DNA from: Nakamurella panacisegetis
GTDB taxonomy: Bacteria > Actinomycetota > Actinomycetes > Mycobacteriales > Nakamurellaceae
DNA: 64,000 nt
NCBI RefSeq assembly: GCF_900104535.1
Contig: NZ_LT629710.1
Location: 992,001-1,056,000, forward strand
Direction: 5' to 3'
The translations under genes and the position numbers were made by a program. Positions 1 through 64,000 of this stretch are shown here, one piece after another; positions within the stretch are counted from its first letter, which is position 1; the number at the start of each line of letters is the position of its first letter. The notes beneath the pieces are model-generated. The model had not been told where the DNA came from. It did not search any database and saw only the letters and a list, made by a program, of their open reading frames with translations.

Positions 1-376
1 GTTCCGGATCGAAACCGGCCTGCTCGCCACATTGGCCGCGATCGCATTGGCCATCGGCTTCGCCCTCTGTTTCTGCTGGGTGTCGGTCTGGATCGGCATG
101 ATCGCCCGGACCGCCGGGTCGGTGCAGGGCATCATGTTCCTCCTCGTCCTGCCGTTGAGCTTCGGGTCCAACACCTATGTCAATCCCGCCACCATGCCCG
201 GATGGCTTCAGGCGTTCGTCAAGGTCAACCCGCTCTCGCACTTGGTGTCGACCGTCCGCGGCCTGCTGACCGGGGGGCCGGTGACCAAGGACCTGCTCTG
301 GACCTTGGGCTGGATGGGCGTCCTGCTGGCCGTGTTCGTCCCATTGGCCCTGCGCGGCTACCGGCGGCGCGCCTGA
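1..376 (+). CDS. ABC-2 type transporter permease, C-terminal part
   Basis: The reading frame is open from the first bases (codons in register with position 2) to TGA at 374-376, so this is the 3' end of a gene beginning before the window. About 124 residues are visible, with hydrophobic stretches around residues 8-35, 45-60 and 100-118. The internal segment GSVQGIMFLLVLPLSFGSN and the closing GYRRRA are typical of DrrB/ABC-2 permeases that export drugs or lipids with a partner ATPase in the plasma membrane. The substrate cannot be told. The next gene is convergent, 11 bases away. Confidence 0.8.
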   Translation, partial: FRIETGLLATLAAIALAIGFALCFCWVSVWIGMIARTAGSVQGIMFLLVLPLSFGSNTYVNPATMPGWLQAFVKVNPLSHLVSTVRGLLTGGPVTKDLLWTLGWMGVLLAVFVPLALRGYRRRA

Positions 377-387
377 CCGAGCCGGCC

Positions 388-1797
388 CTACGGCCGCGAG
401 ATACGCTCCGGCAGAACGTAATCCACCAGGGGCACCAGGGTCGAACCGCTGCCGCCACGGAACGAACGGACGGTCCCGTCGTCACCGAAGGTGAACCGGT
501 AGTGCTCGCCGAACGACCCGTAGCCGGGCCCGGCGATCACCTTCAACGTGTGTTCGTCGACGATCTCCAATTCGGCCACCGCAGCGGTGGGATCGACTGC
601 GGCCGGGGCGATCTCGTACAGTCGCCCGCCCAGCAGGGCGATGTCGATCACGCCCCACAGCGACGCGTACCGGCCGGCGAACCGGGACGGGTCGATGCCC
701 GGCTCCGGACGCGGCTTCGCCCCGGCCCGGTCGATGATCTTGACCCCGGCGTGGGCGAGTGCCTGCGCCGGGCCGTCGATGCAATTGGTCAGTACCGACA
801 CCGCCAGCCCGGCGCCCGGATCGACCACGGACGACGTGATGTGGCCCGGGTAGCCGCCGCCGTGCCCGATCATTTCCCGGTCGCCCACCTTCGACACGGC
901 CAGACCGAGTCCGTACCGGCCCTCGTCCTCCTGGCCGACGGACCAGGCCACGTGCTGCATCTGCCGTCGCGAGGCATCGGTCAGCAGGCGGTCGTCGCCG
1001 CGGAAGTGAGCCGAGAAGTAGGTGACGAGATCGCTGGCGGTGGAGTAGAAACCGGTCGCCGCCGCCATGGCCTTGGTGTCCACGTGATCGATCGGCCGAC
1101 GCTGCTGGGAGTACTGCATCGAGGAGTAGCCGGTCGCGTACCGGTCGGCCCGGGCGGGGTCGTACTCCGGTCCGACCGAGGCCAGGCCCAGGCGGTCGAC
1201 GATTTCGGAGGTCACGACGTCTGCATAGCTTCGCCCGGTCACCGCCTCGATGATCAGACCCAGCAACGAGTACGCGATGTTGGAGTACTTGAATCGCTCG
1301 TTCGCGTCGATGACGGTCGCCGACGGTTCGGCCAGTACGTCGAGCAGTTCGGCCGCGTCCGGAAAGGCCCGGTCGAGCTGCCAGAAGTCGCCGTCGCGGC
1401 CGTCGCGGGTCAGACCCGAGGAATGGCCGAGCAGCTCCCGCACGGTCAATGCGGCGGCCGGCCCGCCCGCGACGGCGGGAACCAACGACCCGGCGGTGTC
1501 GTCCAGCCGCAGTCGGCCCGCCTCCAGCAACTGGAAGACGGCGGTGGCGGTGAACGTTTTGGAGTGCGAGGCGATCCGGAACAGATGGTCCGTGGTCAGC
1601 GCGGTGTCGGTTTCGACGTCGGCCCGCCCGAACGCGACCGACAGCTCCACCGCCCCCCGCGCGTACACGGCGGCCTGGACGCCGGGGATCCGGCTGAGCT
1701 TCTGCTGGAACTCCAGATACGACGCGTAGTAGGCCAGCGCTTCGGCGAGCGAGTCCGGATCAGGTAGCGGGTGCGAGTCGGTCACGGTGACGATCAT
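388..1797 (-). CDS. Serine hydrolase, beta-lactamase class C / penicillin-binding-like family
   Basis: This 469-residue protein has the serine beta-lactamase fold motifs. The SxxK nucleophile motif is SHSK near residues 77-80, the YxN motif is YSN near residue 180, and a late HGGGYPGH stands in for the KTG/HxG element. There is no signal peptide, so it is probably cytoplasmic and more likely an esterase or D-aminopeptidase-type hydrolase than a resistance enzyme. The last ~110 residues look like the lipocalin-like tail often appended to this family. I chose ATG at 1797; an in-frame start at 1821 would add eight residues. It lies downstream of and co-directional with the broken regulator at 1863-5125. 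The substrate is unknown. Confidence 0.85.
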   Translation of the reverse strand: MIVTVTDSHPLPDPDSLAEALAYYASYLEFQQKLSRIPGVQAAVYARGAVELSVAFGRADVETDTALTTDHLFRIASHSKTFTATAVFQLLEAGRLRLDDTAGSLVPAVAGGPAAALTVRELLGHSSGLTRDGRDGDFWQLDRAFPDAAELLDVLAEPSATVIDANERFKYSNIAYSLLGLIIEAVTGRSYADVVTSEIVDRLGLASVGPEYDPARADRYATGYSSMQYSQQRRPIDHVDTKAMAAATGFYSTASDLVTYFSAHFRGDDRLLTDASRRQMQHVAWSVGQEDEGRYGLGLAVSKVGDREMIGHGGGYPGHITSSVVDPGAGLAVSVLTNCIDGPAQALAHAGVKIIDRAGAKPRPEPGIDPSRFAGRYASLWGVIDIALLGGRLYEIAPAAVDPTAAVAELEIVDEHTLKVIAGPGYGSFGEHYRFTFGDDGTVRSFRGGSGSTLVPLVDYVLPERISRP

Positions 1798-1862
1798 GGC
1801 CGACGCTGCAACGTCCCGCACCCCCGACCCCGACTACGGCCGTCGGACACGCCGGGAAGGGA

Positions 1863-4800
1863 CTAGACGAAGGGTGTCGGATCCATGACGGCCAGGCAGG
1901 CCTCGATCGGCAGCACCTTGCCCTGCGCGTAGGCCGGTTCGAATTCGGCGAAGCCGGAGGCATCGATCTTCTCGATCACCCAGGCGACCGCTGGATCGGC
2001 GAAATCGTCCCCTCCGCGGAGCCGGGCCGCCGCCCCCACGATGGTCGCGGCTTCCCAGTGGTGCCCGCGGACCGCGGCCAGGCCGGCGACCGAGATACCC
2101 ACCAACGCCACGATCGGCATGTCCTGAATTTCGCGCACCACCGGGTACACCTCCACCAGATCGGCTGCCGCCTGGTCGACGTCACCGGTGCGCAAGGCGA
2201 TCCCGGCTGTGCTGGACAGGGTCAGTGCCGCCAGGTGGCTGCGCATCCAATGCGAGGGTTCGCGGGCCCGCACCTGCTGCCGCAGGGCCGCCGCTCTCGC
2301 CCGAGCACCGGCGATGTCCCCCTCGCGTTCGTGCAGCACGGCGTCGACTCCGTCGAGGATCAACTCTCGCACCGCCATGTGCGGGCCGCAGTCGCCACCA
2401 TCGCGAGCCATGGCCAGGCTGCGGCGAGCAGCATCGAGATCTCCGATCCGCGAGTACAACCCGGACAGCCGCATGTGGGCCATCAGGTTGTCCTCCTGCC
2501 CACCGAGGGCGGTGAAGTAGCCGATGGCACGCTGGTAGTCCTCGATCGCACCCTGGGTGTCACCGTCGATGGTGCGGATCCAGCCCCGCGCATCCAATGC
2601 CGTGGCCAACCCCCACCGATCGCCGATCTCGTCGAAGTCGGCCAGGGCGAGTTCGACCTCGCGGCGCATCGAGTCGACGTCGCCCACGTTCTCCGCGAAG
2701 GCGGCCCGCATCGTCCGCACCGTGGCCCTGATCCACGGTGCCGGCGAGTCGATCAGGGCGTCCGTCCACGCGGCGGCCCGCTTGTGATCGCCGCTGAAGA
2801 AGAAGAGCAACGGGGCCGCCAGCTCCAGCGCGTCGAACGGGGACGGCGACGTCATGGCCTCCAGTTCGTCGCCGATGGCCCGCATCTCGCGCTGCCGCTC
2901 GCTGCCCTCGGTCGGGCCTTCGCCGCGCCCGGTCGACAATTCCGACCGCACCCGGGACGCCTTCATCAGTGGGGCCCACCGATGCTCGGCTCCTCCGGGC
3001 AGACCGAGCAGGAACTCCATCCAGGCCACGACCTCGCTGTCCCGGCCGGTCGCACTCCAGTGCCAGATCTGGGCCAGCGCCATCTCGACGGCGCGCTCCA
3101 GATCCCCGGATTCCCCGAGGAAGCGCAGTGCCGCGGCCATGTTGTCCTGCTCGTCGGTGATCACGGCCATGGCCCGCAGTTGGTCGCGCGATCGCAGCGC
3201 GGGCTCCAACCGGACCGCCAGATCGGCGAAGTACCGGCCGTGCGCCGTCCGGGCGGCCACCACTTCGCGTCGCTCGGCCAGCCGCTCGACGCCGTACTCC
3301 CGGATCGTCTCCAACATCCGGTACCGCAGCGTCGCCGACGGCACCACCTGCAGCAGGGACTTGTCCACCAGCGTCAGTAGCAGGTCGGGGATCTCCTCCG
3401 CCGAGAGCCGGTCGTCGGCACAGACAGCCACTGCGGTCTGATCGGTGACACCGGCCGGAAACACCGACAATCGCTCGGCCAGAAGGCGTTCGGCCGGGCT
3501 GAGCAGGTCCCACGACCATTCCACGACGGCCCGCAGCGTGCGGTGCCGAGGCATCGCGGCCCGATTGCCCCCGGTCAACAGCCTGAACCGGTCACCCAGC
3601 CGAGCGGCGATCTCGGCCACCGGCAACACCCGCAAGCGGGCCGCCGCCAGTTCGATGGCCAGGGGCAGACCGTCCAGCCGGCGGACGATCTCGACCACGG
3701 CCCGCACGTTCGACTCGTCGACCTTCCACCCGGCGCTGACCGCCTCCCCCCGTTCGATCAGCAACCGCACGGCGGGGTAGTCGGGCGCTCGATCGGCGGT
3801 CACGTCGGCCGGCGGCAGGCCGAGCGGCGGGATCACGCACAGCGATTCACCGACGATGCCCGCGGCTCCCGGCTGGTGGCCAGGATCTTCACCTTCGGGC
3901 ACCGGGCCAGCACCTCGTCGACCCACGTGGCCAGCGCGGCGATCAGGTGCTCACAGTTGTCGACGACCAGCAGCGTGTCCGCGTCCCGCAATGTCTCGAA
4001 CAACCGGTCGGCCGCGTCCCGGGGGCTGCCGTCGCCCCGTCGGTCCAGCAGCTTCACTTCCTTGAGGCCCAGCGCGCCGAGCACCGCCTGGGGGATGTTG
4101 ACCTCATCGGTGACCGGCGCCAGTTCGATCATCCAGACGCCGTCGTGACACCGGTCCACCCAGGCCGAGGCGACCTGCGCCGACAACCGGGTCTTGCCGG
4201 CGCCACCGGGACCGATGATGGTGGTCAGCCGGCCGTGGTCCAGCAGGTCACCGAGTCGTTCCAGCTCGGCTTCCCGGCCGATGAAGCTGGTCAGCGCGGT
4301 CGGTATGTTGGTCGCCCGTCGAGTCGGCGGCGGATCCCCGGCCCGTTCGGTATCGGTTGCGACCGTTGCTGTCTGGCCTCGCAACAGGGCCAGGTGTTGC
4401 GCCTGCAGGCGAGGATCGGGGTCGACCCCGAGTTCGTCGGCCAGGCGTTCGCGCAGCCGCTCGTAGGCGGCCAGGGCATCGGCCGTCCGTCCGGCGGCGG
4501 CCAGCGCCGTCATCAGGCGGCCGGTGAACGCCTCCGGCGAGGAGTCTCCGGCGGCCAGCTCCTCCAGCGGCGCGACCACGTCGGCCGCGCGACCGAGTGC
4601 GATGTGGGCGTCGAAGAGATCACCGGCGGCCTGGATGCGCTGCTCCCCGAGCCGGGCGATGACCGCGCCGGCGTACTCCGCATCGTCGGCGTCGGTCAGG
4701 GGGTTGCCCTGCCACAATTCCAGCGCCGACTCCAGCGTGGTCAGGGCAGCCTCCGGCCGGCCGGCCCGCAGTTCCCGGCGCCCGTCCGCGGCCAGGTCGG

Positions 4801-5125
4801 TGAACCGATAGCCGTCGACGTCGTTCCGCTCGACGGCGAGGCGATAACCGCCGGGGCGAGCGACGACAAGGCTGGGGTCGCCCAGTGCCCGACGGAGCCG
4901 GGACACCAACGACTGCAAGGCATTCGTCGCGCCATCGGGGAGTTCCTCGTGATCCGGCCAGACCGCGTCGAGCAGCTCGCCGACCGATACCGTGCGTCCC
5001 GCGTCGGCAGCCAGGCGCACGAGCAGCCGCCGCACCCGGGACCCGGCGATCTCCACCGGTCGGCCGGCCACGGCCACCCGTAGAGGGCCGAGGATCCCGA
5101 TCTGGATCCGACCTGGCTGCTGCAC
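1863..5125 (-). pseudogene. BTAD / NB-ARC / TPR transcriptional regulator (AfsR/SARP-like), interrupted by a frameshift
   Basis: The two halves lie in different frames. The first (GTG 5125, stop 3833) carries an OmpR-type winged helix (residues ~8-95), a bacterial transcriptional activation domain (~100-250), a Walker A P-loop GPGGAGKT (~305) and a Walker B-like LLVVDNCEH. The second continues in another frame with GIVGESLCVIPPL, the NB-ARC GLPLAIELAAARL motif and a long TPR-like region to 1863. Related proteins read ATSREP-LGI without a break. Here the run is one base short at the CCC at 3859-3861 (GGG on the coding strand); one more G there would give a continuous protein of about 1090 residues. 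There is no slippery heptamer. It is either a genuine inactivating deletion or a sequencing error in a G run. Confidence 0.8.
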
Positions 5126-5241
5126 CAGTTCACTGTGCCAGAAGACGGTCGACGCTCACCCTCGTGTGCGCCGCTCGCGGCCGACGACGGCCGGCGGATG
5201 CCCTAAACTCAGCGGCGAGTTCGCGTACCACTGCGAGCACG

Positions 5242-5314
5242 CCGCCGTGGCGCAATTGGTAGCGCACCGCACTTGTAATGCGGGGGTTAGGGGTTCAAGT
5301 CCCCTCGGCGGCTC
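5242..5314 (+). tRNA. tRNA-Thr (anticodon TGT)
   Basis: A 73-base cloverleaf. The acceptor stem GCCGCCG pairs with CGGCGGC at 5307-5313 and the discriminator is T. The D arm is GCGC-AATTGGTA-GCGC. The anticodon stem CCGCA/TGCGG holds loop CTTGTAA with TGT at 5275-5277. The T arm is AGGGG-TTCAAGT-CCCCT-like. CCA is not encoded. No integrase or attachment-site duplication is seen beside it. Confidence 0.95.
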
Positions 5315-5356
5315 AGGTGATTCACCGCGCCGGGACCAACTGGCGGCCGGGACCGC

Positions 5357-5896
5357 TCAGACCGAGGCGTTCTCGCGGGCGATCTCTTGGCCGGCATGGT
5401 CGAAGCGTCCGGCGACCGTCATCAGGATGGCCCGGCACTCCGGGGCCGTGACGCCCATCAGCGACGAGAGTGCGGCGACGGCACCGGCATCCAAGGTCAT
5501 CACCCCGCCGGCCGCCGGCCGGACACCCTGCTGCAGTTCGACCCAGCGCCGGACCGGGCCGAGGCGGGGATCCCCGTTGTCCCGGATCTCCTCGATGTCG
5601 ATGGTGATCGGGGTCGTGCCGTCGGCGTCCTGGCGGTACCCGATACCGCGTTCGGCGTTGGCCACCAGATTGCCGATGTTCTCGCCGAGGGCCTTGGCGA
5701 TCACCCAGAGCACATCCACCCGCAAGGACCGATGGCCGGTTTCGTAGTTGGCCAGCGCCGCCTTGGAGATCAGGCCGCCGGTACGTTCGGCCACCTGGGC
5801 CTGGGTCAGTTTCTGCCGACGCCGAGAGTCACGGAGCAAACGACAGACGGCGGCCGCGAACATCTCCTTGGACCACGAATCTACGGCCTGGCTCAT
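5357..5896 (-). CDS. XRE-family helix-turn-helix transcriptional regulator
   Basis: This 179-residue protein has an N-terminal Cro/C1-type HTH (roughly residues 18-75), with LTQAQVAERTG as the first helices and SKAALANYETG as the recognition region. A C-terminal ~90-residue domain of unknown function follows. ATG at 5896 is preceded by GGAG with good spacing, so I prefer it to the longer in-frame start at 6049. It lies alone between the tRNA and efeB. The target is unknown; the small inverted repeat at 6112-6126 upstream is a possible autoregulatory site. Confidence 0.85.
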   Translation of the reverse strand: MSQAVDSWSKEMFAAAVCRLLRDSRRRQKLTQAQVAERTGGLISKAALANYETGHRSLRVDVLWVIAKALGENIGNLVANAERGIGYRQDADGTTPITIDIEEIRDNGDPRLGPVRRWVELQQGVRPAAGGVMTLDAGAVAALSSLMGVTAPECRAILMTVAGRFDHAGQEIARENASV

Positions 5897-6227
5897 GTGG
5901 TGTCTCCGATGGTTGTCGCTCACCGGTACCGGGCCACACCGGCCCGTCACGGCCGGCGCGTACGCCTCGACACAGGACCCGTTCCAGCGGCGGCGGATCG
6001 CAGTGCCGGTGAGAATGACCCGATCAGTGGTCGCCATGGGCGGCGACAACTCATCTAATCACACGAGAGCACCCAGCACTACCCTTTCGGAGCAGTGTAT
6101 TGTGTTTGCACAGCTACGTTCCGTAGCAGATGGGGGCGTTGCCAGCGGATTTCCTCCTGAATTCTCCCCGTACGGCGTAGTCAACTCGAGAGAGTGAACT
6201 TCATCCGGAGCAGCGGCCGCCCGGCCT
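5897..6227. other. Intergenic region upstream of the XRE regulator
   Basis: 331 bases without a convincing gene, clearly more AT-rich near 6050-6190 than its surroundings. It should hold the leftward promoter of the XRE regulator. A short inverted repeat GCTACG-TTC-CGTAGC lies at 6112-6126 and could be an operator. Overlapping small open frames have no actinobacterial codon bias and no ribosome binding site. Confidence 0.5.
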
Positions 6228-7670
6228 TCAGATGGCCCTGAAGAGCGACTTCGCGTACCAGTCACCGGCTGCCGTCACGCCCGGCGGGCAGGCCCAGATG
6301 CCGCCGCCGACGTGGGCTATGTACTCGTTGAGCAGGTCCGATGCCCCCAGCCGGGACTGCAGGACCTTGAACTGGGTGTGTGGGTTCCGCTGATAGGAGA
6401 TGAAGAAGAGACCGGCCGCGAGCTTTCCCGTCTCCGGGTCCTGCCCGTCGGTGTAGTTGTAGCCCCGACGCAGGATCCGTACGCCGCCGTTCGCTTCGGG
6501 CGACGCCAAACGGACGTGCGACCGCACATCGATCACCGGCGTGCCGTCGGCGGCCTTCTTGTCGAAGTCGATCGGGGTGAACTCGGTGCCGCCGCTGAGG
6601 GGATCACCGTTGACCTTCGTCCGTCCGAAGATCTTCTCCTGGTCGTCCAGGTCGTCCGTGTCCCACGACTCGATCTCCATCCGGATCTTTCGGGCCACCA
6701 GGTACGAGCCGCCCTTCATCCAAGCCTGGTCGGTCTCGTCCCCGACCCAGACGTGCTCCGACGTGGCCGGTACGTCGTCGGCGTGGATGTTGTTCGTGCC
6801 GTCCTTGAAGCCCATCAGGTTGCGCGGCGTGGTCTGGCCGGCGCCCGTCGCCGAGGCACGGCCGAAACCCAGTTGGGACCACCTCAGGACGGCGGTGCCG
6901 CGGGCCGCCCTGACCATGTTGCGGACCGCGTGGAACACCACCTGCGGATCGTCGGCACAGGCCTGGATGCAGAGGTCGCCGCCGGTCAGCGCCGGTTGCA
7001 GGACGGCGTCACCCGGAATGGTGCCGAGGGGCTCCAGTGCGGCCGGCATCTGGCCGGCCAATCCGAACCGGTCGTCGAACAGGCTGGCCCCGAGTCCGAC
7101 CGTGATGGTCAGCGAATAGGGACCGGAATCCAGCGCCTCGCCGGTGTCCAGCGGGGGCGCCGCCGGGTCGTCGGGCGATGAACTCACGGACTTTCCCGCG
7201 GTGAACCGCGCGGCCAGGGCGGCCCATCGGCCGAGAAGGAACTGCAGGTCCTTCGGATCGGTGCTGGTGACGTCGAGCGAGGCGAACATCATTCGCTCCT
7301 GCTGCGCCGTGGTGATCCCGGCCTGTTTCACGCCGTAGAAGGGGACGATCAGCGCCGACCGGTCCGTGCTGGTCGCCCCGCCCGGCTTCGCCGCGCCCGT
7401 GCCTTCGGCGGCGGACGACGCAGTGGCGGACGACGCAGCGCCGGACGACGTGGCGTCGCGGTCGTTGGACGCCTTGATCGCGTAACCGCCGACCCCACCG
7501 GCGGCCAGCGCGGCGGCGGCGGTCGCGGCGGCCGTGCCGAAGAATCGCCGTCGGCTCGGACCGGGTCGCTCACCCCCGCCGACGCTGGATTCGCCGGGGG
7601 TGGCGGAGCCGGGAACGCCGGACGTCTCGGACGCATCGTCCCGGCCGCCGGTGGGCATGTTGTCGTTCAT
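6228..7670 (-). CDS. efeB: EfeB: Tat-exported DyP-type heme peroxidase / deferrochelatase of the EfeUOB iron system
   Basis: A 480-residue protein with a twin-arginine signal (SRRRFFG near residues 39-45 followed by an Ala-rich h-region), so it is predicted to be exported folded. The DyP hallmark GxxDG appears as GFKDGTNNI near residue 285, and the likely proximal heme histidine lies in DVRSHVRL near residue 384. EfeB proteins oxidise ferrous iron or take iron from heme outside the membrane for import by EfeU. It is the last gene of a leftward efeU-efeO-efeB operon, 25 bases after efeO. Length and motifs are normal for the family. Confidence 0.95.
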   Translation of the reverse strand: MNDNMPTGGRDDASETSGVPGSATPGESSVGGGERPGPSRRRFFGTAAATAAAALAAGGVGGYAIKASNDRDATSSGAASSATASSAAEGTGAAKPGGATSTDRSALIVPFYGVKQAGITTAQQERMMFASLDVTSTDPKDLQFLLGRWAALAARFTAGKSVSSSPDDPAAPPLDTGEALDSGPYSLTITVGLGASLFDDRFGLAGQMPAALEPLGTIPGDAVLQPALTGGDLCIQACADDPQVVFHAVRNMVRAARGTAVLRWSQLGFGRASATGAGQTTPRNLMGFKDGTNNIHADDVPATSEHVWVGDETDQAWMKGGSYLVARKIRMEIESWDTDDLDDQEKIFGRTKVNGDPLSGGTEFTPIDFDKKAADGTPVIDVRSHVRLASPEANGGVRILRRGYNYTDGQDPETGKLAAGLFFISYQRNPHTQFKVLQSRLGASDLLNEYIAHVGGGIWACPPGVTAAGDWYAKSLFRAI

Positions 7671-7695
7671 CGCGATATCCCGCTCGCCGGCTTCG

Positions 7696-9012
7696 TCACC
7701 GGGTGATCTTGGCCGAGACGGCGGCCAACGGCTCCTGGACGGCCAGCAGAGCGTTGGTCAGCTTGGTCTTGTCGGCGGCGGTCAGATCCTCGTACGGCGT
7801 CCACCCGCCGAGCGCCTTCGGGTCGCGGTAGGTGTCGAGGACCTTGGTGAGCGCCGTGAACTTGGCCGAGATGGCCGGCACGACCGTCGGGTCGATCTTG
7901 TTCAGCGCGGGCTGCAACGTGGCGAACGCCTGCAGCGAACCCTCGACGTTGGCCTCGAAGTCGAGCAGGTCGATACGGGAGTAGGCCTCCTCCTCCCCGG
8001 TGATCTTCGACTTCAACACCTCGTCCATCAGGCCGGACGCGCCGTTGGCGATCTCGAACGGCTGGTAGCCCTTGCCGTTCTTGGCGGTCGTGTCCGCGGC
8101 CAGCTGACCGGCCTTGGCCTGCAGATCCTTGACGTTGGCGAGCAGACCGGCGGCCAGAGTCTCCAGACCCTTGGTCGACTTGGCCTGGAACAGCCCCTTC
8201 TCGATCGGGTGGAAGCCGGTCCACGGGGTGCCGGCCTCGACGTCACCGATCCGCAGATCGATCGCGGAGTCCAGGTCCGGGAAGGATTCGGCGACCGGTT
8301 CGATCCGCTCGTAGAACGGGCGGGCCTTGGCGTAGGCGGCCTGCGCGGCCTTGAGGTTCCCGACCTTGATCGCGGCCAGGAGGTCCTGCACCGGCGGGAT
8401 CAGGAACTCGATCTGGTCGTCGACGTAGGTCGCGTAGTCGATGGTCGCCTGGTGCAACAACGCGGCGGTGTCGCCGGTGTCGGCCGCGGCGGCCTTTCCG
8501 GTCACGGTGAACGGGACCTTCTCGGTCGCGCCGCCCGGGCAGTAGATCTGGTAAGAGCCGCCGTCGACCCGAACCGTGAAGGTGGAGTCGAAGCCCGGGG
8601 TCAGGTTCTCCCGTTCCCCGACGATGCGTTGGTCGGAGATCAGCTCGAGTTCGGTGACGCCGGTGGCGTCGACATTCTTGACGGTGAAGGTGACCACGCC
8701 GGCCGGGACGGTGTCCGGCGTCGCGGTACAACCCTTGGCGTCGGTGATGCTGATGCTGACCTTGGACGTCCCGCCGGCCGACGCACTGCTCGCGACCGCA
8801 GAGGTCCCGGCGGCACCGGAGGAGACCGCCGCGGAGGTCGATGCCCCGCCGGACGCGGTCGGCCCGGAGGCGGTGGCACCGGCCGAGGCGGCCGTCGTCG
8901 ATCCCGCTGGGGCGCCGGACGAGCTCGACCCGCAGGCAGAGAGCAGGAGCGCGGTGGCGGTCAGCAAACCGGCGGCCGTGGCCGCGCGGTGATCGCGTCG
9001 CAGGGTGAACAT
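7696..9012 (-). CDS. efeO: EfeO: iron-uptake lipoprotein (cupredoxin-like plus M75/imelysin domain)
   Basis: A 438-residue lipoprotein with lipobox LLSAC (Cys ~27). A Ser/Ala/Gly-rich tether to about residue 75 is followed by an EfeO cupredoxin-like domain (~75-165) with a CPGG metal-site segment, then an M75 peptidase/imelysin-like helical domain (~175-438) carrying the HPIE (HxxE) motif. It would bind extracytoplasmic iron and hand it to the EfeU permease. ATG at 9012 places the signal peptide correctly. It is the middle gene of efeUOB, 87 bases after efeU. Confidence 0.95.
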   Translation of the reverse strand: MFTLRRDHRAATAAGLLTATALLLSACGSSSSGAPAGSTTAASAGATASGPTASGGASTSAAVSSGAAGTSAVASSASAGGTSKVSISITDAKGCTATPDTVPAGVVTFTVKNVDATGVTELELISDQRIVGERENLTPGFDSTFTVRVDGGSYQIYCPGGATEKVPFTVTGKAAAADTGDTAALLHQATIDYATYVDDQIEFLIPPVQDLLAAIKVGNLKAAQAAYAKARPFYERIEPVAESFPDLDSAIDLRIGDVEAGTPWTGFHPIEKGLFQAKSTKGLETLAAGLLANVKDLQAKAGQLAADTTAKNGKGYQPFEIANGASGLMDEVLKSKITGEEEAYSRIDLLDFEANVEGSLQAFATLQPALNKIDPTVVPAISAKFTALTKVLDTYRDPKALGGWTPYEDLTAADKTKLTNALLAVQEPLAAVSAKITR

Positions 9013-9099
9013 AGGTGATCTCCTCGGGTGGGCTTTTTCGGGGTCGGAACAGCCGGGCCGGGCCGGGTCGGCACGGTCTCGGTCAGGTGATGGGAGGGT

Positions 9100-10749
9100 T
9101 CAGGTGCTCTCGGGGGAACCGGCCGAAACCGGCGACAACGTCTCGTGACGGCCCGCCGTCGGCGACAACGGGGCAGCGGTCGGCTTGCGGCGCAACAGGT
9201 GTGGAGCCGCGAATCCACCGAGAACGATCGCGAACACGACCAGCAGACCGGGCATCACCTCACCCAGGACCTGGTGGTCGGCCTGCCGACCGGTGAAGCG
9301 GCCAACCGCAAGGACCTGCTGGGAGACCGAATCGGCGGCGGTCGTGATGGTCGTCGTCGCGATGGTGCCGACCGGGAAGGTCGCGCCGGAGGCACTGGTC
9401 ACCGTGAGCGTGCGCACCCGGGTGGCTTCGACCTCGAGCACGACGCCGCTGGTCGGATCGATCGTCACGGTCGGCGTGGTCGTGTCGGTGTACGCCGCCC
9501 GCACGGTGCCGTTCGAGCTGCCGTTGGTCGACAGCCCGATCGGCATCCGCCCGTCACCGAGGGCCGCCACCTGCTTCAGCGTCAAGCTCTCCGGGAGCGC
9601 GGTCCCGGCGCTCCCGGTGGTGATCGGCGCCCCGGTGTACCGGGCGGCCGACACCCCGCCGACCGTGCTGTGACCGGAGATCTGCAGGGCCGACGTCCCG
9701 GCCAACGCGCCGGTCAGCCCGGCCGTGCTGTTCGACCCCGAGACGGTGGCGGTCAGCTGACCCGTGGTGGTGCCGCCGGACGCGGCTCCGGTGGCCGGAT
9801 CGGTGCCGGCGGTGGTCAGGTTCACGGTCAGCGCGGCCGGCGCCGTGGACGGCGCCGACGGGGCCAGCAGGATCAACCCGGCGGCGACGACCAGTGCGGG
9901 GGCGGCCACCCCGGCGAGCAGTCGGCCCAGCGCCCGTCCGGTCAGCGCCCGTCCGGCCGGCCACAACACGACGGCCAGCATGGGCACCACGTAGAGCAGG
10001 TAGGCCAGGACCTCGATGACCGGCATCGAGGAACGGATTCCGAGCACGCCGGTGAGGAGCGACTCCTGGATCGTGCCGGGCCGGGCGATCAGGGACAGCG
10101 ACACCGCGTGCTGCTGCCCGACCGTGAGCCATCCCGCCTCGTAGGCGGCCCGGAACGTACTGACCACCAGGCCGGCGGCGACCAGGACCAGGACCGCGCC
10201 GGTGATCCGGAAGAATCTGGACAGGTTCAGACGGACGCCGCCGCGGTAGATCAAGTAGCCCAGGCCCACCGCGACGACGATTCCGACCACCGCTCCGCTG
10301 GCCGCCTGGACCGGCGAAACCGCCGACTGGAACGCGGCCAGCAGGAAGACGGCCGTCTCGAACCCTTCGCGGAACACGGCCAGGAAGGCCATCACCACCA
10401 GCGCCGTCGCGCTGCCGCTGGCCAGGGCGCCGCCGGCCGCCCGGTGCAGGTCGGCCTTGAGGCTCCGGGAATGGGCCCGCATCCACAGGACCATGTAGGA
10501 CACCATGACGACCGCGATCGCGGCGACCACGCACTCCAACATCTCCTGCTGACGCTGGGGCAGCGAGGAGTTGACGCTCTGCAGGACGATCCCGACGGCC
10601 AGACACAGCAGCACGGCGACGATGACACCGGCCCACATCTTCTTCAGCGCGTCCGTGCGACCACTCTGCTTCAGGAACGCGGCGATGATGCCCACGATGA
10701 GCGCTGCCTCGAGGCCCTCGCGCAGGCCGATCACGAGCGTCGCCAGCAT
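9100..10749 (-). CDS. efeU: EfeU: FTR1-family iron permease with a C-terminal extracytoplasmic extension
   Basis: 549 residues. The first ~285 form the FTR1 permease with seven membrane helices and the two iron-translocation motifs REGLE (residues 9-13) and REGFE (~127). The family normally ends near 280 residues. Here a further ~260 residues follow: a helix, a Thr/Ser/Ala-rich extracytoplasmic region with repeated short beta-type sequences that faintly recalls DUF3068-like proteins, and a last membrane helix (VVFAIVLGGFAAP) with a basic tail. It is the first gene of the operon, behind an IdeR-like box. The permease function is secure; the role of the extension is unknown. Confidence 0.92.
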   Translation of the reverse strand: MLATLVIGLREGLEAALIVGIIAAFLKQSGRTDALKKMWAGVIVAVLLCLAVGIVLQSVNSSLPQRQQEMLECVVAAIAVVMVSYMVLWMRAHSRSLKADLHRAAGGALASGSATALVVMAFLAVFREGFETAVFLLAAFQSAVSPVQAASGAVVGIVVAVGLGYLIYRGGVRLNLSRFFRITGAVLVLVAAGLVVSTFRAAYEAGWLTVGQQHAVSLSLIARPGTIQESLLTGVLGIRSSMPVIEVLAYLLYVVPMLAVVLWPAGRALTGRALGRLLAGVAAPALVVAAGLILLAPSAPSTAPAALTVNLTTAGTDPATGAASGGTTTGQLTATVSGSNSTAGLTGALAGTSALQISGHSTVGGVSAARYTGAPITTGSAGTALPESLTLKQVAALGDGRMPIGLSTNGSSNGTVRAAYTDTTTPTVTIDPTSGVVLEVEATRVRTLTVTSASGATFPVGTIATTTITTAADSVSQQVLAVGRFTGRQADHQVLGEVMPGLLVVFAIVLGGFAAPHLLRRKPTAAPLSPTAGRHETLSPVSAGSPEST

Positions 10750-10812
10750 GCGGGCCTCCGGGATGAGAACGGTCGGTCCGGGGGTGTGACCCCCAAGGGG
10801 GCCATCGAACCG

Positions 10813-10831
10813 TTTGGTAAGGCTGACCTAT
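10813..10831 (-). promoter_or_regulatory. IdeR/DtxR-type iron box upstream of efeUOB
   Basis: The 19 bases TTTGGTAAGGCTGACCTAT match 15 of 19 positions of the actinobacterial IdeR/DtxR consensus TTAGGTTAGGCTAACCTAA as I know it, and include the central AGGCT and ACCTA half-site cores. The site lies 64 bases upstream of the efeU start, where a promoter is expected, so the importer is probably repressed when iron is plentiful. Confidence 0.8.
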
Positions 10832-11040
10832 CTATGGGGACGCTACACCCAACCGCGATCCGGGAGAAGTCGGCCTCCTGTGCCCCGGATCACGCTCAGG
10901 GCGGTGAACTGCACACATTGCGCCGCCCCGAACGGAGGTCGGGACGTATGATCCACCGGGCTGGGTTTGGTGAGCCTTGCCGTCAGCGGCGGGGAGGTCG
11001 GCGCCGCGGACGATGCGACGGGCCCCGTTAACATTGCGTC

Positions 11041-11613
11041 GTGACCATCCATCCCATCGTCATCTGCGGCGAACCCGTTCTGCACCGCCCGACCACCCCG
11101 GTCACGGTGTTCGATGCGGAACTGGCGGCATTCATCGACGATCTCTTCGAGACGAACACAGCGGCCAACGGGGCCGGCCTGGCCGCCAACCAGATCGGCG
11201 ACGATCGACGGGTCTTCATCTACGACTGCCCCGACGACGAGGGTGTCCGGCACAAGGGCTACGTCGTCAATCCGGTCCTTCAGACCTCGGCCATCCCCGA
11301 GACGATGCCCGACCCGGACGACGACTACGAGGGCTGCCTCTCGGTTCCGGGCGAGAACTTCCCCACCGGACGGGCCCAATGGGCCAAGGTGACCGGGGTC
11401 GACAAGGACAATCAGCCGGTCGAGGTGGAGGGAACGGGCTTCTTCGCCCGCTGCCTGCAGCACGAGACGGACCACCTGGACGGGTACCTCTACCTAGACC
11501 GTCTGGTCGGACGGAACGCACGCGCCGCCCGGAAGATGGTCAAGGCCAACGGTTGGGGCGTCCCCGGGCGTTCCTGGCTGCCCGGGCGCGACGCCGATCC
11601 GTTCGGGCACTGA
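11041..11613 (+). CDS. def: Peptide deformylase
   Basis: A 190-residue enzyme that removes the formyl group from the N-terminal methionine of new proteins. All three family motifs are present: [10 protein letters not shown] (motif 1), EGCLSVPG (motif 2, metal-binding Cys) and QHETDHLDG (motif 3, metal-binding His pair and catalytic Glu). The GTG start at 11041 follows a short AT-richer stretch and has no strong Shine-Dalgarno. It is co-directional with the trehalose gene 59 bases downstream. Confidence 0.95.
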
Positions 11614-11672
11614 GCGGCCGGTCCGCGTCGTCACTGCACGGGCCCGTCCTGGACCGCCGTAAGGTGAGGTAT

Positions 11673-13964
11673 GTGCCGGTAACCGATGTCCCGCCTTCGC
11701 CACATCCGCAGACGAACGACTCGACCACGCCGCGCCAGGCCTCGATGGTGGTGCTGGCCAACCGCCTCCCGTTCGATCTGGAGCCGCAGCCCGACGGAAC
11801 CACCAAGGCCCGGCAGGCTCCCGGCGGCCTGGTCACCGCGTTGCAGCCCATCCTCTCCCGGCGCGAAGGCGCCTGGGTCGGCTGGCCCGGGACGCCCGAC
11901 ACCGAACTCGAGGCGACCACCACCGACGGCCTCACCCTCGAGCCGATCTCGCTGACCTCGGACGAGGTGGACCAGTACTACGAGGGCTTCTCCAACGCCA
12001 CCCTGTGGCCGTTGTACCACGACGCCGTCGCGCCGTCGGAGTTCCATCGCCCCTGGTGGGAGGCGTACCGCAGGGTCAACGACCGGTTCGCCCGCCGCGC
12101 GGCCGAAGTGGCGGCCCCCGGAGCGACGGTGTGGATCCACGACTACCAGCTGCAACTCGTGCCGCAGATGCTGCGGGCGCTGCGTCCGGACGTGCGCATC
12201 GGCTTCTTCCTGCACATCCCGTTTCCGCCGGCCGAACTGTTCAACCGGTTGCCGTGGCGTCGGCAGATCGTCGCCGGACTGCTCGGCGCGGACCTGATCG
12301 GATTCCAGCTGCCCGGCGGTACCCGCAACTTCGTCCGGCTGGCCAAGTCACTGCTTGACGTGCCGACCAGCGGGGGGCGGCTCAACTACGACGGCCGCAC
12401 CATCAAGGTCGGCGCCTTCCCCATCTCCATCGATTCGGCCGCCCAATCGGCGCTGGCCGCCACCCCCGAGGTGCACGACGCGGCCCGCAAGCTCCGGGCC
12501 GATCTGGGCAACCCGAGCAAGATCATCCTGGGCGTCGACCGGCTCGACTACACCAAGGGCATCGACGTCCGACTGCGTGCCTTCCGCGAGTTGCTGGCCG
12601 AGAAGGATCCGTCGGTGGACGACGCGGTGATGGTGCAGATCGCCACGCCCAGCCGTGAGCGCCTGGAGTCCTACATCCGGATGCGCGAGGGCATCGAGCG
12701 CCAGGTCGGTTCACTGAACGGCGATTTCGGCAAGATCGGTCGCCCCGCCGTGCACTACCTGCACCAGTCCCTGCCCCGTGAGGAACTGGCCGCGTTCTAC
12801 GTCGCGGCCGACGTGATGACGGTGACGCCGCTGCGTGACGGCATGAACCTGGTGGCCAAGGAGTACGTGGCCTGCCGGGTGGACGGCGGCGGGACCCTGC
12901 TCCTGAGCGAGTTCACCGGTGCGGCCCGGGAGTTGCGGGCGGCCCTCCAGGTGAACCCGTACGACACGGACGGGGTCAAGGACGGCCTGCGCGCCGCCCT
13001 GAACATGACCACGGTGGCCGCCCGGCGGCAGATGCGTTCGCTGCGGCGTCAGGTGCTGACCCACGACGTGGATCGGTGGGCCGAGTCCTTCCTGTCGGCC
13101 CTCGAGGGCACCCGGGACCACGTGACCGAGGCCCGCAACCGTCTCCCGGCCGATGTGGTGGCGGCCCTGATGGAGATCTCCGAGACCGAGCGGCTCCTGA
13201 TCGGGACGGACTTCGACGGCACCCTGGCCCCGATCGTCGACGACCCGGCAACGGCGCGGGCTCTCCCGGAGGCGGTTGAGGCCCTTCGGTCGCTGACCAC
13301 CATCCCCGGCACGGTGGTCGCCGTCGTATCCGGGCGGGCCCTGGCCGATCTGCGGATCCTGCTGGGCGAGACGGAGAACATGCACCTGATCGGCAGCCAC
13401 GGGGCCGAGGTGTCGACCATGACCATCGACGGCTCCCAGCACCCCGAGCACACGGGCCGCAGCGAACTCTCCAGCACCGCATCCACCCGTCTGGCCTCGT
13501 TGCGACGGGCGTTGCAGAGCATCACCAGCCAGTACCCCGGGGTGGCCCTGGAGCCGAAGCCGACGGGTATCGCCGTGCATCTGCGCGGCGCCGACGCCGA
13601 GGACGCGAAGGCGGTCACGACAGCGATCGAGGAGGACCCGGCGACCTGGCCCGGCGTTCACCTGCTGCGCGGCAAGATGGTGCTGGAGCTGACCGTGGTG
13701 GCGACCGACAAGGGTCGCGCCCTCCAGCAGGTGGCCCGCGACAACCATTGCACCGGAATCATCTTCATCGGCGACGACATCACCGACGAGAACGCGTTCC
13801 TCTCCCTCGGCCGCGAGGACGTTGGAGTGAAGGTCGGCGCCGGTACGACCGCGGCCGACGTCCGGATCGCCGACCCGTCCCGGGTCGCCGACCTGCTGCG
13901 TGTCCTGGAGGCCAGCCGCCGGCGGGCCCGGGGACGGATCAGCACCCAGGCGTCGGGCGTCTGA
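11673..13964 (+). CDS. Bifunctional trehalose-6-phosphate synthase / trehalose-6-phosphate phosphatase fusion
   Basis: 763 residues from GTG 11673, preceded by AGGTGAGG. Residues ~25-490 form a GT20 OtsA domain with [37 protein letters not shown] and SEFTGAARE, which joins UDP- or GDP-glucose to glucose-6-phosphate. Residues ~505-755 form a HAD-type OtsB phosphatase with nucleophile motif DFDGTLAPI (~511) and [10 protein letters not shown] (~700). The fusion would carry out both steps of trehalose synthesis in the cytosol for osmo- and stress protection. In many actinobacteria otsA and otsB are separate genes. It converges on the LacI gene with a 9-base gap. Confidence 0.93.
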
Positions 13965-13973
13965 CGCCAGGCC

Positions 13974-15050
13974 CTACAGGCGGGGCGGCCCGGTGGTGAC
14001 ACCGGGCAGGAACGTCGTCGGCAGCACGACCCGGCGGCCGTGTGAACTGCGGGCCGGGTCCAGGAGCATCCGTCCGGCCTGACGGCCCTTCTCCCCCACC
14101 GGTTGGGCGACGGTGGTCAGGCCGGCGTCGAGTGCGGCCCGGATCCCGTCGAACCCGGTCACCGACACGTCGTCCGGCACCCGCTGACGGCGGCGGGACA
14201 GTTCGTCGATCGCTCCCAGGGCGAGCACGTCGGACGTCGCGATCAGTGCGGTGATGCCCGGGTCGAGGGAGAGCACCTGCGCGGCCCCCGACGCGCCGGC
14301 CTCCAGCGTGTGGTCGAACCGTTCCACCACCGGCACCCGATCCCAGGCCACTCCGGCCGCGGTGAACGCGTCCCGCAGGCCGGCCAGGCGGTTGCGTTGC
14401 ACGTGATAGTGGGCGGCCTGCTGACGAGCGAGATCCACGGCGCCGTCACGATTCGCCCGGCCCAGCCGCATGCACACGACACCGATGCGGCGGTGGCCGA
14501 GGGCGATCAGGTGGTCGGCGATGCCGCGGGCCGCGGCCCGATCGTCGATGCCGACCAGGTCCGCGCCCGCGACCGCGGGCTGGTCGCAGATGACCGCCGG
14601 GACCGGCCGGGCCAGCACGGCCGCCAGATGGGGGTCGTCGTCGGGCATGGAGTAGGCGATGAAGCCGTCGACCGCGGCACTGGACACGGCCATGGTGTCG
14701 TCCGAATCAGGACGGGCCGGCACCAGCAGGAGACCGACCCGGGCCAGGTCGCATTCGAGTGTGAGGCCCTCCAGGAAGGCGACGGCGGCCGGGTCGCGGA
14801 AGGCGTAGGAGATCTGCTCGGTCAGCAACAGGCCGATCGCACCGGCCTTGCGGGTGCGCAGCGACCGGGCGACCGGGTCCGGGCCCGGGTAACCGAGCCG
14901 ACGGGCGGCGTCCATCACCCTCGACCGCAGCTGCGGCGACAACTGATCAGGACGGTTGTACGCGTTGGACACCGTGGTGCGGGAGATGCCGAGTTCGGCC
15001 GCCAAGGAGGCCAGCGTGGCCGGCGGCCTTGACCTCGAGGAGCGTTCCAT
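13974..15050 (-). CDS. LacI-family transcriptional regulator
   Basis: 358 residues with an N-terminal LacI HTH (TLASLAAELGISRTTVSNAYNRP, residues ~12-34, split here as helix 1 and recognition helix). A hinge region (PDPVARSLRTRKAG) and a periplasmic-binding-protein-like sugar sensor (~65-345) follow. The ATG at 15050 has no obvious Shine-Dalgarno. It is transcribed divergently from the sugar-ABC ATPase gene, and the shared 350-base gap contains a textbook LacI-type operator, so it probably represses that ATPase and may respond to a sugar. The ligand is unknown; the neighbouring trehalose gene is one hint. Confidence 0.9.
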   Translation of the reverse strand: MERSSRSRPPATLASLAAELGISRTTVSNAYNRPDQLSPQLRSRVMDAARRLGYPGPDPVARSLRTRKAGAIGLLLTEQISYAFRDPAAVAFLEGLTLECDLARVGLLLVPARPDSDDTMAVSSAAVDGFIAYSMPDDDPHLAAVLARPVPAVICDQPAVAGADLVGIDDRAAARGIADHLIALGHRRIGVVCMRLGRANRDGAVDLARQQAAHYHVQRNRLAGLRDAFTAAGVAWDRVPVVERFDHTLEAGASGAAQVLSLDPGITALIATSDVLALGAIDELSRRRQRVPDDVSVTGFDGIRAALDAGLTTVAQPVGEKGRQAGRMLLDPARSSHGRRVVLPTTFLPGVTTGPPRL

Positions 15051-15400
15051 GCAAGCACGTTAGCCGCACGGCCGGGTCCGACGACAATGCCACTCCCCGG
15101 CCCGGGGCGTTCGACCGGCGGCCCGTCCCCACCGCGCCCGGGGAATACCCCGATCGATGCCGCCGCGAACCCCAACCGAGTCGCTTGTTACGCCGAACGA
15201 GTGAATATGGCCAGCATCGGGAAAGCGCTTACCAAGATGCCCTTTCCAGTCCGGCGCCGAGCCGCTAGCGTGACGTGCAACACCAGGGCTCAGTCCTGGT
15301 CATCCCCGTCGGCGGTGTTCCACGCCGATCGCAGTACCGCAGTGCCCAACCCATACGGGCCCGCCCGCGAGCGCCGGGTCCATCGGAAGAAGGAACGTTC
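15051..15400. promoter_or_regulatory. Divergent control region between the LacI gene and the ABC ATPase
   Basis: 350 bases with no supported gene. It must hold both divergent promoters. The clearest element is the LacI-type operator at 15221-15232. A good Shine-Dalgarno (AAGGA near 15390) serves the ATPase. The AT-richer stretch 15183-15240 is the likely core promoter zone. Confidence 0.6.
15221..15232 (+). promoter_or_regulatory. LacI/CRE-type operator
   Basis: GAAAGCGCTTAC fits the LacI-family core pattern GNAARCGNTTNC at every position, with the central CG and symmetric AAGCGCTT. It lies about 170 bases upstream of both divergent start codons. Confidence 0.75.
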
Positions 15401-16525
<1,125 letters not shown>

Positions 16526-16545
16526 TCCTGCGCAACGCGCAGCGC

Positions 16546-16579
16546 AGCGGGCGGTCCGGGTTTCCCCGGGCCGCCCGCT
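16546..16579 (+). terminator. Rho-independent-type terminator after the sugar-ABC ATPase
   Basis: A 15-bp GC-rich stem (one G-U pair) with a 4-base loop TTTC, 21 bases after the stop codon. It is followed by TTGCTG rather than a long T run, usual for GC-rich actinobacteria. It also lies at the 3' end of the convergent pentapeptide-repeat gene. Confidence 0.8.
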
Positions 16580-16613
16580 TTGCTGTCGGTGCACCTATCG
16601 GCACCGGCGGACG

Positions 16614-17627
16614 TCAGTACGGCTGGTAGGGGACGGGCTGGGCCGGCCGCACCACCAGCTGGGTCACCCGGCCGTAGGTGCACACGGCCAGGCCGGCCAG
16701 GGCCACGCCGACACCGACGAACGGTGACCACATCCCGAGATCGACCCCGACCGCGCACTGCGGTCCGGTGCACAGAGCGACGGACGGACCGCCGGTGGCC
16801 GAGCTGACGATGCCGTACAGGCCGGCGACGAAGACGTGGATGCCCAGGACGAGGATCAACCGGCCCAGCAGGCCGAAGCCGAGCACCTTGGCCCGAGCGG
16901 CGCCGCGCAGCCCCGAGCGTCCGACGGCCACCAGCAGACGCAGGGCGAAGATCAGGAACAACGCCACCGCGGCGACCGCGATCCACACATCCCAGCGGAC
17001 ACCGCCGTGGGTGCCGGCGAGGGTCACACCGTCCAGCGTGGCCTGCGTGAAGGTGGCTCCGGTCAGGTTGGCCCGGTCCAGGTGCGCCCCTCGCAGTTGG
17101 GCCTGGGTCAGGTCGGCGTGGGACAGATCGGCATCGACGAAGGTGGCCTTGGCTCCCTCGACCTGGCTGAGATCGGCGTAGCTCAGGTCCGCTCCGGTGA
17201 AGTCGGCCGAGGTCAGGGTCGCCTGTCCCATTTTTGCGCTCGACAGGTCCGCCCCGGCGGCCCGGGCTCCGGTCAGCGTGGCCTGGATCAGGTTGGCCCC
17301 GGACATCCGGGCCTGTCGCAGGTCGGCTCCGGTCAGGTCGACCTGGACCAACGACAGGCCGGTGAGGTCGGCGCTCTGCAGGTCGGCGCAGCGCAGGTCG
17401 GGATGGTGGTCGAGTTCGGACTGGGAGAAGTGATGCTCCCGGAGCTGGGCACCGGAACCGGCGGTACAGCCGCTGGATACCCCGGGAGGCGGGGTCGAGG
17501 GCGCTGGAGCGGCGGAGGCCGGGGCCGCCCCCAGCAGGCACAGGGCGACGGCGGCCAGGCTGATGGCGGCGGCCGCCCGTCCGAGCGAACGGCGGCGGAC
17601 GCGGGTCGGCAACGTTGTTGTCTTCAC
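16614..17627 (-). CDS. Exported pentapeptide-repeat membrane protein
   Basis: 337 residues. A signal peptide (RRRSLGRAAAAISLAAVAL to about residue 40, ending ASA) is followed by some 25 tandem pentapeptide repeats of the A(D/N)Lxx type (~75-190; e.g. ADLTG, ADLRQ, ANLIQ, ADLSY), which fold as a right-handed beta-helix. Three or four transmembrane helices follow (~205-325), with a short PYQPY tail. GTG 17627 fits the signal peptide; upstream in-frame codons lack coding character. The function of this combination is not known. It is leftward, downstream of the zinc-type transporter operon. Confidence 0.82.
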   Translation of the reverse strand: MKTTTLPTRVRRRSLGRAAAAISLAAVALCLLGAAPASAAPAPSTPPPGVSSGCTAGSGAQLREHHFSQSELDHHPDLRCADLQSADLTGLSLVQVDLTGADLRQARMSGANLIQATLTGARAAGADLSSAKMGQATLTSADFTGADLSYADLSQVEGAKATFVDADLSHADLTQAQLRGAHLDRANLTGATFTQATLDGVTLAGTHGGVRWDVWIAVAAVALFLIFALRLLVAVGRSGLRGAARAKVLGFGLLGRLILVLGIHVFVAGLYGIVSSATGGPSVALCTGPQCAVGVDLGMWSPFVGVGVALAGLAVCTYGRVTQLVVRPAQPVPYQPY

Positions 17628-17746
17628 CGGACGAGCATCCGCGACCACCCCCGGGCCGTGCCAGCAGGTGGGCCACACCGGTCCAGTGGTGCTGGCACCA
17701 CGATCCGCCCAGGTCACGTACAGGGCAGCGGAGGGTGGGGGCTGGG

Positions 17747-18628
17747 TCAGGCGTCGGCCGGTCCGATCGCCGGCGCTGGACGGCGGCTCCAGCCACGCCT
17801 GGACCGCACGGCACCGGTCACCCGGCAGATGCAGTAGATGGTGAACGACACGGTCGTGACGTAGGGCGAGATCGGCAGGCTGCCACCGATGGCCAGCAAG
17901 ATGCCACCGACCACCGCGGTGACGGCGAAGATCATCGCCAGCACCGGCACCCACAGGCTGGACGCCGTCACGCGCATCGCCGCCGCGGCCGGGGTGACCA
18001 GCAGGGCGAGCACCAACAGCGCCCCCACCACCTGGACCGACATCGCCACCGTCAGGCCGAGAACGATCATGAAGATCGGCGAGAGAGCACGGACGGGAAC
18101 GCCGCGGGCGGCGGCGATGTCCGGGTCGACGGTGGCGAACATCAACGGGCGCCACAGGATCGTCAGCGCGATCAGCACGATCGCCGAGATCACGATGAGC
18201 CAGAGCAGCTGCGGGCTGTCGACGGCGACGATCTGGCCGAGCAGCGCACCGAACTTGTTGGCCGACCGCCCGTTGTACAGCGACAGGAACAGCACGCCGA
18301 GCCCGAGACCGAAGGGCATCAGGACCCCGATGATCGACGAGCGCTCCCGCGCCCGCACACCGAACACCCCGAAGATCACCGCGGCGATGAGCGACCCGAC
18401 CACCGACCCGGCCACCAGATTGACGCCCAGCAGCAGGGCCAGGGACGCCCCGGCGAACGAGAGCTCGCTGATGCCGTGCACGGCGAAGGTCAGGTCACGC
18501 AGCATCACGAAGACGCCGATCAGACCGCCGACCAGGCCAAGGACCGCCCCGGCGATGATCGAGTTGTGTTCCAGCCGCAGCAGTTCGCTGTAGTTCGCGA
18601 AGTTGAACATCTTCTCCCAGATGCTCAT
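17747..18628 (-). CDS. znuB: Metal (zinc-type) ABC transporter permease
   Basis: A 293-residue integral membrane protein of the ABC-3/ZnuB family with about eight hydrophobic helices. It includes the characteristic GxSxLxHGISELSFAGAS-type segment and the LTI-WRPLMFATVDPDIAAARGVP cytoplasmic loop. The start ATG at 18628 overlaps the stop of the ATPase gene in an ATGA arrangement, implying translational coupling. It is the last gene of the substrate-binding / ATPase / permease operon. Zinc is inferred from the Zur-like box; manganese or iron cannot be excluded. Confidence 0.88.
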   Translation of the reverse strand: MSIWEKMFNFANYSELLRLEHNSIIAGAVLGLVGGLIGVFVMLRDLTFAVHGISELSFAGASLALLLGVNLVAGSVVGSLIAAVIFGVFGVRARERSSIIGVLMPFGLGLGVLFLSLYNGRSANKFGALLGQIVAVDSPQLLWLIVISAIVLIALTILWRPLMFATVDPDIAAARGVPVRALSPIFMIVLGLTVAMSVQVVGALLVLALLVTPAAAAMRVTASSLWVPVLAMIFAVTAVVGGILLAIGGSLPISPYVTTVSFTIYCICRVTGAVRSRRGWSRRPAPAIGPADA

Positions 18629-19542
18629 CGGCGCCACGCCGAACGGTCGGCCGGGTCGTGGTGCCCGTGATCGTGGAGGCCGTGCAGCGCGCCGTCACCG
18701 CTGTGCGCGGCGTGGTCGTCGAGCGACTGGGGCAGCCCGGCCGTCATGTCGTTGGCCGCGACCACCACCAGCCGGCCGTGCGCGGAGATGACGTCGACCG
18801 GCGCGTCGTACAGCGCGGACAGCGACGCCGAGGTCATCACCTCGTCGGGCGGGCCGAGCCGGAATCGGCCGCCGGCGAGGTAGAGCACCTGGTCGACGTA
18901 CGGCAGGATCGGGTTGATCTCGTGGGTCACGAAGATCACGGCGGTGTCGTGCTCGCGACGGCGTCGGTCGATCAGGGCCGCGACCTCCTGCTGGTGGCGC
19001 AGGTCGAGCGCGGCCAGCGGTTCGTCACAGATCAGCAGGTCCGGGTCGCAGGCCAGCGCCTCGGCGATCCGGATGCGCTGCAGTTCCCCACCGGAGAGCA
19101 TCGAGACCGGCGCATCGGCGAACGCGGTGGCTCCGACCGCGGCCAGCATCTCGTCGATGGTCCGCCGCATCGCCCGGCGTTTGGCGCCGAACTGCACCGG
19201 CAACCCCCAGCGGTGGCCGTCCAGGCCCATCCGGACCACGTCGCGGGCCTTGACCATGACGCCCGAGTCGATGCCGACCCGCTGCGGCACGTAGCCGACC
19301 ACGTCGCTGCCCCGGCGTACCGGCGATCCGGCGATCCGTACTGTCCCGGAGTTCAGTGACTGCTCGCCGAGCAGCACCTTGAGCAGGCTCGTCTTGCCGG
19401 CCCCGTTGGCCCCGAGCACCGCGACGAACTGACCCGATTCGATGATCAGGTCGAGGTCGGACCAGAGGGTGCGGTCGCCGAAGGCCAGGGTGGCCTTCTC
19501 GAGTTCGACCACTGCCTTCCGCTGCGAGTCGGCCTCCCTCAC
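18625..19542 (-). CDS. znuC: Metal (zinc-type) ABC transporter ATP-binding protein
   Basis: 305 residues with Walker A GANGAGKTS (~40-48), signature MLSGGELQRIRIAEA, Walker B LLICDEPLAALD and H-loop FVTHE. The final ~30 residues are rich in His (HSGDGALHGLHDHGHHD), a likely metal-binding tail seen in some zinc-importer ATPases. GTG 19542 overlaps the stop codon of the binding-protein gene (GTGA), so the three genes are translationally coupled. Confidence 0.9.
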   Translation of the reverse strand: MREADSQRKAVVELEKATLAFGDRTLWSDLDLIIESGQFVAVLGANGAGKTSLLKVLLGEQSLNSGTVRIAGSPVRRGSDVVGYVPQRVGIDSGVMVKARDVVRMGLDGHRWGLPVQFGAKRRAMRRTIDEMLAAVGATAFADAPVSMLSGGELQRIRIAEALACDPDLLICDEPLAALDLRHQQEVAALIDRRRREHDTAVIFVTHEINPILPYVDQVLYLAGGRFRLGPPDEVMTSASLSALYDAPVDVISAHGRLVVVAANDMTAGLPQSLDDHAAHSGDGALHGLHDHGHHDPADRSAWRR

Positions 19543-20429
19543 GCCACGGCCTTCGCGATCGCATCCAGGTTGGACGTCATCCAGGAAACGTAGTCCGTGT
19601 CGGCGGGCAGGGTTTCCCGGACCGGAACCACATTGACGTTGTTGGCCTTGGCCGCGTCCAGTACCTGCTTGGTCTGCGGACCGGTCGTCTGGGCGTTGTA
19701 CACGAGGGCCTTCACCTGCCGGCCGGTGAACAGAGCGAGGGTCTGCGCAACCACGGCCGCTGGGGCGTCACTGTCGCTCTCGACGGCCTGGCTGAACGCC
19801 GCCGGCGTCCGGTCGACCAAACCGCAGGCGGTCAGCAGGTAGAGCGGGACAGGCTCGGTGATCGCGACCCCGACACCCCCGCTCTTCGCCTTGACCGCCG
19901 CCGCCTTGGCCCGGAGCGCGCCCACCCGCGCCACGAAGGTGTTGGTGTTGGCCGCGTAGGTGGCGGCATTGGACGGATCCGCGGCGGCCAGCGCGGTCTC
20001 GATCTGCTCGGCCACCGCGTCGACGGTCGGGAAGTCGTACCAGACGTGTTCGTTCACGTCCGTCCCGGTGTGACCGGAGATCTTGACCGCGTTCAGGACC
20101 TTCGTCGTCGAGCCGGCCGAACTGATCAGGTGGTCGAAGAAGTCGTCGTATCCGCCGCCGTTCTCGATCAGCAGGCGGGCCTTCGAGACGGCCAGCACGT
20201 TCTGCGCATTCGCCTCGTAGGAGTGCGGGTCGGCGGCCGGGTCGGTGATGATCGAGGTGACGGTGACCTTGTCGCCACCGATCGCCGCGGCAATGTTGCC
20301 CCACACGTCGGTCGAGGCGACGACGGCCACCCCGGTCGAGCCGGTGGACGAGGTGGAGGAGCATCCGGCGGCGGCGAGGGTCGCCGCGAGCAGCAGGCCC
20401 CATAGGACCCGGGCGGCGGTGCTGTACAT
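19539..20429 (-). CDS. znuA: Metal (zinc-type) ABC transporter substrate-binding lipoprotein
   Basis: A 296-residue lipoprotein with lipobox AAAGC (Cys ~23). It has the cluster A-1 metal-binding layout: DVWGNIA, a first His in DPHSYE (~68), a second in NEHVWYD (~129), a third toward the C-lobe, and a YNAQTTGPQTKQ helix near the end. It lacks the His-rich loop of many ZnuA proteins. It is the first gene of the operon; the Zur-like box begins 28 bases upstream of the start. Confidence 0.88.
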   Translation of the reverse strand: MYSTAARVLWGLLLAATLAAAGCSSTSSTGSTGVAVVASTDVWGNIAAAIGGDKVTVTSIITDPAADPHSYEANAQNVLAVSKARLLIENGGGYDDFFDHLISSAGSTTKVLNAVKISGHTGTDVNEHVWYDFPTVDAVAEQIETALAAADPSNAATYAANTNTFVARVGALRAKAAAVKAKSGGVGVAITEPVPLYLLTACGLVDRTPAAFSQAVESDSDAPAAVVAQTLALFTGRQVKALVYNAQTTGPQTKQVLDAAKANNVNVVPVRETLPADTDYVSWMTSNLDAIAKAVA

Positions 20430-20456
20430 GTCTGGAACTCCGAATCCGACGGCATT

Positions 20457-20471
20457 TGATAATGGTTCTCA
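20457..20471 (-). promoter_or_regulatory. Zur-type operator upstream of the zinc importer
   Basis: TGATAATGGTTCTCA is a 7-1-7 inverted repeat with five of seven symmetric pairs, close to the Fur-family/Zur consensus TGAAAATGATTTTCA as I know it. It lies in the short gap between znuA and the divergent YigZ gene, where it would cover the znuA promoter. Confidence 0.7.
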
Positions 20472-20525
20472 TATCGTAGACCACCGATGGGATCGCTCGC
20501 GACCAGGGTCGGGGAGGATGGGCCG

Positions 20526-21161
20526 GTGGACCTGTTGACGATCGCCCCCGACGGTGAGGGGTCGGCCGAGATCGAGGTGAAGCGGTCCCGGTTCCTGGCC
20601 GTCGTCGCGCGGATCGACTCCGAGGACGGGGCGAAAGCCCTGCTCGGACAGGCCCGCCGCGAACATCACGACGCCCGTCACCACTGCTCGGCCTTCGTCC
20701 TGCACGTGAACGGGCAAGGTGACCGGACCCGGTCCAGCGACGACGGCGAACCCTCGGGCACGGCGGGCCTGCCCATCCTGCAGGTCCTCCTGGGGGCCGG
20801 CCTGTCCGACGTGGCCGCCGTGGTGACGCGCTACTTCGGCGGCACGCTTCTGGGCGCCGGCGGACTCGTGCGGGCCTACTCCGCGGCCACCGCCGCAGCG
20901 GTGGCGGCCGCCGTCACCGTTCGCCGGCGACGACTGGAGCTACTGACCCTCGCCGTGGACCACGCGGTGGCCGGCCGGGTGGAGTCCGAGTTGCGGTCCC
21001 GCGGTGTGGTGATCACCGGGACCGAATACGGCCCCTCAGCGGTCCTGACCCTGGCCGTGCCCGCCTTCTCCGACGAGGTGGCCGGTACAGTCGCGTCCGT
21101 CACGGCCGGAGCGGGGGTTCTGCGACCGGCCGGCTTTCGTTGGGTCGACGTGCGGAGCTGA
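20526..21161 (+). CDS. YigZ/IMPACT-family protein
   Basis: 211 residues. The N-terminal Impact domain (~10-115) shows EVKRSRFLA, HHCSAFVL, SSDDGEPSGTAGLPIL and VVTRYFGGTLLGAGGLVRAY, the signature of the family. A C-terminal DUF1949-like ferredoxin-fold domain follows. The role may relate to translation factors or proline metabolism, but is not established. GTG 20526 has a strong upstream GGGGAGGA, so I prefer it to ATG 20487, which would run close to the Zur box. It is followed after 5 bases by a phosphatase gene. Confidence 0.88.
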   Translation: MDLLTIAPDGEGSAEIEVKRSRFLAVVARIDSEDGAKALLGQARREHHDARHHCSAFVLHVNGQGDRTRSSDDGEPSGTAGLPILQVLLGAGLSDVAAVVTRYFGGTLLGAGGLVRAYSAATAAAVAAAVTVRRRRLELLTLAVDHAVAGRVESELRSRGVVITGTEYGPSAVLTLAVPAFSDEVAGTVASVTAGAGVLRPAGFRWVDVRS

Positions 21162-21166
21162 TAGCG

Positions 21167-21901
21167 ATGGCCTTGCTGAACTTCCGGGATGTCGCCACCT
21201 CGGGCGACTCCCCTCTGAAACCGGGACGCCTGTTCCGCTCGGCGCAGCCGTTCCACCTGGATGGGGCCGACCTGGCCCTGATCAGCCAAGCCGGCATCCG
21301 CACCATCATCGATCTCCGCGAGCCACACGAGCAGGTGCCCCCGGACTGGGCTCCGGTGCTGCCCTCCGGCGTCCGGGTGGTGCGCCTCCCGGTCGCCGAC
21401 CAGATCCTGCCCTCGGAGGACGAGCAGGCGCCGCCCCGGGCCGCGCGTCCGGAACCCGAATCCATCCCGGAGGGGCACCGCATCCTGGCCGCGTTCTACC
21501 GGGCCATCGTCGACCGGGCCGGCGTCCGGCTGTCCGAACTGGCCACGGTCGTCGCCGACGGCGGGCCGGTCCTGCTGCACTGCGCGGCGGGCAAGGACCG
21601 CACCGGCACCACGGTCGCCCTGCTACTGGATCTGATCGGGACCGATCACGAGGTCATCGTGGCCGACTTCGTCCGGACGACGGACGCCCTGCCGGCCGTG
21701 TTGGCCCAGCTCACCGGCATGGTTCGGCCGGAGAACCGACGCGACCCGGCCAGCATCCCGCCAGGCATCGCGGACGCGCCGGAAAGCGCCATCCGCGCCC
21801 TGCTGACGCATGTGGCGCAAGCCGGCGGTCCGGCCGCCGTCCTTGGGCGCCACGCCGACCGGACGGTGCTGGACCGGCTGGTGGCCACCCTCACGTCCTG
21901 A
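21167..21901 (+). CDS. Tyrosine-protein phosphatase, PtpB/SIW14-like
   Basis: 244 residues. It starts FRDVATSG and LFRSAQPF, as in the actinobacterial PtpB family, and contains the CX5R P-loop HCAAGKDRTGTT near residue 145. A lid-like helical insert and a C-terminal helical part follow. It is expected to dephosphorylate tyrosine, possibly serine/threonine or phosphoinositides. ATG 21167 has GGAG upstream. The last codons and stop are inside an 18-bp tandem duplication. Confidence 0.88.
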   Translation: MALLNFRDVATSGDSPLKPGRLFRSAQPFHLDGADLALISQAGIRTIIDLREPHEQVPPDWAPVLPSGVRVVRLPVADQILPSEDEQAPPRAARPEPESIPEGHRILAAFYRAIVDRAGVRLSELATVVADGGPVLLHCAAGKDRTGTTVALLLDLIGTDHEVIVADFVRTTDALPAVLAQLTGMVRPENRRDPASIPPGIADAPESAIRALLTHVAQAGGPAAVLGRHADRTVLDRLVATLTS

Positions 21902-21922
21902 CCGACCCTCACGTCCTGACCG
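21887..21922 (+). repeat. 18-bp tandem duplication across the phosphatase stop codon
   Basis: Two adjacent perfect copies of ACCCTCACGTCCTGACCG. The stop codon TGA lies in the first copy and is repeated 18 bases later, so the second copy is untranslated. Confidence 0.9.
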
Positions 21923-21943
21923 GCGGCGCCGCCCGGAGCGGCC

Positions 21944-22912
21944 CTACTTCAGAACCCGCCGACGGCGCGCGACCTCGGCCAGCACCACACCGGTGGCGAC
22001 GGACGCGTTCAACGACTCGACCGTGCGGGCCATCGGGATCGACACCGTGACATCGCAGACGGTGCGGGTCAGGCGGGCCAGGCCGCGGCCCTCGGAGCCG
22101 ACGACCAGCACCAACGGGCCGGTGGCGAGATCGAAGTCGTCGGTGTCGACGGTGCCGTCGGCGTCCAGACCGGCGATCATGAGGCCATCGGCGGCGTACT
22201 CCTTGAGGGCGCGGACCAGATTCGTGCACCGAGCGACCCGGATGCGGGCGGCCGTACCGGCGGAGGTGCGCCAGGCGGAGGCGGTGACGCCGGCGGAGCG
22301 ACGTTCCGGGATCAGCACGCCGTGCGCACCGAACGCCGCCGCCGAGCGGATGATGGCGCCGAGGTTGCGCGGATCGGTGACGCCGTCGACGGCGACGATC
22401 AGCGGCGGTCGGCCCGAGTCGCGGGCCCGGGCCAGCAGGTCGTCCGGGTGCGCATAGTCGTACGGCGGGACCTGCAGCGCCAATCCCTGATGGATGGCGT
22501 TCCCGGTCAGCCGATCCATCTCGGGCCGCGAGATGTCCAGCAGCGAGATGCCCTTGTTGCCGGCCAGTGCGACCGCCTCGGCGGTCCGCTCGTCGACCGA
22601 GATGCCCTGGGCCACATACAGAGCCATGGCCGGGACACCGGCCCGCAGGGCTTCGACGACCGGGTTGCGGCCGACCACGGTCTCGGGCAGGTCCCCCCGA
22701 TCCTTGCGCTGCGGACGCCCGTTCGGCGTCGCCTCGCGCCGAGCGGCCGCCGAGGCCCGGCGGGCGGCCGGGTGGCCCGTCCGCTCCGAAGCCGGAGGCG
22801 TCGGTCCCTTCGGCTTGACCCCGCGGCGCGACTGCCCGCCGGAGCCGACCACCGCGCCCTTCTTGGTACCTGTCTTGCGGACCGCCCCGCGGCGCTGGGA
22901 GTTCCCGGCCAT
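21944..22912 (-). CDS. rlmB: 23S rRNA (guanosine-2'-O-)-methyltransferase, RlmB type
   Basis: 322 residues. A basic, low-complexity N-tail (~1-75) is followed by a SpoU substrate-binding domain (~80-155, [11 protein letters not shown]) and a SPOUT methyltransferase knot with [14 protein letters not shown]-like motif 1 ([15 protein letters not shown]), [10 protein letters not shown] (motif 2) and [18 protein letters not shown] (motif 3). It methylates the ribose of a guanosine in 23S rRNA domain V. ATG 22912 is preceded by AGGAAGAGGTG. It follows cysS in the same direction, as in many actinobacteria. Confidence 0.92.
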
Positions 22913-22949
22913 GTCGGGGTCACCTCTTCCTGTTTCTTGCGTCTTCACC

Positions 22950-22982
22950 GCACTACATCTGGACACTGCACTACATCTGGAC
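22950..22982 (+). repeat. Short direct repeat between cysS and rlmB
   Basis: Two perfect copies of GCACTACATCTGGAC (22950-22964 and 22968-22982) spaced with period 18, in the leader of rlmB. Confidence 0.85.
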
Positions 22983-23020
22983 CGAACTGACCAGGCACCG
23001 GCCGGGCGGCGCCTGGACCA

Positions 23021-24412
23021 CTACTCGGGATTGACCGACCACACCGGCCCGTCGACCGTGTCCTCGATGGCAAAACCGGCCTGGGCCAAGGTCTTCCGGA
23101 TCGCGTCGGCGGTGGCGAAATCCTTCGCCGCCCGCGCCGCGGCCCGATCGGCCAGCAACTGGGCGATCAGCCGGTCGGTGGCGGCGTGCAGCGAGTCGTC
23201 ACTGCCGGCGTCCACCCACGGGGCCACGAACGGGTCGAGCCCCAGTACGGCGAGCATGCTCCGGATCACTGCGGCCTCGGCCGCCGCCGCGGCGTGATCC
23301 CCGGACGCCAGCGCGGCATTGCCGACGCGCACCCGATCGTGCACCACGGCCAGGGCCCGCGGCACCCCGAGATCGTCGTCCATGGCCTCGACGAACGGCG
23401 CCGGCAGCTCGGCCGTCCCGACCGCACCCACCCGATCGGCCACCCGGTGCAGGAACCCCTCGACCCCGGCGAACGCCTTGGCCGCGTCGTCCAGGGCCTT
23501 GCGGGAGAACTCGATCGAACTGCGGTAGTGGACGCTGATCAGGTAGTACCGCAAGGCGACGGGCCGGGTGTGCTCGGTGATCGCCGGTACGGACAACACG
23601 TTGCCCAGCGACTTCGACATCTTCTCGCCGGCCATCGTCACCCAGTGCGAGTGCATCCAGAAGTTGGCGAACGGATCGCCGACGCCGTGCGACTGGGCGG
23701 CCTCGTTCTCGTGGTGCGGGAAGATGAGGTCCAGTCCCCCGCCGTGGATGTCGAAGGCGCGGCCCAGATAGTTGCGGGCCATGGCCGAACATTCGATGTG
23801 CCAGCCAGGACGCCCTGGCCCCCAGGGCGAGTCCCATGACGGTTCGCCCGGCTTGGCCGCCTTCCACATGGTGAAGTCGGCCGCGTCCTTCTTGCCGGCC
23901 CCCTCGCTCTCGCCCTGCTGCATCTCGTCCAGCCGCTGCCCGGAGAGGAAGCCGTACTCGTCGTCCGAGCGCACCGCGAAGTAGACGTCACCGGCGGCGG
24001 CGTAGGCCTTGCCGGCCTCGATCAACTCGGCGATCATGCCGATGATCTGCGGGATGTGACCGGTGGCGCGGGGTTCGATGGACGGGCGCAGGCAGCCCAG
24101 GGTGTCGTAGGCGTCGGAGAACGCACGCTCGTGCGTGGTGGCCCATTCCCACCAGGGACGCCCGGCCTCGGCCGCCTTGTTCAGGATCTTGTCGTCGATG
24201 TCGGTGACGTTCCGGACGTGCACCACTTCGTATCCGGAGTGGACGAGCCAGCGCCGCAACACGTCGTAGACGATGCCGGCGCCGCGCAGGTGACCGATGT
24301 GCGGAAACCACTGGACGGTCGCCCCGCAGTTGTACAGCGTCACCACACCGGGTCGCAGTGGCTCGAAGGGCCGCACAGTGCGGCTCGCCGTGTCGTACAG
24401 ATGCAGGCTCAC
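23021..24412 (-). CDS. cysS: Cysteinyl-tRNA synthetase
   Basis: 463 residues, the usual length. The class I signatures are HIGH as FPHIGHLRG (~35-43) and KMSKS as GEKMSKSLGN (~270). The zinc-binding CGATV at ~29-33 and the HIECSAM segment fit cysteine recognition, and the C-terminal anticodon-binding helical domain is complete. The longer length and intact C-terminus favour CysS over the mycothiol enzyme MshC, which has the same fold. It charges tRNA-Cys and is probably co-transcribed with rlmB. Confidence 0.93.
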   Translation of the reverse strand: MSLHLYDTASRTVRPFEPLRPGVVTLYNCGATVQWFPHIGHLRGAGIVYDVLRRWLVHSGYEVVHVRNVTDIDDKILNKAAEAGRPWWEWATTHERAFSDAYDTLGCLRPSIEPRATGHIPQIIGMIAELIEAGKAYAAAGDVYFAVRSDDEYGFLSGQRLDEMQQGESEGAGKKDAADFTMWKAAKPGEPSWDSPWGPGRPGWHIECSAMARNYLGRAFDIHGGGLDLIFPHHENEAAQSHGVGDPFANFWMHSHWVTMAGEKMSKSLGNVLSVPAITEHTRPVALRYYLISVHYRSSIEFSRKALDDAAKAFAGVEGFLHRVADRVGAVGTAELPAPFVEAMDDDLGVPRALAVVHDRVRVGNAALASGDHAAAAAEAAVIRSMLAVLGLDPFVAPWVDAGSDDSLHAATDRLIAQLLADRAAARAAKDFATADAIRKTLAQAGFAIEDTVDGPVWSVNPE

Positions 24413-24733
24413 CCGAGCATGGTACGGGGCGCGCCGCCTGCTTCCCCGCCTCCGACGACCATTCGGCCCGGAACCGGCCTACCATCCCGGGAGCCCGTCG
24501 TGTCCCGATCGTCCGCCCGCAGGTCACCAATCCGAACAGGTCGCCTATGACAACGCTTCAGTCACAGCCTTTCGACAGGTCTTGACGGCACGGTCTTCAT
24601 GCAACATGCTGCAACTACGTGATTGGAATTGCGTGTTTCAACCACATTACGATCAGCCTTCTGCATCCATTCAGTCCAGCAGTTCGACCGGGCACCACGC
24701 AAGTCCCCGGCGTCGAAGAGCATGGAGGTGCTC
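24413..24733. promoter_or_regulatory. Divergent promoter region between cysS and the sugar-binding protein gene
   Basis: 321 bases with no supported gene. TTGACG at 24581-24586 is a good -35 candidate for the rightward sugar operon, but the hexamer 17 bases further (CATGCT) is a weak -10. A direct repeat GCAAC-atgct-GCAAC lies at about 24600-24614. GGAGG at 24725 serves the GTG start at 24734. Confidence 0.45.
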
Positions 24734-26155
24734 GTGAAGAAGTCCATCAAGCTGGCCGCCGTCACCCTGGTCGGCGGCCTGGCCCTGGCCGCCTGCGGGT
24801 CGAGCTCGAGCTCGAGTTCGAGTTCGAGTTCGAGTTCGAGTTCGTCCGCCTCGTCGTCGAGCCCGGCTGCCGCCAGCTCGGCCGCGGCGACGTCCGCGTC
24901 GTCCAGTGCCGCCGGATCCTCGTCGGCCGGGTCCTCGTCCGCGGGGAGTTCAGCGGGCGGATCGTCGGCCTCGGGCGCGGCGCCGACCGGTGACACCAGC
25001 CTCAAGACCACGATCAGCATCCTGGCGCCGTCCTACACCGACAGCTCCAAGTCCGACTGGGAGGCGATCATCAAGGGCTACAACGCCCTCTACCCGAACG
25101 TCACCGTCAAGCTGCAGATCGAGGCCTGGACCGGTTTCACCGACAAGGTGCAGACCCGCATCCAGGGCAACGACGCGCCGGACATCCTGAACGACAACAA
25201 CTTCGCCGACTCGGCGAAGGCCAACCTGCTGTACCCGATCACCGACGTCATGTCGGCATCGACGTTCTCCTCGATCGTTCCGAGCCTCGCCGCCAACGGC
25301 AAGGGCACCGACGGAACCCAGTGGGCCGCACCGGACATCGCCTCGGCGCGCATCATGCTGTACAACACCGACCTGTTCAAGCAGGCCGGCATCGCGACCG
25401 CCCCCAAGACGTGGGACGAGTTGCTGGCCGACAGCAAGAAGATCGCCGCCCTCGGCAACGGCATCTCCGGCTACGGCATGCCGATGGGCAAGGAGGAGGC
25501 ACAGGTCGAGTCGACCCTGTGGATCTGGGGCAACAAGGGGGACTGGCTGTCGGGCAAGGACATCAAGGCCAACTCGGACGCCAACATCGCCGCATTCAAC
25601 GAGATGAAGACCTTCATCGACGCCAAGGCGACCCAGCCGAACCCGGGTTCGTCCAACCGTCAGGATGTCGCCGACCTGTTCAACCAGGGCAAGCTGGGCA
25701 TGTACGTCACCCAGCCCGGCCTGGTCGCCGACATGACGAAGAAGTTCCCGAACATCAAGTGGGCCCTGGCTCCGGTCCCGTCCAAGGACGGCGCCACCTC
25801 GGTCGCCCTCGGCGTCACGGACTTCATCCTGGCCTTCAACAACAAGGACGCCACCCGCAAGGCAGCGACCAAGACGTTCCTGGACTACTTCTACCTGCCG
25901 GACGTCTATAACAAGTGGTCCGCGGCGACCGGTCTGCTCCCGGTGACCACCGGCGCGATCAAGCTGCAGGAAGCGGCCACCCCGGCCAACAAGCCGTTCT
26001 ACGAGGCTCTGCCGACCGTGCGGTACCTCCCCCAGGGCAACCCGAAGTGGTCCGCCCTGCAGGATGCACTGCAGGCCAACGGTGGTGAGATCGCCACCTC
26101 TGACGGCAAGACCACTCTGGACGCCATTCAGGCCCAGGTGGACGCCGCCGGCTGA
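24734..26155 (+). CDS. Carbohydrate ABC transporter substrate-binding lipoprotein
   Basis: 473 residues from GTG 24734 (GGAGG five bases upstream; an in-frame ATG at 24722 is the alternative). The lipobox is LAAC (Cys ~20). It is followed at once by an unusual run of sixteen serines and then a Ser/Ala/Gly-rich tether to about residue 90. The mature domain (~95-470) is an MBP-like type I sugar-binding fold (LKLQIEAWTGFTDKVQTRIQG-type start, WIWGNKGDWLSGKD, NKWSAATGLLPVT). It binds the sugar outside the membrane for the two permeases downstream. The sugar is unknown. Confidence 0.9.
   Translation: MKKSIKLAAVTLVGGLALAACGSSSSSSSSSSSSSSSSASSSSPAAASSAAATSASSSAAGSSSAGSSSAGSSAGGSSASGAAPTGDTSLKTTISILAPSYTDSSKSDWEAIIKGYNALYPNVTVKLQIEAWTGFTDKVQTRIQGNDAPDILNDNNFADSAKANLLYPITDVMSASTFSSIVPSLAANGKGTDGTQWAAPDIASARIMLYNTDLFKQAGIATAPKTWDELLADSKKIAALGNGISGYGMPMGKEEAQVESTLWIWGNKGDWLSGKDIKANSDANIAAFNEMKTFIDAKATQPNPGSSNRQDVADLFNQGKLGMYVTQPGLVADMTKKFPNIKWALAPVPSKDGATSVALGVTDFILAFNNKDATRKAATKTFLDYFYLPDVYNKWSAATGLLPVTTGAIKLQEAATPANKPFYEALPTVRYLPQGNPKWSALQDALQANGGEIATSDGKTTLDAIQAQVDAAG
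24800..24841 (+). repeat. Hexanucleotide microsatellite encoding poly-serine
   Basis: Seven tandem 6-base units: two TCGAGC followed by five TCGAGT. They lie directly after the lipobox cysteine codon and encode Ser-Ser pairs. Unit gain or loss changes the serine tether by two residues without altering the frame. Confidence 0.9.
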
Positions 26156-26176
26156 TCCTCTTCGCCCTCCGTGTTC

Positions 26177-26278
26177 GGCATGGATCAACTTCGCAGGCAT
26201 GGACGAAAGTGACGACTCACGTCACTCCAGTCCCACGCCGGCGAAGTTGATCCATGCCTGCGAAGTTGATCCATGCCC
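26177..26278. repeat. Intercistronic inverted and direct repeat element
   Basis: A perfect 26-bp inverted repeat, arms 26177-26202 and 26252-26277, lies between the binding-protein and first permease genes. The second arm belongs to two tandem copies (period 19) of GCGAAGTTGATCCATGCC at 26241-26258 and 26260-26277. In RNA it would make a long stable stem with a ~49-base loop. Such structures often stabilise the upstream binding-protein message and lower permease expression. Confidence 0.85.
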
Positions 26279-26308
26279 TACCCAGCCCAGCCCGGCGAAA
26301 GGCCAGCG

Positions 26309-27256
26309 ATGACGACGACGGTGACACCCCCGACGACGACGGCAGAGGCGGTGACCGACCGTCCTTCGAAGGCTCCGGGCCGGACACGGCAGACGATGAC
26401 GGCGCTGCCGTGGCTGACGCCGGCGCTGATCCTGATCATCGGCGTCGTGCTGTACCCGGCCGGCTACATGATCTACACGGCGTTCCGCAAGATCACCAAG
26501 GTCGGTACCGACACCGGCGCCGCCGGCTGGAACAACTTCAAGCTCGCGCTGACCTTTCCCGGCGTCAACATCGGGCACGTCTTCGTCAACACCTTCGTCT
26601 GGGTCATCGTGGTGGTGGCGTTCACCGTCGTCATCTCCCTGGCCCTGGCCCAGTTCCTGAACAAGGCGTTCCGCGGCCGGAAGGTCGTCCGGCTGGCCGT
26701 CATCGTGCCGTGGGCCGCTTCGGTGGTGATGACGACCTCGGTGTTCCAGTACGGGCTGAACCCCGACTACGGGATCATCAACAAGTTCCTGGTCGACATC
26801 GGGATCCTTTCCGCGCCCTACGGTTTCACCCAGCAACAGGGGCCGGCGTTCATCGTGGCCATGGTGGTGGCGATCTTCGTGTCGCTGCCGTTCACCACGT
26901 ACACCATCCTGGCCGGGCTGCAGGCGGTGCCGGGTGATGTCATCGAGGCGGCCCACGTCGACGGGGCCGGCGCGACCGCCCGCTACTTCCGGATCGTGCT
27001 GCCGATCCTGCGGCCGGCCCTCGCGGTCGCCGTACTGATCAACATCATCAACGTGTTCAACTCGCTGCCGATCCTCAAGGTGCTGACCGGCTCACTGCCC
27101 GGTTACGCCTCCGACATCACCACCACGCTGATCTTCAAGTACAAGACGACCCTCGGACCCGGTGTCGCGTCGGCCCTCTCGGTGGTCAACTTCCTGGTCT
27201 GTCTGCTGATCATCGGCATCTACCTCGTCGTCGTGAAGCCCACCAAGGAGCGTTGA
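26309..27256 (+). CDS. Sugar ABC transporter permease (MalF/UgpA-type)
   Basis: A 315-residue membrane protein with six predicted helices, starting with WLTPALILIIGVVLYPAGYMIYTAF. The BPD-transp-1 coupling motif EAAHVDGAGATARYFRIVLPIL (EAA...G, ~residues 212-233, read as two blocks) contacts the ATPase. The Thr-rich N-terminus (MTTTVTPPTTT) is unremarkable. ATG 26309 lies soon after the inverted-repeat element and is the second gene of the operon. It pairs with the permease that begins one base after its stop codon. Confidence 0.9.
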   Translation: MTTTVTPPTTTAEAVTDRPSKAPGRTRQTMTALPWLTPALILIIGVVLYPAGYMIYTAFRKITKVGTDTGAAGWNNFKLALTFPGVNIGHVFVNTFVWVIVVVAFTVVISLALAQFLNKAFRGRKVVRLAVIVPWAASVVMTTSVFQYGLNPDYGIINKFLVDIGILSAPYGFTQQQGPAFIVAMVVAIFVSLPFTTYTILAGLQAVPGDVIEAAHVDGAGATARYFRIVLPILRPALAVAVLINIINVFNSLPILKVLTGSLPGYASDITTTLIFKYKTTLGPGVASALSVVNFLVCLLIIGIYLVVVKPTKER

Positions 27257-27257
27257 G

Positions 27258-28154
27258 ATGACCACCACCGTGGCACCGCCGCCGGCCACCGTCACCCCGA
27301 AGCCCAAGAAGGTGCGCAGCACGGGCGTGAACAAGCCGCCGAACAAGATCGGCATGCTGATCGGCTCCATCGTCGTCGTCGCCGTGTTCGTCGCCCCGTA
27401 CCTGATCATGCTGTTCGGGTCCCTGAAGACGCAGCCGGAGATCACCCACATCCCGCCGGTCTACTTCGGCCACGCGTTCGTGTTCAGCAACTACGCGACC
27501 ATGTGGTCCTCCGACGTCGACCCGCTGTCCGGCCTGATCGCCACCGTGGTGATCTCCGTCTTCGCCACGCTGCTGGTGCTGGTGGCCGCCACCCCGGCCG
27601 CCTATTACCTGGCGCGCTTCAGATTCCCGGGCCGATTGGCTTTCCTGTTCCTGGTCTTGATCACCCAGATGTTGCAGCCCACCGTGCTGGCCGTCGGCCT
27701 GTTCCGGGAATTCCTCCAGCTGGGTATCAACGACACCTGGTTCGCGATGATCCTGGTGAACGGCGCGTTCAACCTGGCCTTCGCGATCTGGATCATGCAG
27801 GCCTTCTTCGCCTCGGTGCCGAAGGAGGTCGACGAAGCCGCGGTGCTCGACGGTGCCTCGAAACTTCAGGTGTTGTTCCGGGTTTCGCTCCCGCTGGTCT
27901 GGCCCGGCATCGTCACCGCGATCATCTTCGTGTTCGTCTCCTCCTGGAACGAGTACGCCGCGTCGTCGGTGATCATGACGACGAACAGCAAGCAGCCCCT
28001 GACCGTTTCGCTGCCCCGGTTCTTCGGTCTTTACACCGCCGAATGGCAGTACGTGTTCGGGGTGTCGATCGTCGCGATCGTTCCCGTCGTCGTGCTCTTC
28101 GCCTTCATTGAAAAACGGCTGATCGGCGGTCTCACCGCCGGCGCCGTCAAATAG
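27258..28154 (+). CDS. Sugar ABC transporter permease (MalG/UgpE-type)
   Basis: 298 residues with six predicted membrane helices. The EAA loop is VDEAAVLDGASKLQVLFRVSLPL (~192-214, two blocks), and the FVSSWNEYAAS segment is typical of the MalG partner. Its start is one base after the previous stop, indicating coupling. With its partner it forms the translocation pore; no ATPase follows in the operon. Confidence 0.9.
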   Translation: MTTTVAPPPATVTPKPKKVRSTGVNKPPNKIGMLIGSIVVVAVFVAPYLIMLFGSLKTQPEITHIPPVYFGHAFVFSNYATMWSSDVDPLSGLIATVVISVFATLLVLVAATPAAYYLARFRFPGRLAFLFLVLITQMLQPTVLAVGLFREFLQLGINDTWFAMILVNGAFNLAFAIWIMQAFFASVPKEVDEAAVLDGASKLQVLFRVSLPLVWPGIVTAIIFVFVSSWNEYAASSVIMTTNSKQPLTVSLPRFFGLYTAEWQYVFGVSIVAIVPVVVLFAFIEKRLIGGLTAGAVK

Positions 28155-28167
28155 CAAAGGACCTTTC

Positions 28168-29061
28168 ATGACGAACATCCCGGCGCAGTACGTTCTGGCC
28201 GAGATCGAAACACAGCCGCAGATGTGGGCTCGCGCGGCCGAGCTGGCCCGGACCTCCGCCGACCTGCTGCCCCAGGCCGGGCAGCGGATCGCCGTGGTCG
28301 GCTGTGGCACGAGCTGGTTCGTGGCCCAGGCCTACGCCGCCCTCCGGGAGGAGGCCGGGCACGGTGTCACCGACGCCTTCGCCGCGTCGGAGTTCCCGGC
28401 CGGCCGGCGGTACGACCTGATCGTCGCGATCACCCGCTCGGGCACCACGACCGAGGTCCTGGAGCTGCTGGCGGCGCTGCCCGCCGAGCAGCCGACGTTG
28501 GGCATCATCGGCGATCCGAACACGCCGGGCGCCACCGCCGCGACGCGGACCGTCCTGCTCGACTTCGCCGACGAACAGTCGGTCGTGCAGACGCGTTTCG
28601 CCACCACCGCGCTGGCGCTGTTGCGGGCCGGTCTGGGACAGGACCTCTCCTCGGCGATCGCCGAGGCCCGGGCGGCCCTCACGGCCGAGCTGCCGGCCGG
28701 CTGGCAGGACAAGGTGCAGTTCACCTTCCTGGGTACCGGCGCCGCCGTCGGGCTGGCCAACGAGGCCGCCCTGAAGATGCGGGAGGCGGCACTGGCCTGG
28801 GCCGAGTCCTACCCGTCGTACGACTATCGGCACGGTCCGATCTCGCTGGCCGAACCGCACAGCCTGATCTGGTCGCTCGGCACGCCGCCGCCCGGCCTGG
28901 CCGAGCAGATCACCGCCACCGGCGCCTCTGTGCAGATCAGCCCGGGCGACCCGATGGCCACCCTGGTGCACATCCAGCGGCTGGCCATCGCACTGGCCCT
29001 GCATCGGGGGCTCGATCCGGATTCACCCCGCAACCTGACCCGGTCGATCGTCCTCACCTGA
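28168..29061 (+). CDS. SIS-domain sugar isomerase/deaminase-like protein
   Basis: 297 residues with two SIS (sugar isomerase) domains. VGCGTSWFVAQAYAA (~38-52) and AITRSGTTTEVLELL (~88-102) form the phosphosugar-binding half; FLGTGAAVGLANEAALKMREAALAWAES lies in the second half. The layout resembles AgaS/GlmS-isomerase-domain proteins that act on amino- or keto-sugar phosphates. It lies 13 bases after the permease in the same operon, so it probably handles the imported sugar. Its stop overlaps the end of the convergent small gene by eight bases. Confidence 0.85.
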   Translation: MTNIPAQYVLAEIETQPQMWARAAELARTSADLLPQAGQRIAVVGCGTSWFVAQAYAALREEAGHGVTDAFAASEFPAGRRYDLIVAITRSGTTTEVLELLAALPAEQPTLGIIGDPNTPGATAATRTVLLDFADEQSVVQTRFATTALALLRAGLGQDLSSAIAEARAALTAELPAGWQDKVQFTFLGTGAAVGLANEAALKMREAALAWAESYPSYDYRHGPISLAEPHSLIWSLGTPPPGLAEQITATGASVQISPGDPMATLVHIQRLAIALALHRGLDPDSPRNLTRSIVLT

Positions 29062-29305
29062 GCCCCCGGTCCGGGGCGGCCGAACGACGCGACCGAGGCG
29101 CCGGCGGCGGTGGAATCTGTTTGGCGGCAATGATGTTCGCCAGCACGATGGTCACCTCCCCGGCCCGGGTGCGTACCTGGCAGGTGGCCTCGGACCGACC
29201 GATCAACTCGCCAAGGACGTCGGTCGCGCCGCCTTCGATGCGGTGACGAACGACGACCCGGGTGCCCAGCGGGAGGGCCAGGAACGCCGCAACCGGATTC
29301 GTCAT
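29054..29305 (-). CDS. Small SH3-like domain protein
   Basis: 83 residues. Residues ~10-65 (LPLGTRVVVRHRIEGGA, then LGELI and VRTRAGEVTIVLANIIAAKQI) resemble the small SH3-like domain fused to acetyltransferases of the Rv0428c type. A Pro/Arg-rich tail follows. ATG 29305 overlaps the stop of the upstream isomerase gene (ATGA), which supports a real, translationally coupled gene. No acetyltransferase domain is attached. Function unknown. Confidence 0.7.
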   Translation of the reverse strand: MTNPVAAFLALPLGTRVVVRHRIEGGATDVLGELIGRSEATCQVRTRAGEVTIVLANIIAAKQIPPPPAPRSRRSAAPDRGLR

Positions 29306-30093
29306 CCCAGATGTTGGCGGGCGAAGGCCAACGCCTCGGCCACGTCGACCCGGCGCTGGTCGCCCTTGACCGAGCGGGTGGAGATCTCCAGCACCACCGA
29401 GCCGGCGAACTCGCGGGCCGGCGCCGACAGGGCGGCCAGGATCTCGGCACACGGTTGGGTGCCGCGGCCGGGCACCAGGTGTTCGTCCTTGGCCGACCCC
29501 GAACCGTCGGCCAGGTGCAGGTGGGCCAGCCGGGAGCCCATCCGGTCGTACATGTCCAGGGCATCGGAACTGGACGTGGCGGTGTGCGAGAGGTCGAGGG
29601 TGAAGTTCTGGTGCCCGGCCGACACCGGGTCCCAGTGCGGCCGGTAGCTGTTGACCAACCGGCCGGCCACCTTGACCGGGAACATGTTCTCCACTGCGAT
29701 CACCACGTCGGTACGGGCCTGCAGTTCGGCCACCGACGCGGTGAAGCTGGCGGCCGCGGCCCGCTGCCAGACGAACGGCGGGTGCACCACAACCGTTGGC
29801 GCGCCGATCTTCTCGGCCATGTCGATGGAACGGGCGAGCTTGACCAGCGGATCGGACGACCAGACCGTGGCGGTGATCAGCAGACAGGGCGAGTGCACGG
29901 ACAGCACCGGGATCTGGTGCCGGTCGATGAGCCGGATCAGCGCGTCCGGAGTCTGGCTGGTCAGGTCCGTCTGGACCATCACCTCGATGCCGTCGTAACC
30001 GGCCTCAGCCCCGAGCTGGAACGCGACGGCGGTCGGTTCGGGGAACACGGCGGCGGTGGACAGCCCCACCGGAATCGACCGCTTGTCACTCAC
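29302..30093 (-). CDS. Sugar phosphate isomerase/epimerase family TIM-barrel protein
   Basis: 263 residues of the AP-endonuclease-2 / xylose-isomerase-like TIM barrel. Metal-ligand segments are visible: VLSVHSPC (~64), VVVHPPF (~101), AVENMFP (~133, Glu), LDLSHTA (~165, Asp/His), LAHLHLADG (~186) and VVLEIS (~232, Glu). The full set suggests an active metal-dependent isomerase, epimerase or endonuclease-like enzyme. GTG 30093 is chosen because upstream codons lack coding character. It faces the sugar importer operon; co-function is possible but not shown. Confidence 0.82.
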   Translation of the reverse strand: MSDKRSIPVGLSTAAVFPEPTAVAFQLGAEAGYDGIEVMVQTDLTSQTPDALIRLIDRHQIPVLSVHSPCLLITATVWSSDPLVKLARSIDMAEKIGAPTVVVHPPFVWQRAAAASFTASVAELQARTDVVIAVENMFPVKVAGRLVNSYRPHWDPVSAGHQNFTLDLSHTATSSSDALDMYDRMGSRLAHLHLADGSGSAKDEHLVPGRGTQPCAEILAALSAPAREFAGSVVLEISTRSVKGDQRRVDVAEALAFARQHLG

Positions 30094-30304
30094 CGGGTCC
30101 ACGCTACCGGTGCCGTCACGTTCGGCCGGGTCAGCGCGGATCCGTCGGCTCGTCCGGTCGGCCCCCGCCAAGGCTCGGGTCACCGTCGCACGGGTGAACG
30201 TCGGCTGAACGGATCGGGTGCGTCGGGCGACGAATCGGACAACGCCTGACGGTTCGCTCGCTCATTCGTCCCGATGCGCCTGACGCGACACCTACCATCG
30301 AGTT

Positions 30305-31501
30305 GTGTCGTGGATCGGGTATCTGGCGGCCGCCCTCGGCGGTGGGTTGATCGGGTTGCTGATCACCCTGGCCGCGCTGCGCCGCCAACCCGGAAGTACC
30401 TCGACGGCACTACCCGACGAGGCAGTGCTGGCCGAGGTGGCCTTCGCCGCGTCGACCACGGGCTACGCCGTCCTCGATTCGGAGGGGCACGTCCTGGTGG
30501 CCAACGCCAGGGCCAGTGAACTCGGGGTGGTCCGGGCCGGCCTGGTCGACCACCGGATCGCCGATGCGGTCGGTCGGGCCCGGGTGGCCCGCGAACCGAT
30601 CGACGTCGAACTCGGGCACGTCGAGCCGATCGCCGACCTGGTCGGCAACCGTCGCCCGCCGAGTTCGGTCCAGGCCGTCGTCCGAGCCACGGCCGAGGGG
30701 TACGTGGTGGTGTCCGCCGCCGACGAGACCGAGGCGCTCCGGCTGGAGGCGGTCCGCCGGGACTTCGTCGCCAACGTCTCCCACGAACTCAAGACCCCCG
30801 TGGCCGCGATCGGACTGCTGGCCGAGGCCGTCCTGGACGGCTACGACGAGCCCGAGCACGTCGAGAAGTACGGCCAGAAGCTGCTCCGGGAGTCCGTCCG
30901 GCTCGGGGCCCTGGTCAACGAATTGATCACCCTGTCGCGGTTGCAGGGGGCAGACCCGCTGCCGGAGCTCGCCGTCCTGGAGATCGACGCGGTGGTCGAC
31001 GAGGCCCATTCCCGCTCGGCCGTCGTCGCCGAGAACGCCGGGATGACGATCCTGCTCGATGCCCCGTCCGGACTGCTGGTCAAGGGAGACCGGCAGATGC
31101 TGGTCACGGCCCTGGTGAACCTGCTGGCCAACGCCGTTCACTACTCCCCGGCCGGCAGCACGGTCTCGATCAGCCGCGCCGTGCGCGGCGGGTTCGTCGA
31201 GGTCGCCGTCACCGACCGGGGCATCGGGATCGCGCCGGAGAACCAGAGCCGCGTCTTCGAGCGCTTCTTCCGGATCGATCCGGCGCGCTCCCGGGCCACC
31301 GGCGGCACCGGCCTCGGCCTGGCCATCGTCAAGCACGTGGCGGCCAACCACGGCGGCGCGGCCGTCCTCTGGTCCAAGCCCGGTACCGGATCGACCTTCA
31401 CCCTCAGATTGCCGCACTACCTGCCCGAGGCGACGCCCGCCGCCCAACCGCCGACCACCGGCCCCGCCTCGGCGGGTGCCGTCCTGAATGGAGCACAGTG
31501 A
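30305..31501 (+). CDS. senX3: Sensor histidine kinase SenX3
   Basis: 398 residues from GTG 30305. One N-terminal membrane helix region (~3-27), a PAS-like domain (~40-140), the phosphorylated H-box FVANVSHELKTP (~156-167), N-box LVNLLANAVHYSP, G1 DRGIGIAPENQ and G2 GGTGLGLAIVKH are all intact. In mycobacteria SenX3 senses phosphate limitation with the Pst system. It overlaps regX3 by four bases (GTGA) and is in the conserved gpmA-senX3-regX3 neighbourhood, though gpmA is convergent here. Confidence 0.92.
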   Translation: MSWIGYLAAALGGGLIGLLITLAALRRQPGSTSTALPDEAVLAEVAFAASTTGYAVLDSEGHVLVANARASELGVVRAGLVDHRIADAVGRARVAREPIDVELGHVEPIADLVGNRRPPSSVQAVVRATAEGYVVVSAADETEALRLEAVRRDFVANVSHELKTPVAAIGLLAEAVLDGYDEPEHVEKYGQKLLRESVRLGALVNELITLSRLQGADPLPELAVLEIDAVVDEAHSRSAVVAENAGMTILLDAPSGLLVKGDRQMLVTALVNLLANAVHYSPAGSTVSISRAVRGGFVEVAVTDRGIGIAPENQSRVFERFFRIDPARSRATGGTGLGLAIVKHVAANHGGAAVLWSKPGTGSTFTLRLPHYLPEATPAAQPPTTGPASAGAVLNGAQ

Positions 31502-32178
31502 CCAGGGTTCTGATCGTCGAGGACGAGGAATCGATGGCCGATCCGTTGGCCTTCCTCCTGCGCAAGGAAGGTTTCACCACCGCCATCGCGGCCACCGGAC
31601 CGGAGGCGCTGACCGAGTTCGAGCGGTCCGGGGCGGACATCGTCCTGCTCGATCTGATGCTGCCCGGGATGAGCGGAACCGAGGTCTGCCGACAGCTGCG
31701 GGCCAGGGCCGCGGTTCCGGTGATCATGGTGACGGCCCGCGACTCCGAGATCGACAAGGTCGTCGGCCTCGAACTCGGGGCCGACGATTACATCACCAAG
31801 CCGTACTCCACCCGTGAACTGATCGCCCGGATCCGAGCCGTGCTGCGCCGTGGGGCGGAACCCGAGGAGGGCGTCGAGTCGACCCTCACCGCCGGGCCGG
31901 TGCGGATGGACGTGGAACGCCACGTCGTGTCGGTGCACGGCACCGAGATCGGTCTACCGCTCAAGGAGTTCGATCTTCTCGAGTACCTGATGCGCAACAC
32001 CGGACGGGTCCTCACCCGCGGCCAGTTGATCGACCGGGTGTGGGGTGCCGACTACGTCGGGGACACCAAGACCCTCGACGTCCACGTGAAGCGATTGCGC
32101 TCCAAGATCGAACCGGACCCGGCGGCGCCCCGATACCTGATCACCGTTCGCGGGCTGGGCTACAAGCTGGAGACCTGA
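31498..32178 (+). CDS. regX3: Response regulator RegX3 (OmpR/PhoB family)
   Basis: 226 residues. The receiver domain (~1-118) has the acidic pair EDEE (~9-12), the phospho-acceptor Asp in IVLLDLMLPG (~52), Thr in VTARDS and Lys in ITKPYS (~101). A C-terminal winged helix (~130-226) includes LKEFDLLEYLMRN, RGQLIDRVWG and VDVHVKRLRSKIE-type (LDVHVKRLRSKIE) motifs. The start overlaps the senX3 stop. It should activate phosphate-starvation genes. A strong terminator follows 10 bases after the stop. Confidence 0.93.
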   Translation: MTRVLIVEDEESMADPLAFLLRKEGFTTAIAATGPEALTEFERSGADIVLLDLMLPGMSGTEVCRQLRARAAVPVIMVTARDSEIDKVVGLELGADDYITKPYSTRELIARIRAVLRRGAEPEEGVESTLTAGPVRMDVERHVVSVHGTEIGLPLKEFDLLEYLMRNTGRVLTRGQLIDRVWGADYVGDTKTLDVHVKRLRSKIEPDPAAPRYLITVRGLGYKLET

Positions 32179-32187
32179 CGCCGGTCG

Positions 32188-32224
32188 GTCGGTGATCGCC
32201 CGGCCGGGGCGGGCGATCACCGAC
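32188..32224. terminator. Bidirectional terminator between regX3 and gpmA
   Basis: A perfect 15-bp stem (core TCGGTGATCGCCCG) with a 7-base loop lies between the two convergent genes. There is no T run on either strand, but the symmetric stem could end transcription from both sides. Confidence 0.85.
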
Positions 32225-32246
32225 GAAGACGGTGCTGCGCGTCGGG

Positions 32247-32990
32247 TCAGCGGCCCTGGTTGGCCACCGCCTGGATGGCGGCCGCGGCGGCATCGGGGTC
32301 GAGGTACTGCCCGCCGGCCACCAGCGGCTTCAGGTTGTCGTCCAGCTCGTACCTCAGCGGCACGCCGGTGGGAATGTTCAGCCCGGCGATGTCGGCGTCG
32401 CTGATGCCGTCGAGCAGCTTCACGACGGCCCGCAGCGAGTTGCCGTGTGCGGCCAGCAACACGACCTTGCCGGCCGCCAGGTCGTCGGCCACCGGGCCGC
32501 GCAGGTACGGCTCGAGCCGGGCCACGACATCGGCCAGGCACTCGGTCTTCGGGGCCTGGTCGCCCAGTTCGGCGTACCGCGGGTCGCCGGCCTGCGAGTA
32601 CGGGTTGTCGTCGCTGATCGGCGGCGGCGGCACGTCGTAGGAACGGCGCCAGAGCATGAACTGCTCCTCGCCGTAGGTCTGCAGGGTCTCCTTCTTGTCC
32701 TTGCCCTGCAGGTCGCCGTAGTGGCGCTCGTTGAGCAGCCAGGTGCGACGGACCGGGATCCAGTGCCGGTCGGCGGTGTCGAGGGCGAGGTTGGCCGTCA
32801 TGATGGCGCGGCGCAGCAGCGACGTGTGCACCACATCCGGGAGCAGACCCGCGCCGACCAGCAGCTCGCCGCCGCGGCGGGCCTCGGCCATACCCTTCTC
32901 GGACAGCGGGACATCCACCCAGCCGGTGAACTGGTTGGTGGCATTCCAGGTGCTCTCGCCGTGGCGCAGCAGGATAAGAGTCGAAGTCAT
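32247..32990 (-). CDS. gpmA: 2,3-bisphosphoglycerate-dependent phosphoglycerate mutase
   Basis: 247 residues, the normal length. The catalytic RHGES motif ([10 protein letters not shown], His ~10), the [10 protein letters not shown] segment, [11 protein letters not shown] (Glu ~88) and the second histidine in [13 protein letters not shown] (~182) are all present. It interconverts 3- and 2-phosphoglycerate in glycolysis. ATG 32990 is the obvious start. Confidence 0.95.
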
Positions 32991-33104
32991 GGCAGTCAGT
33001 CTGCCGCAGACCGGCGATGGTCCCGAACCCGGGATCGGCTTGCCCAACCCCCTCCGATATGTCTCAATCAGTGGTCGATCGACACAGGGGGAAACGATGC
33101 CGGT

Positions 33105-34061
33105 ATGACCGTGGGCAGTGTGGCCGCCTGGGTGGTCGGGGCGATCCTGGTCGGGGCGTTGCTCGTCGGGCTGAGCCGCTCGGTACGCAGGGCGTCCACG
33201 CTGGGGCCCGGGCCCGCCGTGGACGCCGTCCAGGCCGCCACGCTGTCGGTCGGGCGGCTGCTGTTGCTCCTGGCCGTACTCGCGGCTGCCTCCCTGACCC
33301 AGCGCTCCTTCGGATGGGCCGGGTCCTCGGCGAGCGCCGTCGGGACGATCGGGATCGCTGCCCTGCTGATCGTGATGCTGGCCGAGACCCGATGGCCGCG
33401 GCAGTCCGGACCGGTCGGGGTGGTGCCGCTGTCCCGGGCCACCCTGCGCGAGATCGTCCGGGCCCGCTATCTGGTCGGGTCGGCCACCACGGTTGGCCTG
33501 ACCGCGTTGGCGGCATGGTTCTTCGTGTTGATCGACCCGACCGCGGGCAGCAACCGCAGCAGCGTCTTCTCGACTCCGGGACGGTCGATCTTCGGCTCCG
33601 GGACGGCCGGCGGCCTGAACGCAGCCGCCAGCAACTGCAGCCACTGTGCCCTTGCGGTCGCGGCCCCACCGAGCGCAGCCGGTGTGTGGTTCGACTGCAT
33701 GCTCCTCGGGACGACCGTGCTGGTCGGGGCGGTGGCCCTTCGGCAGATCCTGCTGCGAAGGAACGTGGCCGATGCCGGGACCGAGTTGGACGCCGCCCTG
33801 CGTCGCCTCTCCGCGCACCGAGTGCTCCGGATCGTCACCGCCACCGCTCTGGGCACCGTCGTCGCCTGGGCGGCCGATCTACGCGGCGTCCTCAACCGCC
33901 CGCGAGACCTGTCGACCCCCATGTCCGATGCGCTCCTCACGTTCCTCGGCACGGTGATCGGCGTGTGCGTGGCCGGGTTGTTCGTGCTGTACGTGGTGGG
34001 ACCGACCGCACGCACCCTGCGTCGGATCGGGCCCTCCCCGGTCGGCCCGACCACACCGTGA
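33105..34061 (+). CDS. Multi-pass membrane protein of unknown function
   Basis: 318 residues with about seven hydrophobic helices (~7-24, 45-65, 76-93, 118-137, 190-212, 235-255, 272-300). A hydrophilic loop (~138-188) contains a CSHC pair of cysteines and may be extracytoplasmic. I do not recognise the family. GC-position bias and the lack of stops support a real gene; ATG 33105 is about ten bases from a GGGGGAAA Shine-Dalgarno-like stretch. It is divergent from gpmA and convergent with the DUF4349 gene. An older cytochrome-like or conductance role cannot be judged. Confidence 0.65.
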
Positions 34062-34088
34062 CCGGACCGGCCAGGTCGCCCGATCCGC

Positions 34089-35186
34089 TCACTCCGTCGA
34101 GCGGGGATCTCCGGTGCCCAGGATCGGCGTCTGGTGACCCCGGCGGATGCGCCGACGCCAGATCAGCCCGGCGATCAAAAGCACCAGTACCAGCGGCAGG
34201 AATGGGATCACCGTGCCGATCACCGTCAGCACCGCGTGCCCGAGGGCACGGGCGGCGTCCCAGCCGTTGGCCAGGCCGCCGAGGAACCCCGACCGGGCCG
34301 CCGGCGGGGCGGGCTTCTTCGGCGGGACCACCGGTTTGACGTCCGTGATCACCCCCTTGATCACCACGGTGATGGTCGACAGGGAGGTCTGGTCGGACAG
34401 ACCGGCCAGCTGGCTCTTCATCGACTCCAGATCGGCCTCGCGGCTGTTCAGCTGGGATTCCACCGACAGGATGTCGCCGATCTTGGTGGCCTTGCCGAGC
34501 AGGGTACGAAGCGATGCGATCACGTCGGCGGCCGACTTCACCCGGCTGTTGATGTCGATCATCTGGGCCGTCACGTCCTGCGTGTTCTCGGTGACGGACG
34601 TGACGATGCCGTCGCGGGCCAGGGCGTTCATCACGCTCTCGTAACCGGTCACCGGTACCCGGAGCGTGATCGAGACGGTGGCTCCGCCGCCGCTGGACGC
34701 ACTGACGAAACCGGGACCGTTGGCCAGCGAACGGACTTCGAGGGCGGCGTCGGACACGGCCTTGTTCACCGAGGTCTGGTCGGCTTCGACCTGAGCGGCG
34801 CTGTTGCCCGTGCTCTTGACCCGCACCTCCAACGTCACGCTGGCCGTCCGGATCACCTGACGGTTCTCGGCCTGCACGCCGGCCGCCACGTTCACCTTCG
34901 CGTTCGGGGAACCGGCGTCCCCCGAACCGCCGCCGGCCGATGGGGCGGCGGACGACGGCGCGGCGGAAGCGGCGGCTGACGAGGCGGCGGGCGCGGACGG
35001 CGCCGCTGCGACCGCGCCGGCACCCACGCTGGCCACTGAGTTGGCGGCCGAGGTCGTCTGCGACGGTGCGCCGGTGCAGGCGACCAGCAGCAGGGTCAGC
35101 GCGGTCAGGGCGATCAGAGCCCCGAACCGCCGAGTGCGGACCTCGGGCACGCGGCCCGGCGTTCGTTCGAAGAGCTTGGGTCCCAT
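34089..35186 (-). CDS. DUF4349 domain lipoprotein
   Basis: 365 residues. A late signal with lipobox LLVAC (Cys ~37) is followed by an Ala/Ser-rich tether (~40-100), the DUF4349 domain (~105-325; e.g. RTASVTLEV, GFVSASSGGG, VTLRVPVTGYESVMNAL) and a predicted coiled-coil segment around LLGKATKIGDILSVESQL. A single C-terminal membrane helix (VIPFLPLVLVLLIAGLIWRRR) follows. It would be anchored at both ends outside the membrane. The function of the family is unknown. Confidence 0.85.
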   Translation of the reverse strand: MGPKLFERTPGRVPEVRTRRFGALIALTALTLLLVACTGAPSQTTSAANSVASVGAGAVAAAPSAPAASSAAASAAPSSAAPSAGGGSGDAGSPNAKVNVAAGVQAENRQVIRTASVTLEVRVKSTGNSAAQVEADQTSVNKAVSDAALEVRSLANGPGFVSASSGGGATVSITLRVPVTGYESVMNALARDGIVTSVTENTQDVTAQMIDINSRVKSAADVIASLRTLLGKATKIGDILSVESQLNSREADLESMKSQLAGLSDQTSLSTITVVIKGVITDVKPVVPPKKPAPPAARSGFLGGLANGWDAARALGHAVLTVIGTVIPFLPLVLVLLIAGLIWRRRIRRGHQTPILGTGDPRSTE

Positions 35187-35348
35187 GTCTTCTCCGTCAT
35201 CGGCAGGCGGCCCGCGGGCCGCGGCGGGCCATCGACCGGTCCCGATCGAGGCCGTGAGTTCACTACTCTGGACGGACGGAGTCGACCGGGCGGATGCACG
35301 CCGTCGGTCACGGTTGGGCCACGGATCCCCGGCCCATGAACACCGGGT

Positions 35349-35852
35349 CTACGGCGTGTTCTCGATCATGTGCCGGAAGGCCTGCAGATTCTGCAGGGAG
35401 TGGCCGCGGGACGTGCGCCAGGCCCACTCACGACGGATGGCGCCGGCGAAACCGCGCTCCAGGATCTGGTTGAAGTCCTCGTCGGAGGTGGTCAGCACGA
35501 CACCGAGCACGGTGTTCAGTTCGGCCGCCGGGTCCGGCCCGAGGCTGGACAACCCGAGCCGACCGACCAGGTGGATGTCGCCCGCCAGGTCCAGCGAATA
35601 CGCCACCGTCCGGAGTTTGGCGTTGCGCTGCAACAGGAACCGGTAGACCTCTTCCCGGCTCTCGTCCGGTGCCCGGCAGACGAAGGACTCGATCAGCAGT
35701 TCGTGCGACCCCACCAGCAGCCACAGCAACGTCCGGTGCCGCCGCTCTCCGGGCAGGGTGAGCAGGAACGCGTCGTCCGGCTCCGCGCTGAAGGTGACTC
35801 CGAGTTCGGTGAGGGCGGCCGAGATCTGGGCCGCGGTGGTCGCCGTCGTCAT
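35349..35852 (-). CDS. YbjN-family protein
   Basis: 167 residues of the YbjN fold (type III secretion chaperone-like): [38 protein letters not shown]-type segment, and [22 protein letters not shown] 35852 overlaps the mshA stop (ATGA), so it is translationally coupled to mshA. The same mshA-ybjN pair occurs in mycobacteria (Rv0486-Rv0487). Its biochemical role is not established. Confidence 0.88.
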
Positions 35853-37120
35853 ACGTGCACCGGAGCGGCGGCGAAGAGCGCCCGGTCGTAGGACTCCAGC
35901 AGCCCGTCGACCGTCCGGTCCCAGGAGAACTTCGCGGCTTGGGCCGGGGCGTTCGCCGCCAGTCGAGCCTGACGCCGTGGATCGAGCACCGCCTCGGCCA
36001 GCCGGTCCGCCCAGTGCTGCGGCTGGTGCCCGGCCACCAACAGGCCACTGACTCCGTCGTCGACGGCCACCCGGAGCCCGCCCACGGCCGCGGCCACCAC
36101 GGGGGTCCCGGCGGCCTGCGCCTCCAACGCGACCAGCCCGAACGACTCGTTGTAGCTGGGCACCGCCACCGCATCCGAGGCCTGGAACACCTGGCACAGA
36201 CGCGCCGGAGGCATCGGCGGCAGGAAATCGACCAGGCCGCTGATGCCGAGTTCGGCGGTCAGCTCGGACAACCGGTGGGGCGCGATCCGGCCGGTGCCCG
36301 AGGCCCCGCCCACCACCACCGCCCGGAACCGGCGACCCGGGTACCGGTCGCGCAGCACGGCGACCGCGCGCAGCAGCACGTCCGGAGCCTTCAACGGCTG
36401 GATCCGGCCCGCGAAAGTGAGCACCACCTCGTCGTCGGCCAGGCCGAGCGCCGCCCGAGCCTCCGCCTTCGACCCCGGACGGAACAGCTCGGTGTCGACC
36501 CCCGGCGGCACCACGTCAATCCGGTCCGGCGCGGCGCCGTAGAGCTCGACCAACTCCCTGGCCTCGGTATCGGTGTTGGCGATGAGCCGATCGGCCTCGG
36601 CCACCACCTGCTCCTCACCGATCAGCCGGCCGCGCGGCTCCGGCTGGTCGGATTCGGCCATCGCCGCGTTCTTCACCTTGGCCAGGGTGTGCGCGGAGTG
36701 GACCAGCGGCACGCCCCAGCGGTCCTTGGCCAGGTAGCCGACCTGGCCGGAGAGCCAGTAGTGGGAGTGCAGCAGGTCGTAGTAGCCCGGCTCCTGACGG
36801 GCCTCGGCCCGCATCACCCCGGCCGCGAACGAGCACAGCTGGCCGGGCAACTCGTCCTTGTCCAGGCCCTCGAACGGACCGGCCGCGATGTGCCGCACGA
36901 GCACCCCGGGCACCATCTCCTGCGTCGGTGGACAGTCCGACGAGGTCGCCCGGGTGAAGATCTCCACCTCGACACCGCGGGCCGCGAGCGTCACGGCGGT
37001 CTGGGCGACGTAGACGTTCATCCCCCCGGCGTCACCGGTGCCGGGCTGCGCCAGCGGCGAGGTGTGCAGCGAGATGGCCGCCAGCCGGCGCAGCGCAGGT
37101 CGAGAACTCCGGGTGGTCAC
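35849..37120 (-). CDS. mshA: MshA: D-inositol-3-phosphate glycosyltransferase (mycothiol synthesis)
   Basis: 423 residues of a GT4/GT-B enzyme. The N-lobe has [18 protein letters not shown] (~21-38), [11 protein letters not shown] and HTLAKVKN. The C-lobe has [27 protein letters not shown] and the donor-binding [19 protein letters not shown] (~325-343). It transfers GlcNAc from UDP-GlcNAc to inositol-3-phosphate, the first committed step toward mycothiol. GTG 37120 starts it. Its presence alone places the organism in the Actinobacteria. Confidence 0.95.
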
Positions 37121-37159
37121 GAGGTCGATTGTGCCCTGTGTGCGAGGAAAGGATTCGCG

Positions 37160-38500
37160 CTACAGGGCGGAGAGTGCCTGCCAGTCGGTCGGCGAGTAGA
37201 TCCAGTCGTAGACGGCGTCCTTCTCGCTCATCGCCGGTCCACCGGTGTTGGTCACCACCACCGGGTCGCCGTAGATCGCCGAGTTGTAGTAGTCCTGTGC
37301 GTCCGGCTCGCCCATGTTGATGCACCCGTGAGAGACGTTGGCGATACCGAAGGCCGCCGCCGCCTTGAGATTCTCGTGGATGAACTCGCCGTTGTTGTTG
37401 ATGCGCACGGCCCACTTCTCCAGGGCATTGCAGTAGTCGAACTGCGGATTGCACATCTTGAACGTCGGATACTTCTCGGTGACCAGGTGGATCCCGGTGA
37501 CGGTGGCCCGGCCCGGCACCGACTCCTTGCCGTAGGACACCGCATAGTTCTTCGTGACCAGGCCGTCGACGGTGATGATCAGCCGGTGGGTCGAGGCGTT
37601 GGCGATCACGATCTGCGAACGCCCGACGGTGAAGCCGCTGGTGAAGTCCGCCCGGCCCCACTGGCCGTCGCCGAGGTCGACGCCCCTGAGGTTGGCCTGG
37701 ACGGTCACCTTCGTGTCCTTGGGCCAGAACGGGGTGGCTCCGGTGACCGGCGACTTGGTGGGCCGCCAGTGCACCTGCGACTGGACCGGGCCGTTGGCCT
37801 GGATCTGCTCGTCCTGCATCCAGGCCCAGTTGCCCTGGACGGCCGAACCGGCGGATGTGGTGACGGTCAGCGCCTTCTCGGCCGCCGCGCGGTTGGTGAC
37901 CTTGCCCGAGAAGGTGATGATGATCGGCGCGCCGACCCCCACGGTGGCGCCATCCGGGATCTGGATCGAGGCGCGCTCGGTCGACTTCGGGTTCACCGTC
38001 GAGATCTTCCCGCTGATCTTGGTGGTCTTGCCGTCGGCGCTGGTCGCGGTGCCGGTGAAGGTGTAGGTGGTGTTGTAGGCCATCCGTTGGGTGCTGGTCC
38101 ACGACCCCTTGTCGGAGGCGATCTTGCCGGCGATGACACGGCCGTCGTTGCCCTTGAGCGTCACGTCACCCAGGGTCGCGGCGAACACGGTGATCGTCAC
38201 CGGGTCGTTGGGCGGGACGTTCTTGGACCCGAAGGCCGGCTTGGCGGTGATCCGCACGTTGCTGCCGGCAACCGTCTGGGTGGAGGAGGACTCGGCCGTG
38301 GAGGGCGCCGACGACCCGGCGGAGGTCAGTTCGGGCGCAGCCACCGTCGGCTGGGCCTGCGCCTGGCTGCTGGGCACCGTCACCGTCACCGTCTCGACGC
38401 TGCCGGACGAGCACGCCGACACGATCAGGGCCGCGGCGGCGAACAGGACGGTGATGCCGGCCGTGCGGCGGCCGAACAGAGCGGCTGAGCGCTTTCCCAC
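37160..38500 (-). CDS. L,D-transpeptidase lipoprotein with Ig-like domains (LdtMt/LprQ type)
   Basis: 446 residues. Lipobox VSAC (Cys ~30), two Ig-like domains (~75-290; VTITVFAATLGDVTLKGNDG and FSGKVTNRAAAEKAL), then a YkuD catalytic domain (~300-425) with the active-site motif SHGCINM. It forms 3->3 cross-links in peptidoglycan outside the membrane. GTG 38500 has GGAG at suitable spacing; longer in-frame starts give an implausible leader. Location between mshA and murB matches mycobacterial LprQ (Rv0483). Confidence 0.93.
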   Translation of the reverse strand: MGKRSAALFGRRTAGITVLFAAAALIVSACSSGSVETVTVTVPSSQAQAQPTVAAPELTSAGSSAPSTAESSSTQTVAGSNVRITAKPAFGSKNVPPNDPVTITVFAATLGDVTLKGNDGRVIAGKIASDKGSWTSTQRMAYNTTYTFTGTATSADGKTTKISGKISTVNPKSTERASIQIPDGATVGVGAPIIITFSGKVTNRAAAEKALTVTTSAGSAVQGNWAWMQDEQIQANGPVQSQVHWRPTKSPVTGATPFWPKDTKVTVQANLRGVDLGDGQWGRADFTSGFTVGRSQIVIANASTHRLIITVDGLVTKNYAVSYGKESVPGRATVTGIHLVTEKYPTFKMCNPQFDYCNALEKWAVRINNNGEFIHENLKAAAAFGIANVSHGCINMGEPDAQDYYNSAIYGDPVVVTNTGGPAMSEKDAVYDWIYSPTDWQALSAL

Positions 38501-38666
38501 GAAGATGTCTCCACTTCCCTCGAGCTGCAGGGCTACCCTGCGGCCCCGCCGACGATCACGGGTCGGAACACAACGGTAGAGGCCCGTTGTGAAGTCCATG
38601 TCTGCCCACGCTGTTTGCGCAACGATCGCAACACATCTGCAATGCGCCGTTGAACGCACCCCGGGC

Positions 38667-39725
38667 TCAGTCCAGCTGGACTCCGACGAACACCGGCTCC
38701 GGGTGCAGGCGGACCTTGAACCGTTCCCGTACCCCGTCCCGGATCTCCCGGGCGAGGGCGAGCAGGTCGGCCGTCGAGCCGGCCCCCCGGTTCACCAGGG
38801 CCAACGTGTGCTTGGTGGAGACCCCGACCCGACCACCCGGCCCGTCGTAGCCCTTGGCGAATCCGGCTCGTTCGATCAACCAGGCCGCGGACAGTTTGGT
38901 CCGCCCATCGGCGGTGGGATAACGAGGGTAGGTCGTGTCCGGGCCGTGAGCGGCCCGGATGGCCGCGTCCGCCGCGGCCAGCTGCGCCTCGTCCAGGATC
39001 GGGTTGGTGAAGAACGATCCGGCACTGCGGGTGTCCGGATCGTCGACCCCGGCCTCGATGACCATGCCCTTCGACCGCCGCAGGGCCAGGACCGCTTCCC
39101 GGATCCGGTGTTCCGGCGCCGTCGCACCGGGTGCGACCCCCAGCGTCCGGGCCAGTTCGGCGTAGGCGACGGTGGTCGGAATCCGGGTCAGGGCCAGGGT
39201 GATGTCCAGGACGATTGCACGCGCGGTGCCCCGAAGGATGGAACTGCGGTAGGCCAGTTCCAGCTCCGCCGCCGGCGCCGACCTGACCTCGCCGGTCAGC
39301 CGGTCGTACAGGGTGACCGACTCCAGCAGCTCGGAGATCTCGGTGCCGTAGGCCCCGACGTTCTGGACCGGCGTCGCTCCCGAACTCCCGGGAATGCCGG
39401 ACAGCGGCGCCAGGCCGGTGAACCCGGCATCGACGAGTTGCGCGACCACGTCGTCCCAGTCCTCGCCGGCGCCGACGGTGACCAGCGCCGCGTCGCCGTC
39501 CTCGGCAATGCGCACCCCGGACACCGCGATGCGGACCACCGGGCCGGGTACCCCGGCGTCGGCCACCACCAGATTCGATCCGCCGCCGAGGACGAGGACG
39601 TCCTGGCCGGCGAAGGCGCGCATCGCCCCGGCCACCTCGTCGGCGGTGGTCACCGTGACCAACTCCGGCGCCGGACCGCCCAGACGCAGCGTGGTCAGGT
39701 CGGCGAGGCGGACTGATGTGGGCAC
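38667..39725 (-). CDS. murB: UDP-N-acetylenolpyruvoylglucosamine reductase MurB
   Basis: About 352 residues from GTG 39725. The FAD-binding half has LTTLRLGGPA, VLGGGSNLVV and GIPGSSGATPVQNVGAYG-type motifs (IPGSSGATPVQNVGAYG), and the reductase half has the catalytic serine in SAGSFFTNP. It reduces enolpyruvyl-UDP-GlcNAc to UDP-MurNAc in peptidoglycan synthesis. An alternative GTG at 39785 would overlap the upstream M48-like gene by 26 bases; the shorter start matches typical leaders. Confidence 0.93.
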   Translation of the reverse strand: MPTSVRLADLTTLRLGGPAPELVTVTTADEVAGAMRAFAGQDVLVLGGGSNLVVADAGVPGPVVRIAVSGVRIAEDGDAALVTVGAGEDWDDVVAQLVDAGFTGLAPLSGIPGSSGATPVQNVGAYGTEISELLESVTLYDRLTGEVRSAPAAELELAYRSSILRGTARAIVLDITLALTRIPTTVAYAELARTLGVAPGATAPEHRIREAVLALRRSKGMVIEAGVDDPDTRSAGSFFTNPILDEAQLAAADAAIRAAHGPDTTYPRYPTADGRTKLSAAWLIERAGFAKGYDGPGGRVGVSTKHTLALVNRGAGSTADLLALAREIRDGVRERFKVRLHPEPVFVGVQLD

Positions 39726-39759
39726 CGGCCAAGGGTAGAGGCTGAGCCGCTGCCGCCGG

Positions 39760-41067
39760 TCAGCCTCGGAGGTCGCGGGCGACACGTTGGTACTGCAGGC
39801 CGAGTTCCCGGTCGATGGTCAGCATGAGCTCGTCCCGATCAGCCGGGTCGAGGCCCAGCCGGGGCCAGCTCCGAGCCATCCGCAGTCGGAGGCCGGCCGG
39901 CGGGTGACTGTGCAGCACCCCGCTGTCCACCCGGATCGATCGCTGTTCCCACAGCCGGATATCGGCGCCCTTCTGCGCAACGGTCCGGGAGCCGGCCTCG
40001 TGCCATTCGCCCGGATCGGCGTTGGACAGGGCGGCCGTCCGGATCGCCGTGCGCAACGGGCCGGCCAACACCAGAACGGTGAACAGGTTCACGGCGCCGG
40101 ATGTGCCACCGGCACGGCAGGCGTAGACATCGGCCAGATATTCGGCGCGGCGGACCGAACGCATCGCCAGCAGGTGGACGCCGAGGTCGAGAAGGGTCGT
40201 CAGTTGGTACACCGGCCACATGAAGACACTGGCCAGCTCGCTGCCCAGACGCTCGCCGTAGCCGTTGCGACGGCGGCCGCCGGTCACCACCCGCCGCGGG
40301 TTGCACAGATAGGCCAAGCGCCGATAGGTGGTCAGGGCGGGCTGCGCCAGCAGCCTGGAATCGGGATCACCGTTGATCAAGTGGCCGAGTTCGTATCCGA
40401 GCAGGGCCATCCGGCCGTCGGCGTCGAGCGCGGTCCACAACGGGAGGCCGAGGTTGAGCACGCGGGTGCGACGCGCCCCCACCCGCATGCAGAACGCATT
40501 GAACTGGCCGTCGACCGCCACGATCTCGGGGATCGGCGCGCCTATCCGGCCGGCGACATCATCGATGAGACCGAACAGCACCGGATGAGTGGCTCGATGG
40601 ATCCGAGATCCCTCGGTACCGGGGAACCGGGGAAAGCGCGGCCGCAGGAACACCGCCAGCATGACCAACACCGCTCCGAGCACGATCGGGAGGGGCGCGT
40701 CGATCTTGACGAGGAGAACGGACCCGGCCAGCAGAGCCAGCGGGATCAGGACCGTCACCGCCGAGATGGCCAACAGGGCGATCAACGCCGGTGACCGCCG
40801 GGCGCCGGCCGGGGGATCGCTGCGCAACCGGTCGGACTCACGCTGGTTGATCCGGAACGACACACGATGCTGAAAGCGGTCGATGCGGCGATTGATGCGC
40901 TGCTGGAATCCGTCCGGGCGCTGCCAACCGATCCCGGTGGACGTCTCGCCCCGGTCGTAGGCCCCGAGATTCCATTCGCACTCCGGGCACCAGGACGGCC
41001 CGGTTCGGGCCCGTACCACTGCATGTCCGCACATCGGGCAGATGTCCGCCGTCGCGGTGTCGGGCAT
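39760..41067 (-). CDS. M48-type metallopeptidase-like membrane protein with an altered zinc motif
   Basis: 435 residues. An N-terminal zinc ribbon (CPMCGHA...CPECEW, ~11-36), two membrane helices (~95-142) and an M48 domain (~155-400) are visible. The zinc-ligand helix reads LLGYELGHLINGD where active M48 enzymes have HExxH: residue ~225 is Tyr (codon 40393-40395, TAC; CAC would be His). The downstream Glu in RRAEYLADVYA (~283) is kept. It is therefore probably an inactive or modified homologue of HtpX-type proteases, unless the base is a sequencing error. It precedes murB with a 34-base gap. Confidence 0.82.
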   Translation of the reverse strand: MPDTATADICPMCGHAVVRARTGPSWCPECEWNLGAYDRGETSTGIGWQRPDGFQQRINRRIDRFQHRVSFRINQRESDRLRSDPPAGARRSPALIALLAISAVTVLIPLALLAGSVLLVKIDAPLPIVLGAVLVMLAVFLRPRFPRFPGTEGSRIHRATHPVLFGLIDDVAGRIGAPIPEIVAVDGQFNAFCMRVGARRTRVLNLGLPLWTALDADGRMALLGYELGHLINGDPDSRLLAQPALTTYRRLAYLCNPRRVVTGGRRRNGYGERLGSELASVFMWPVYQLTTLLDLGVHLLAMRSVRRAEYLADVYACRAGGTSGAVNLFTVLVLAGPLRTAIRTAALSNADPGEWHEAGSRTVAQKGADIRLWEQRSIRVDSGVLHSHPPAGLRLRMARSWPRLGLDPADRDELMLTIDRELGLQYQRVARDLRG

Positions 41068-41282
41068 GATGCCTCCGGGTGGTCAGGACGATGCGGCCAC
41101 GTGAAAATATAGGCGGCGATGATCGGGAGGATTCCGGCGGACAGCCACGCCGCAAGCCCGGTGTGGCCGGCCCGTCCGGGCCCGGCTCCGTTACCCGCAA
41201 GTAACCTCCGGCCCCGCTGCCCTACTGTTGAGCCCGACCCACCGTTGACCGACAATCGGCCGTCACCCTCAGGAGCGCACCC

Positions 41283-41777
41283 GTGCCAACGTCTCTGTCC
41301 GTCACCCACGACTTCGCCGCTCCGCCGGCCACGGTCTACCAGCTGCTGACCGACCGCGCCTTCCTGGAGCGCCGCCTCGCCGAGACCGGCGGCATCGATC
41401 CGGCGGTGGTCAGCCTGGACGTCGACGGCGCCGCGGCCAAAGTCGTCACGCGCCAGTCGATCCCGTCGTCCGCGTTGCCGTCGATGGTGGCCTCGATGAT
41501 CCCCGGCGATCCGGTGACCGAGCGCACGGAGGAGTGGCACACCGACGGGGAGAGCCACGTCGCGCCGTTCACGGTCGTCATCAAGGGCGCCCCGGCCACG
41601 CTGAAGGGCACCATGACCCTCGCCCCGTCGGGGGCCGGATCGACCCTGAGCGTTGAGGGTCAGGCCCACGTGCCGATCCCGATGTTCGGCGGCAAGATCG
41701 AGGGCATCGTGGTCGAGCAGGTCACGGCCCTGCTCAATCGCGAGGCGGACTACACCGCGGCCGCGCTGACCTCCTGA
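41283..41777 (+). CDS. DUF2505 (SRPBCC/START-like) protein
   Basis: 164 residues from GTG 41283. The layout is DUF2505/START-like: SLSVTHDFAAPPATVYQLLTD at the start, a central ITPG-free beta-sheet and a C-terminal helix (EGIVVEQVTALLNREADYT). Such domains bind lipids or other hydrophobic ligands; this family has no proven function. Its stop is two bases before purU, so the two are probably co-transcribed. Confidence 0.85.
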   Translation: MPTSLSVTHDFAAPPATVYQLLTDRAFLERRLAETGGIDPAVVSLDVDGAAAKVVTRQSIPSSALPSMVASMIPGDPVTERTEEWHTDGESHVAPFTVVIKGAPATLKGTMTLAPSGAGSTLSVEGQAHVPIPMFGGKIEGIVVEQVTALLNREADYTAAALTS

Positions 41778-41779
41778 CC

Positions 41780-42643
41780 ATGGAGCGCCGATACACCCTG
41801 TCCCTGAGCTGCCCGGACGCCACCGGGATCGTCGCCCGCATCACCACGTTCCTGGCCGACATCGACGGCTGGATCGTCGAGGCGGCCTACCATTCGGACC
41901 CCGACTCCGGGAACTTCTTCACCCGCCAGGTGATCAGGGCCGACTCGCTGTCATTCGGCGTCGACGAGCTGCGCGACCGGTTCGCCCTGATCGCCGACCA
42001 CCTGGACGCCCACCAGTGGCAGGTGACCGACTCGGCGGTGCGGAAGACCGCAGTCGTACTGGTGTCCAAGGAGGGCCACTGCCTCTACGAGCTGCTGGCC
42101 CAGTGGCACTCCGGGGCCCTGGGCGCCGACATCGCCTGCGTCATCGGCAATCACGCCGACCTGGCCGGGGTCGCGTCGATGTTCGGGCTGCCGTTCGTCC
42201 ACGTCCCGGTTCCCACCGACCCGGACGGCAAGGCGGCCGCGTTCGACCGGATCCGCTCGGAGGTCGACACCCACTCCCCCGACGCCATCGTGCTGGCCCG
42301 GTTCATGCAGGTGGTACCGCCGCGCCTGTGCGCGGAGTGGTCGGGCCGGCTGATCAACATCCACCACGGGTTCCTGCCGTCCTTCCAGGGCGCCCGGCCG
42401 TACCACCAGGCGCACACCCGCGGCGTCAAGATGATCGGCGCCACCTGCCACTACGTCACCGCCGACCTGGACGCCGGCCCGATCATCGACCAGGACGTCA
42501 TCCGGATCGACCACTCCGATTCCGCGGCCGACATGGCCCGGCGCGGCCGGGACATCGAGAAGGCCGTCCTGGCCCGTGGTCTGGCCTACCACCTGCAGGA
42601 CCGGGTGCTGCTGGACGGACTCCGGACCGTCGTCTTCGGCTGA
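41780..42643 (+). CDS. purU: Formyltetrahydrofolate deformylase PurU
   Basis: 287 residues. An N-terminal ACT domain (~1-80; SCPDATGIVARITTFLAD) is followed by a formyl-transferase-type hydrolase domain with the catalytic Asn-His-Asp set: INIHHGFLPSFQGARPYHQA (~194-213) and Asp in HYVTADLDAGPIIDQD. It releases formate from 10-formyl-THF for purine synthesis and one-carbon balance. ATG 41780. Confidence 0.95.
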   Translation: MERRYTLSLSCPDATGIVARITTFLADIDGWIVEAAYHSDPDSGNFFTRQVIRADSLSFGVDELRDRFALIADHLDAHQWQVTDSAVRKTAVVLVSKEGHCLYELLAQWHSGALGADIACVIGNHADLAGVASMFGLPFVHVPVPTDPDGKAAAFDRIRSEVDTHSPDAIVLARFMQVVPPRLCAEWSGRLINIHHGFLPSFQGARPYHQAHTRGVKMIGATCHYVTADLDAGPIIDQDVIRIDHSDSAADMARRGRDIEKAVLARGLAYHLQDRVLLDGLRTVVFG

Positions 42644-42794
42644 CCGACGGCGTCCCCGACGCGGCCGGTCGCCGATTCCGGGAATGTCGACGAGCCCCCG
42701 GCCGTTGGCCACCAACAGGTGCGTCCACGACGCACAATGGTGGCGTGCGACCTGCGCACGAACAGCGACACGAGATGTTCAGGAGGGCCATGTG

Positions 42795-43703
42795 ATGGCC
42801 GGCGAACCGGGTGAGCTCTACGAGCTGCACCTCGAAGTCCCCCAGATCGAGGATCTGGCCAGCCCCGTGCTGGTGCATGCCCTGGACGGATACGTCGACG
42901 CCGGCAGCGGGGTGAGCCTGGCCGTCGCGCAACTGCTGGACAAGCTCGAAAGCACCGTGATCGCCACCTTCGACGTCGACCAGCTCATCGACTACCGCGC
43001 CCGGCGCCCCACGTTGACCTTCGCCCGCAACGCCTTCATCGACTACGACGCTCCGCAGCTGGTCATCCGAGCCATGGTCGACGAGGTCGGCAACACGTTC
43101 CTGCTGCTCACCGGGCCCGAGCCGGACATGCAGTGGGAGCGCTTCGCCGCCGCCGTCGGCCAGATCGCCGACCGTTTCGCGGTGCGTCTGACCGTCGGCC
43201 TGATGGCCATCCCGATGGGGGTCCCGCACACGCGCCCGACCGGCATGTCGACCCACGCCACCCGGCCGGATCTGATCGACGCCCCACAGGATTGGATCGG
43301 CACCGTGCAGGTGCCCGGCCACGCCACCGGGCTGCTGGAGTACCGGTTCGGGCAGGCCGGGCGCGACGCCATCGGTTTCGCCGCTCACGTTCCGCACTAC
43401 GTGGCCCGTTCCGACTACCCGGAGACGGCCCGAACGTTGATCCAGGCCACCTCGGACGCCACCGGGCTCGTCCTGCCCACGGCCGGCCTGGACGCCGCCG
43501 CCGCGGCGGTGCAGACCCAGCTGGCCACCCAGCTGGAGGAGAACAGCGAGATCGCCGAGATGGTCCACGCCTTGGAGGGCCAGTACGACGCCTTCGTCTC
43601 GGCCACCGGTCGCGGGTTGCTGGCCGAGTCGGCTCCGCTGCCGACCGCCGACGAGCTGGGCGCCCAGTTCGAGGCCTTCCTCGCGGAGCGCGAGACCCCG
43701 TAG
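42795..43703 (+). CDS. PAC2-family protein
   Basis: 302 residues from ATG 42795 with Shine-Dalgarno AGGAGGG. The PAC2 (proteasome assembly chaperone 2-like) domain spans ~10-235: ALDGYVDAGSGVSLAVAQLL, DVDQLIDYRARRPTLTF, LLLTGPEPDMQWERF and MAIPMGVPHTRP. Actinobacteria with proteasomes often carry several PAC2 proteins; the exact role is unproven. A helical tail follows. Confidence 0.88.
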   Translation: MAGEPGELYELHLEVPQIEDLASPVLVHALDGYVDAGSGVSLAVAQLLDKLESTVIATFDVDQLIDYRARRPTLTFARNAFIDYDAPQLVIRAMVDEVGNTFLLLTGPEPDMQWERFAAAVGQIADRFAVRLTVGLMAIPMGVPHTRPTGMSTHATRPDLIDAPQDWIGTVQVPGHATGLLEYRFGQAGRDAIGFAAHVPHYVARSDYPETARTLIQATSDATGLVLPTAGLDAAAAAVQTQLATQLEENSEIAEMVHALEGQYDAFVSATGRGLLAESAPLPTADELGAQFEAFLAERETP

Positions 43704-43772
43704 TCACCGGTCGTCGAGCCGTGACCCCTCTCGGTGGCATCCACGGGGTGGATCACCAGTAGTGTCCCGGCT

Positions 43773-44843
43773 GTGGCGAAGGATTCCCAGGTTCGCGTGC
43801 TGCTGCCGGACCGTGTGCACGGGCCGTTGCGGGCGATCCTGGTCCGGATCCTCATCGCTCTGCTGTGCGTGGTGGCCACGGCCGCCGTTGTCTGGTTGGA
43901 GCGTGACGGCTACCGCGATCTGGACGGCAAGCTGAGGACCTGGCTGGACGCCTTCTACTACGCCACCGTGACCCTCTCCACCACCGGCTACGGCGACATC
44001 ACCCCGGTGTCGGAATCAGCTCGGCTGACCAACATCCTGATCATCACCCCGCTGCGGTTCCTGTTCCTGATCGTCCTGGTCGGCACCACCATCGAGGTGC
44101 TCACCGAGCGGAGCCGCCAGCAGTTCCGCTATCACCGCTGGAGGCAACGCGTGAAGAGGCACACCGTGGTGATCGGCTACGGCATGAAGGGCCGCTCGGC
44201 CGTCCAGGCCCTCGTCGACCAGGGATACCCGGCCGACCACATCGTGGTGGTGGACAGCAACGGCGCCAGCATCAAGGCGGCGACCGCGGCCGGCTGTGTC
44301 GGTGTGCTGGGTGACGCCCGCCGGGAGGAGGTACTGCAGCAGGCTTCGGTGCCCGGGGCCGAGCGCGTCATCGTGGCCACCGATCGCGATGACACCAGCG
44401 TGTTGGTCACCCTGACCGCCCGCCGGCTGAACCCGAAGGCCACGATCGCCGCCGCCGCCCGCGAGGAGCAGAACATCGGCGTGCTCCGCCAGGGCGGAGC
44501 GGACGTCGTCATCCCGACGGCGGAATCCGCCGGGCGGCTGCTGGGCCTGTCCATCATCGCGCCCAACGCGGGCGAGGTGATCGAGGATCTGCTGGAACCG
44601 GTGGCCGGGCTGAACATCTCCGAGCGCGCCGTACGCCGGGAGGACATCGGGTTGTCCCCGTCGCGACTGATCAAGAACGGCGAGATCGTGCTGACCGTGA
44701 TCCGCCACGGGGTCTCGCATCGGTTCGACTCGGGCAAGATCCACGTCCTGCAGCCCGGCGACATCATCGTCGTGATCAAGGCCAACGAGTTGATGCAGCC
44801 CGACGCACCCGTCGCGCACGCCGAGGAACCGGCCGTCGAGTAG
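43773..44843 (+). CDS. Potassium channel protein with RCK/TrkA domains
   Basis: 356 residues. Two membrane helices flank a pore loop with the K+ selectivity filter TTGYGD (~70-75), a 2TM channel subunit. The cytoplasmic RCK-N domain (~120-240) begins HTVVIGYGMKGRSAVQAL, a Rossmann NAD/ATP-binding motif, and an RCK-C (TrkA-C) domain (~260-345) follows. It would form a tetramer that gates K+ flow in response to a cytoplasmic ligand. GTG 43773 is preferred over an in-frame ATG at 43734. Confidence 0.92.
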   Translation: MAKDSQVRVLLPDRVHGPLRAILVRILIALLCVVATAAVVWLERDGYRDLDGKLRTWLDAFYYATVTLSTTGYGDITPVSESARLTNILIITPLRFLFLIVLVGTTIEVLTERSRQQFRYHRWRQRVKRHTVVIGYGMKGRSAVQALVDQGYPADHIVVVDSNGASIKAATAAGCVGVLGDARREEVLQQASVPGAERVIVATDRDDTSVLVTLTARRLNPKATIAAAAREEQNIGVLRQGGADVVIPTAESAGRLLGLSIIAPNAGEVIEDLLEPVAGLNISERAVRREDIGLSPSRLIKNGEIVLTVIRHGVSHRFDSGKIHVLQPGDIIVVIKANELMQPDAPVAHAEEPAVE

Positions 44844-44858
44844 CCGACCGCCGGGTGT

Positions 44859-45335
44859 TCAGATGGGCAGCAGCCGGATCGAGCGCAGGATGGCATCGAA
44901 GATGGGCAGATCGCGCGCCTCGTGGGCCCGGGCGGTGGCCGCATCGGCCACCAGCATGCGGGAACTGGAGGCCCAGAGGTAGGCCTGCAGCTGGCTCACC
45001 GGATCCGGCTCGTCCCGCCGGTAGTGCAGGGCGGTCACGTCGACGAAACTCGACAACACGAAGTCTTCCACCGACAGCTTCACGAAACCCTTTGCCGTCG
45101 CGGCGATCCGGGCCACGGCCAGCTCACGGAATTCGGTGAACCACGGTTCGCCGTCCGCTTCCGGCTCGCCCTGCAACAGGGTGAACGTGGGGCGCCGACC
45201 GTCTTCCAGCGGGCCGAGCAGCCGGATCCGGCTCTCGTCGCCGTCGATCCCCCAACCGAGCGGCACCAGCATGGAGATGCCCAGATCCATCCGGGCCAGG
45301 CTGGCCATCGGCACCGGGTTCACAGGAATCGGCAT
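44859..45335 (-). CDS. DcrB/PsbP-like small protein, second of a pair
   Basis: 158 residues, from ATG 45335. Segments such as ISMLVPLGWGID, RRPTFTLLQGEP, EFRELAVARIAATA and the closing FDAILRSIRLL fit the DcrB/Mog1/PsbP-like alpha-beta fold, though weakly. There is no signal peptide. The gene overlaps its upstream neighbour by 16 bases and is the last gene of the leftward CIS operon. In type VI secretion, small DUF1795-type proteins of similar size act as effector adaptors; whether this one does is speculation. Confidence 0.65.
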   Translation of the reverse strand: MPIPVNPVPMASLARMDLGISMLVPLGWGIDGDESRIRLLGPLEDGRRPTFTLLQGEPEADGEPWFTEFRELAVARIAATAKGFVKLSVEDFVLSSFVDVTALHYRRDEPDPVSQLQAYLWASSSRMLVADAATARAHEARDLPIFDAILRSIRLLPI

Positions 45336-45790
45336 GACGCCACCGCCTCGTCGAACACGGGGATCCACCGGTCCCGGTCGGCCCAGGGGGCGAACGCGGC
45401 GACGGTGCGTACCGCGCCGGAGAACTCGACCGCGGTGAAATGCGCGACCAGATCGTCGCCTCCAGGACCGGTGACCGGGGTCGAACCGCGGACGCCGTGC
45501 GGCAGATGCACCACGACGGTGGCCGTCGGACAGTCGTCGATCACGGCCAGACGTTCCTCGACCAGGTCGCCGTCGGCCGCCGCGAAGGCTTCGGCGACGG
45601 TGCGCACGGCCGCTGCGCCGACATCCATCTGCTGCACGACCACCCGGGCCAGCACCTGATCGTCGTCCTCGTCGCGCCATTCGTACTGCGCGCTGCGTTC
45701 GTCCTGCGCCCCGGCCTCGAATCCGGGCGGCAGCTCGAAGGAGACACCGGTGACGGCGCTGTAGAAATGAATCCGGGACGGGACATCCAC
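45320..45790 (-). CDS. DcrB/PsbP-like small protein, first of a pair
   Basis: 156 residues from GTG 45790. The pattern RIHFYSAVTGVSFELPPGFEA, a central AEAFAAADGDLVEERLAVID, and the end FDEAVASCRFL is that of DcrB/Mog1/PsbP-like proteins. No signal peptide or membrane helix. It follows the DUF4157 gene after 34 bases and overlaps the next gene, so the four leftward genes look like one operon. Possible adaptor for the DUF4157 protein; not proven. Confidence 0.68.
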   Translation of the reverse strand: MDVPSRIHFYSAVTGVSFELPPGFEAGAQDERSAQYEWRDEDDDQVLARVVVQQMDVGAAAVRTVAEAFAAADGDLVEERLAVIDDCPTATVVVHLPHGVRGSTPVTGPGGDDLVAHFTAVEFSGAVRTVAAFAPWADRDRWIPVFDEAVASCRFL

Positions 45791-45824
45791 GCGGCACAGG
45801 CCTTTCGTGAGAGAACGAGCAGGG

Positions 45825-48800
45825 TCAGGATGCCATACGCAGGACGGTGACCATCCCGCCCTCGACCCTGCACTCCTTGATCCGCTCGGCGAACGCCTCG
45901 GCGATGGCCTTGGCGATGAGCTCGTCGACCGGAGTGGCGGTGTCCGCGCCGGCGGCCCAGGCCCGCTTGGCCTTGTCCACCACGGCCTGCAGGGTCGAAA
46001 GGGTCGGCCGCTTCTTGTAGCTGGCCTTGGCGTACGAGGCGAGCGGCGACCGCAGAGCGGCCAGCACCACCTCGTCCTTGGCGTCGTCGCCGTCCTTGCC
46101 GCGCAACGCCATCAACGCCGTCATGTCCGCGCTGGCCCCGCTCAGGGTGCCGGCGTCATCGACCCGCCGCACCGTGAAGTACCCCTCGGAGGCGTCCGAG
46201 ATCGCCTTCATCAGCTCGGCTTTCGCATCGTCGAAGGCCAACTCGGAGCGGAAACCGGCCGTACCCTTGCTGACGATGGTCTGTACCTCGCCCAGCGTCG
46301 GCACCCCGCGGGGGTTCGCCCTGATCCGGGTGAAGTACGTCGACAAGTTGTCGTACAGCGCGTGCCGGACGTTGTAGCGGCGCTTGTTGCCGTCCTCCTC
46401 GCCGAACGCCGACCCCACCCGGGCCGCCTCGGACTTGGTCTTCTCCTTCACCGCCGCGGTCTTGGTCTGCGAGACGACGACCACGGCCTGGCCGTCGGTG
46501 ACCTTCAGGTGATTGACCGTGTCTCCGAAGGCGAGCCGGGCCTTCTCGGTCAGGGTGGCGTCGGCCTCGGCCCGGGCCGTCGGATCGTCCCCGACCTTCT
46601 TGAACGCGGCGGTGACGATGGCCTGGATCTCTTCGGGCTTGACCCCGTTGGTCCCCTTGACCGCCTTCTTCGCGGCGTATTCGGCGAACTTCTTCGACGC
46701 CTCGGCGTACACCAGCTGGCGGGCCGCCGCGGCCTTGTCGTTCTTGTCACCGGCCTTGATCGCCTGCGCGTCGGCGGCACTGAACACCGTGATGGTGCCG
46801 CCGCTGACCTCCAGCTCCCGGATGGCCGATCCGAGGCCGTCCTTGACAGCCTGGGCGATCTTGCCATCGAGGGCGAGTCGGGCCGGATCGTCGGGGGCCG
46901 CGGTCCGCAACTTGGACACCGGGTCGGCGATGATCTTGGCGACCCGTTCACTCTTGATGCCGTTGTCGCCCTGCCCGGCCTTCTTGGCCGCATAAACCGC
47001 GCAGCCCTGGGTGATCTGGGCCAGCAGTGCCTTCTGGGCGTTGTCGGCCTTGGTCGTGACGACGGCGGAATCCTTCTCCTGCACCGTCTTCGCGTCGAAC
47101 TTGAACGAGCCGGGCACCCCGCCGGTGATGGTGAAACCGGAGATGATGCCGGCGTACACCTCCTCGACGACGGTCGCCATCTCGGTGTCGGCCTCTTCCG
47201 GCGTCCGCGCCGCACTGACCTTGGAGTAGTGCTTGCCGATCACCTTGGTGATCATGTCGGTGTCCGGCAGATGTTTACCGCCCGCCTGCACCTTGCCGAC
47301 CTGGGTGCTCAGCGCGGTGCGGAAGGCGGCCAGGGTGGTGTCCTTGGTGTTCGTCTTCCGGATGCCCTCGATGGCGGTGAACGGCGCCGGGAGGAACGAG
47401 GTGATGGTCCCGCCGCTGATGGTGATCGATTTGAGCAGCGGTCCGAACGCCTCGACGGCGGCCTTGGTGATGCCCTGGTCGGTCTCGCCGTAGACCAGGT
47501 CCATACCGATCTGCCCGCGGCGGAAGTCCAGGATCTCCTGCACCCGTTCCTTCTTGATGCCGTTCTGACCCTCCGACAGCTTCTTGCTGGCGTACCCGCG
47601 GAAGTCGCTGATATAGGCCTCGTACCCCCGCTTGATCAACCCGGCGGCGACGAGCCGGTCGACCACTGGTTGCCGGTCGATCTTGCCGGCCGAGTCGCCG
47701 ATGGTGACGGTGCTCCGGTTGATGGCGTCGTTGACCTCGGAGTAGATGGCCTGCCCGAGGGCGATGAAGTCCAACTCGGCCGCGACGTCGGCACCGAAAC
47801 CGACACCCAGGACCGCCTTGGCGCCGAAGCTGATCTTGAGTTTGCCGTTCTTGAAGGTGAACGTGCCCTCGACCTTGCCGCCGGCGCCGGCGTCGACGGT
47901 GACCGTACCGGAGGCGGCGAAGATGGTCCGGCCCTTGTGGGTCCACTCGACCGAGCCGGTCGCCTCCGCGCTCACCCCGGCGAAGGCCTCGGCCTTGCCG
48001 CTGACCTCGATACCGCTGAGCCCGATCGCGATCTTCCCGCCGACCGACGCCTTGACTCCGGCGAATGCCTCCCCGGCCAGGGCGGCCGTCACTTCCTGGT
48101 TGGACAGTTTGACGGTGATGGCCGCGGTGCCCTCCACCTGGGCGCCGGCCATGGCCGAAGCTTCGCCCTCGAGTTTCACCCCGGTCGGGCCGGCCTTCAC
48201 CGAGCCCGAGGCCTCGGCCTTCGCGCCGGCAAAACCGGAGGCCTCGATCTTGGCGATGAGCTGGGCCGGCCCGACACCGACGAAACCCATGGCGGCGAAG
48301 TCGAATTCGGCGCCGGCCTTGGCGAACGCGGTCAGGGCCGCTTCGAGCTTCGGGATCTTCCCGCTGCGGTCGATCTTGGCCTTGCCGGTGGAACCGGCCG
48401 ACACGCCCACCCCGCCCTCGATCGACACCTCACCCCCGGCCTGCAGCGGCCCTCGGGTGATCACCCCGGACGCCTCGGCCTTCCCGAAGACGCCGGCCCG
48501 AGCGCACGCCTCGTAGGCGACCGACAGTTCCTCCTCGGTGGCCGTCTTGATCAGTGCGATGTACGCCTCCGCTCCGGCCACCCCGGATGCCTCGGCCTTG
48601 CCCTTGCGATGGGTCTTGCCGTTGAATTCGTCCTTCTCGGCGGAAGCTTCGCCCCAGGCCCCGGCGACCGCCTTGTGGGTGGTCGTGGACACACCCTTCT
48701 CGTTCTCCTTCTTGGTCCCGGCGTATTTCCCGGTGCCCCCTTCGAAGGTGTTGCCCACCTGCTCGACGTCCGTGCCGACCTCCCGGCGGATCGCCTGATC

Positions 48801-49493
48801 GAGCCGGGCGCCCGGGGAAGTCACCGATCGCCGCAGCGGGGAGCGATCAAGCGGAGCGAACGAGCGCCGCAACGAACCCTCGACCGGTGCGCAATCACAG
48901 TTCCCGTGCTGGTGCCCGGCCGGGTCGGATGCCTTGCGCCGCAACGCCGACATGGCTCCGTCGGCGGCTCGATCGGCCGCCGCCTCGGCCGGATCGTGCG
49001 CGTTCCCGACGGTCAGGCCGGCGCCACCACCGGAGTCGGCCCCGGTCCGCTGGGCGACCACGTGCCCGAGTTCGTGCGCGATCAGCCGCTGACCGTCGGG
49101 CGCTCCCGGCTTGAATTTCCCCGGCGCGAAATACAGGTCGTTGCCGTGGGTGAAGGCGTGGGACTGGAGGGCACCAGCGATCTTCCCGGCCTCCGGGTCG
49201 GCATGCACCCGCACCGAGGAGAAGTCCTGGCCGTAGTGCTCACCGAGCGACCCGGACAGCTCGGCCGGCAGTTGCGCGCCGGATCCGGCCCGCCGACGCA
49301 GGGCCGCGGAGATGCCCGCGTCGACCTGACTGCCCCCCAGCGGGTCGGCCGACCGTCGTAGCGGTGGACCGGCCTCCAGCCGCCCTCCGATCGGACCGGC
49401 ACCGACCCGAGCGTCGCCTTCGCTCTCGAGGTCAACGGATTCGTCGACGGCGCCCGGTCGGACGTGGGCCCTCCTGGCGCGTTCGGTCGGCAT
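45825..49493 (-). CDS. Giant DUF4157 (eCIS core) metalloprotease-like protein with tandem repeats
   Basis: About 1222 residues. DUF4157, now named the eCIS core domain in Pfam, lies at ~85-160: YGQDFSSVRVHAD, NDLYFAPG, zinc motif HELGH (~139-144) and third-ligand candidate in PAEAAADRAA. A Gly/Ala/Glu-rich repetitive region follows (~290-590; recurring KAEASG, GAKAEASG, GKAEAFAG). The C-terminal half (~610-1222) consists of about six divergent ~100-residue repeats built on YAAKK..G.NGIK.E.V..I and ISGGTITVF. DUF4157 proteins travel with contractile injection systems as effectors or processing proteases. The ATG at 49493 lacks a strong Shine-Dalgarno; GTG 49511 is an alternative. Confidence 0.82.
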   Translation of the reverse strand: MPTERARRAHVRPGAVDESVDLESEGDARVGAGPIGGRLEAGPPLRRSADPLGGSQVDAGISAALRRRAGSGAQLPAELSGSLGEHYGQDFSSVRVHADPEAGKIAGALQSHAFTHGNDLYFAPGKFKPGAPDGQRLIAHELGHVVAQRTGADSGGGAGLTVGNAHDPAEAAADRAADGAMSALRRKASDPAGHQHGNCDCAPVEGSLRRSFAPLDRSPLRRSVTSPGARLDQAIRREVGTDVEQVGNTFEGGTGKYAGTKKENEKGVSTTTHKAVAGAWGEASAEKDEFNGKTHRKGKAEASGVAGAEAYIALIKTATEEELSVAYEACARAGVFGKAEASGVITRGPLQAGGEVSIEGGVGVSAGSTGKAKIDRSGKIPKLEAALTAFAKAGAEFDFAAMGFVGVGPAQLIAKIEASGFAGAKAEASGSVKAGPTGVKLEGEASAMAGAQVEGTAAITVKLSNQEVTAALAGEAFAGVKASVGGKIAIGLSGIEVSGKAEAFAGVSAEATGSVEWTHKGRTIFAASGTVTVDAGAGGKVEGTFTFKNGKLKISFGAKAVLGVGFGADVAAELDFIALGQAIYSEVNDAINRSTVTIGDSAGKIDRQPVVDRLVAAGLIKRGYEAYISDFRGYASKKLSEGQNGIKKERVQEILDFRRGQIGMDLVYGETDQGITKAAVEAFGPLLKSITISGGTITSFLPAPFTAIEGIRKTNTKDTTLAAFRTALSTQVGKVQAGGKHLPDTDMITKVIGKHYSKVSAARTPEEADTEMATVVEEVYAGIISGFTITGGVPGSFKFDAKTVQEKDSAVVTTKADNAQKALLAQITQGCAVYAAKKAGQGDNGIKSERVAKIIADPVSKLRTAAPDDPARLALDGKIAQAVKDGLGSAIRELEVSGGTITVFSAADAQAIKAGDKNDKAAAARQLVYAEASKKFAEYAAKKAVKGTNGVKPEEIQAIVTAAFKKVGDDPTARAEADATLTEKARLAFGDTVNHLKVTDGQAVVVVSQTKTAAVKEKTKSEAARVGSAFGEEDGNKRRYNVRHALYDNLSTYFTRIRANPRGVPTLGEVQTIVSKGTAGFRSELAFDDAKAELMKAISDASEGYFTVRRVDDAGTLSGASADMTALMALRGKDGDDAKDEVVLAALRSPLASYAKASYKKRPTLSTLQAVVDKAKRAWAAGADTATPVDELIAKAIAEAFAERIKECRVEGGMVTVLRMAS

Positions 49494-49664
49494 CGTCAAG
49501 ACGCACCGCACCCATTTCTCGGCGCGGCGGCCGTTCGCAGTTGAATTCGACTCTAGACGCCGCCGGCCGAACGCCGCGTCGTCCGGTGGAGGGAACGAAA
49601 TCCCCGGCCGAGTGAACAAATGACAAAGGTGGGCGTGACGATCCGTGCGCGGCGGCCACAACCG

Positions 49665-51671
49665 TCACGGCAGCAATCCGGCCGGCGCCCGACGCCCGAG
49701 CTTGGCGTACTCGCGCAGGGTGGCGGCCAGCACATGACGAGATCCCACCCCGGTGCCGTCGATGGCCGCGTCGTACGCCGCCGCGAGCACGATGTTGCGC
49801 AGGTCGCCGCCCGCCAGTTCGATGGTGGTGGCCAGGTAGTCCAGGTCGAGCGGGTCACTCTCGTCGAGTTCGCCGACCCGGTCCAGGAGGCGGCCGAGCA
49901 GCTGCCGCCGGGTCGCGGCGTCCGGGTCGGGGAAATGAATGATGAAGTGCATACGACGGGCGAAGGCGGCATCCAGATTGCCGCGCAGATTGGTGGCCAG
50001 AACGGTGATCCCGTTGAAGTGCTCCATTCGCTGCAGCAGGTAGGACACCTCCTGGTTCGCGTAGCGGTCCTTGGCGTCCTTCACCTCGCTGCGGCTGCCG
50101 AACAGGGCGTCGGCCTCGTCGAAGAACAACACGACGTTGAGGTTCTCCGCCTCGGCGAACACCCGCTCCAGGTTCTTCTCGGTCTCGCCGATGTACTTGT
50201 CGATGACGCCGGATAGGTCGACCTGCATCAGGTCCAGCCCGGCGGTGTCGGCGATGACATGGGCGGCCAGGGTCTTACCGGTCCCCGGTCCACCGGTGAA
50301 CAGGGCCGCGATGCCGGTGCCCTTGCCGCCGGCACCGTGCACCGGCCCCCGTGAGATGACGCTGTCCCGCAGCCGGACCCAGTCGCCGAGCCGGTGCAGC
50401 GAGTTGAGCGTCTCCGGCGGCAGTTGCAGGTCGTCGTAGCTGGTGCGCGCCGCTCCCGATCCGGGCCGGAACCGACCCGATCCGCCCAGCAGGCGGACGG
50501 TCTCGGCGACCTGACCGGAGTCGACCGGTCGTCCGGCCAGGCCGGCCTGGGCCACCACGTGACGGCCGGCCGCGGTGATCTGCTCGGGGGTGAGCCGGTA
50601 CGGCACGAGCAGCTCGGCCGGCACCTGTTCGGCGGCGACGTGCTTGCGCCACAACCGGACCCGCTGATCGGGATCGAGGGCAACCGCCCGCACCACCACC
50701 GGCAACGAGGCCCGCCAGGCCGGGTTCCAACGGCATCGGCCGATCAGCACCACCGGTACCGGCGATCCGGACAACAGGGCAACCGCCTCGGCCGCGGTGT
50801 CATCGCCGACCAGGGCTTCGGCTCCGGTCAGCACCACCGCCGTGGCCAGCAGACCGGCCCGCCGAACCGCGGCCAGGGCCGCCGCGATCAATCCGACACC
50901 GGCTGGACGTCGCGCCAGATCGAACACGCTGCAGGCGATCTCGGCCTGCGCGAAGGCCGCCACGGCGGTGGCCACCCCGGCCGCACCGACCGGGTCCTCG
51001 ATCCAGCTCAGCCGGGTCCCGGCGGACAGCGCGGCGGCCAGTTGGGCCGCCGCCTCTGATGCGGGCAGCTCGTCCGGGTCGACCGGGTCGACCGTCATGG
51101 CCAAGGACACCGGCTCCTGCACCGGGTGCCCGACCAACGCACCGACGACGTCCTCGCCGACCGTCACCGATCGGCCCAGGTTCAACGGTCCGGTCTGCAG
51201 GTGCAGCAGCCCCCATCGCCGCAGCGGGGCCGTCTGGCCGAGCAGGGCCCGACCGGCCCCCGACAGCAGCGGGATCCCCGCGAGCTCCAGCAACAACGCG
51301 GCGGACGCCGGTTGCGGGCCGACCGCACCCAGCAACAGGCCGTAGGCGTGGGCGAAGTTCGGATCGAGATCAGGTGCAGCGGCGGCCAACAGCAGGTCAC
51401 CCTCGGCCCGGCCGAGGCCGAACACGGAGGCCATCCGCAACAGCGGATCGGATACCGGCAACGGACTTCCGTCACTCTCCCCCGTTTCCGGGTGGTCCCG
51501 CTGCAGGGCCCTGGCCACGGCTTCCCATGGCGGGGTGCCGGTCAGATCCCGGCGATCGGCGGCCCGTTGGACCGCCGCCAGGACATCGGACAGGGCTGCC
51601 GCGATCACCACCGTCACCTCATCCGCACGCCGGGCGATCAGGCCCGGCCGAATCCGGGTTGTCGCCGCCAT
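49665..51671 (-). CDS. AAA+ ATPase of the CIS type (Afp15/Pvc15-like)
   Basis: 668 residues. A helical N-terminal region (~1-400) has a degenerate ATPase-like half. The C-terminal AAA+ module (~445-655) is intact: Walker A GGPGTGKT (~457-464), Walker B VLFFDEAD (~520), sensor 1 ATNLRGNLD and arginine-finger region AFARRMHFIIHFPDP. This two-part layout is usual for the ATPases encoded in extracellular and intracellular contractile injection loci, where they help assemble or disassemble particles. It is the first gene of the leftward operon, divergent from the DUF4255 gene. Confidence 0.9.
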   Translation of the reverse strand: MAATTRIRPGLIARRADEVTVVIAAALSDVLAAVQRAADRRDLTGTPPWEAVARALQRDHPETGESDGSPLPVSDPLLRMASVFGLGRAEGDLLLAAAAPDLDPNFAHAYGLLLGAVGPQPASAALLLELAGIPLLSGAGRALLGQTAPLRRWGLLHLQTGPLNLGRSVTVGEDVVGALVGHPVQEPVSLAMTVDPVDPDELPASEAAAQLAAALSAGTRLSWIEDPVGAAGVATAVAAFAQAEIACSVFDLARRPAGVGLIAAALAAVRRAGLLATAVVLTGAEALVGDDTAAEAVALLSGSPVPVVLIGRCRWNPAWRASLPVVVRAVALDPDQRVRLWRKHVAAEQVPAELLVPYRLTPEQITAAGRHVVAQAGLAGRPVDSGQVAETVRLLGGSGRFRPGSGAARTSYDDLQLPPETLNSLHRLGDWVRLRDSVISRGPVHGAGGKGTGIAALFTGGPGTGKTLAAHVIADTAGLDLMQVDLSGVIDKYIGETEKNLERVFAEAENLNVVLFFDEADALFGSRSEVKDAKDRYANQEVSYLLQRMEHFNGITVLATNLRGNLDAAFARRMHFIIHFPDPDAATRRQLLGRLLDRVGELDESDPLDLDYLATTIELAGGDLRNIVLAAAYDAAIDGTGVGSRHVLAATLREYAKLGRRAPAGLLP

Positions 51672-52154
51672 CTTCTCAGGGTCTGATCGTCTCAGGGACG
51701 GCCCGACCGGCGTCCATCACCCCGGTCCATGTTCACAGCTGGAGCATCGGGCAATTTCACAACCGGGCGGCGAACACCGCGCGTGTCCGAACCGAAACAC
51801 GCGAGCGGAATTTCCACTCCTTAGGGCAGGGAAGCCGCGCGGGAGTCACCGTCGAGGCGTTTCTATTCCGGAATTCATCTGATCGGCATGTAGCGAATTA
51901 CCAAGCGCCACCCATTCGGTCCTGGCGACCTGGCCAGCCCTTCCGGTGCTCACTCTCCGCATCAATCCGGGCCCAGAAACTGCCCCGGACCTGCTGACCC
52001 ACTGCTGGACGGACGGCGCTCCACCCTGCACTGTGGAGCAGGAAACGGAGCAAACGGTCACAAGCCGCGTTGCCCCGGTGAATTTTCACGCGGGCAGGCG
52101 CACGCGTCCACCTTGAGGTCCGGGGCCGGGTGCGGCCCACCGGGGAGCACGTCG
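51672..52154. promoter_or_regulatory. Divergent control region of the CIS locus
   Basis: 483 bases with no credible gene. It separates the AAA ATPase (leftward) and DUF4255 (rightward) genes and should carry both promoters. The stretch 51850-51905 is notably AT-rich. Two small hairpins are visible: CGCGTGT/ACACGCG at 51780-51803, and GCTCCAC/GTGGAGC at 52018-52039, the latter in the likely leader of the rightward transcript. GGGGAG at 52142 is the ribosome binding site for GTG 52155. Confidence 0.55.
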
Positions 52155-52751
52155 GTGATCATTCCAACGATCGACACGGCCTTGGAAGCGCTTGTCCGCC
52201 AAGCGCTTCCGTTGCCGACGGCGTTGGGTGACGTCTCCTTCGACTCACCGTCGGGAACCTGGTCGGCCCAGCTCAACCGGATCACCGTCAACCTGTTCCT
52301 GTTCGGTGTCGGCCGGTCACCGCAACCGCCCCGTCCCGCGGTCGACCGGATCGTCGACGGACGCACCCAGCGGCGCCCCCCGCTGCCCCTGCTGCAGTTG
52401 CACTACCTGGTCACGGCCTGGGCCGGCTCCGTCCGCGACGAACACCAGCTGATCGGTGACGTCCTGACGGCGTTCCTGATCACCCAGGCACTGCCGCCGG
52501 AGCACCTCCCGGCCGACATCACCTCCGGTGTCCAGCTGGCTGTGGCCCCGCACGACAACAACCGCGCGAAGGACGTCTGGTCGACCGTCGGCGGCACCAT
52601 CAAGCCGTCCTTCGAACTCGTGGTCACCACCGCCAGCGACGCCCTCCCCTACGTCGATCTGCCGACCAGCGTCGCCCGTATCGAGCGAATGCTCGAGGGC
52701 TACACCGCCCCGCCGGAGCCGGTCAGCATGCCCGCCTTCGGGAGAAGCTGA
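52155..52751 (+). CDS. DUF4255 (Pvc16-like) contractile injection system protein
   Basis: 198 residues from GTG 52155 with Shine-Dalgarno GGGGAG. The DUF4255/Pvc16_N pattern is clear: IIPTIDTALEALVRQ, VNLFLFGV at the start of a beta-sheet, LQLHYLVTAWAGSVRDEHQLIGDVL, then PHDNNRAKDVWSTVGGTIKPSFELVVT. Pvc16/Afp16-type proteins cap or terminate the sheath-tube shaft in eCIS. Its neighbours (ATPase, DUF4157) support a CIS locus. Confidence 0.9.
   Translation: MIIPTIDTALEALVRQALPLPTALGDVSFDSPSGTWSAQLNRITVNLFLFGVGRSPQPPRPAVDRIVDGRTQRRPPLPLLQLHYLVTAWAGSVRDEHQLIGDVLTAFLITQALPPEHLPADITSGVQLAVAPHDNNRAKDVWSTVGGTIKPSFELVVTTASDALPYVDLPTSVARIERMLEGYTAPPEPVSMPAFGRS
52184..52210 (+). repeat. Intragenic inverted repeat near the DUF4255 start
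   Basis: A perfect 10-bp inverted repeat, GGAAGCGCTT and AAGCGCTTCC, with a 7-base spacer begins 29 bases into the gene. Each arm also contains the self-complementary AAGCGCTT. The leucine codons in it are both CTT, uncommon in this genome. Confidence 0.75.
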
Positions 52752-52757
52752 CTCCAG

Positions 52758-55319
52758 GTGCGGGTAAGAGCGGACACGGAACTTCTGGATCTGGTTCCCG
52801 GCCAGCGGGCCGACATCACCCTCGACGTGATCAACACCGGCCAGGTGATCGACGGCGTCACCGCGCGCATCGTCGGGCTGCCCGACCAGCACGTGAGCAG
52901 CCACCCGTCGGTCCTACCGCTCTTCCCGGACTCCTCCGGACAGATGACCCTGACGCTCGGCCTGCCACGCAGTTTCCCGGCCGGCCGGCACCCGATGACG
53001 GTCGAGGTGCACTCCCGGCAGCCCGGTACCGCACCGGCCTACGTCGACGTCGACCTCCTGGTGCCGCAGGCCCCGGCCATCGGGTTGAGCAGCAGTCCGC
53101 AGCTGATCCGGACGCACCGCAACGCCAGGTACATCCTCACCGTGGCCAACCGCGGCAACGTCGCCCTCGACGTGGCGCTCAAGGCCAACGACCCGGAGAA
53201 GGCGATCTCGGTCGCGCTCACGCCGAGCCGGCTGATGGTGCCGGCCGGGCAGGCCGGCGACGTGGTGGTCAGTGTCCGCGGGCCGCGGATGATCCTGGGG
53301 ACCGATCTGGACCGGCTCATCACCCTGACCGCGGTCGCTCGTCCGATCGACAACGAACCATTCCTCGTCCCGGTCCCGTCCGGTGCGCCCATGGGCTCTG
53401 GTTCCGTGTTGTCCGGTACCGCACTGCTCACGAAGTCGCCCAGCCCGTTCCGCGCTCCCGGCGACGCCGACGCCGACGGCGACGACGGTGCGCTGTCCTC
53501 CGCGGCCGGAGCCGAGCCACTCACCGAGTCGCTGATCATCACCCTTCGCCAGCGGCCGTGGTTCACCCGCGGCGTGCTGACGGCGCTGATCCTGCTGTCC
53601 ATCATCGCGTTGTGGGCCGGGGTGTTCCTGTTCGGCCTCGGCCAGGTGTTCGCGGGCGACCCGCTCACCAAGACCGCCCCGGCGTCGTACTTCGCCACCG
53701 CCGTCACCGATCAGCCGGCCGGCGTTTCGCAGGCCGCAGTGGCCGGGAGCGCGCCGGGGGCCGCGGCGGGAGCCGGTGCGACTTCAGCCGGTGCGACTTC
53801 AGCCGGTGCGACTTCAGCCGGCGCCGCGCCCGGAGCGCCGGCCGGCGCGGCTCCGGGCAGCGGGACAGCGGGCGGTGCGACCAGCGCCGGCGGCGAGCCG
53901 CCGGCCGGAGCCCTGCCCAAGACCGGCGCCATGCCGGCCGGCCTCGGGGGCACCATCTCGGGCACCGTGACCGCCGCCACCGACGGCGAACCGGTGGGCC
54001 GGATCCTGGTGGAAGCGTTGCGCACCAAGGCCGACGGCAGCACGGTGGTGGTCAGTTCGGCAGCCACCCAGACCGACGGCACCTACCAGGTCGCCGGGCT
54101 GTTCCCGGGGAGCTACGCGCTGCGCTTCTCGGCCGCCGGGTTCGTCACCGTGTACCACCCGGCGGCGCCGAACCAGGGGTCCGCCCAGGCGGTGACGGTG
54201 TCCAGCGGAGCCGTCACGGCCGGGGCCGATGCCGTCATCGTCGGCAAACCGGCCACCATCACCGGGTCGATCGACCCGGGCGACACCCTGGACAAGGTGG
54301 TGGCCACGGTCAGCGTCCGACCGCTGGGCGGGAAGAACCAGGGCAAGACGATCGCGTCGGTCAGGACCAACGCATCCGGCGGCTACACGATCCCCAAGCT
54401 GCCCGCCCCCGGCAGTTACCAACTGGTGTTCACGGCCAGCGGCTACCAGCCGACGACCGTCCAGACCGACGTCAGCGGCGGGGCGAAACGCTTCGAGCCG
54501 TCGGTCCTGCTGTCGTCCGGGCTGGGCCAGATCTCCGGCACCGTCACCGACGGAACCAGCCCGCTGGGCGGCATCACCGTCGCCACGACGGTCGATGGAA
54601 CCGCGGTGACCACCGGCACCCCCACCACCGGTCAGGTCGGGCATTTCGTGCTGGGTCAGCTCCCCACCCCGGCCACCTACGTGATCACCTTCTCCGGGGC
54701 CGGATTCGGCGAAACCACGGTCGTGGTCGACCTCGGCCCGGGCAAGGTCAACAACGCCCTGAAGGTGGTGCTGGCCAAGGGGACCGGCAACGTGAGCGGG
54801 GTGCTGGTCGACTCCACCGGCAAGGGGATCGGCGGCGCGACGGTCACCGTCGGCGGCGCGGCCGACCCGCAGACCACCACCACGTTGACCGCCGGCGTCG
54901 TCGGCAGTTTCAGCCTGTCCGGTCTGCCCTCCCCCGGCTCCTACACCCTCAGTTTCAGCTTGAACGGGTACGCCGACGCCACGGTGCCGGTCAACCTCAC
55001 CGGCACGGCGCCGGTGGCCCCGCTGCGGGTGGTCATGGTCGGCGCCCTGGGCAAGATCACCGGCGTGGTGACCGGGCCGGGAGGAGCCCCCATGACCGGT
55101 GCGGCCGTGGTCGCGACCGACGGCAAACGCAGCTGGCCGGTCACCTCGACGGCGGGGTCCGGCCCGGTGCCGAACGGCGGCTACGTGATCGACCAGCTGC
55201 CGGCCGGGGTCTACACCGTGACCGCCACGTCGGCCACCGGAGTCGCCCGGACGGCCATGGTCACCGTGACGCCGGGCACCCCGGCCACGCAGAACTTCCC
55301 GCTGTCGGACAGCGGGTGA
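52758..55319 (+). CDS. CIS-associated single-pass membrane protein with Ig-like N-domains and five carboxypeptidase-regulatory-like repeats (stalk protein 1)
   Basis: 853 residues from GTG 52758, six bases after the DUF4255 gene. Two Ig-like domains without a signal peptide (~1-230) are followed by a basic segment (RQRPWFTRG) and one membrane helix (~270-292), predicting N-terminus inside and C-terminus outside. An Ala/Gly/Ser linker (~315-395) leads to five ~90-residue beta-domains (~397-853), each opening G.I(S/T)G.V and containing a G.Y...LP.PG.Y...F...GY motif. Genes like this are labelled hydrolytic protein in Streptomyces CIS loci, but I see no catalytic motif. Function unknown; membrane anchor or stalk is inferred. 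Confidence 0.82.
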   Translation: MRVRADTELLDLVPGQRADITLDVINTGQVIDGVTARIVGLPDQHVSSHPSVLPLFPDSSGQMTLTLGLPRSFPAGRHPMTVEVHSRQPGTAPAYVDVDLLVPQAPAIGLSSSPQLIRTHRNARYILTVANRGNVALDVALKANDPEKAISVALTPSRLMVPAGQAGDVVVSVRGPRMILGTDLDRLITLTAVARPIDNEPFLVPVPSGAPMGSGSVLSGTALLTKSPSPFRAPGDADADGDDGALSSAAGAEPLTESLIITLRQRPWFTRGVLTALILLSIIALWAGVFLFGLGQVFAGDPLTKTAPASYFATAVTDQPAGVSQAAVAGSAPGAAAGAGATSAGATSAGATSAGAAPGAPAGAAPGSGTAGGATSAGGEPPAGALPKTGAMPAGLGGTISGTVTAATDGEPVGRILVEALRTKADGSTVVVSSAATQTDGTYQVAGLFPGSYALRFSAAGFVTVYHPAAPNQGSAQAVTVSSGAVTAGADAVIVGKPATITGSIDPGDTLDKVVATVSVRPLGGKNQGKTIASVRTNASGGYTIPKLPAPGSYQLVFTASGYQPTTVQTDVSGGAKRFEPSVLLSSGLGQISGTVTDGTSPLGGITVATTVDGTAVTTGTPTTGQVGHFVLGQLPTPATYVITFSGAGFGETTVVVDLGPGKVNNALKVVLAKGTGNVSGVLVDSTGKGIGGATVTVGGAADPQTTTTLTAGVVGSFSLSGLPSPGSYTLSFSLNGYADATVPVNLTGTAPVAPLRVVMVGALGKITGVVTGPGGAPMTGAAVVATDGKRSWPVTSTAGSGPVPNGGYVIDQLPAGVYTVTATSATGVARTAMVTVTPGTPATQNFPLSDSG
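53771..53821 (+). repeat. 15-bp tandem repeat in the stalk-protein linker
   Basis: 3.4 perfect copies of AGCCGGTGCGACTTC, encoding AGATS units in the extracytoplasmic linker just after the membrane helix. Copy-number change would alter linker length in frame. Confidence 0.9.
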
Positions 55320-55326
55320 TCCGGGC

Positions 55327-58188
55327 ATGAGAGTCAGCGTCACCCCGCAGCGGATCGAACTGGAGGAGGAGACCCCGTTCAAGGTGGCCATCACGGTCAC
55401 CAACACCGGGGACCTGATCGGCGGCTACCACCTCCGGATCCTGGGTGCCGACCCCGCCTGGGTCCGTTTGGAGTCGGAGAACCTGTCGCTGTTTCCGGAC
55501 ACGTCGCAGACGGTGACGGCGACCATCACGATTCCCCGCGGGCTGGGCGCGGGCGACCGCCGGATCGCCATCCAGGTTCGCGAACTGACTCCGCCACAGG
55601 CCATCTCGGTGGCCGAGATCGACATCCTGGTGCCTTCGCGCCAGGCACTGAAGCTGTCCCTGAGCCCGATGACGGTGATCTGCGGCAGCGTCGGACGGTT
55701 CGGCCTGGTCCTGGAGAACACCGGGAACACCACGGTCGAGGCCCGTCCGATCGGCCTCGACCCGGAAGAGAAGATCGAGTTCACCTTCCTGCCCCCGGTG
55801 GTCACCCTGGCCCCGGGCGAGCACGTCATCACCGACCTGCGGGCCAAGGCCAAACGGCGCTGGTTCGGGACCCCGGTGGTCCGAGCGTTCGGCCTGGCCA
55901 TCGCCCCGGACGACGTCCTGGCCGCCCCGCTGATCCCGGAACCGGGCCCGGGGGCCGGTCCGCGGCACCGCAAGGTGGCCGGGGCGATCGCGCCCGTGCC
56001 GCCCAAGATCGAACCGCTGGCCACCGGCTCGATGCTGCAGAAGGCCCGGCTGGCCCGCGGGGCAATCTCGCTGCTGAGCCTGCTGCTGGCGGTCAGCGTC
56101 TTTGCGATCGTCATCACCATCGCGCTGTCCCGCCTGGTCGGCGTGTCCGCGGCCGACCGCGACCTGGCCATCCAGGTGGCGGCGGCCCGGCAGTCCAACT
56201 CGGCGTCGGGCACATCGACCCTCGGCGGGACGGTCAAGCTCCTGACCGACGGGTCGCCGGCGGCCGGCGTGGCCGTCGAACTGTTCGACGCCAATTCGAC
56301 GGCCTCGCCACTGACCAGCACGGCCACGAACGACAAGGGCGTGTGGACCCTGCCGTCCCTGGCCGAGGGCTCGTACAAGCTCCGGTTCCGGGGGGCCGGG
56401 TTCGCCGAGATCTGGTATCCCTCGGCGCTGACCGGCGCCGACGCCAAGGCCGTGCAACTGCAGGCCGGGCAGAAGCTCACCAACCTGGCCATCACGCTGG
56501 GCGGCCTCCCGGCCACCGTCTCGGGAACGGTGCTCGGCGATGACGTGGCCGCGGCCGTGCTGACCGTGTCGATCCCGGCGACGGATCTGCCGCGGGGAGG
56601 CGCCCCGCCGACCGGCACCGCAACCCTGCCCCTGGTCACGGCCCAACCCGTACCGACCGCCGGGGCCCCGGCGGTGACCAGGTCGACGGCGCCCAAGACC
56701 ACCGCGGCGGCGACCACCTCCGCCCCGGCCGACGGCGCCAACGGCGGCGCCGTGGTCCAGACGGTGCCGATCGGGGCCGACGGCACCTTCTCCGTCCCCG
56801 ACCTGCCCTCACCCGCGGTCTACGACCTGACGGTCGCCAAGGCCGGGTACGCGACGGCCACCCAACGCATCGACCTGTCCGGTGGTGAGGACCGCAAGGG
56901 CGTGGAACTCCGCCTGCGCACCGGTGACGGCCTGATCTCCGGCACCGTCACCGGGCCGGACGGCCCCTTGGCCGGGGCGGTGGTCACCGCAACGACCGGG
57001 AAGACGGTGGTGACCACCGTGTCCCTGACCACCGGCGCCGTCGGCACCTTCACCCTTCGCGGTCTGGTGACCCCGGGGACGTACACGGTGACCGTGACCA
57101 AGGACAACTTCACCACCGCCAGTTCGACCCTGACGTTGGCCGCCGGCCAGAAACTCACCGGCGTGCAACTGTCGATGGCCAGATCGTCGGGGTCGCTCAC
57201 CGGCATGGTGACCCTGCTCGGTACCGGTAAAGCCGCGCCCGGAGTCTCGGTCACCATCACCACCGGCGACACCACGGTCAGCACGGTCACCCAGTCGACC
57301 GGGTCGATCGGGGCCTGGACCGTGGCCGGACTGCCCGTGCCCGGTGCGTACACGGTCACCTTCTCCCGCGCCGACCTGCAGTCCCAGACGGTAGCCGTCT
57401 CACTCGACGCGACGGGCAAGCTCACCAGCGGTTCCGGAAGCACGGCCGGAGGCATCGCGGTCGGGATGAAATCGGCCTCGGCCGTGATCAGCGGGACCGT
57501 GACCCAGCGGTCGGCCAACGGGACCGTGCAGAAGGTGGGCCAAGCGGTGATCACGCTCTCGTCGGGCACCGACACCTACACCGTGAACAGCGCGTCGCTG
57601 CCCTCCTCGTCACTGGGTCGCTACGAGATCACCGGCATCACGCCCGGCACCTACACGCTGTCGGCCAACCGGCCCGGCACCAGCCCGACGACGGTGATCG
57701 TCACCGTCACCGCCGGGCAGATCCTCCTCTACGACCCGGTGATGATCCCGCCGGCGGCGATCTCCGGGCACGTGAAGAGCCGGACCGGCGGCACCGTGCT
57801 GGGTCTCGAGGTCGATCTGTACCAGGCGTCGCAGTACCCGGCGAAGGTCTACCGGACCACCACCACCGACTCCACCGGTGCCTATTCGTTCGTGGACGTC
57901 GATGCACCGCAGGCCTACGTCGTCGAGGTGCGCAGCAGCACGGCCGGGTCCCTGGGGTCGGCCACGCTGGTGCTGGCGGCCAGCCAGGCCGCCGTCCTGG
58001 ACCTGACGGTCGGCGCCATCACCTCGGGCACCACCACGCAGGGGGCGGTCACCACACCAGCCGCCCCGACCACCCCCACCACCCCCACCTCCACCACGGC
58101 CGGGGCCGCCCCTGCCGTCACCACCCCGGCTTCGGTCACCCCCGCCCGCGTCACCTCCACGACTGACACCACGACAGGCACCCGATGA
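55327..58188 (+). CDS. CIS-associated single-pass membrane protein with six repeats (stalk protein 2)
   Basis: 953 residues from ATG 55327, 7 bases after the previous stop. It has the same architecture: two Ig-like domains with no signal peptide (~1-210), a basic segment (QKARLARG), one membrane helix (~247-268), a short linker, and about six carboxypeptidase-regulatory-like beta-domains (~295-895). A Thr/Pro-rich tail of some 55 residues resembles a cell-wall-spanning spacer. The N-domains align by eye with stalk protein 1 (RVSVTP, then LFPDTSQ versus LFPDSSGQ). No enzyme motif is seen. The ATGA overlap with the next gene suggests coordinated synthesis. Confidence 0.82.
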   Translation: MRVSVTPQRIELEEETPFKVAITVTNTGDLIGGYHLRILGADPAWVRLESENLSLFPDTSQTVTATITIPRGLGAGDRRIAIQVRELTPPQAISVAEIDILVPSRQALKLSLSPMTVICGSVGRFGLVLENTGNTTVEARPIGLDPEEKIEFTFLPPVVTLAPGEHVITDLRAKAKRRWFGTPVVRAFGLAIAPDDVLAAPLIPEPGPGAGPRHRKVAGAIAPVPPKIEPLATGSMLQKARLARGAISLLSLLLAVSVFAIVITIALSRLVGVSAADRDLAIQVAAARQSNSASGTSTLGGTVKLLTDGSPAAGVAVELFDANSTASPLTSTATNDKGVWTLPSLAEGSYKLRFRGAGFAEIWYPSALTGADAKAVQLQAGQKLTNLAITLGGLPATVSGTVLGDDVAAAVLTVSIPATDLPRGGAPPTGTATLPLVTAQPVPTAGAPAVTRSTAPKTTAAATTSAPADGANGGAVVQTVPIGADGTFSVPDLPSPAVYDLTVAKAGYATATQRIDLSGGEDRKGVELRLRTGDGLISGTVTGPDGPLAGAVVTATTGKTVVTTVSLTTGAVGTFTLRGLVTPGTYTVTVTKDNFTTASSTLTLAAGQKLTGVQLSMARSSGSLTGMVTLLGTGKAAPGVSVTITTGDTTVSTVTQSTGSIGAWTVAGLPVPGAYTVTFSRADLQSQTVAVSLDATGKLTSGSGSTAGGIAVGMKSASAVISGTVTQRSANGTVQKVGQAVITLSSGTDTYTVNSASLPSSSLGRYEITGITPGTYTLSANRPGTSPTTVIVTVTAGQILLYDPVMIPPAAISGHVKSRTGGTVLGLEVDLYQASQYPAKVYRTTTTDSTGAYSFVDVDAPQAYVVEVRSSTAGSLGSATLVLAASQAAVLDLTVGAITSGTTTQGAVTTPAAPTTPTTPTSTTAGAAPAVTTPASVTPARVTSTTDTTTGTR

Positions 58189-61100
58189 CAGAGCAGCCAC
58201 CTCCCCGTCGCTACGTGGGACCGGCCGCCGGTGACGCCAGCCCGAGGATCCAGCTCGAGCCGTTGATCCGTTGCGGGGCCGGCACTTCGGCGACCTTCGA
58301 GGTGTTCATCACCCACCGTGGGCCGGTCGCGGCCACGCTGCGGGTATCGGTGCTCGGCCTGGACAGCCGCTGGGTGCCGCCGGCGCTGCCGGTCGGGCCG
58401 ATCGAGCCGGGCGAGACCACCCGCATCACGCTGTCCCTGGTTCCCGAGCGGGGCACATTGGGGGCCAAGTACCCGTTCGTCGTCGCGGCCGAGGCCACCC
58501 CGGTGTCCGGCAAGTTCCCGCCGACCATGGGCGTGGCCGAGTCGACCCTGGCCGTCGACGGCCGCGATCCGATCACCATGACGGTCTCGCCTCAGACCCC
58601 GACGGCCGTCTTCGGCCGGCGGGTCAAGGTGCAGATCACCAACCCGGGCTACTTCGACCGCGAACTGAGCCTGGCCGCCGACGCCGCGCGGGGCGCCTCC
58701 CTGCGGCTGAGCTCCACCATGGTCACGGTGCCGGCCGGGCGGACGGTGACCGTTCCGGGTCGGGTCAGAGTCACCCACCCGAAGCTCATGGGTGGGCAGA
58801 ACACCCACACCTTCGCCGTGTCGGCCCGCGGCCAGGGTGCTCCCGAATTCGCCGAGGGTGTCCTGCGGTCGAAGCCGCTGCTGGGCGGCCGGGTCACCGG
58901 TCTGCTGATCACCGTGGTCGTCATCGCCCTGTGGGCGAGCGCGGCCGTCGTCGGGATTCCCAAGCTGTCCACCTACTTCGCCGGCAATTCCGGCAGCACA
59001 GCCGCCCCGACCACGGCGGCCTCCAGCCCCGGGGCGAGCGGATCGAAGAGCGCCGGTTCGGGGGCTTCCGGTTCGGGAGCCGCCGGGACCGGGGCGGCCG
59101 GTTCCGGCGGTTCCGGTTCCGGGGCGGCCGGAGCCGGCGGTTCCTCCTCCGGCGGCGGCGGCGGCGGTGCGGGCGGTGCCGCCGCCGGGGCGGCGGGTGC
59201 CGGAGCAGGTGCCGGGGCACGATTGTCCGGCACCGTCACCGGCGTGGTCACCAAGGGCATCCTGGTGTCCCTGGAGCCGACCAGCCTGGTCGAGGCGGCG
59301 GCCGAGGGAGCGGCCCCGGCCGCCGGAGTCACCGACGCGGCCACCACCACCGCTCTCCGATCGATGTCCGGTGCCCTCTACAAGGTCGCCGACACCGCAC
59401 TGCGGGTGGCACCGGCGGCCACCGACGGCGGGATCCGCACCACGTCGTCGGCCACCGACGGAAGTTTCTCCTTCGCATCCATCAGTGCGCCCGGGTACTA
59501 CCTGTTGACCCTGGCCAAGGCGGGTTTCCAGACCCAGCGTTACATGATCAACGCCGCCACCCTCGATGCGGCGACGCCGCTGAAGGTCGCGATGGTGCCC
59601 GGTGACGGCTCCATGTCGGGCACGGTGACCTCTCCGTCCGGCGTGGTCGGCGCCGCGTCGGTGACGATCACCGACGGCACCGTCGCCCTGCAGACCAGCA
59701 CGGCGTCGAAGACCGGAGCCTGGACCGTGAAGGGACTTTCGACGCCGGGCACGTATCTGGTCACCGTCACCTCGACCGGTTTCGGCGCCGCGTCCAAGCT
59801 GGTGACCCTGGGCGCCGGCGGCACGGCCACCGCCGATCTCACCCTCAAGCCCGGCGTGGCCGCCATCGTCGGCACCGTGCGCGGGGTGGATTCGCTGGGC
59901 CATCTCGGCGGCATCGGTGGGGTCACCGTGACCGCCACCGGGTCGAGCAAGGGTGTCGCGGCCAGCCGCACCGCCACCACCGTCACGTCCGGGCCGGTCG
60001 GCACGTACGCGTTGCCCGACCTTCCGGTGCCGGGCGACTACACGGTCACCGTCACCGGCACCGGGTACGCGTCGCAGACGCAGCAGGTGTCGCTGGCCGC
60101 GGGCAGCTCGTCGGCCACCGTCAACGTCTCGCTGACCAGAGCCGACGGCACCGTCACGGGCACCGTGGTCGGCGACGGCAAGGAGGGCGGACTGATCGGG
60201 GCCGGCCTGACGTTGACCGGGGCATCGGCCACCTACAAGACCATGACCACGTCCGTACCGGCCGGCGCCTATCGATTCACCGGTGTGCCCCCGGGCACCT
60301 ACGTCCTGCAGGCGTCACAGTACGGACGGGTGGCCTCCTCGGCCACCGTCGTGGTGGCGGCGGCCGGGACCGCAGTGGCCAACCTGCACCTGATCGGCGC
60401 ACCGGACACGGAACTGCCGACCACGGCCCGGATTCGCGGCCGAGCGGTGGACTCCCGGACCCAGGGACCACTGACCTGCGATCGGGCCGCCATCGCGAAA
60501 CCGGTGTGCGTGGTGACCGCCTCGGTGCCGATCCCGGTACCGGGCACCACGAAGACGGAGACCATCTCCGGAGTCTCCGGCCCGGCCGAGGACTACACGC
60601 TGCCCAGCCTCGACGACAAGAAGCACGCCGGCCTGGTCGCCGGCCTGTACGCGATCACCCTCTCGGCTCCTGGGTACGAGCCGACGACGGTCCAGGTGCA
60701 GGTCGCACAGGGCCAGACGACCCCGGCCCCGCAGGTCAGCCTGCCACCGCTGGGTCTGATCACCGGCACCATCACGACCAAGGTGGGCACCCCGGTCAGC
60801 CCCTCGTGTGTGGTGTCGGTCCCGGCCGGTACCAGCCCGCCCACGACGTGCAGCCGCACCGGCACCACCAGCTGTGCCGTCCCCGCGCCGGCCTCGGCGC
60901 GGTGCGTGCTGACCGGAACCGGTGGAGCGTATGAGATCCGCGGGCTGGTGCACGGCGGCTACCAGGTCGTGGTGATCCCCACCGACTCGGAATACCTTCC
61001 CACCCAGCCGTTCTCGGTCCAGCTGGAGCTGGGCGGCGACTACCGCTACGACACGTCCCTTGACCGGTACGGCCGGGCCACGGTCACCGTGCTCGAGCCC

Positions 61101-64000
61101 GACCTGCAGAGCCTGGCCCTGACTCCGGCCAAGGGCGCCGTGGTCGGCATGATCGATTCCTCGGGCCGCGGGCGCGGGTCGCCGCTGGCCGGCGATTCGA
61201 CATCGACCGACGGCATCCTGACCATCACCAACCTGCAGGGCAGCTACACCGCGACGGCGACCGGGGACATCCCGACCGGACTGGCCACCGGGGTCACGAC
61301 CCTGGCCGGAAATGCCACCGCGCCAACGGGTTCCATCGGATTGAACCAGACCGTCGCGGTCACCGCCGTGCTGACCGCCCCCATCGGTGCGGTGGTCGGA
61401 CACGTGACGGTCACGGTCGACGGCGAGGTCCGTCCGGTGAAGGACGCACCGGTCCAGGTGTCCGGCATCGTGTCGTTCAGCGGGCGGACGTCGGTGTCCG
61501 GATCGACCACGGTCACCACCGACAGCAACGGGTGTTACGCGATCATCCCGGCCTCCGGGTGGACCGGCACGGCTCTGAAGTCGGACGACTGCCCGACCGC
61601 GGTTGCTGCCGGCTCCACCGCCAAGGTGACGAACACCGACGGGTCCCCGGCCTCGCTGATCGCGCTGCCACTCGGTATCAGCATCGCCGCTCAGGGGCAG
61701 AAGACCCAGAGCTATTCGGCCACCGGCGTTGTCATCGGCTTCAACGGCGACGTCAGCGTCATCCCGCCGATCTCGTTGCTGGCCCAGCCCTCGGTGTTCC
61801 CGGCACTGAGCCTGGATCTCAAGGCACCGGACGGGGTGGCCACCGACGCTTCGCAGTCGAACATCGTGGTGACCCGAAAGCCTGCCGGCGCCGGCAACAT
61901 CACGGTGACCGCCGCCGCCAACGGAACCCTCAGCTGGTCCGACTCGCTGCTCGGGTCAGGCAAGGCGGTGCCCGGCCTGTACATCCTGCGGGCCACCCAG
62001 CTCGGTTACTCGACCGCCTCCGGTGGCGGCAGCGACGGCATGGCCTCTGGCTACGCGACCATCTGGTGCGACCTCGGCGCCGCCTGCCGGTTCGGCACCC
62101 GGGCCACCGCGGCATCGGCCTGGACCATGAGCCGGCTGCCGAGCATGAGCGGGACGCTCTCGGTCTCCCCGGCCACCCTGCCGGCCGGCGTCACGCTGGA
62201 CAAGGCGGTCATCTCGGTGATCTCCCAGCCGTCGGCGGCCGGGTCCATCCAGATGTCGGTCAACCAGATCACCGGCCTCATCGCCTACACCGACACCTCG
62301 CTGCCGGCCGGGCTGGCCCAGCCGACCGCGAGCTCGGCTCCCTACGTGTTCACGATCAGCCTGCGCGGCTACCAGTTGGCCACCTTCAGCGTGGACTGTG
62401 GCCCGACCTATGCGCAGGGCTGCACCCGCGAGGGCGCCAGCCCGGCGGATGCGCCCCCGCTCTCAGTTTCGCTGTTCGAGTTGCCCAGCATCACCGGCAC
62501 GATCTCCGTGGCGGGCGGGACCGGCGCGTTGCCGGCCGGCGTCAATCTGAGCCAGGCCGTGATCTCGGTGATCTCCCAGCCGTCGGCCGCCGGGTCGATC
62601 CAGATGTCGGTCAACCAGAACTCCGGTGCGGTCAGCTACACCGACAGTTCGCTGCCCGCCGGGCTGGCCCAGCCGACGGCCAGCGGCGCGCCGTACGTGT
62701 TCACCGTCAGCCTGCCCGGCTATCAACCGAAGACGGTCAGCATCGACTGTGGCCCAACGTATGTGCAGGGCTGCGTCCAGCAGGGCGCGCCCACCGGAGC
62801 GAAGCCGATGTCCATCACGCTGGCCCCGTTGCCGCGCTTCTCCGGGTCCATCACGTTGGTCTCGACGATCACGACGCCGACCCAGTCGTTGAGCGGGGTG
62901 ACCGTTTCGTTCACCGGCCAGCCGAACCCGGCCAAGCCGGTGACCCTCAGCCTGGCCGACACCAGCGGAACGTCATCCGATCTGAACTGGTCGGACCCGA
63001 GCCAACCGCCCGGCGTCCTGAGCTACGGCGACTACTCGTTGACCTTCGCCAAGGCCGGATATCAGCCGACGACGGTGAATTTCTCCTGCCCGACCGGATC
63101 GCCGACCTGCTCGTTCAACGGCGGCCGACCGGTCGTCCTGACCATGGATCCGGCCGGTGCGGGAACGGTGACGGTGGACAAATACCTCCCGTCCTCCCCG
63201 ACATCGATCGACTGGAGCGCCGCGACGGTCACCCTCGCGTCGGCTCCGGCCGGCACCAGCGGGCTGAAGATCACCGTCGAGCAGGATCCCAACAACCCCA
63301 TGACCGGTGATCTGGTCTGGGCCGACAGCGGTCTTCCCTACCCCGGCATCACCCTGCCCGGCACCTACGTCCTGACGGTCACCATGCCCGGCTACGGCGC
63401 GAAGACCAGCTCGGCCGTCACCTGTGCCGCCGGCGGCGTCTGTGCACCGACCGTTGGCCAACTCGGCCGTCTGGCGGCGTTCTCGGGAACGGTTGCCGTC
63501 AACCCGACCGTCACCCCGGACGACAGCGGCGGGCTGGCCGGTGTGACAGCGACGGTCACCTCCCAGCCGGTGGCCAACGCGACGATCACGATCGCCGTCG
63601 ACCAGACCAGCGGAACACTCACCTGGAGCGACAGCACCCAGCCGGTCGGCGTGGTGACACCCGGCACCTACACGGTGCTGTTCGCCAAGTCCGGCTACCT
63701 GTCGATCAACAAAACGGTCGACTGCAGCACGTCGGCCGCCGCCTGTACCACCGGAACCGTGACGCTCCAGGAGTTCCCACATGGTGGCGGGACAGTATCG
63801 GTGGATGCGCCTCTGCCCGGCACCACCACCGTCGACTGGAGCAAGGCGACCGTCACACTGACCACCAAGCCCTCGGCCAGCAGCACGTTGTCGGTCGGCC
63901 TGGTCAGCTCGGGCGACACGACCGCGGATCTGGTCTGGGCCGATTCGGCCCTCCCGTATCCGCATCTGACCCAGCCCGGAACGTACGTGTTGCTGGTGTC
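58185..64000 (+). CDS. Giant CIS-associated single-pass membrane protein with many beta-domain repeats (stalk protein 3), partial
   Basis: ATG 58185 overlaps the previous stop (ATGA). The spot-checked frame stays open to the window end, so more than 1938 residues are present and the C-terminus is missing. N-terminal Ig-like domains (~10-225), basic lead KPLLGGR, one membrane helix (~236-258) and a Gly/Ser/Ala linker (~265-345) repeat the plan of the two upstream proteins. Then come many beta-domains: first carboxypeptidase-regulatory-like (PG.Y.VTVT.TGY), later ones with conserved Cys pairs (DCGPTYAQGC, CPTGSPTC, CAAGGVC, CSTSAAAC). Two neighbouring copies are nearly identical (period 117 residues). 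Function unknown; an outward stalk or adhesin is inferred. Confidence 0.82.
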   Translation, partial: MTEQPPPRRYVGPAAGDASPRIQLEPLIRCGAGTSATFEVFITHRGPVAATLRVSVLGLDSRWVPPALPVGPIEPGETTRITLSLVPERGTLGAKYPFVVAAEATPVSGKFPPTMGVAESTLAVDGRDPITMTVSPQTPTAVFGRRVKVQITNPGYFDRELSLAADAARGASLRLSSTMVTVPAGRTVTVPGRVRVTHPKLMGGQNTHTFAVSARGQGAPEFAEGVLRSKPLLGGRVTGLLITVVVIALWASAAVVGIPKLSTYFAGNSGSTAAPTTAASSPGASGSKSAGSGASGSGAAGTGAAGSGGSGSGAAGAGGSSSGGGGGGAGGAAAGAAGAGAGAGARLSGTVTGVVTKGILVSLEPTSLVEAAAEGAAPAAGVTDAATTTALRSMSGALYKVADTALRVAPAATDGGIRTTSSATDGSFSFASISAPGYYLLTLAKAGFQTQRYMINAATLDAATPLKVAMVPGDGSMSGTVTSPSGVVGAASVTITDGTVALQTSTASKTGAWTVKGLSTPGTYLVTVTSTGFGAASKLVTLGAGGTATADLTLKPGVAAIVGTVRGVDSLGHLGGIGGVTVTATGSSKGVAASRTATTVTSGPVGTYALPDLPVPGDYTVTVTGTGYASQTQQVSLAAGSSSATVNVSLTRADGTVTGTVVGDGKEGGLIGAGLTLTGASATYKTMTTSVPAGAYRFTGVPPGTYVLQASQYGRVASSATVVVAAAGTAVANLHLIGAPDTELPTTARIRGRAVDSRTQGPLTCDRAAIAKPVCVVTASVPIPVPGTTKTETISGVSGPAEDYTLPSLDDKKHAGLVAGLYAITLSAPGYEPTTVQVQVAQGQTTPAPQVSLPPLGLITGTITTKVGTPVSPSCVVSVPAGTSPPTTCSRTGTTSCAVPAPASARCVLTGTGGAYEIRGLVHGGYQVVVIPTDSEYLPTQPFSVQLELGGDYRYDTSLDRYGRATVTVLEPDLQSLALTPAKGAVVGMIDSSGRGRGSPLAGDSTSTDGILTITNLQGSYTATATGDIPTGLATGVTTLAGNATAPTGSIGLNQTVAVTAVLTAPIGAVVGHVTVTVDGEVRPVKDAPVQVSGIVSFSGRTSVSGSTTVTTDSNGCYAIIPASGWTGTALKSDDCPTAVAAGSTAKVTNTDGSPASLIALPLGISIAAQGQKTQSYSATGVVIGFNGDVSVIPPISLLAQPSVFPALSLDLKAPDGVATDASQSNIVVTRKPAGAGNITVTAAANGTLSWSDSLLGSGKAVPGLYILRATQLGYSTASGGGSDGMASGYATIWCDLGAACRFGTRATAASAWTMSRLPSMSGTLSVSPATLPAGVTLDKAVISVISQPSAAGSIQMSVNQITGLIAYTDTSLPAGLAQPTASSAPYVFTISLRGYQLATFSVDCGPTYAQGCTREGASPADAPPLSVSLFELPSITGTISVAGGTGALPAGVNLSQAVISVISQPSAAGSIQMSVNQNSGAVSYTDSSLPAGLAQPTASGAPYVFTVSLPGYQPKTVSIDCGPTYVQGCVQQGAPTGAKPMSITLAPLPRFSGSITLVSTITTPTQSLSGVTVSFTGQPNPAKPVTLSLADTSGTSSDLNWSDPSQPPGVLSYGDYSLTFAKAGYQPTTVNFSCPTGSPTCSFNGGRPVVLTMDPAGAGTVTVDKYLPSSPTSIDWSAATVTLASAPAGTSGLKITVEQDPNNPMTGDLVWADSGLPYPGITLPGTYVLTVTMPGYGAKTSSAVTCAAGGVCAPTVGQLGRLAAFSGTVAVNPTVTPDDSGGLAGVTATVTSQPVANATITIAVDQTSGTLTWSDSTQPVGVVTPGTYTVLFAKSGYLSINKTVDCSTSAAACTTGTVTLQEFPHGGGTVSVDAPLPGTTTVDWSKATVTLTTKPSASSTLSVGLVSSGDTTADLVWADSALPYPHLTQPGTYVLLV
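62140..62840 (+). repeat. Two near-identical 351-bp repeats inside stalk protein 3
   Basis: The segment starting ATCTCGGTGATCTCCCAGCC occurs at 62211 and again at 62562, exactly 351 bases (117 codons) later. The following ~60 bases differ at only a few positions. The protein copies share AVISVISQPSAAGSIQ, DSSLPAGLAQPT-like and DCGPTY motifs. Confidence 0.85.

Follow-up and report, generated by a model that had tools for sequence, protein, structure and literature searches.

Three predicted membrane-anchored beta-repeat stalk proteins, related to Sco4256-4258, in a contractile injection system locus of Nakamurella panacisegetis

In a stretch of 64,000 nucleotides of Nakamurella panacisegetis DNA (here called the window), we found three adjacent genes, A, B and C, whose products are homologous to the Sco4256-4258 family of Streptomyces, carry a single membrane helix, are encoded in a locus for a contractile injection system (CIS), form an orthologous trio and, in the case of A and B, have fixed numbers of beta-repeats; this much can be read from the sequences. 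We give about even weight to the interpretation that the three are stalks anchored in the membrane that connect a cytoplasmic CIS with the envelope, with docking, wall crossing and triggering as their putative functions. The part consisting of two Ig-like domains and a helix was already known; new are the form with repeat stalks, the constancy of its architecture and the evidence for an outside location of the part after the helix. The features are given below in window coordinates, continued past 64000 where they lie beyond the window.

45825-49661, minus strand: eCIS_core (DUF4157) protein, candidate cargo-related (Pfam E 1.8e-25; mechanical start codon)
49665-51671, minus strand: AAA ATPase of the CIS locus (Pfam; tree)
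52113-52751, plus strand: Cis16/Pvc16-type cap protein (PF14065), 6 bases upstream of A (Pfam E 2.6e-29; mechanical start codon)
52758-55319, plus strand: stalk A gene, 853 aa (ORF list); two Ig-like domains, one membrane helix, Gly/Ala/Ser/Pro linker, five CarboxypepD_reg-type repeats (Pfam, repeat profile)
53574-53630, plus strand: membrane helix of stalk A, about residues 273-291 (hydropathy)
53949-55298, plus strand: five beta-repeats of stalk A, residues 398-847 (repeat profile)
55327-58188, plus strand: stalk B gene, 953 aa (ORF list); two Ig-like domains, one membrane helix, six CarboxypepD_reg-type repeats, Thr/Pro-rich tail (Pfam, repeat profile)
56071-56127, plus strand: membrane helix of stalk B, about residues 249-267 (hydropathy)
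56215-58011, plus strand: six beta-repeats of stalk B, residues 297-895 (repeat profile)
58185-67838 (in the window, 58185-64000), plus strand: stalk C gene, 3,217 aa; two Ig-like domains, one membrane helix, Gly/Ser/Ala linker, at least 21 beta-repeats
58902-58958, plus strand: membrane helix of stalk C, about residues 240-258 (hydropathy)
68825-69826: tail-anchored Pro-rich protein with two zinc-ribbon motifs, beside Cis12
80331-80837 and 81534-82013: two tubes
82185-83762: sheath

The stalk genes are tightly coupled, with 7 bases between A and B and a 4-base overlap of B and C, and their products share one order of parts, as the earlier note had described and as the ORFs, Pfam and hydropathy confirm. 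The N-terminal parts of A, B and C align at 24-27% identity, and each protein has one strong hydrophobic segment and no second one by hydropathy; reading the three sequences by eye, we saw neither a hydrophobic N-terminal signal sequence before the Ig part nor the signal peptide of an LPXTG adhesin. Pfam recognised 5, 6 and 6 significant CarboxypepD_reg stretches in A, B and C (E 2.5e-48, 1.9e-47 and 7.1e-43), with SdrD_B and SpaA-like matches also among the repeats, and a repeat profile trained on the repeats of A, B and C and of related proteins counted 5, 6 and 21, the last being a lower bound since similar Cys-paired sequence runs on to the C terminus. The numbers first proposed, 5, 6 and more than 10, are in keeping with these counts. 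A sixth match of the profile in A, with a score of 3, is located within the N-domain. Across loci the repeat number is constant, at five in 33/33 A proteins and six in 32/32 complete B proteins; in uncut genes for C orthologues, 8 to 22 repeats were detected, and the longest stalk C has 3,866 residues.

That the part after the helix lies outside the cell, with the Ig domains inside as first suggested, is a well-supported prediction, resting on Cys parity and on the lectin and wall-binding outer modules of relatives. In a set of 129 proteins, the non-zero Cys counts after the helix were even in 74/75 and those before the helix odd in 34/43, the remainder having no Cys in the part counted; these are related sequences, and the independent events are thus fewer than the proteins. 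Even counts after the helix were found in 30/31 of the related single proteins examined, and stalk C of this genome has 36 Cys C-terminal of its helix. The charges inside and outside the helix in this genome are +1/0 for A, +2/0 for B and +1/+1 for C, a weak bias, which is weak also in C proteins generally (14/27) and in single proteins (11/31), so that the basic segment described earlier before the helix is only modestly supported. Sortase anchoring of stalk A via the LPKTG of its linker was considered and set aside, as the motif is kept in only 5/28 orthologues.

The assignment to a CIS locus, originally made from the genes next to the trio, holds: the sheath, two tubes, spike and baseplate lie less than 20 kb beyond the end of the window, the sheath ending 19.8 kb past it, and gp25, baseplate J, Tail_P2_I and PAAR-like genes are also found downstream of the trio. 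For comparison, we used 28 loci from six families, this one included, and five loci from two families outside the class. All three genes were present, at least in part, in 26 of the 27 further loci, and the G146 locus is cut inside B by a contig end; with 27 further loci examined, in six families in all, an arrangement by chance is excluded. A sheath resembling this one's was found in 27/28 trio genomes (this genome counted), and the trio is present in CIS-bearing relatives; of the two refuting outcomes named earlier, a lack of sheath and tube genes within about 20 kb downstream and absence of the trio from the CIS loci of relatives, neither occurred. In nine draft genomes the sheath and trio are on different contigs, and there the count stands for presence in the genome, not for linkage; in G073 and G108 they are 39 and 57 kb apart. 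Genomes with an N-domain match also had PF14065 in 36/38 cases in a sample of the order (n=150; Fisher p 8e-21) and in 39/40 in a sample of the class (n=296; Fisher p 1e-39), both p values with relatedness not removed, while 14/50 and 8/47 PF14065 genomes had no N-domain match; a class genome that is 99% complete (G220) had a weak N-domain match and no PF14065. The trio also occurs in a non-sporulating coccus (G073, taken as Nakamurella multipartita), and what it does therefore need not depend on filamentous development.

In the tree, A, B, C and the single proteins form four separate groups (support 100/99, 100/99, 100/100 and 100/97; 28, 28 and 27 rows for A, B and C, five long-branched single proteins left out). 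A, B and C are, on this evidence, separate orthologous groups, and a local duplication within one genome is ruled out as the origin of the trio. The A proteins of the two outgroup families (f67, f80) join A (82/98) and their B proteins join B (99/96); their C proteins branch outside the C group. In an ATPase tree, 18 trio loci stand apart from 15 single-type loci (98/97), and the single-type side includes second CIS loci of three trio genomes. This tree covers 18/28 trio loci: the fetched stretches of G101, G032, G121, G241 and G294 gave no match, G030, G107, G079 and G205 were dropped for matches of <300 residues, and G114 was not included; on the single-type side G069 gave no match. The Streptomyces copies, from four species in the tree, cluster together inside their genus.

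The earlier note knew of no description of such a trio, and here it has to be corrected, since Sco4256-4258 are a published homologous trio with a strong profile link to ours. The portions of the literature drawn on here describe them in S. coelicolor as three neighbours that closely resemble one another at the N terminus, each followed by one helix and a domain at the C-terminal end, and as putative CIS effectors (PMC10066040), and give a three-domain architecture for Sco4256 (PMC10020575). When our trio N-domain profile was compared with a profile of eight single proteins, hhalign gave a probability of 99.9 and E 1.5e-32 for a match spanning both Ig domains and running into the helix; the same single-protein profile finds the Streptomyces-type proteins, and direct matches of the trio profile in Streptomyces-type genomes reach E down to 3e-29. 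Named Streptomyces members are among the proteins compared, and the identity of Sco4256 rests on position and on the published description. Named relatives, in 1-3 tandem copies, adjoin the AAA gene in 67/77 loci and Cis16 in 66/77. Thus the stalks and the Sco4256-4258 family have in common a homologous two-Ig N part, a single helix after it (near residue 220-240 in the Sco4256-4258 family), tandem copies and a site by the AAA and Cis16 genes. They differ in the C part, which consists of 5, 6 or many CarboxypepD_reg repeats in the stalks and of ricin, ChW or similar modules in the family; the ricin/lectin-like C-terminal domain reported for Sco4257/4258 is absent from the stalks, where CarboxypepD_reg is found instead. 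Also, the trio comprises three orthologous groups of another CIS lineage, whereas the Streptomyces copies group within the genus. Among 113 Streptomyces homologues, outer modules were recognised in 71 (ricin-type lectin in 43, ChW in 22, PG_binding_1 in 2), with no catalytic toxin family among them at E 1e-5; in other relatives they are PASTA, fn3 and PG_binding_1. In the cited part of the published work, a toxin/lectin-like C domain is reported for about one third of homologues; it is not universal among published members (PMC10020575).

Putting these findings together, A, B and C may be seen as membrane-anchored members of the Sco4256 family in which the outer lectin or wall-binding module known from Streptomyces has given way to chains of TTR/CnaB-like beta-domains. 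In this view the two-Ig part, which is constant, would stay in the cytoplasm, one helix would cross the membrane, and the repeat chain, mostly disulphide-bearing in C, would be exported and cross the wall. With five and six domains, A and B could reach roughly across a Gram-positive wall, and C further. The inner Ig parts might bind the assembled CIS or the neighbouring Cis12, CisA-like or Cis16 proteins, by which a cytoplasmic particle would be held or triggered at the envelope, while the outer parts would sense or hold the wall or surface; the earlier note had proposed, likewise as possibilities, docking on the inner face and a portal or target-recognition device.

It could instead be argued that the trio are ordinary surface adhesins whose CIS neighbourhood is incidental, as CarboxypepD_reg, SdrD_B and SpaA-like repeats are common in adhesins. 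We regard this as very improbable in view of the near-complete co-occurrence with the CIS marker, the conserved two-Ig part common to Streptomyces CIS proteins, the separate CIS lineage formed by the trio loci and the lack of a visible signal peptide. Nor do we favor anchoring of the cap side, in which the trio would bind Cis16 and tether the distal end of the particle, and not the baseplate, to the membrane. Cis16 does closely precede A on its strand, 6 bases away here and with gaps of <=345 bases in 21/26 other trio loci having it; however, it is on the opposite strand in the other 5/26, and four loci from outside the class have Cis12 and the CisA-like gene within the same block as the trio and Cis16, so that adjacency does not single out the cap and the idea seems quite improbable.

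The main rival is the published proposal for the Sco4256-4258 family, that they are putative effectors (Casu 2023, Vladimirov 2023; PMC10066040, PMC10020575), which would make the two-Ig and helix part of the trio a module for loading and membrane insertion and the outer chain the delivered part. As reported in the cited portions of these papers, loss of Sco4256-4258 leaves about 85% of tubes empty with a CIS-mutant phenotype, their expression in E. coli reduces viability (PMC10066040), and purified particles contained Sco4256 (PMC10020575); the pairing of a constant N part and a variable C part would also suit effectors. Against this, stalk C has up to 3,866 residues and many predicted disulphides, the recognised outer modules are adhesive or wall-binding rather than catalytic, and the packaged cargo of S. 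lividans is Sle1, with Sle2 as its DUF4157 partner (PMC13277306), and the DUF4157 protein of this locus finds matches in 15/27 other trio loci, their flanks partly fetched. Delivery of the trio appears unlikely to us. The empty tubes could be reconciled with a membrane topology if the trio were loading or quality-control factors, needed for filling or priming the particles but not for docking them lastingly or for sensing the wall. Such a role would leave unexplained why chains of fixed length 5 and 6 are exported and why lectin, PASTA, PG-binding and repeat modules are swapped, and we find it improbable. The three-stalk set makes it testable whether members of the Sco4256 family are cargo that is injected, as published, or act as receptors in the membrane.

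Another known system for comparison is CisA (Sco4242), a membrane protein that S. coelicolor requires for CIS firing (PMC12237407). Like the stalks, it is bitopic and CIS-encoded, with a cytoplasmic N part and an outer C part, but its N part is disordered with a Cys-rich/zinc motif and its C domain is sugar- or solute-binding-like, whereas the N parts of the stalks are Ig-like. The place of CisA beside Cis12 is taken in the trio loci by the Pro-rich zinc-ribbon protein with one helix, which adjoins Cis12 on the same strand in 16/16 other loci where a baseplate was found. It ends after the helix, whereas the Streptomyces L220 protein, taken as CisA by position, continues after zinc ribbons and a helix into an F5/8-type C domain. 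The best profile stretch between the two scored a non-significant 8.8 bits, by which homology to CisA is not established, and a direct search of five Streptomyces genomes, run with no positive control, returned zero matches.

CIS tail fibres with eBAP anchors, which in the cited part of their description include Ig/PKD chains and macroglobulin shafts (PMC12923769), resemble the stalks in being adhesive beta-domain chains with genes near Cis12 and a role in surface contact. As described, they are baseplate-bound and have an eBAP N-domain, in place of which the stalks have the two-Ig part and a membrane helix; DUF6519/eBAP5 (PF20129) had zero matches in this genome in a search without positive control. 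By sequence, the solved proteins most closely related to stalk A are NOMO2, SdrD, carboxypeptidases D and N and a SusC homologue, all but one matching over the repeats. The NOMO and Sdr/carboxypeptidase D chains share only the repeat fold with the stalks and have no known CIS relation.

A more ambitious comparison is with the type VI membrane complex. Pfam scans of A, B and C and of baseplate-side proteins gave no TssJ, TssL or TssM match, and the likeness would be one of role: the trio, the tail-anchored zinc-ribbon protein and Cis16 might together form a monoderm trans-envelope portal for a cytoplasmic CIS, the A and B stalks acting as a wall-fixed ruler and the long stalk reporting contact or envelope damage. 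We think this unlikely. If true, an entire CIS lineage of actinobacteria would shoot through the wall from within the cell, and the Sco4256-4258 "effectors" would be short lectin-tipped receptors and not cargo. The portal would then correspond, in Gram-positive cells, to the type VI membrane complex. With its fixed domain numbers, the conserved three-stalk set offers definite candidates for the CIS components on the envelope side.

The three stalk genes A, B and C lie in a contractile injection system (CIS) locus. This had been claimed in the earlier note, and the sheath gene found within 20 kb downstream of the window end bears it out. The genome is a single contig of 5.01 Mb, the window being bases 992,001-1,056,000; in the following list, the window numbering is continued past 64000.

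52758-55319, plus strand, stalk A, 5 beta-repeats
55327-58188, plus strand, stalk B, 6 beta-repeats
58185-67838, plus strand, stalk C, 3,217 residues, at least 21 beta-repeats, extending 3.8 kb beyond the window end
68825-69826 (L003:16826-17827), minus strand, Pro-rich protein with two zinc-ribbon motifs and one C-terminal helix, beside Cis12
69840-70874, minus strand, Tail_P2_I
70663-72621, minus strand, Baseplate_J (E 3.9e-12)
72621-73070, minus strand, gp25
73188-74945, minus strand, spike (GPD/Phage_base_V)
74992-75690, minus strand, CIS_tube with LysM
75695-80323 (L004:3695-8323), minus strand, 1,542-aa Pro/Ala/Ser/Thr-rich protein between the tube and LysM genes
80331-80837, minus strand, tube
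81061-81537, minus strand, 158-aa protein
81534-82013, minus strand, tube
82185-83762, minus strand, sheath
84103-84492, minus strand, DUF4280/PAAR-like protein

A Nudix-like gene, named by eye from its sequence, and a 70-aa ORF separate stalk C from the baseplate and sheath block, and the opposite flank of the trio carries an AAA ATPase and a DUF4157 (eCIS_core) protein. The latter (45825-49661, minus strand) is large, its eCIS_core domain preceding an extended Gly/Ala-rich stretch, and is a candidate cargo-related protein of this CIS. The 1,542-aa protein may set length or serve as cargo; its last 140 C-terminal residues are matched in 2 of the 27 other trio loci. Directly upstream of the trio, on the same strand, is the Cis16/Pvc16 cap gene (PF14065, E 2.6e-29). 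Given the gaps of 6 bases between Cis16 and A and 7 bases between A and B, and the 4-base overlap of B and C, the four genes would form one transcription unit. In each stalk protein, a pair of Ig-like domains is followed by a single membrane helix near residues 240-273 and then by a linker and CarboxypepD_reg-type beta-repeats, and no signal sequence was seen ahead of the Ig part in A, B or C.

The association with CIS extends to the relatives. In the order sample of 150 genomes, a profile (A1) built from the N parts of A, B and C matched 38 and PF14065 matched 50; both markers occurred in 36, PF14065 only in 14 and the N part only in 2, which are drafts of 87 and 93% completeness (G082 and G093). 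With a profile (A2) built from the single-type proteins, which share the Ig2-helix part outside a trio, the respective numbers in the class sample of 296 genomes were 40 and 47, with 39 having both, 8 PF14065 only and 1 the N part only (G220, 99% complete, a weak match). The Fisher p values of this co-occurrence, 8e-21 (order) and 1e-39 (class), ignore relatedness. We compared 28 trio loci from six families, leaving out two genomes with N-part matches in the order sample (G122 and G128). Of the 27 other trio genomes, 26 have a window-like sheath (13 in the fetched flanks, 14 of 15 by search, one in both), the remaining one being G114, 78% complete. The best sheaths in the 14 searched genomes were 76-88% identical to that of the window; the one in G073's second CIS reached 48%. 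Sheath and trio were on separate contigs in nine draft genomes, and the distances on one contig of 39 kb in G073 and 57 kb in G108 make the single-locus claim weaker for those two. Of the 26 other class and order loci where Cis16 was found, 21 have it directly 5' of A in the same orientation and 5 on the opposite strand.

The corrected N-domain tree, of 109 rows, has one group each for A (100/99), B (100/99), C (100/100) and the single proteins (100/97). The ATPase tree, which is without ten of the 28 trio loci, set 18 trio loci apart from 15 single-type loci (support 98/97), its rooting being uncertain because the trio rows G297 and G306 are on a long branch beside the single group. This split is not the species tree, since the second CIS loci of trio genomes (this genome, G049 and G073) group with the single type. 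The trio also occurs in five genomes outside the class (families f67 and f80), and in four of these five loci the genes for Cis12, the zinc-ribbon protein, Cis16, A, B and C follow one another in that order, all on the same strand; a baseplate J-type gene stands immediately ahead of this block in three fetched stretches. In G541, a second A-B-like pair with 5 and 6 repeats (L225:2299-6887, plus strand) lies upstream of PAAR-like and sheath genes, on a contig which also bears a full trio.

Repeat numbers are constant in A and B. Five strong repeats followed the N part in all 33 A proteins, with an extra fragment (score 3-10) in four, and six in all 32 complete B proteins. The 28 loci served to train the repeat profile, and the five outgroup loci, outside the training, had identical A and B numbers. 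In C, 8 to 22 repeats were detected among uncut genes, counts that vary slightly with search size. Length increased from A to B to C in 28 of 33 loci. Of the five exceptions, four are truncated at a contig end (G079, G114, G146 and G485), and in G087 the C frame has an abnormal end. That gene (L047:8527-11073, minus strand) is short, and its final ~45 residues are unlike those of relatives, as if broken. Such constancy across this divergence suggests that length may matter for A and B, and less for C. A beta-domain reaches about 4 nm, which would roughly give ~20 nm for A, ~24 nm for B and >80 nm for C in this genome.

Among 129 proteins examined (A, B, C and single), non-zero Cys counts after the helix were even in 74 of 75, representing fewer independent events since related sequences share Cys counts, and non-zero counts before the helix were odd in 34 of 43. 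The 27 C proteins of the N-domain tree have 13 different post-helix counts, zero included, and C of this genome has 36 Cys after the helix and 1 before. The simplest reading of the even counts is disulphides in an oxidising place, so that the part after the helix would be outside and disulphide-bearing. Most A and B proteins are without Cys, and their topology is therefore argued from their homology with C and with the single proteins. The charge bias around the helix fits this topology in A (26/28) and B (21/28), and does not fit in C (14/27) and the single proteins (11/31).

When the trio N parts were compared with a profile made from eight single proteins, the match covered both Ig domains and reached into the helix (hhalign probability 99.9, E 1.5e-32); the eight-protein profile in turn matched the family f33 proteins (E to 7e-89). 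Among named genomes, f33 sequences retrieved 240 relatives, the best 80 of which fell in 77 loci, nearly all named Streptomyces. The tandem copy number was one in 46, two in 26 and three in 5 (from mechanical ORFs, with some contigs cut), and 67 of the loci also had an AAA gene, 66 a Cis16 gene. In position and in architecture as described, the S. coelicolor CIS-locus proteins Sco4256-4258 match these relatives (PMC10066040, PMC10020575), which on this likeness probably belong to the same family. Among 71 of the 113 Streptomyces proteins, Pfam at E 1e-5 gave ricin-type lectin (43), ChW (22), PG_binding_1 (2) and CDtoxinA (4) domains, and no other family; CDtoxinA is a binding-subunit family and overlaps the ricin-type domain in another homologue, L069. 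Other members carry PASTA, fn3 or PG_binding_1, and the small outer domain of several single proteins (e.g. L074) had no Pfam match. The inner Ig2-helix part is thus conserved, with exchange among outer parts that bind wall or glycans.

The main alternative is that the trio are injected effectors, as was proposed for Sco4256-4258 on the grounds that their loss left ~85% of tubes empty, with a phenotype as in CIS mutants, and that they lowered E. coli viability (PMC10066040); purified particles also contained Sco4256 (PMC10020575). However, the predicted disulphides of the outer part, its adhesive modules and the length of C, up to 3,866 residues, argue against injection, and S. lividans is reported to package a different cargo, Sle1, with the DUF4157 protein Sle2 (PMC13277306).

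Reading the trio instead as membrane stalks, a possible partner is the zinc-ribbon protein, which adjoins Cis12 on the same strand in all 16 other trio loci where a baseplate was found. The second CIS of this genome encodes beside Cis16 a 760-aa protein (L006:7925-10207, plus strand; C1 ~4,947,924-4,950,206) in which a zinc-ribbon motif is fused to several Ig-like domains, with four membrane helices predicted; L186 and L187 have comparable fusions. In three genomes of this genus, the second CIS has one protein that combines the zinc-ribbon motif, under the Pfam cut-off in the one scanned, with 3-5 Ig-type matches and 3-4 helices, a hint that the two protein kinds are connected. A single membrane assembly may then combine the Ig2 parts with the zinc-ribbon protein, a mechanism that would entail putative partner binding, wall crossing and triggering.

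Among the matches listed, titles and abstracts of the open-licence PMC literature on CIS (supplements excluded) held no description of a repeat-stalk trio. In another context, carboxypeptidase-regulatory domains are found among the eBAP4 fibre partners in a CIS fibre catalogue (PMC12923769). In S. coelicolor, CIS firing requires the bitopic membrane protein CisA, which is encoded beside baseplate genes (PMC12237407). The zinc-ribbon protein has the same place in the locus but ends after its helix, and is a probable positional counterpart of CisA without the outer domain, a part that the stalks would supply.
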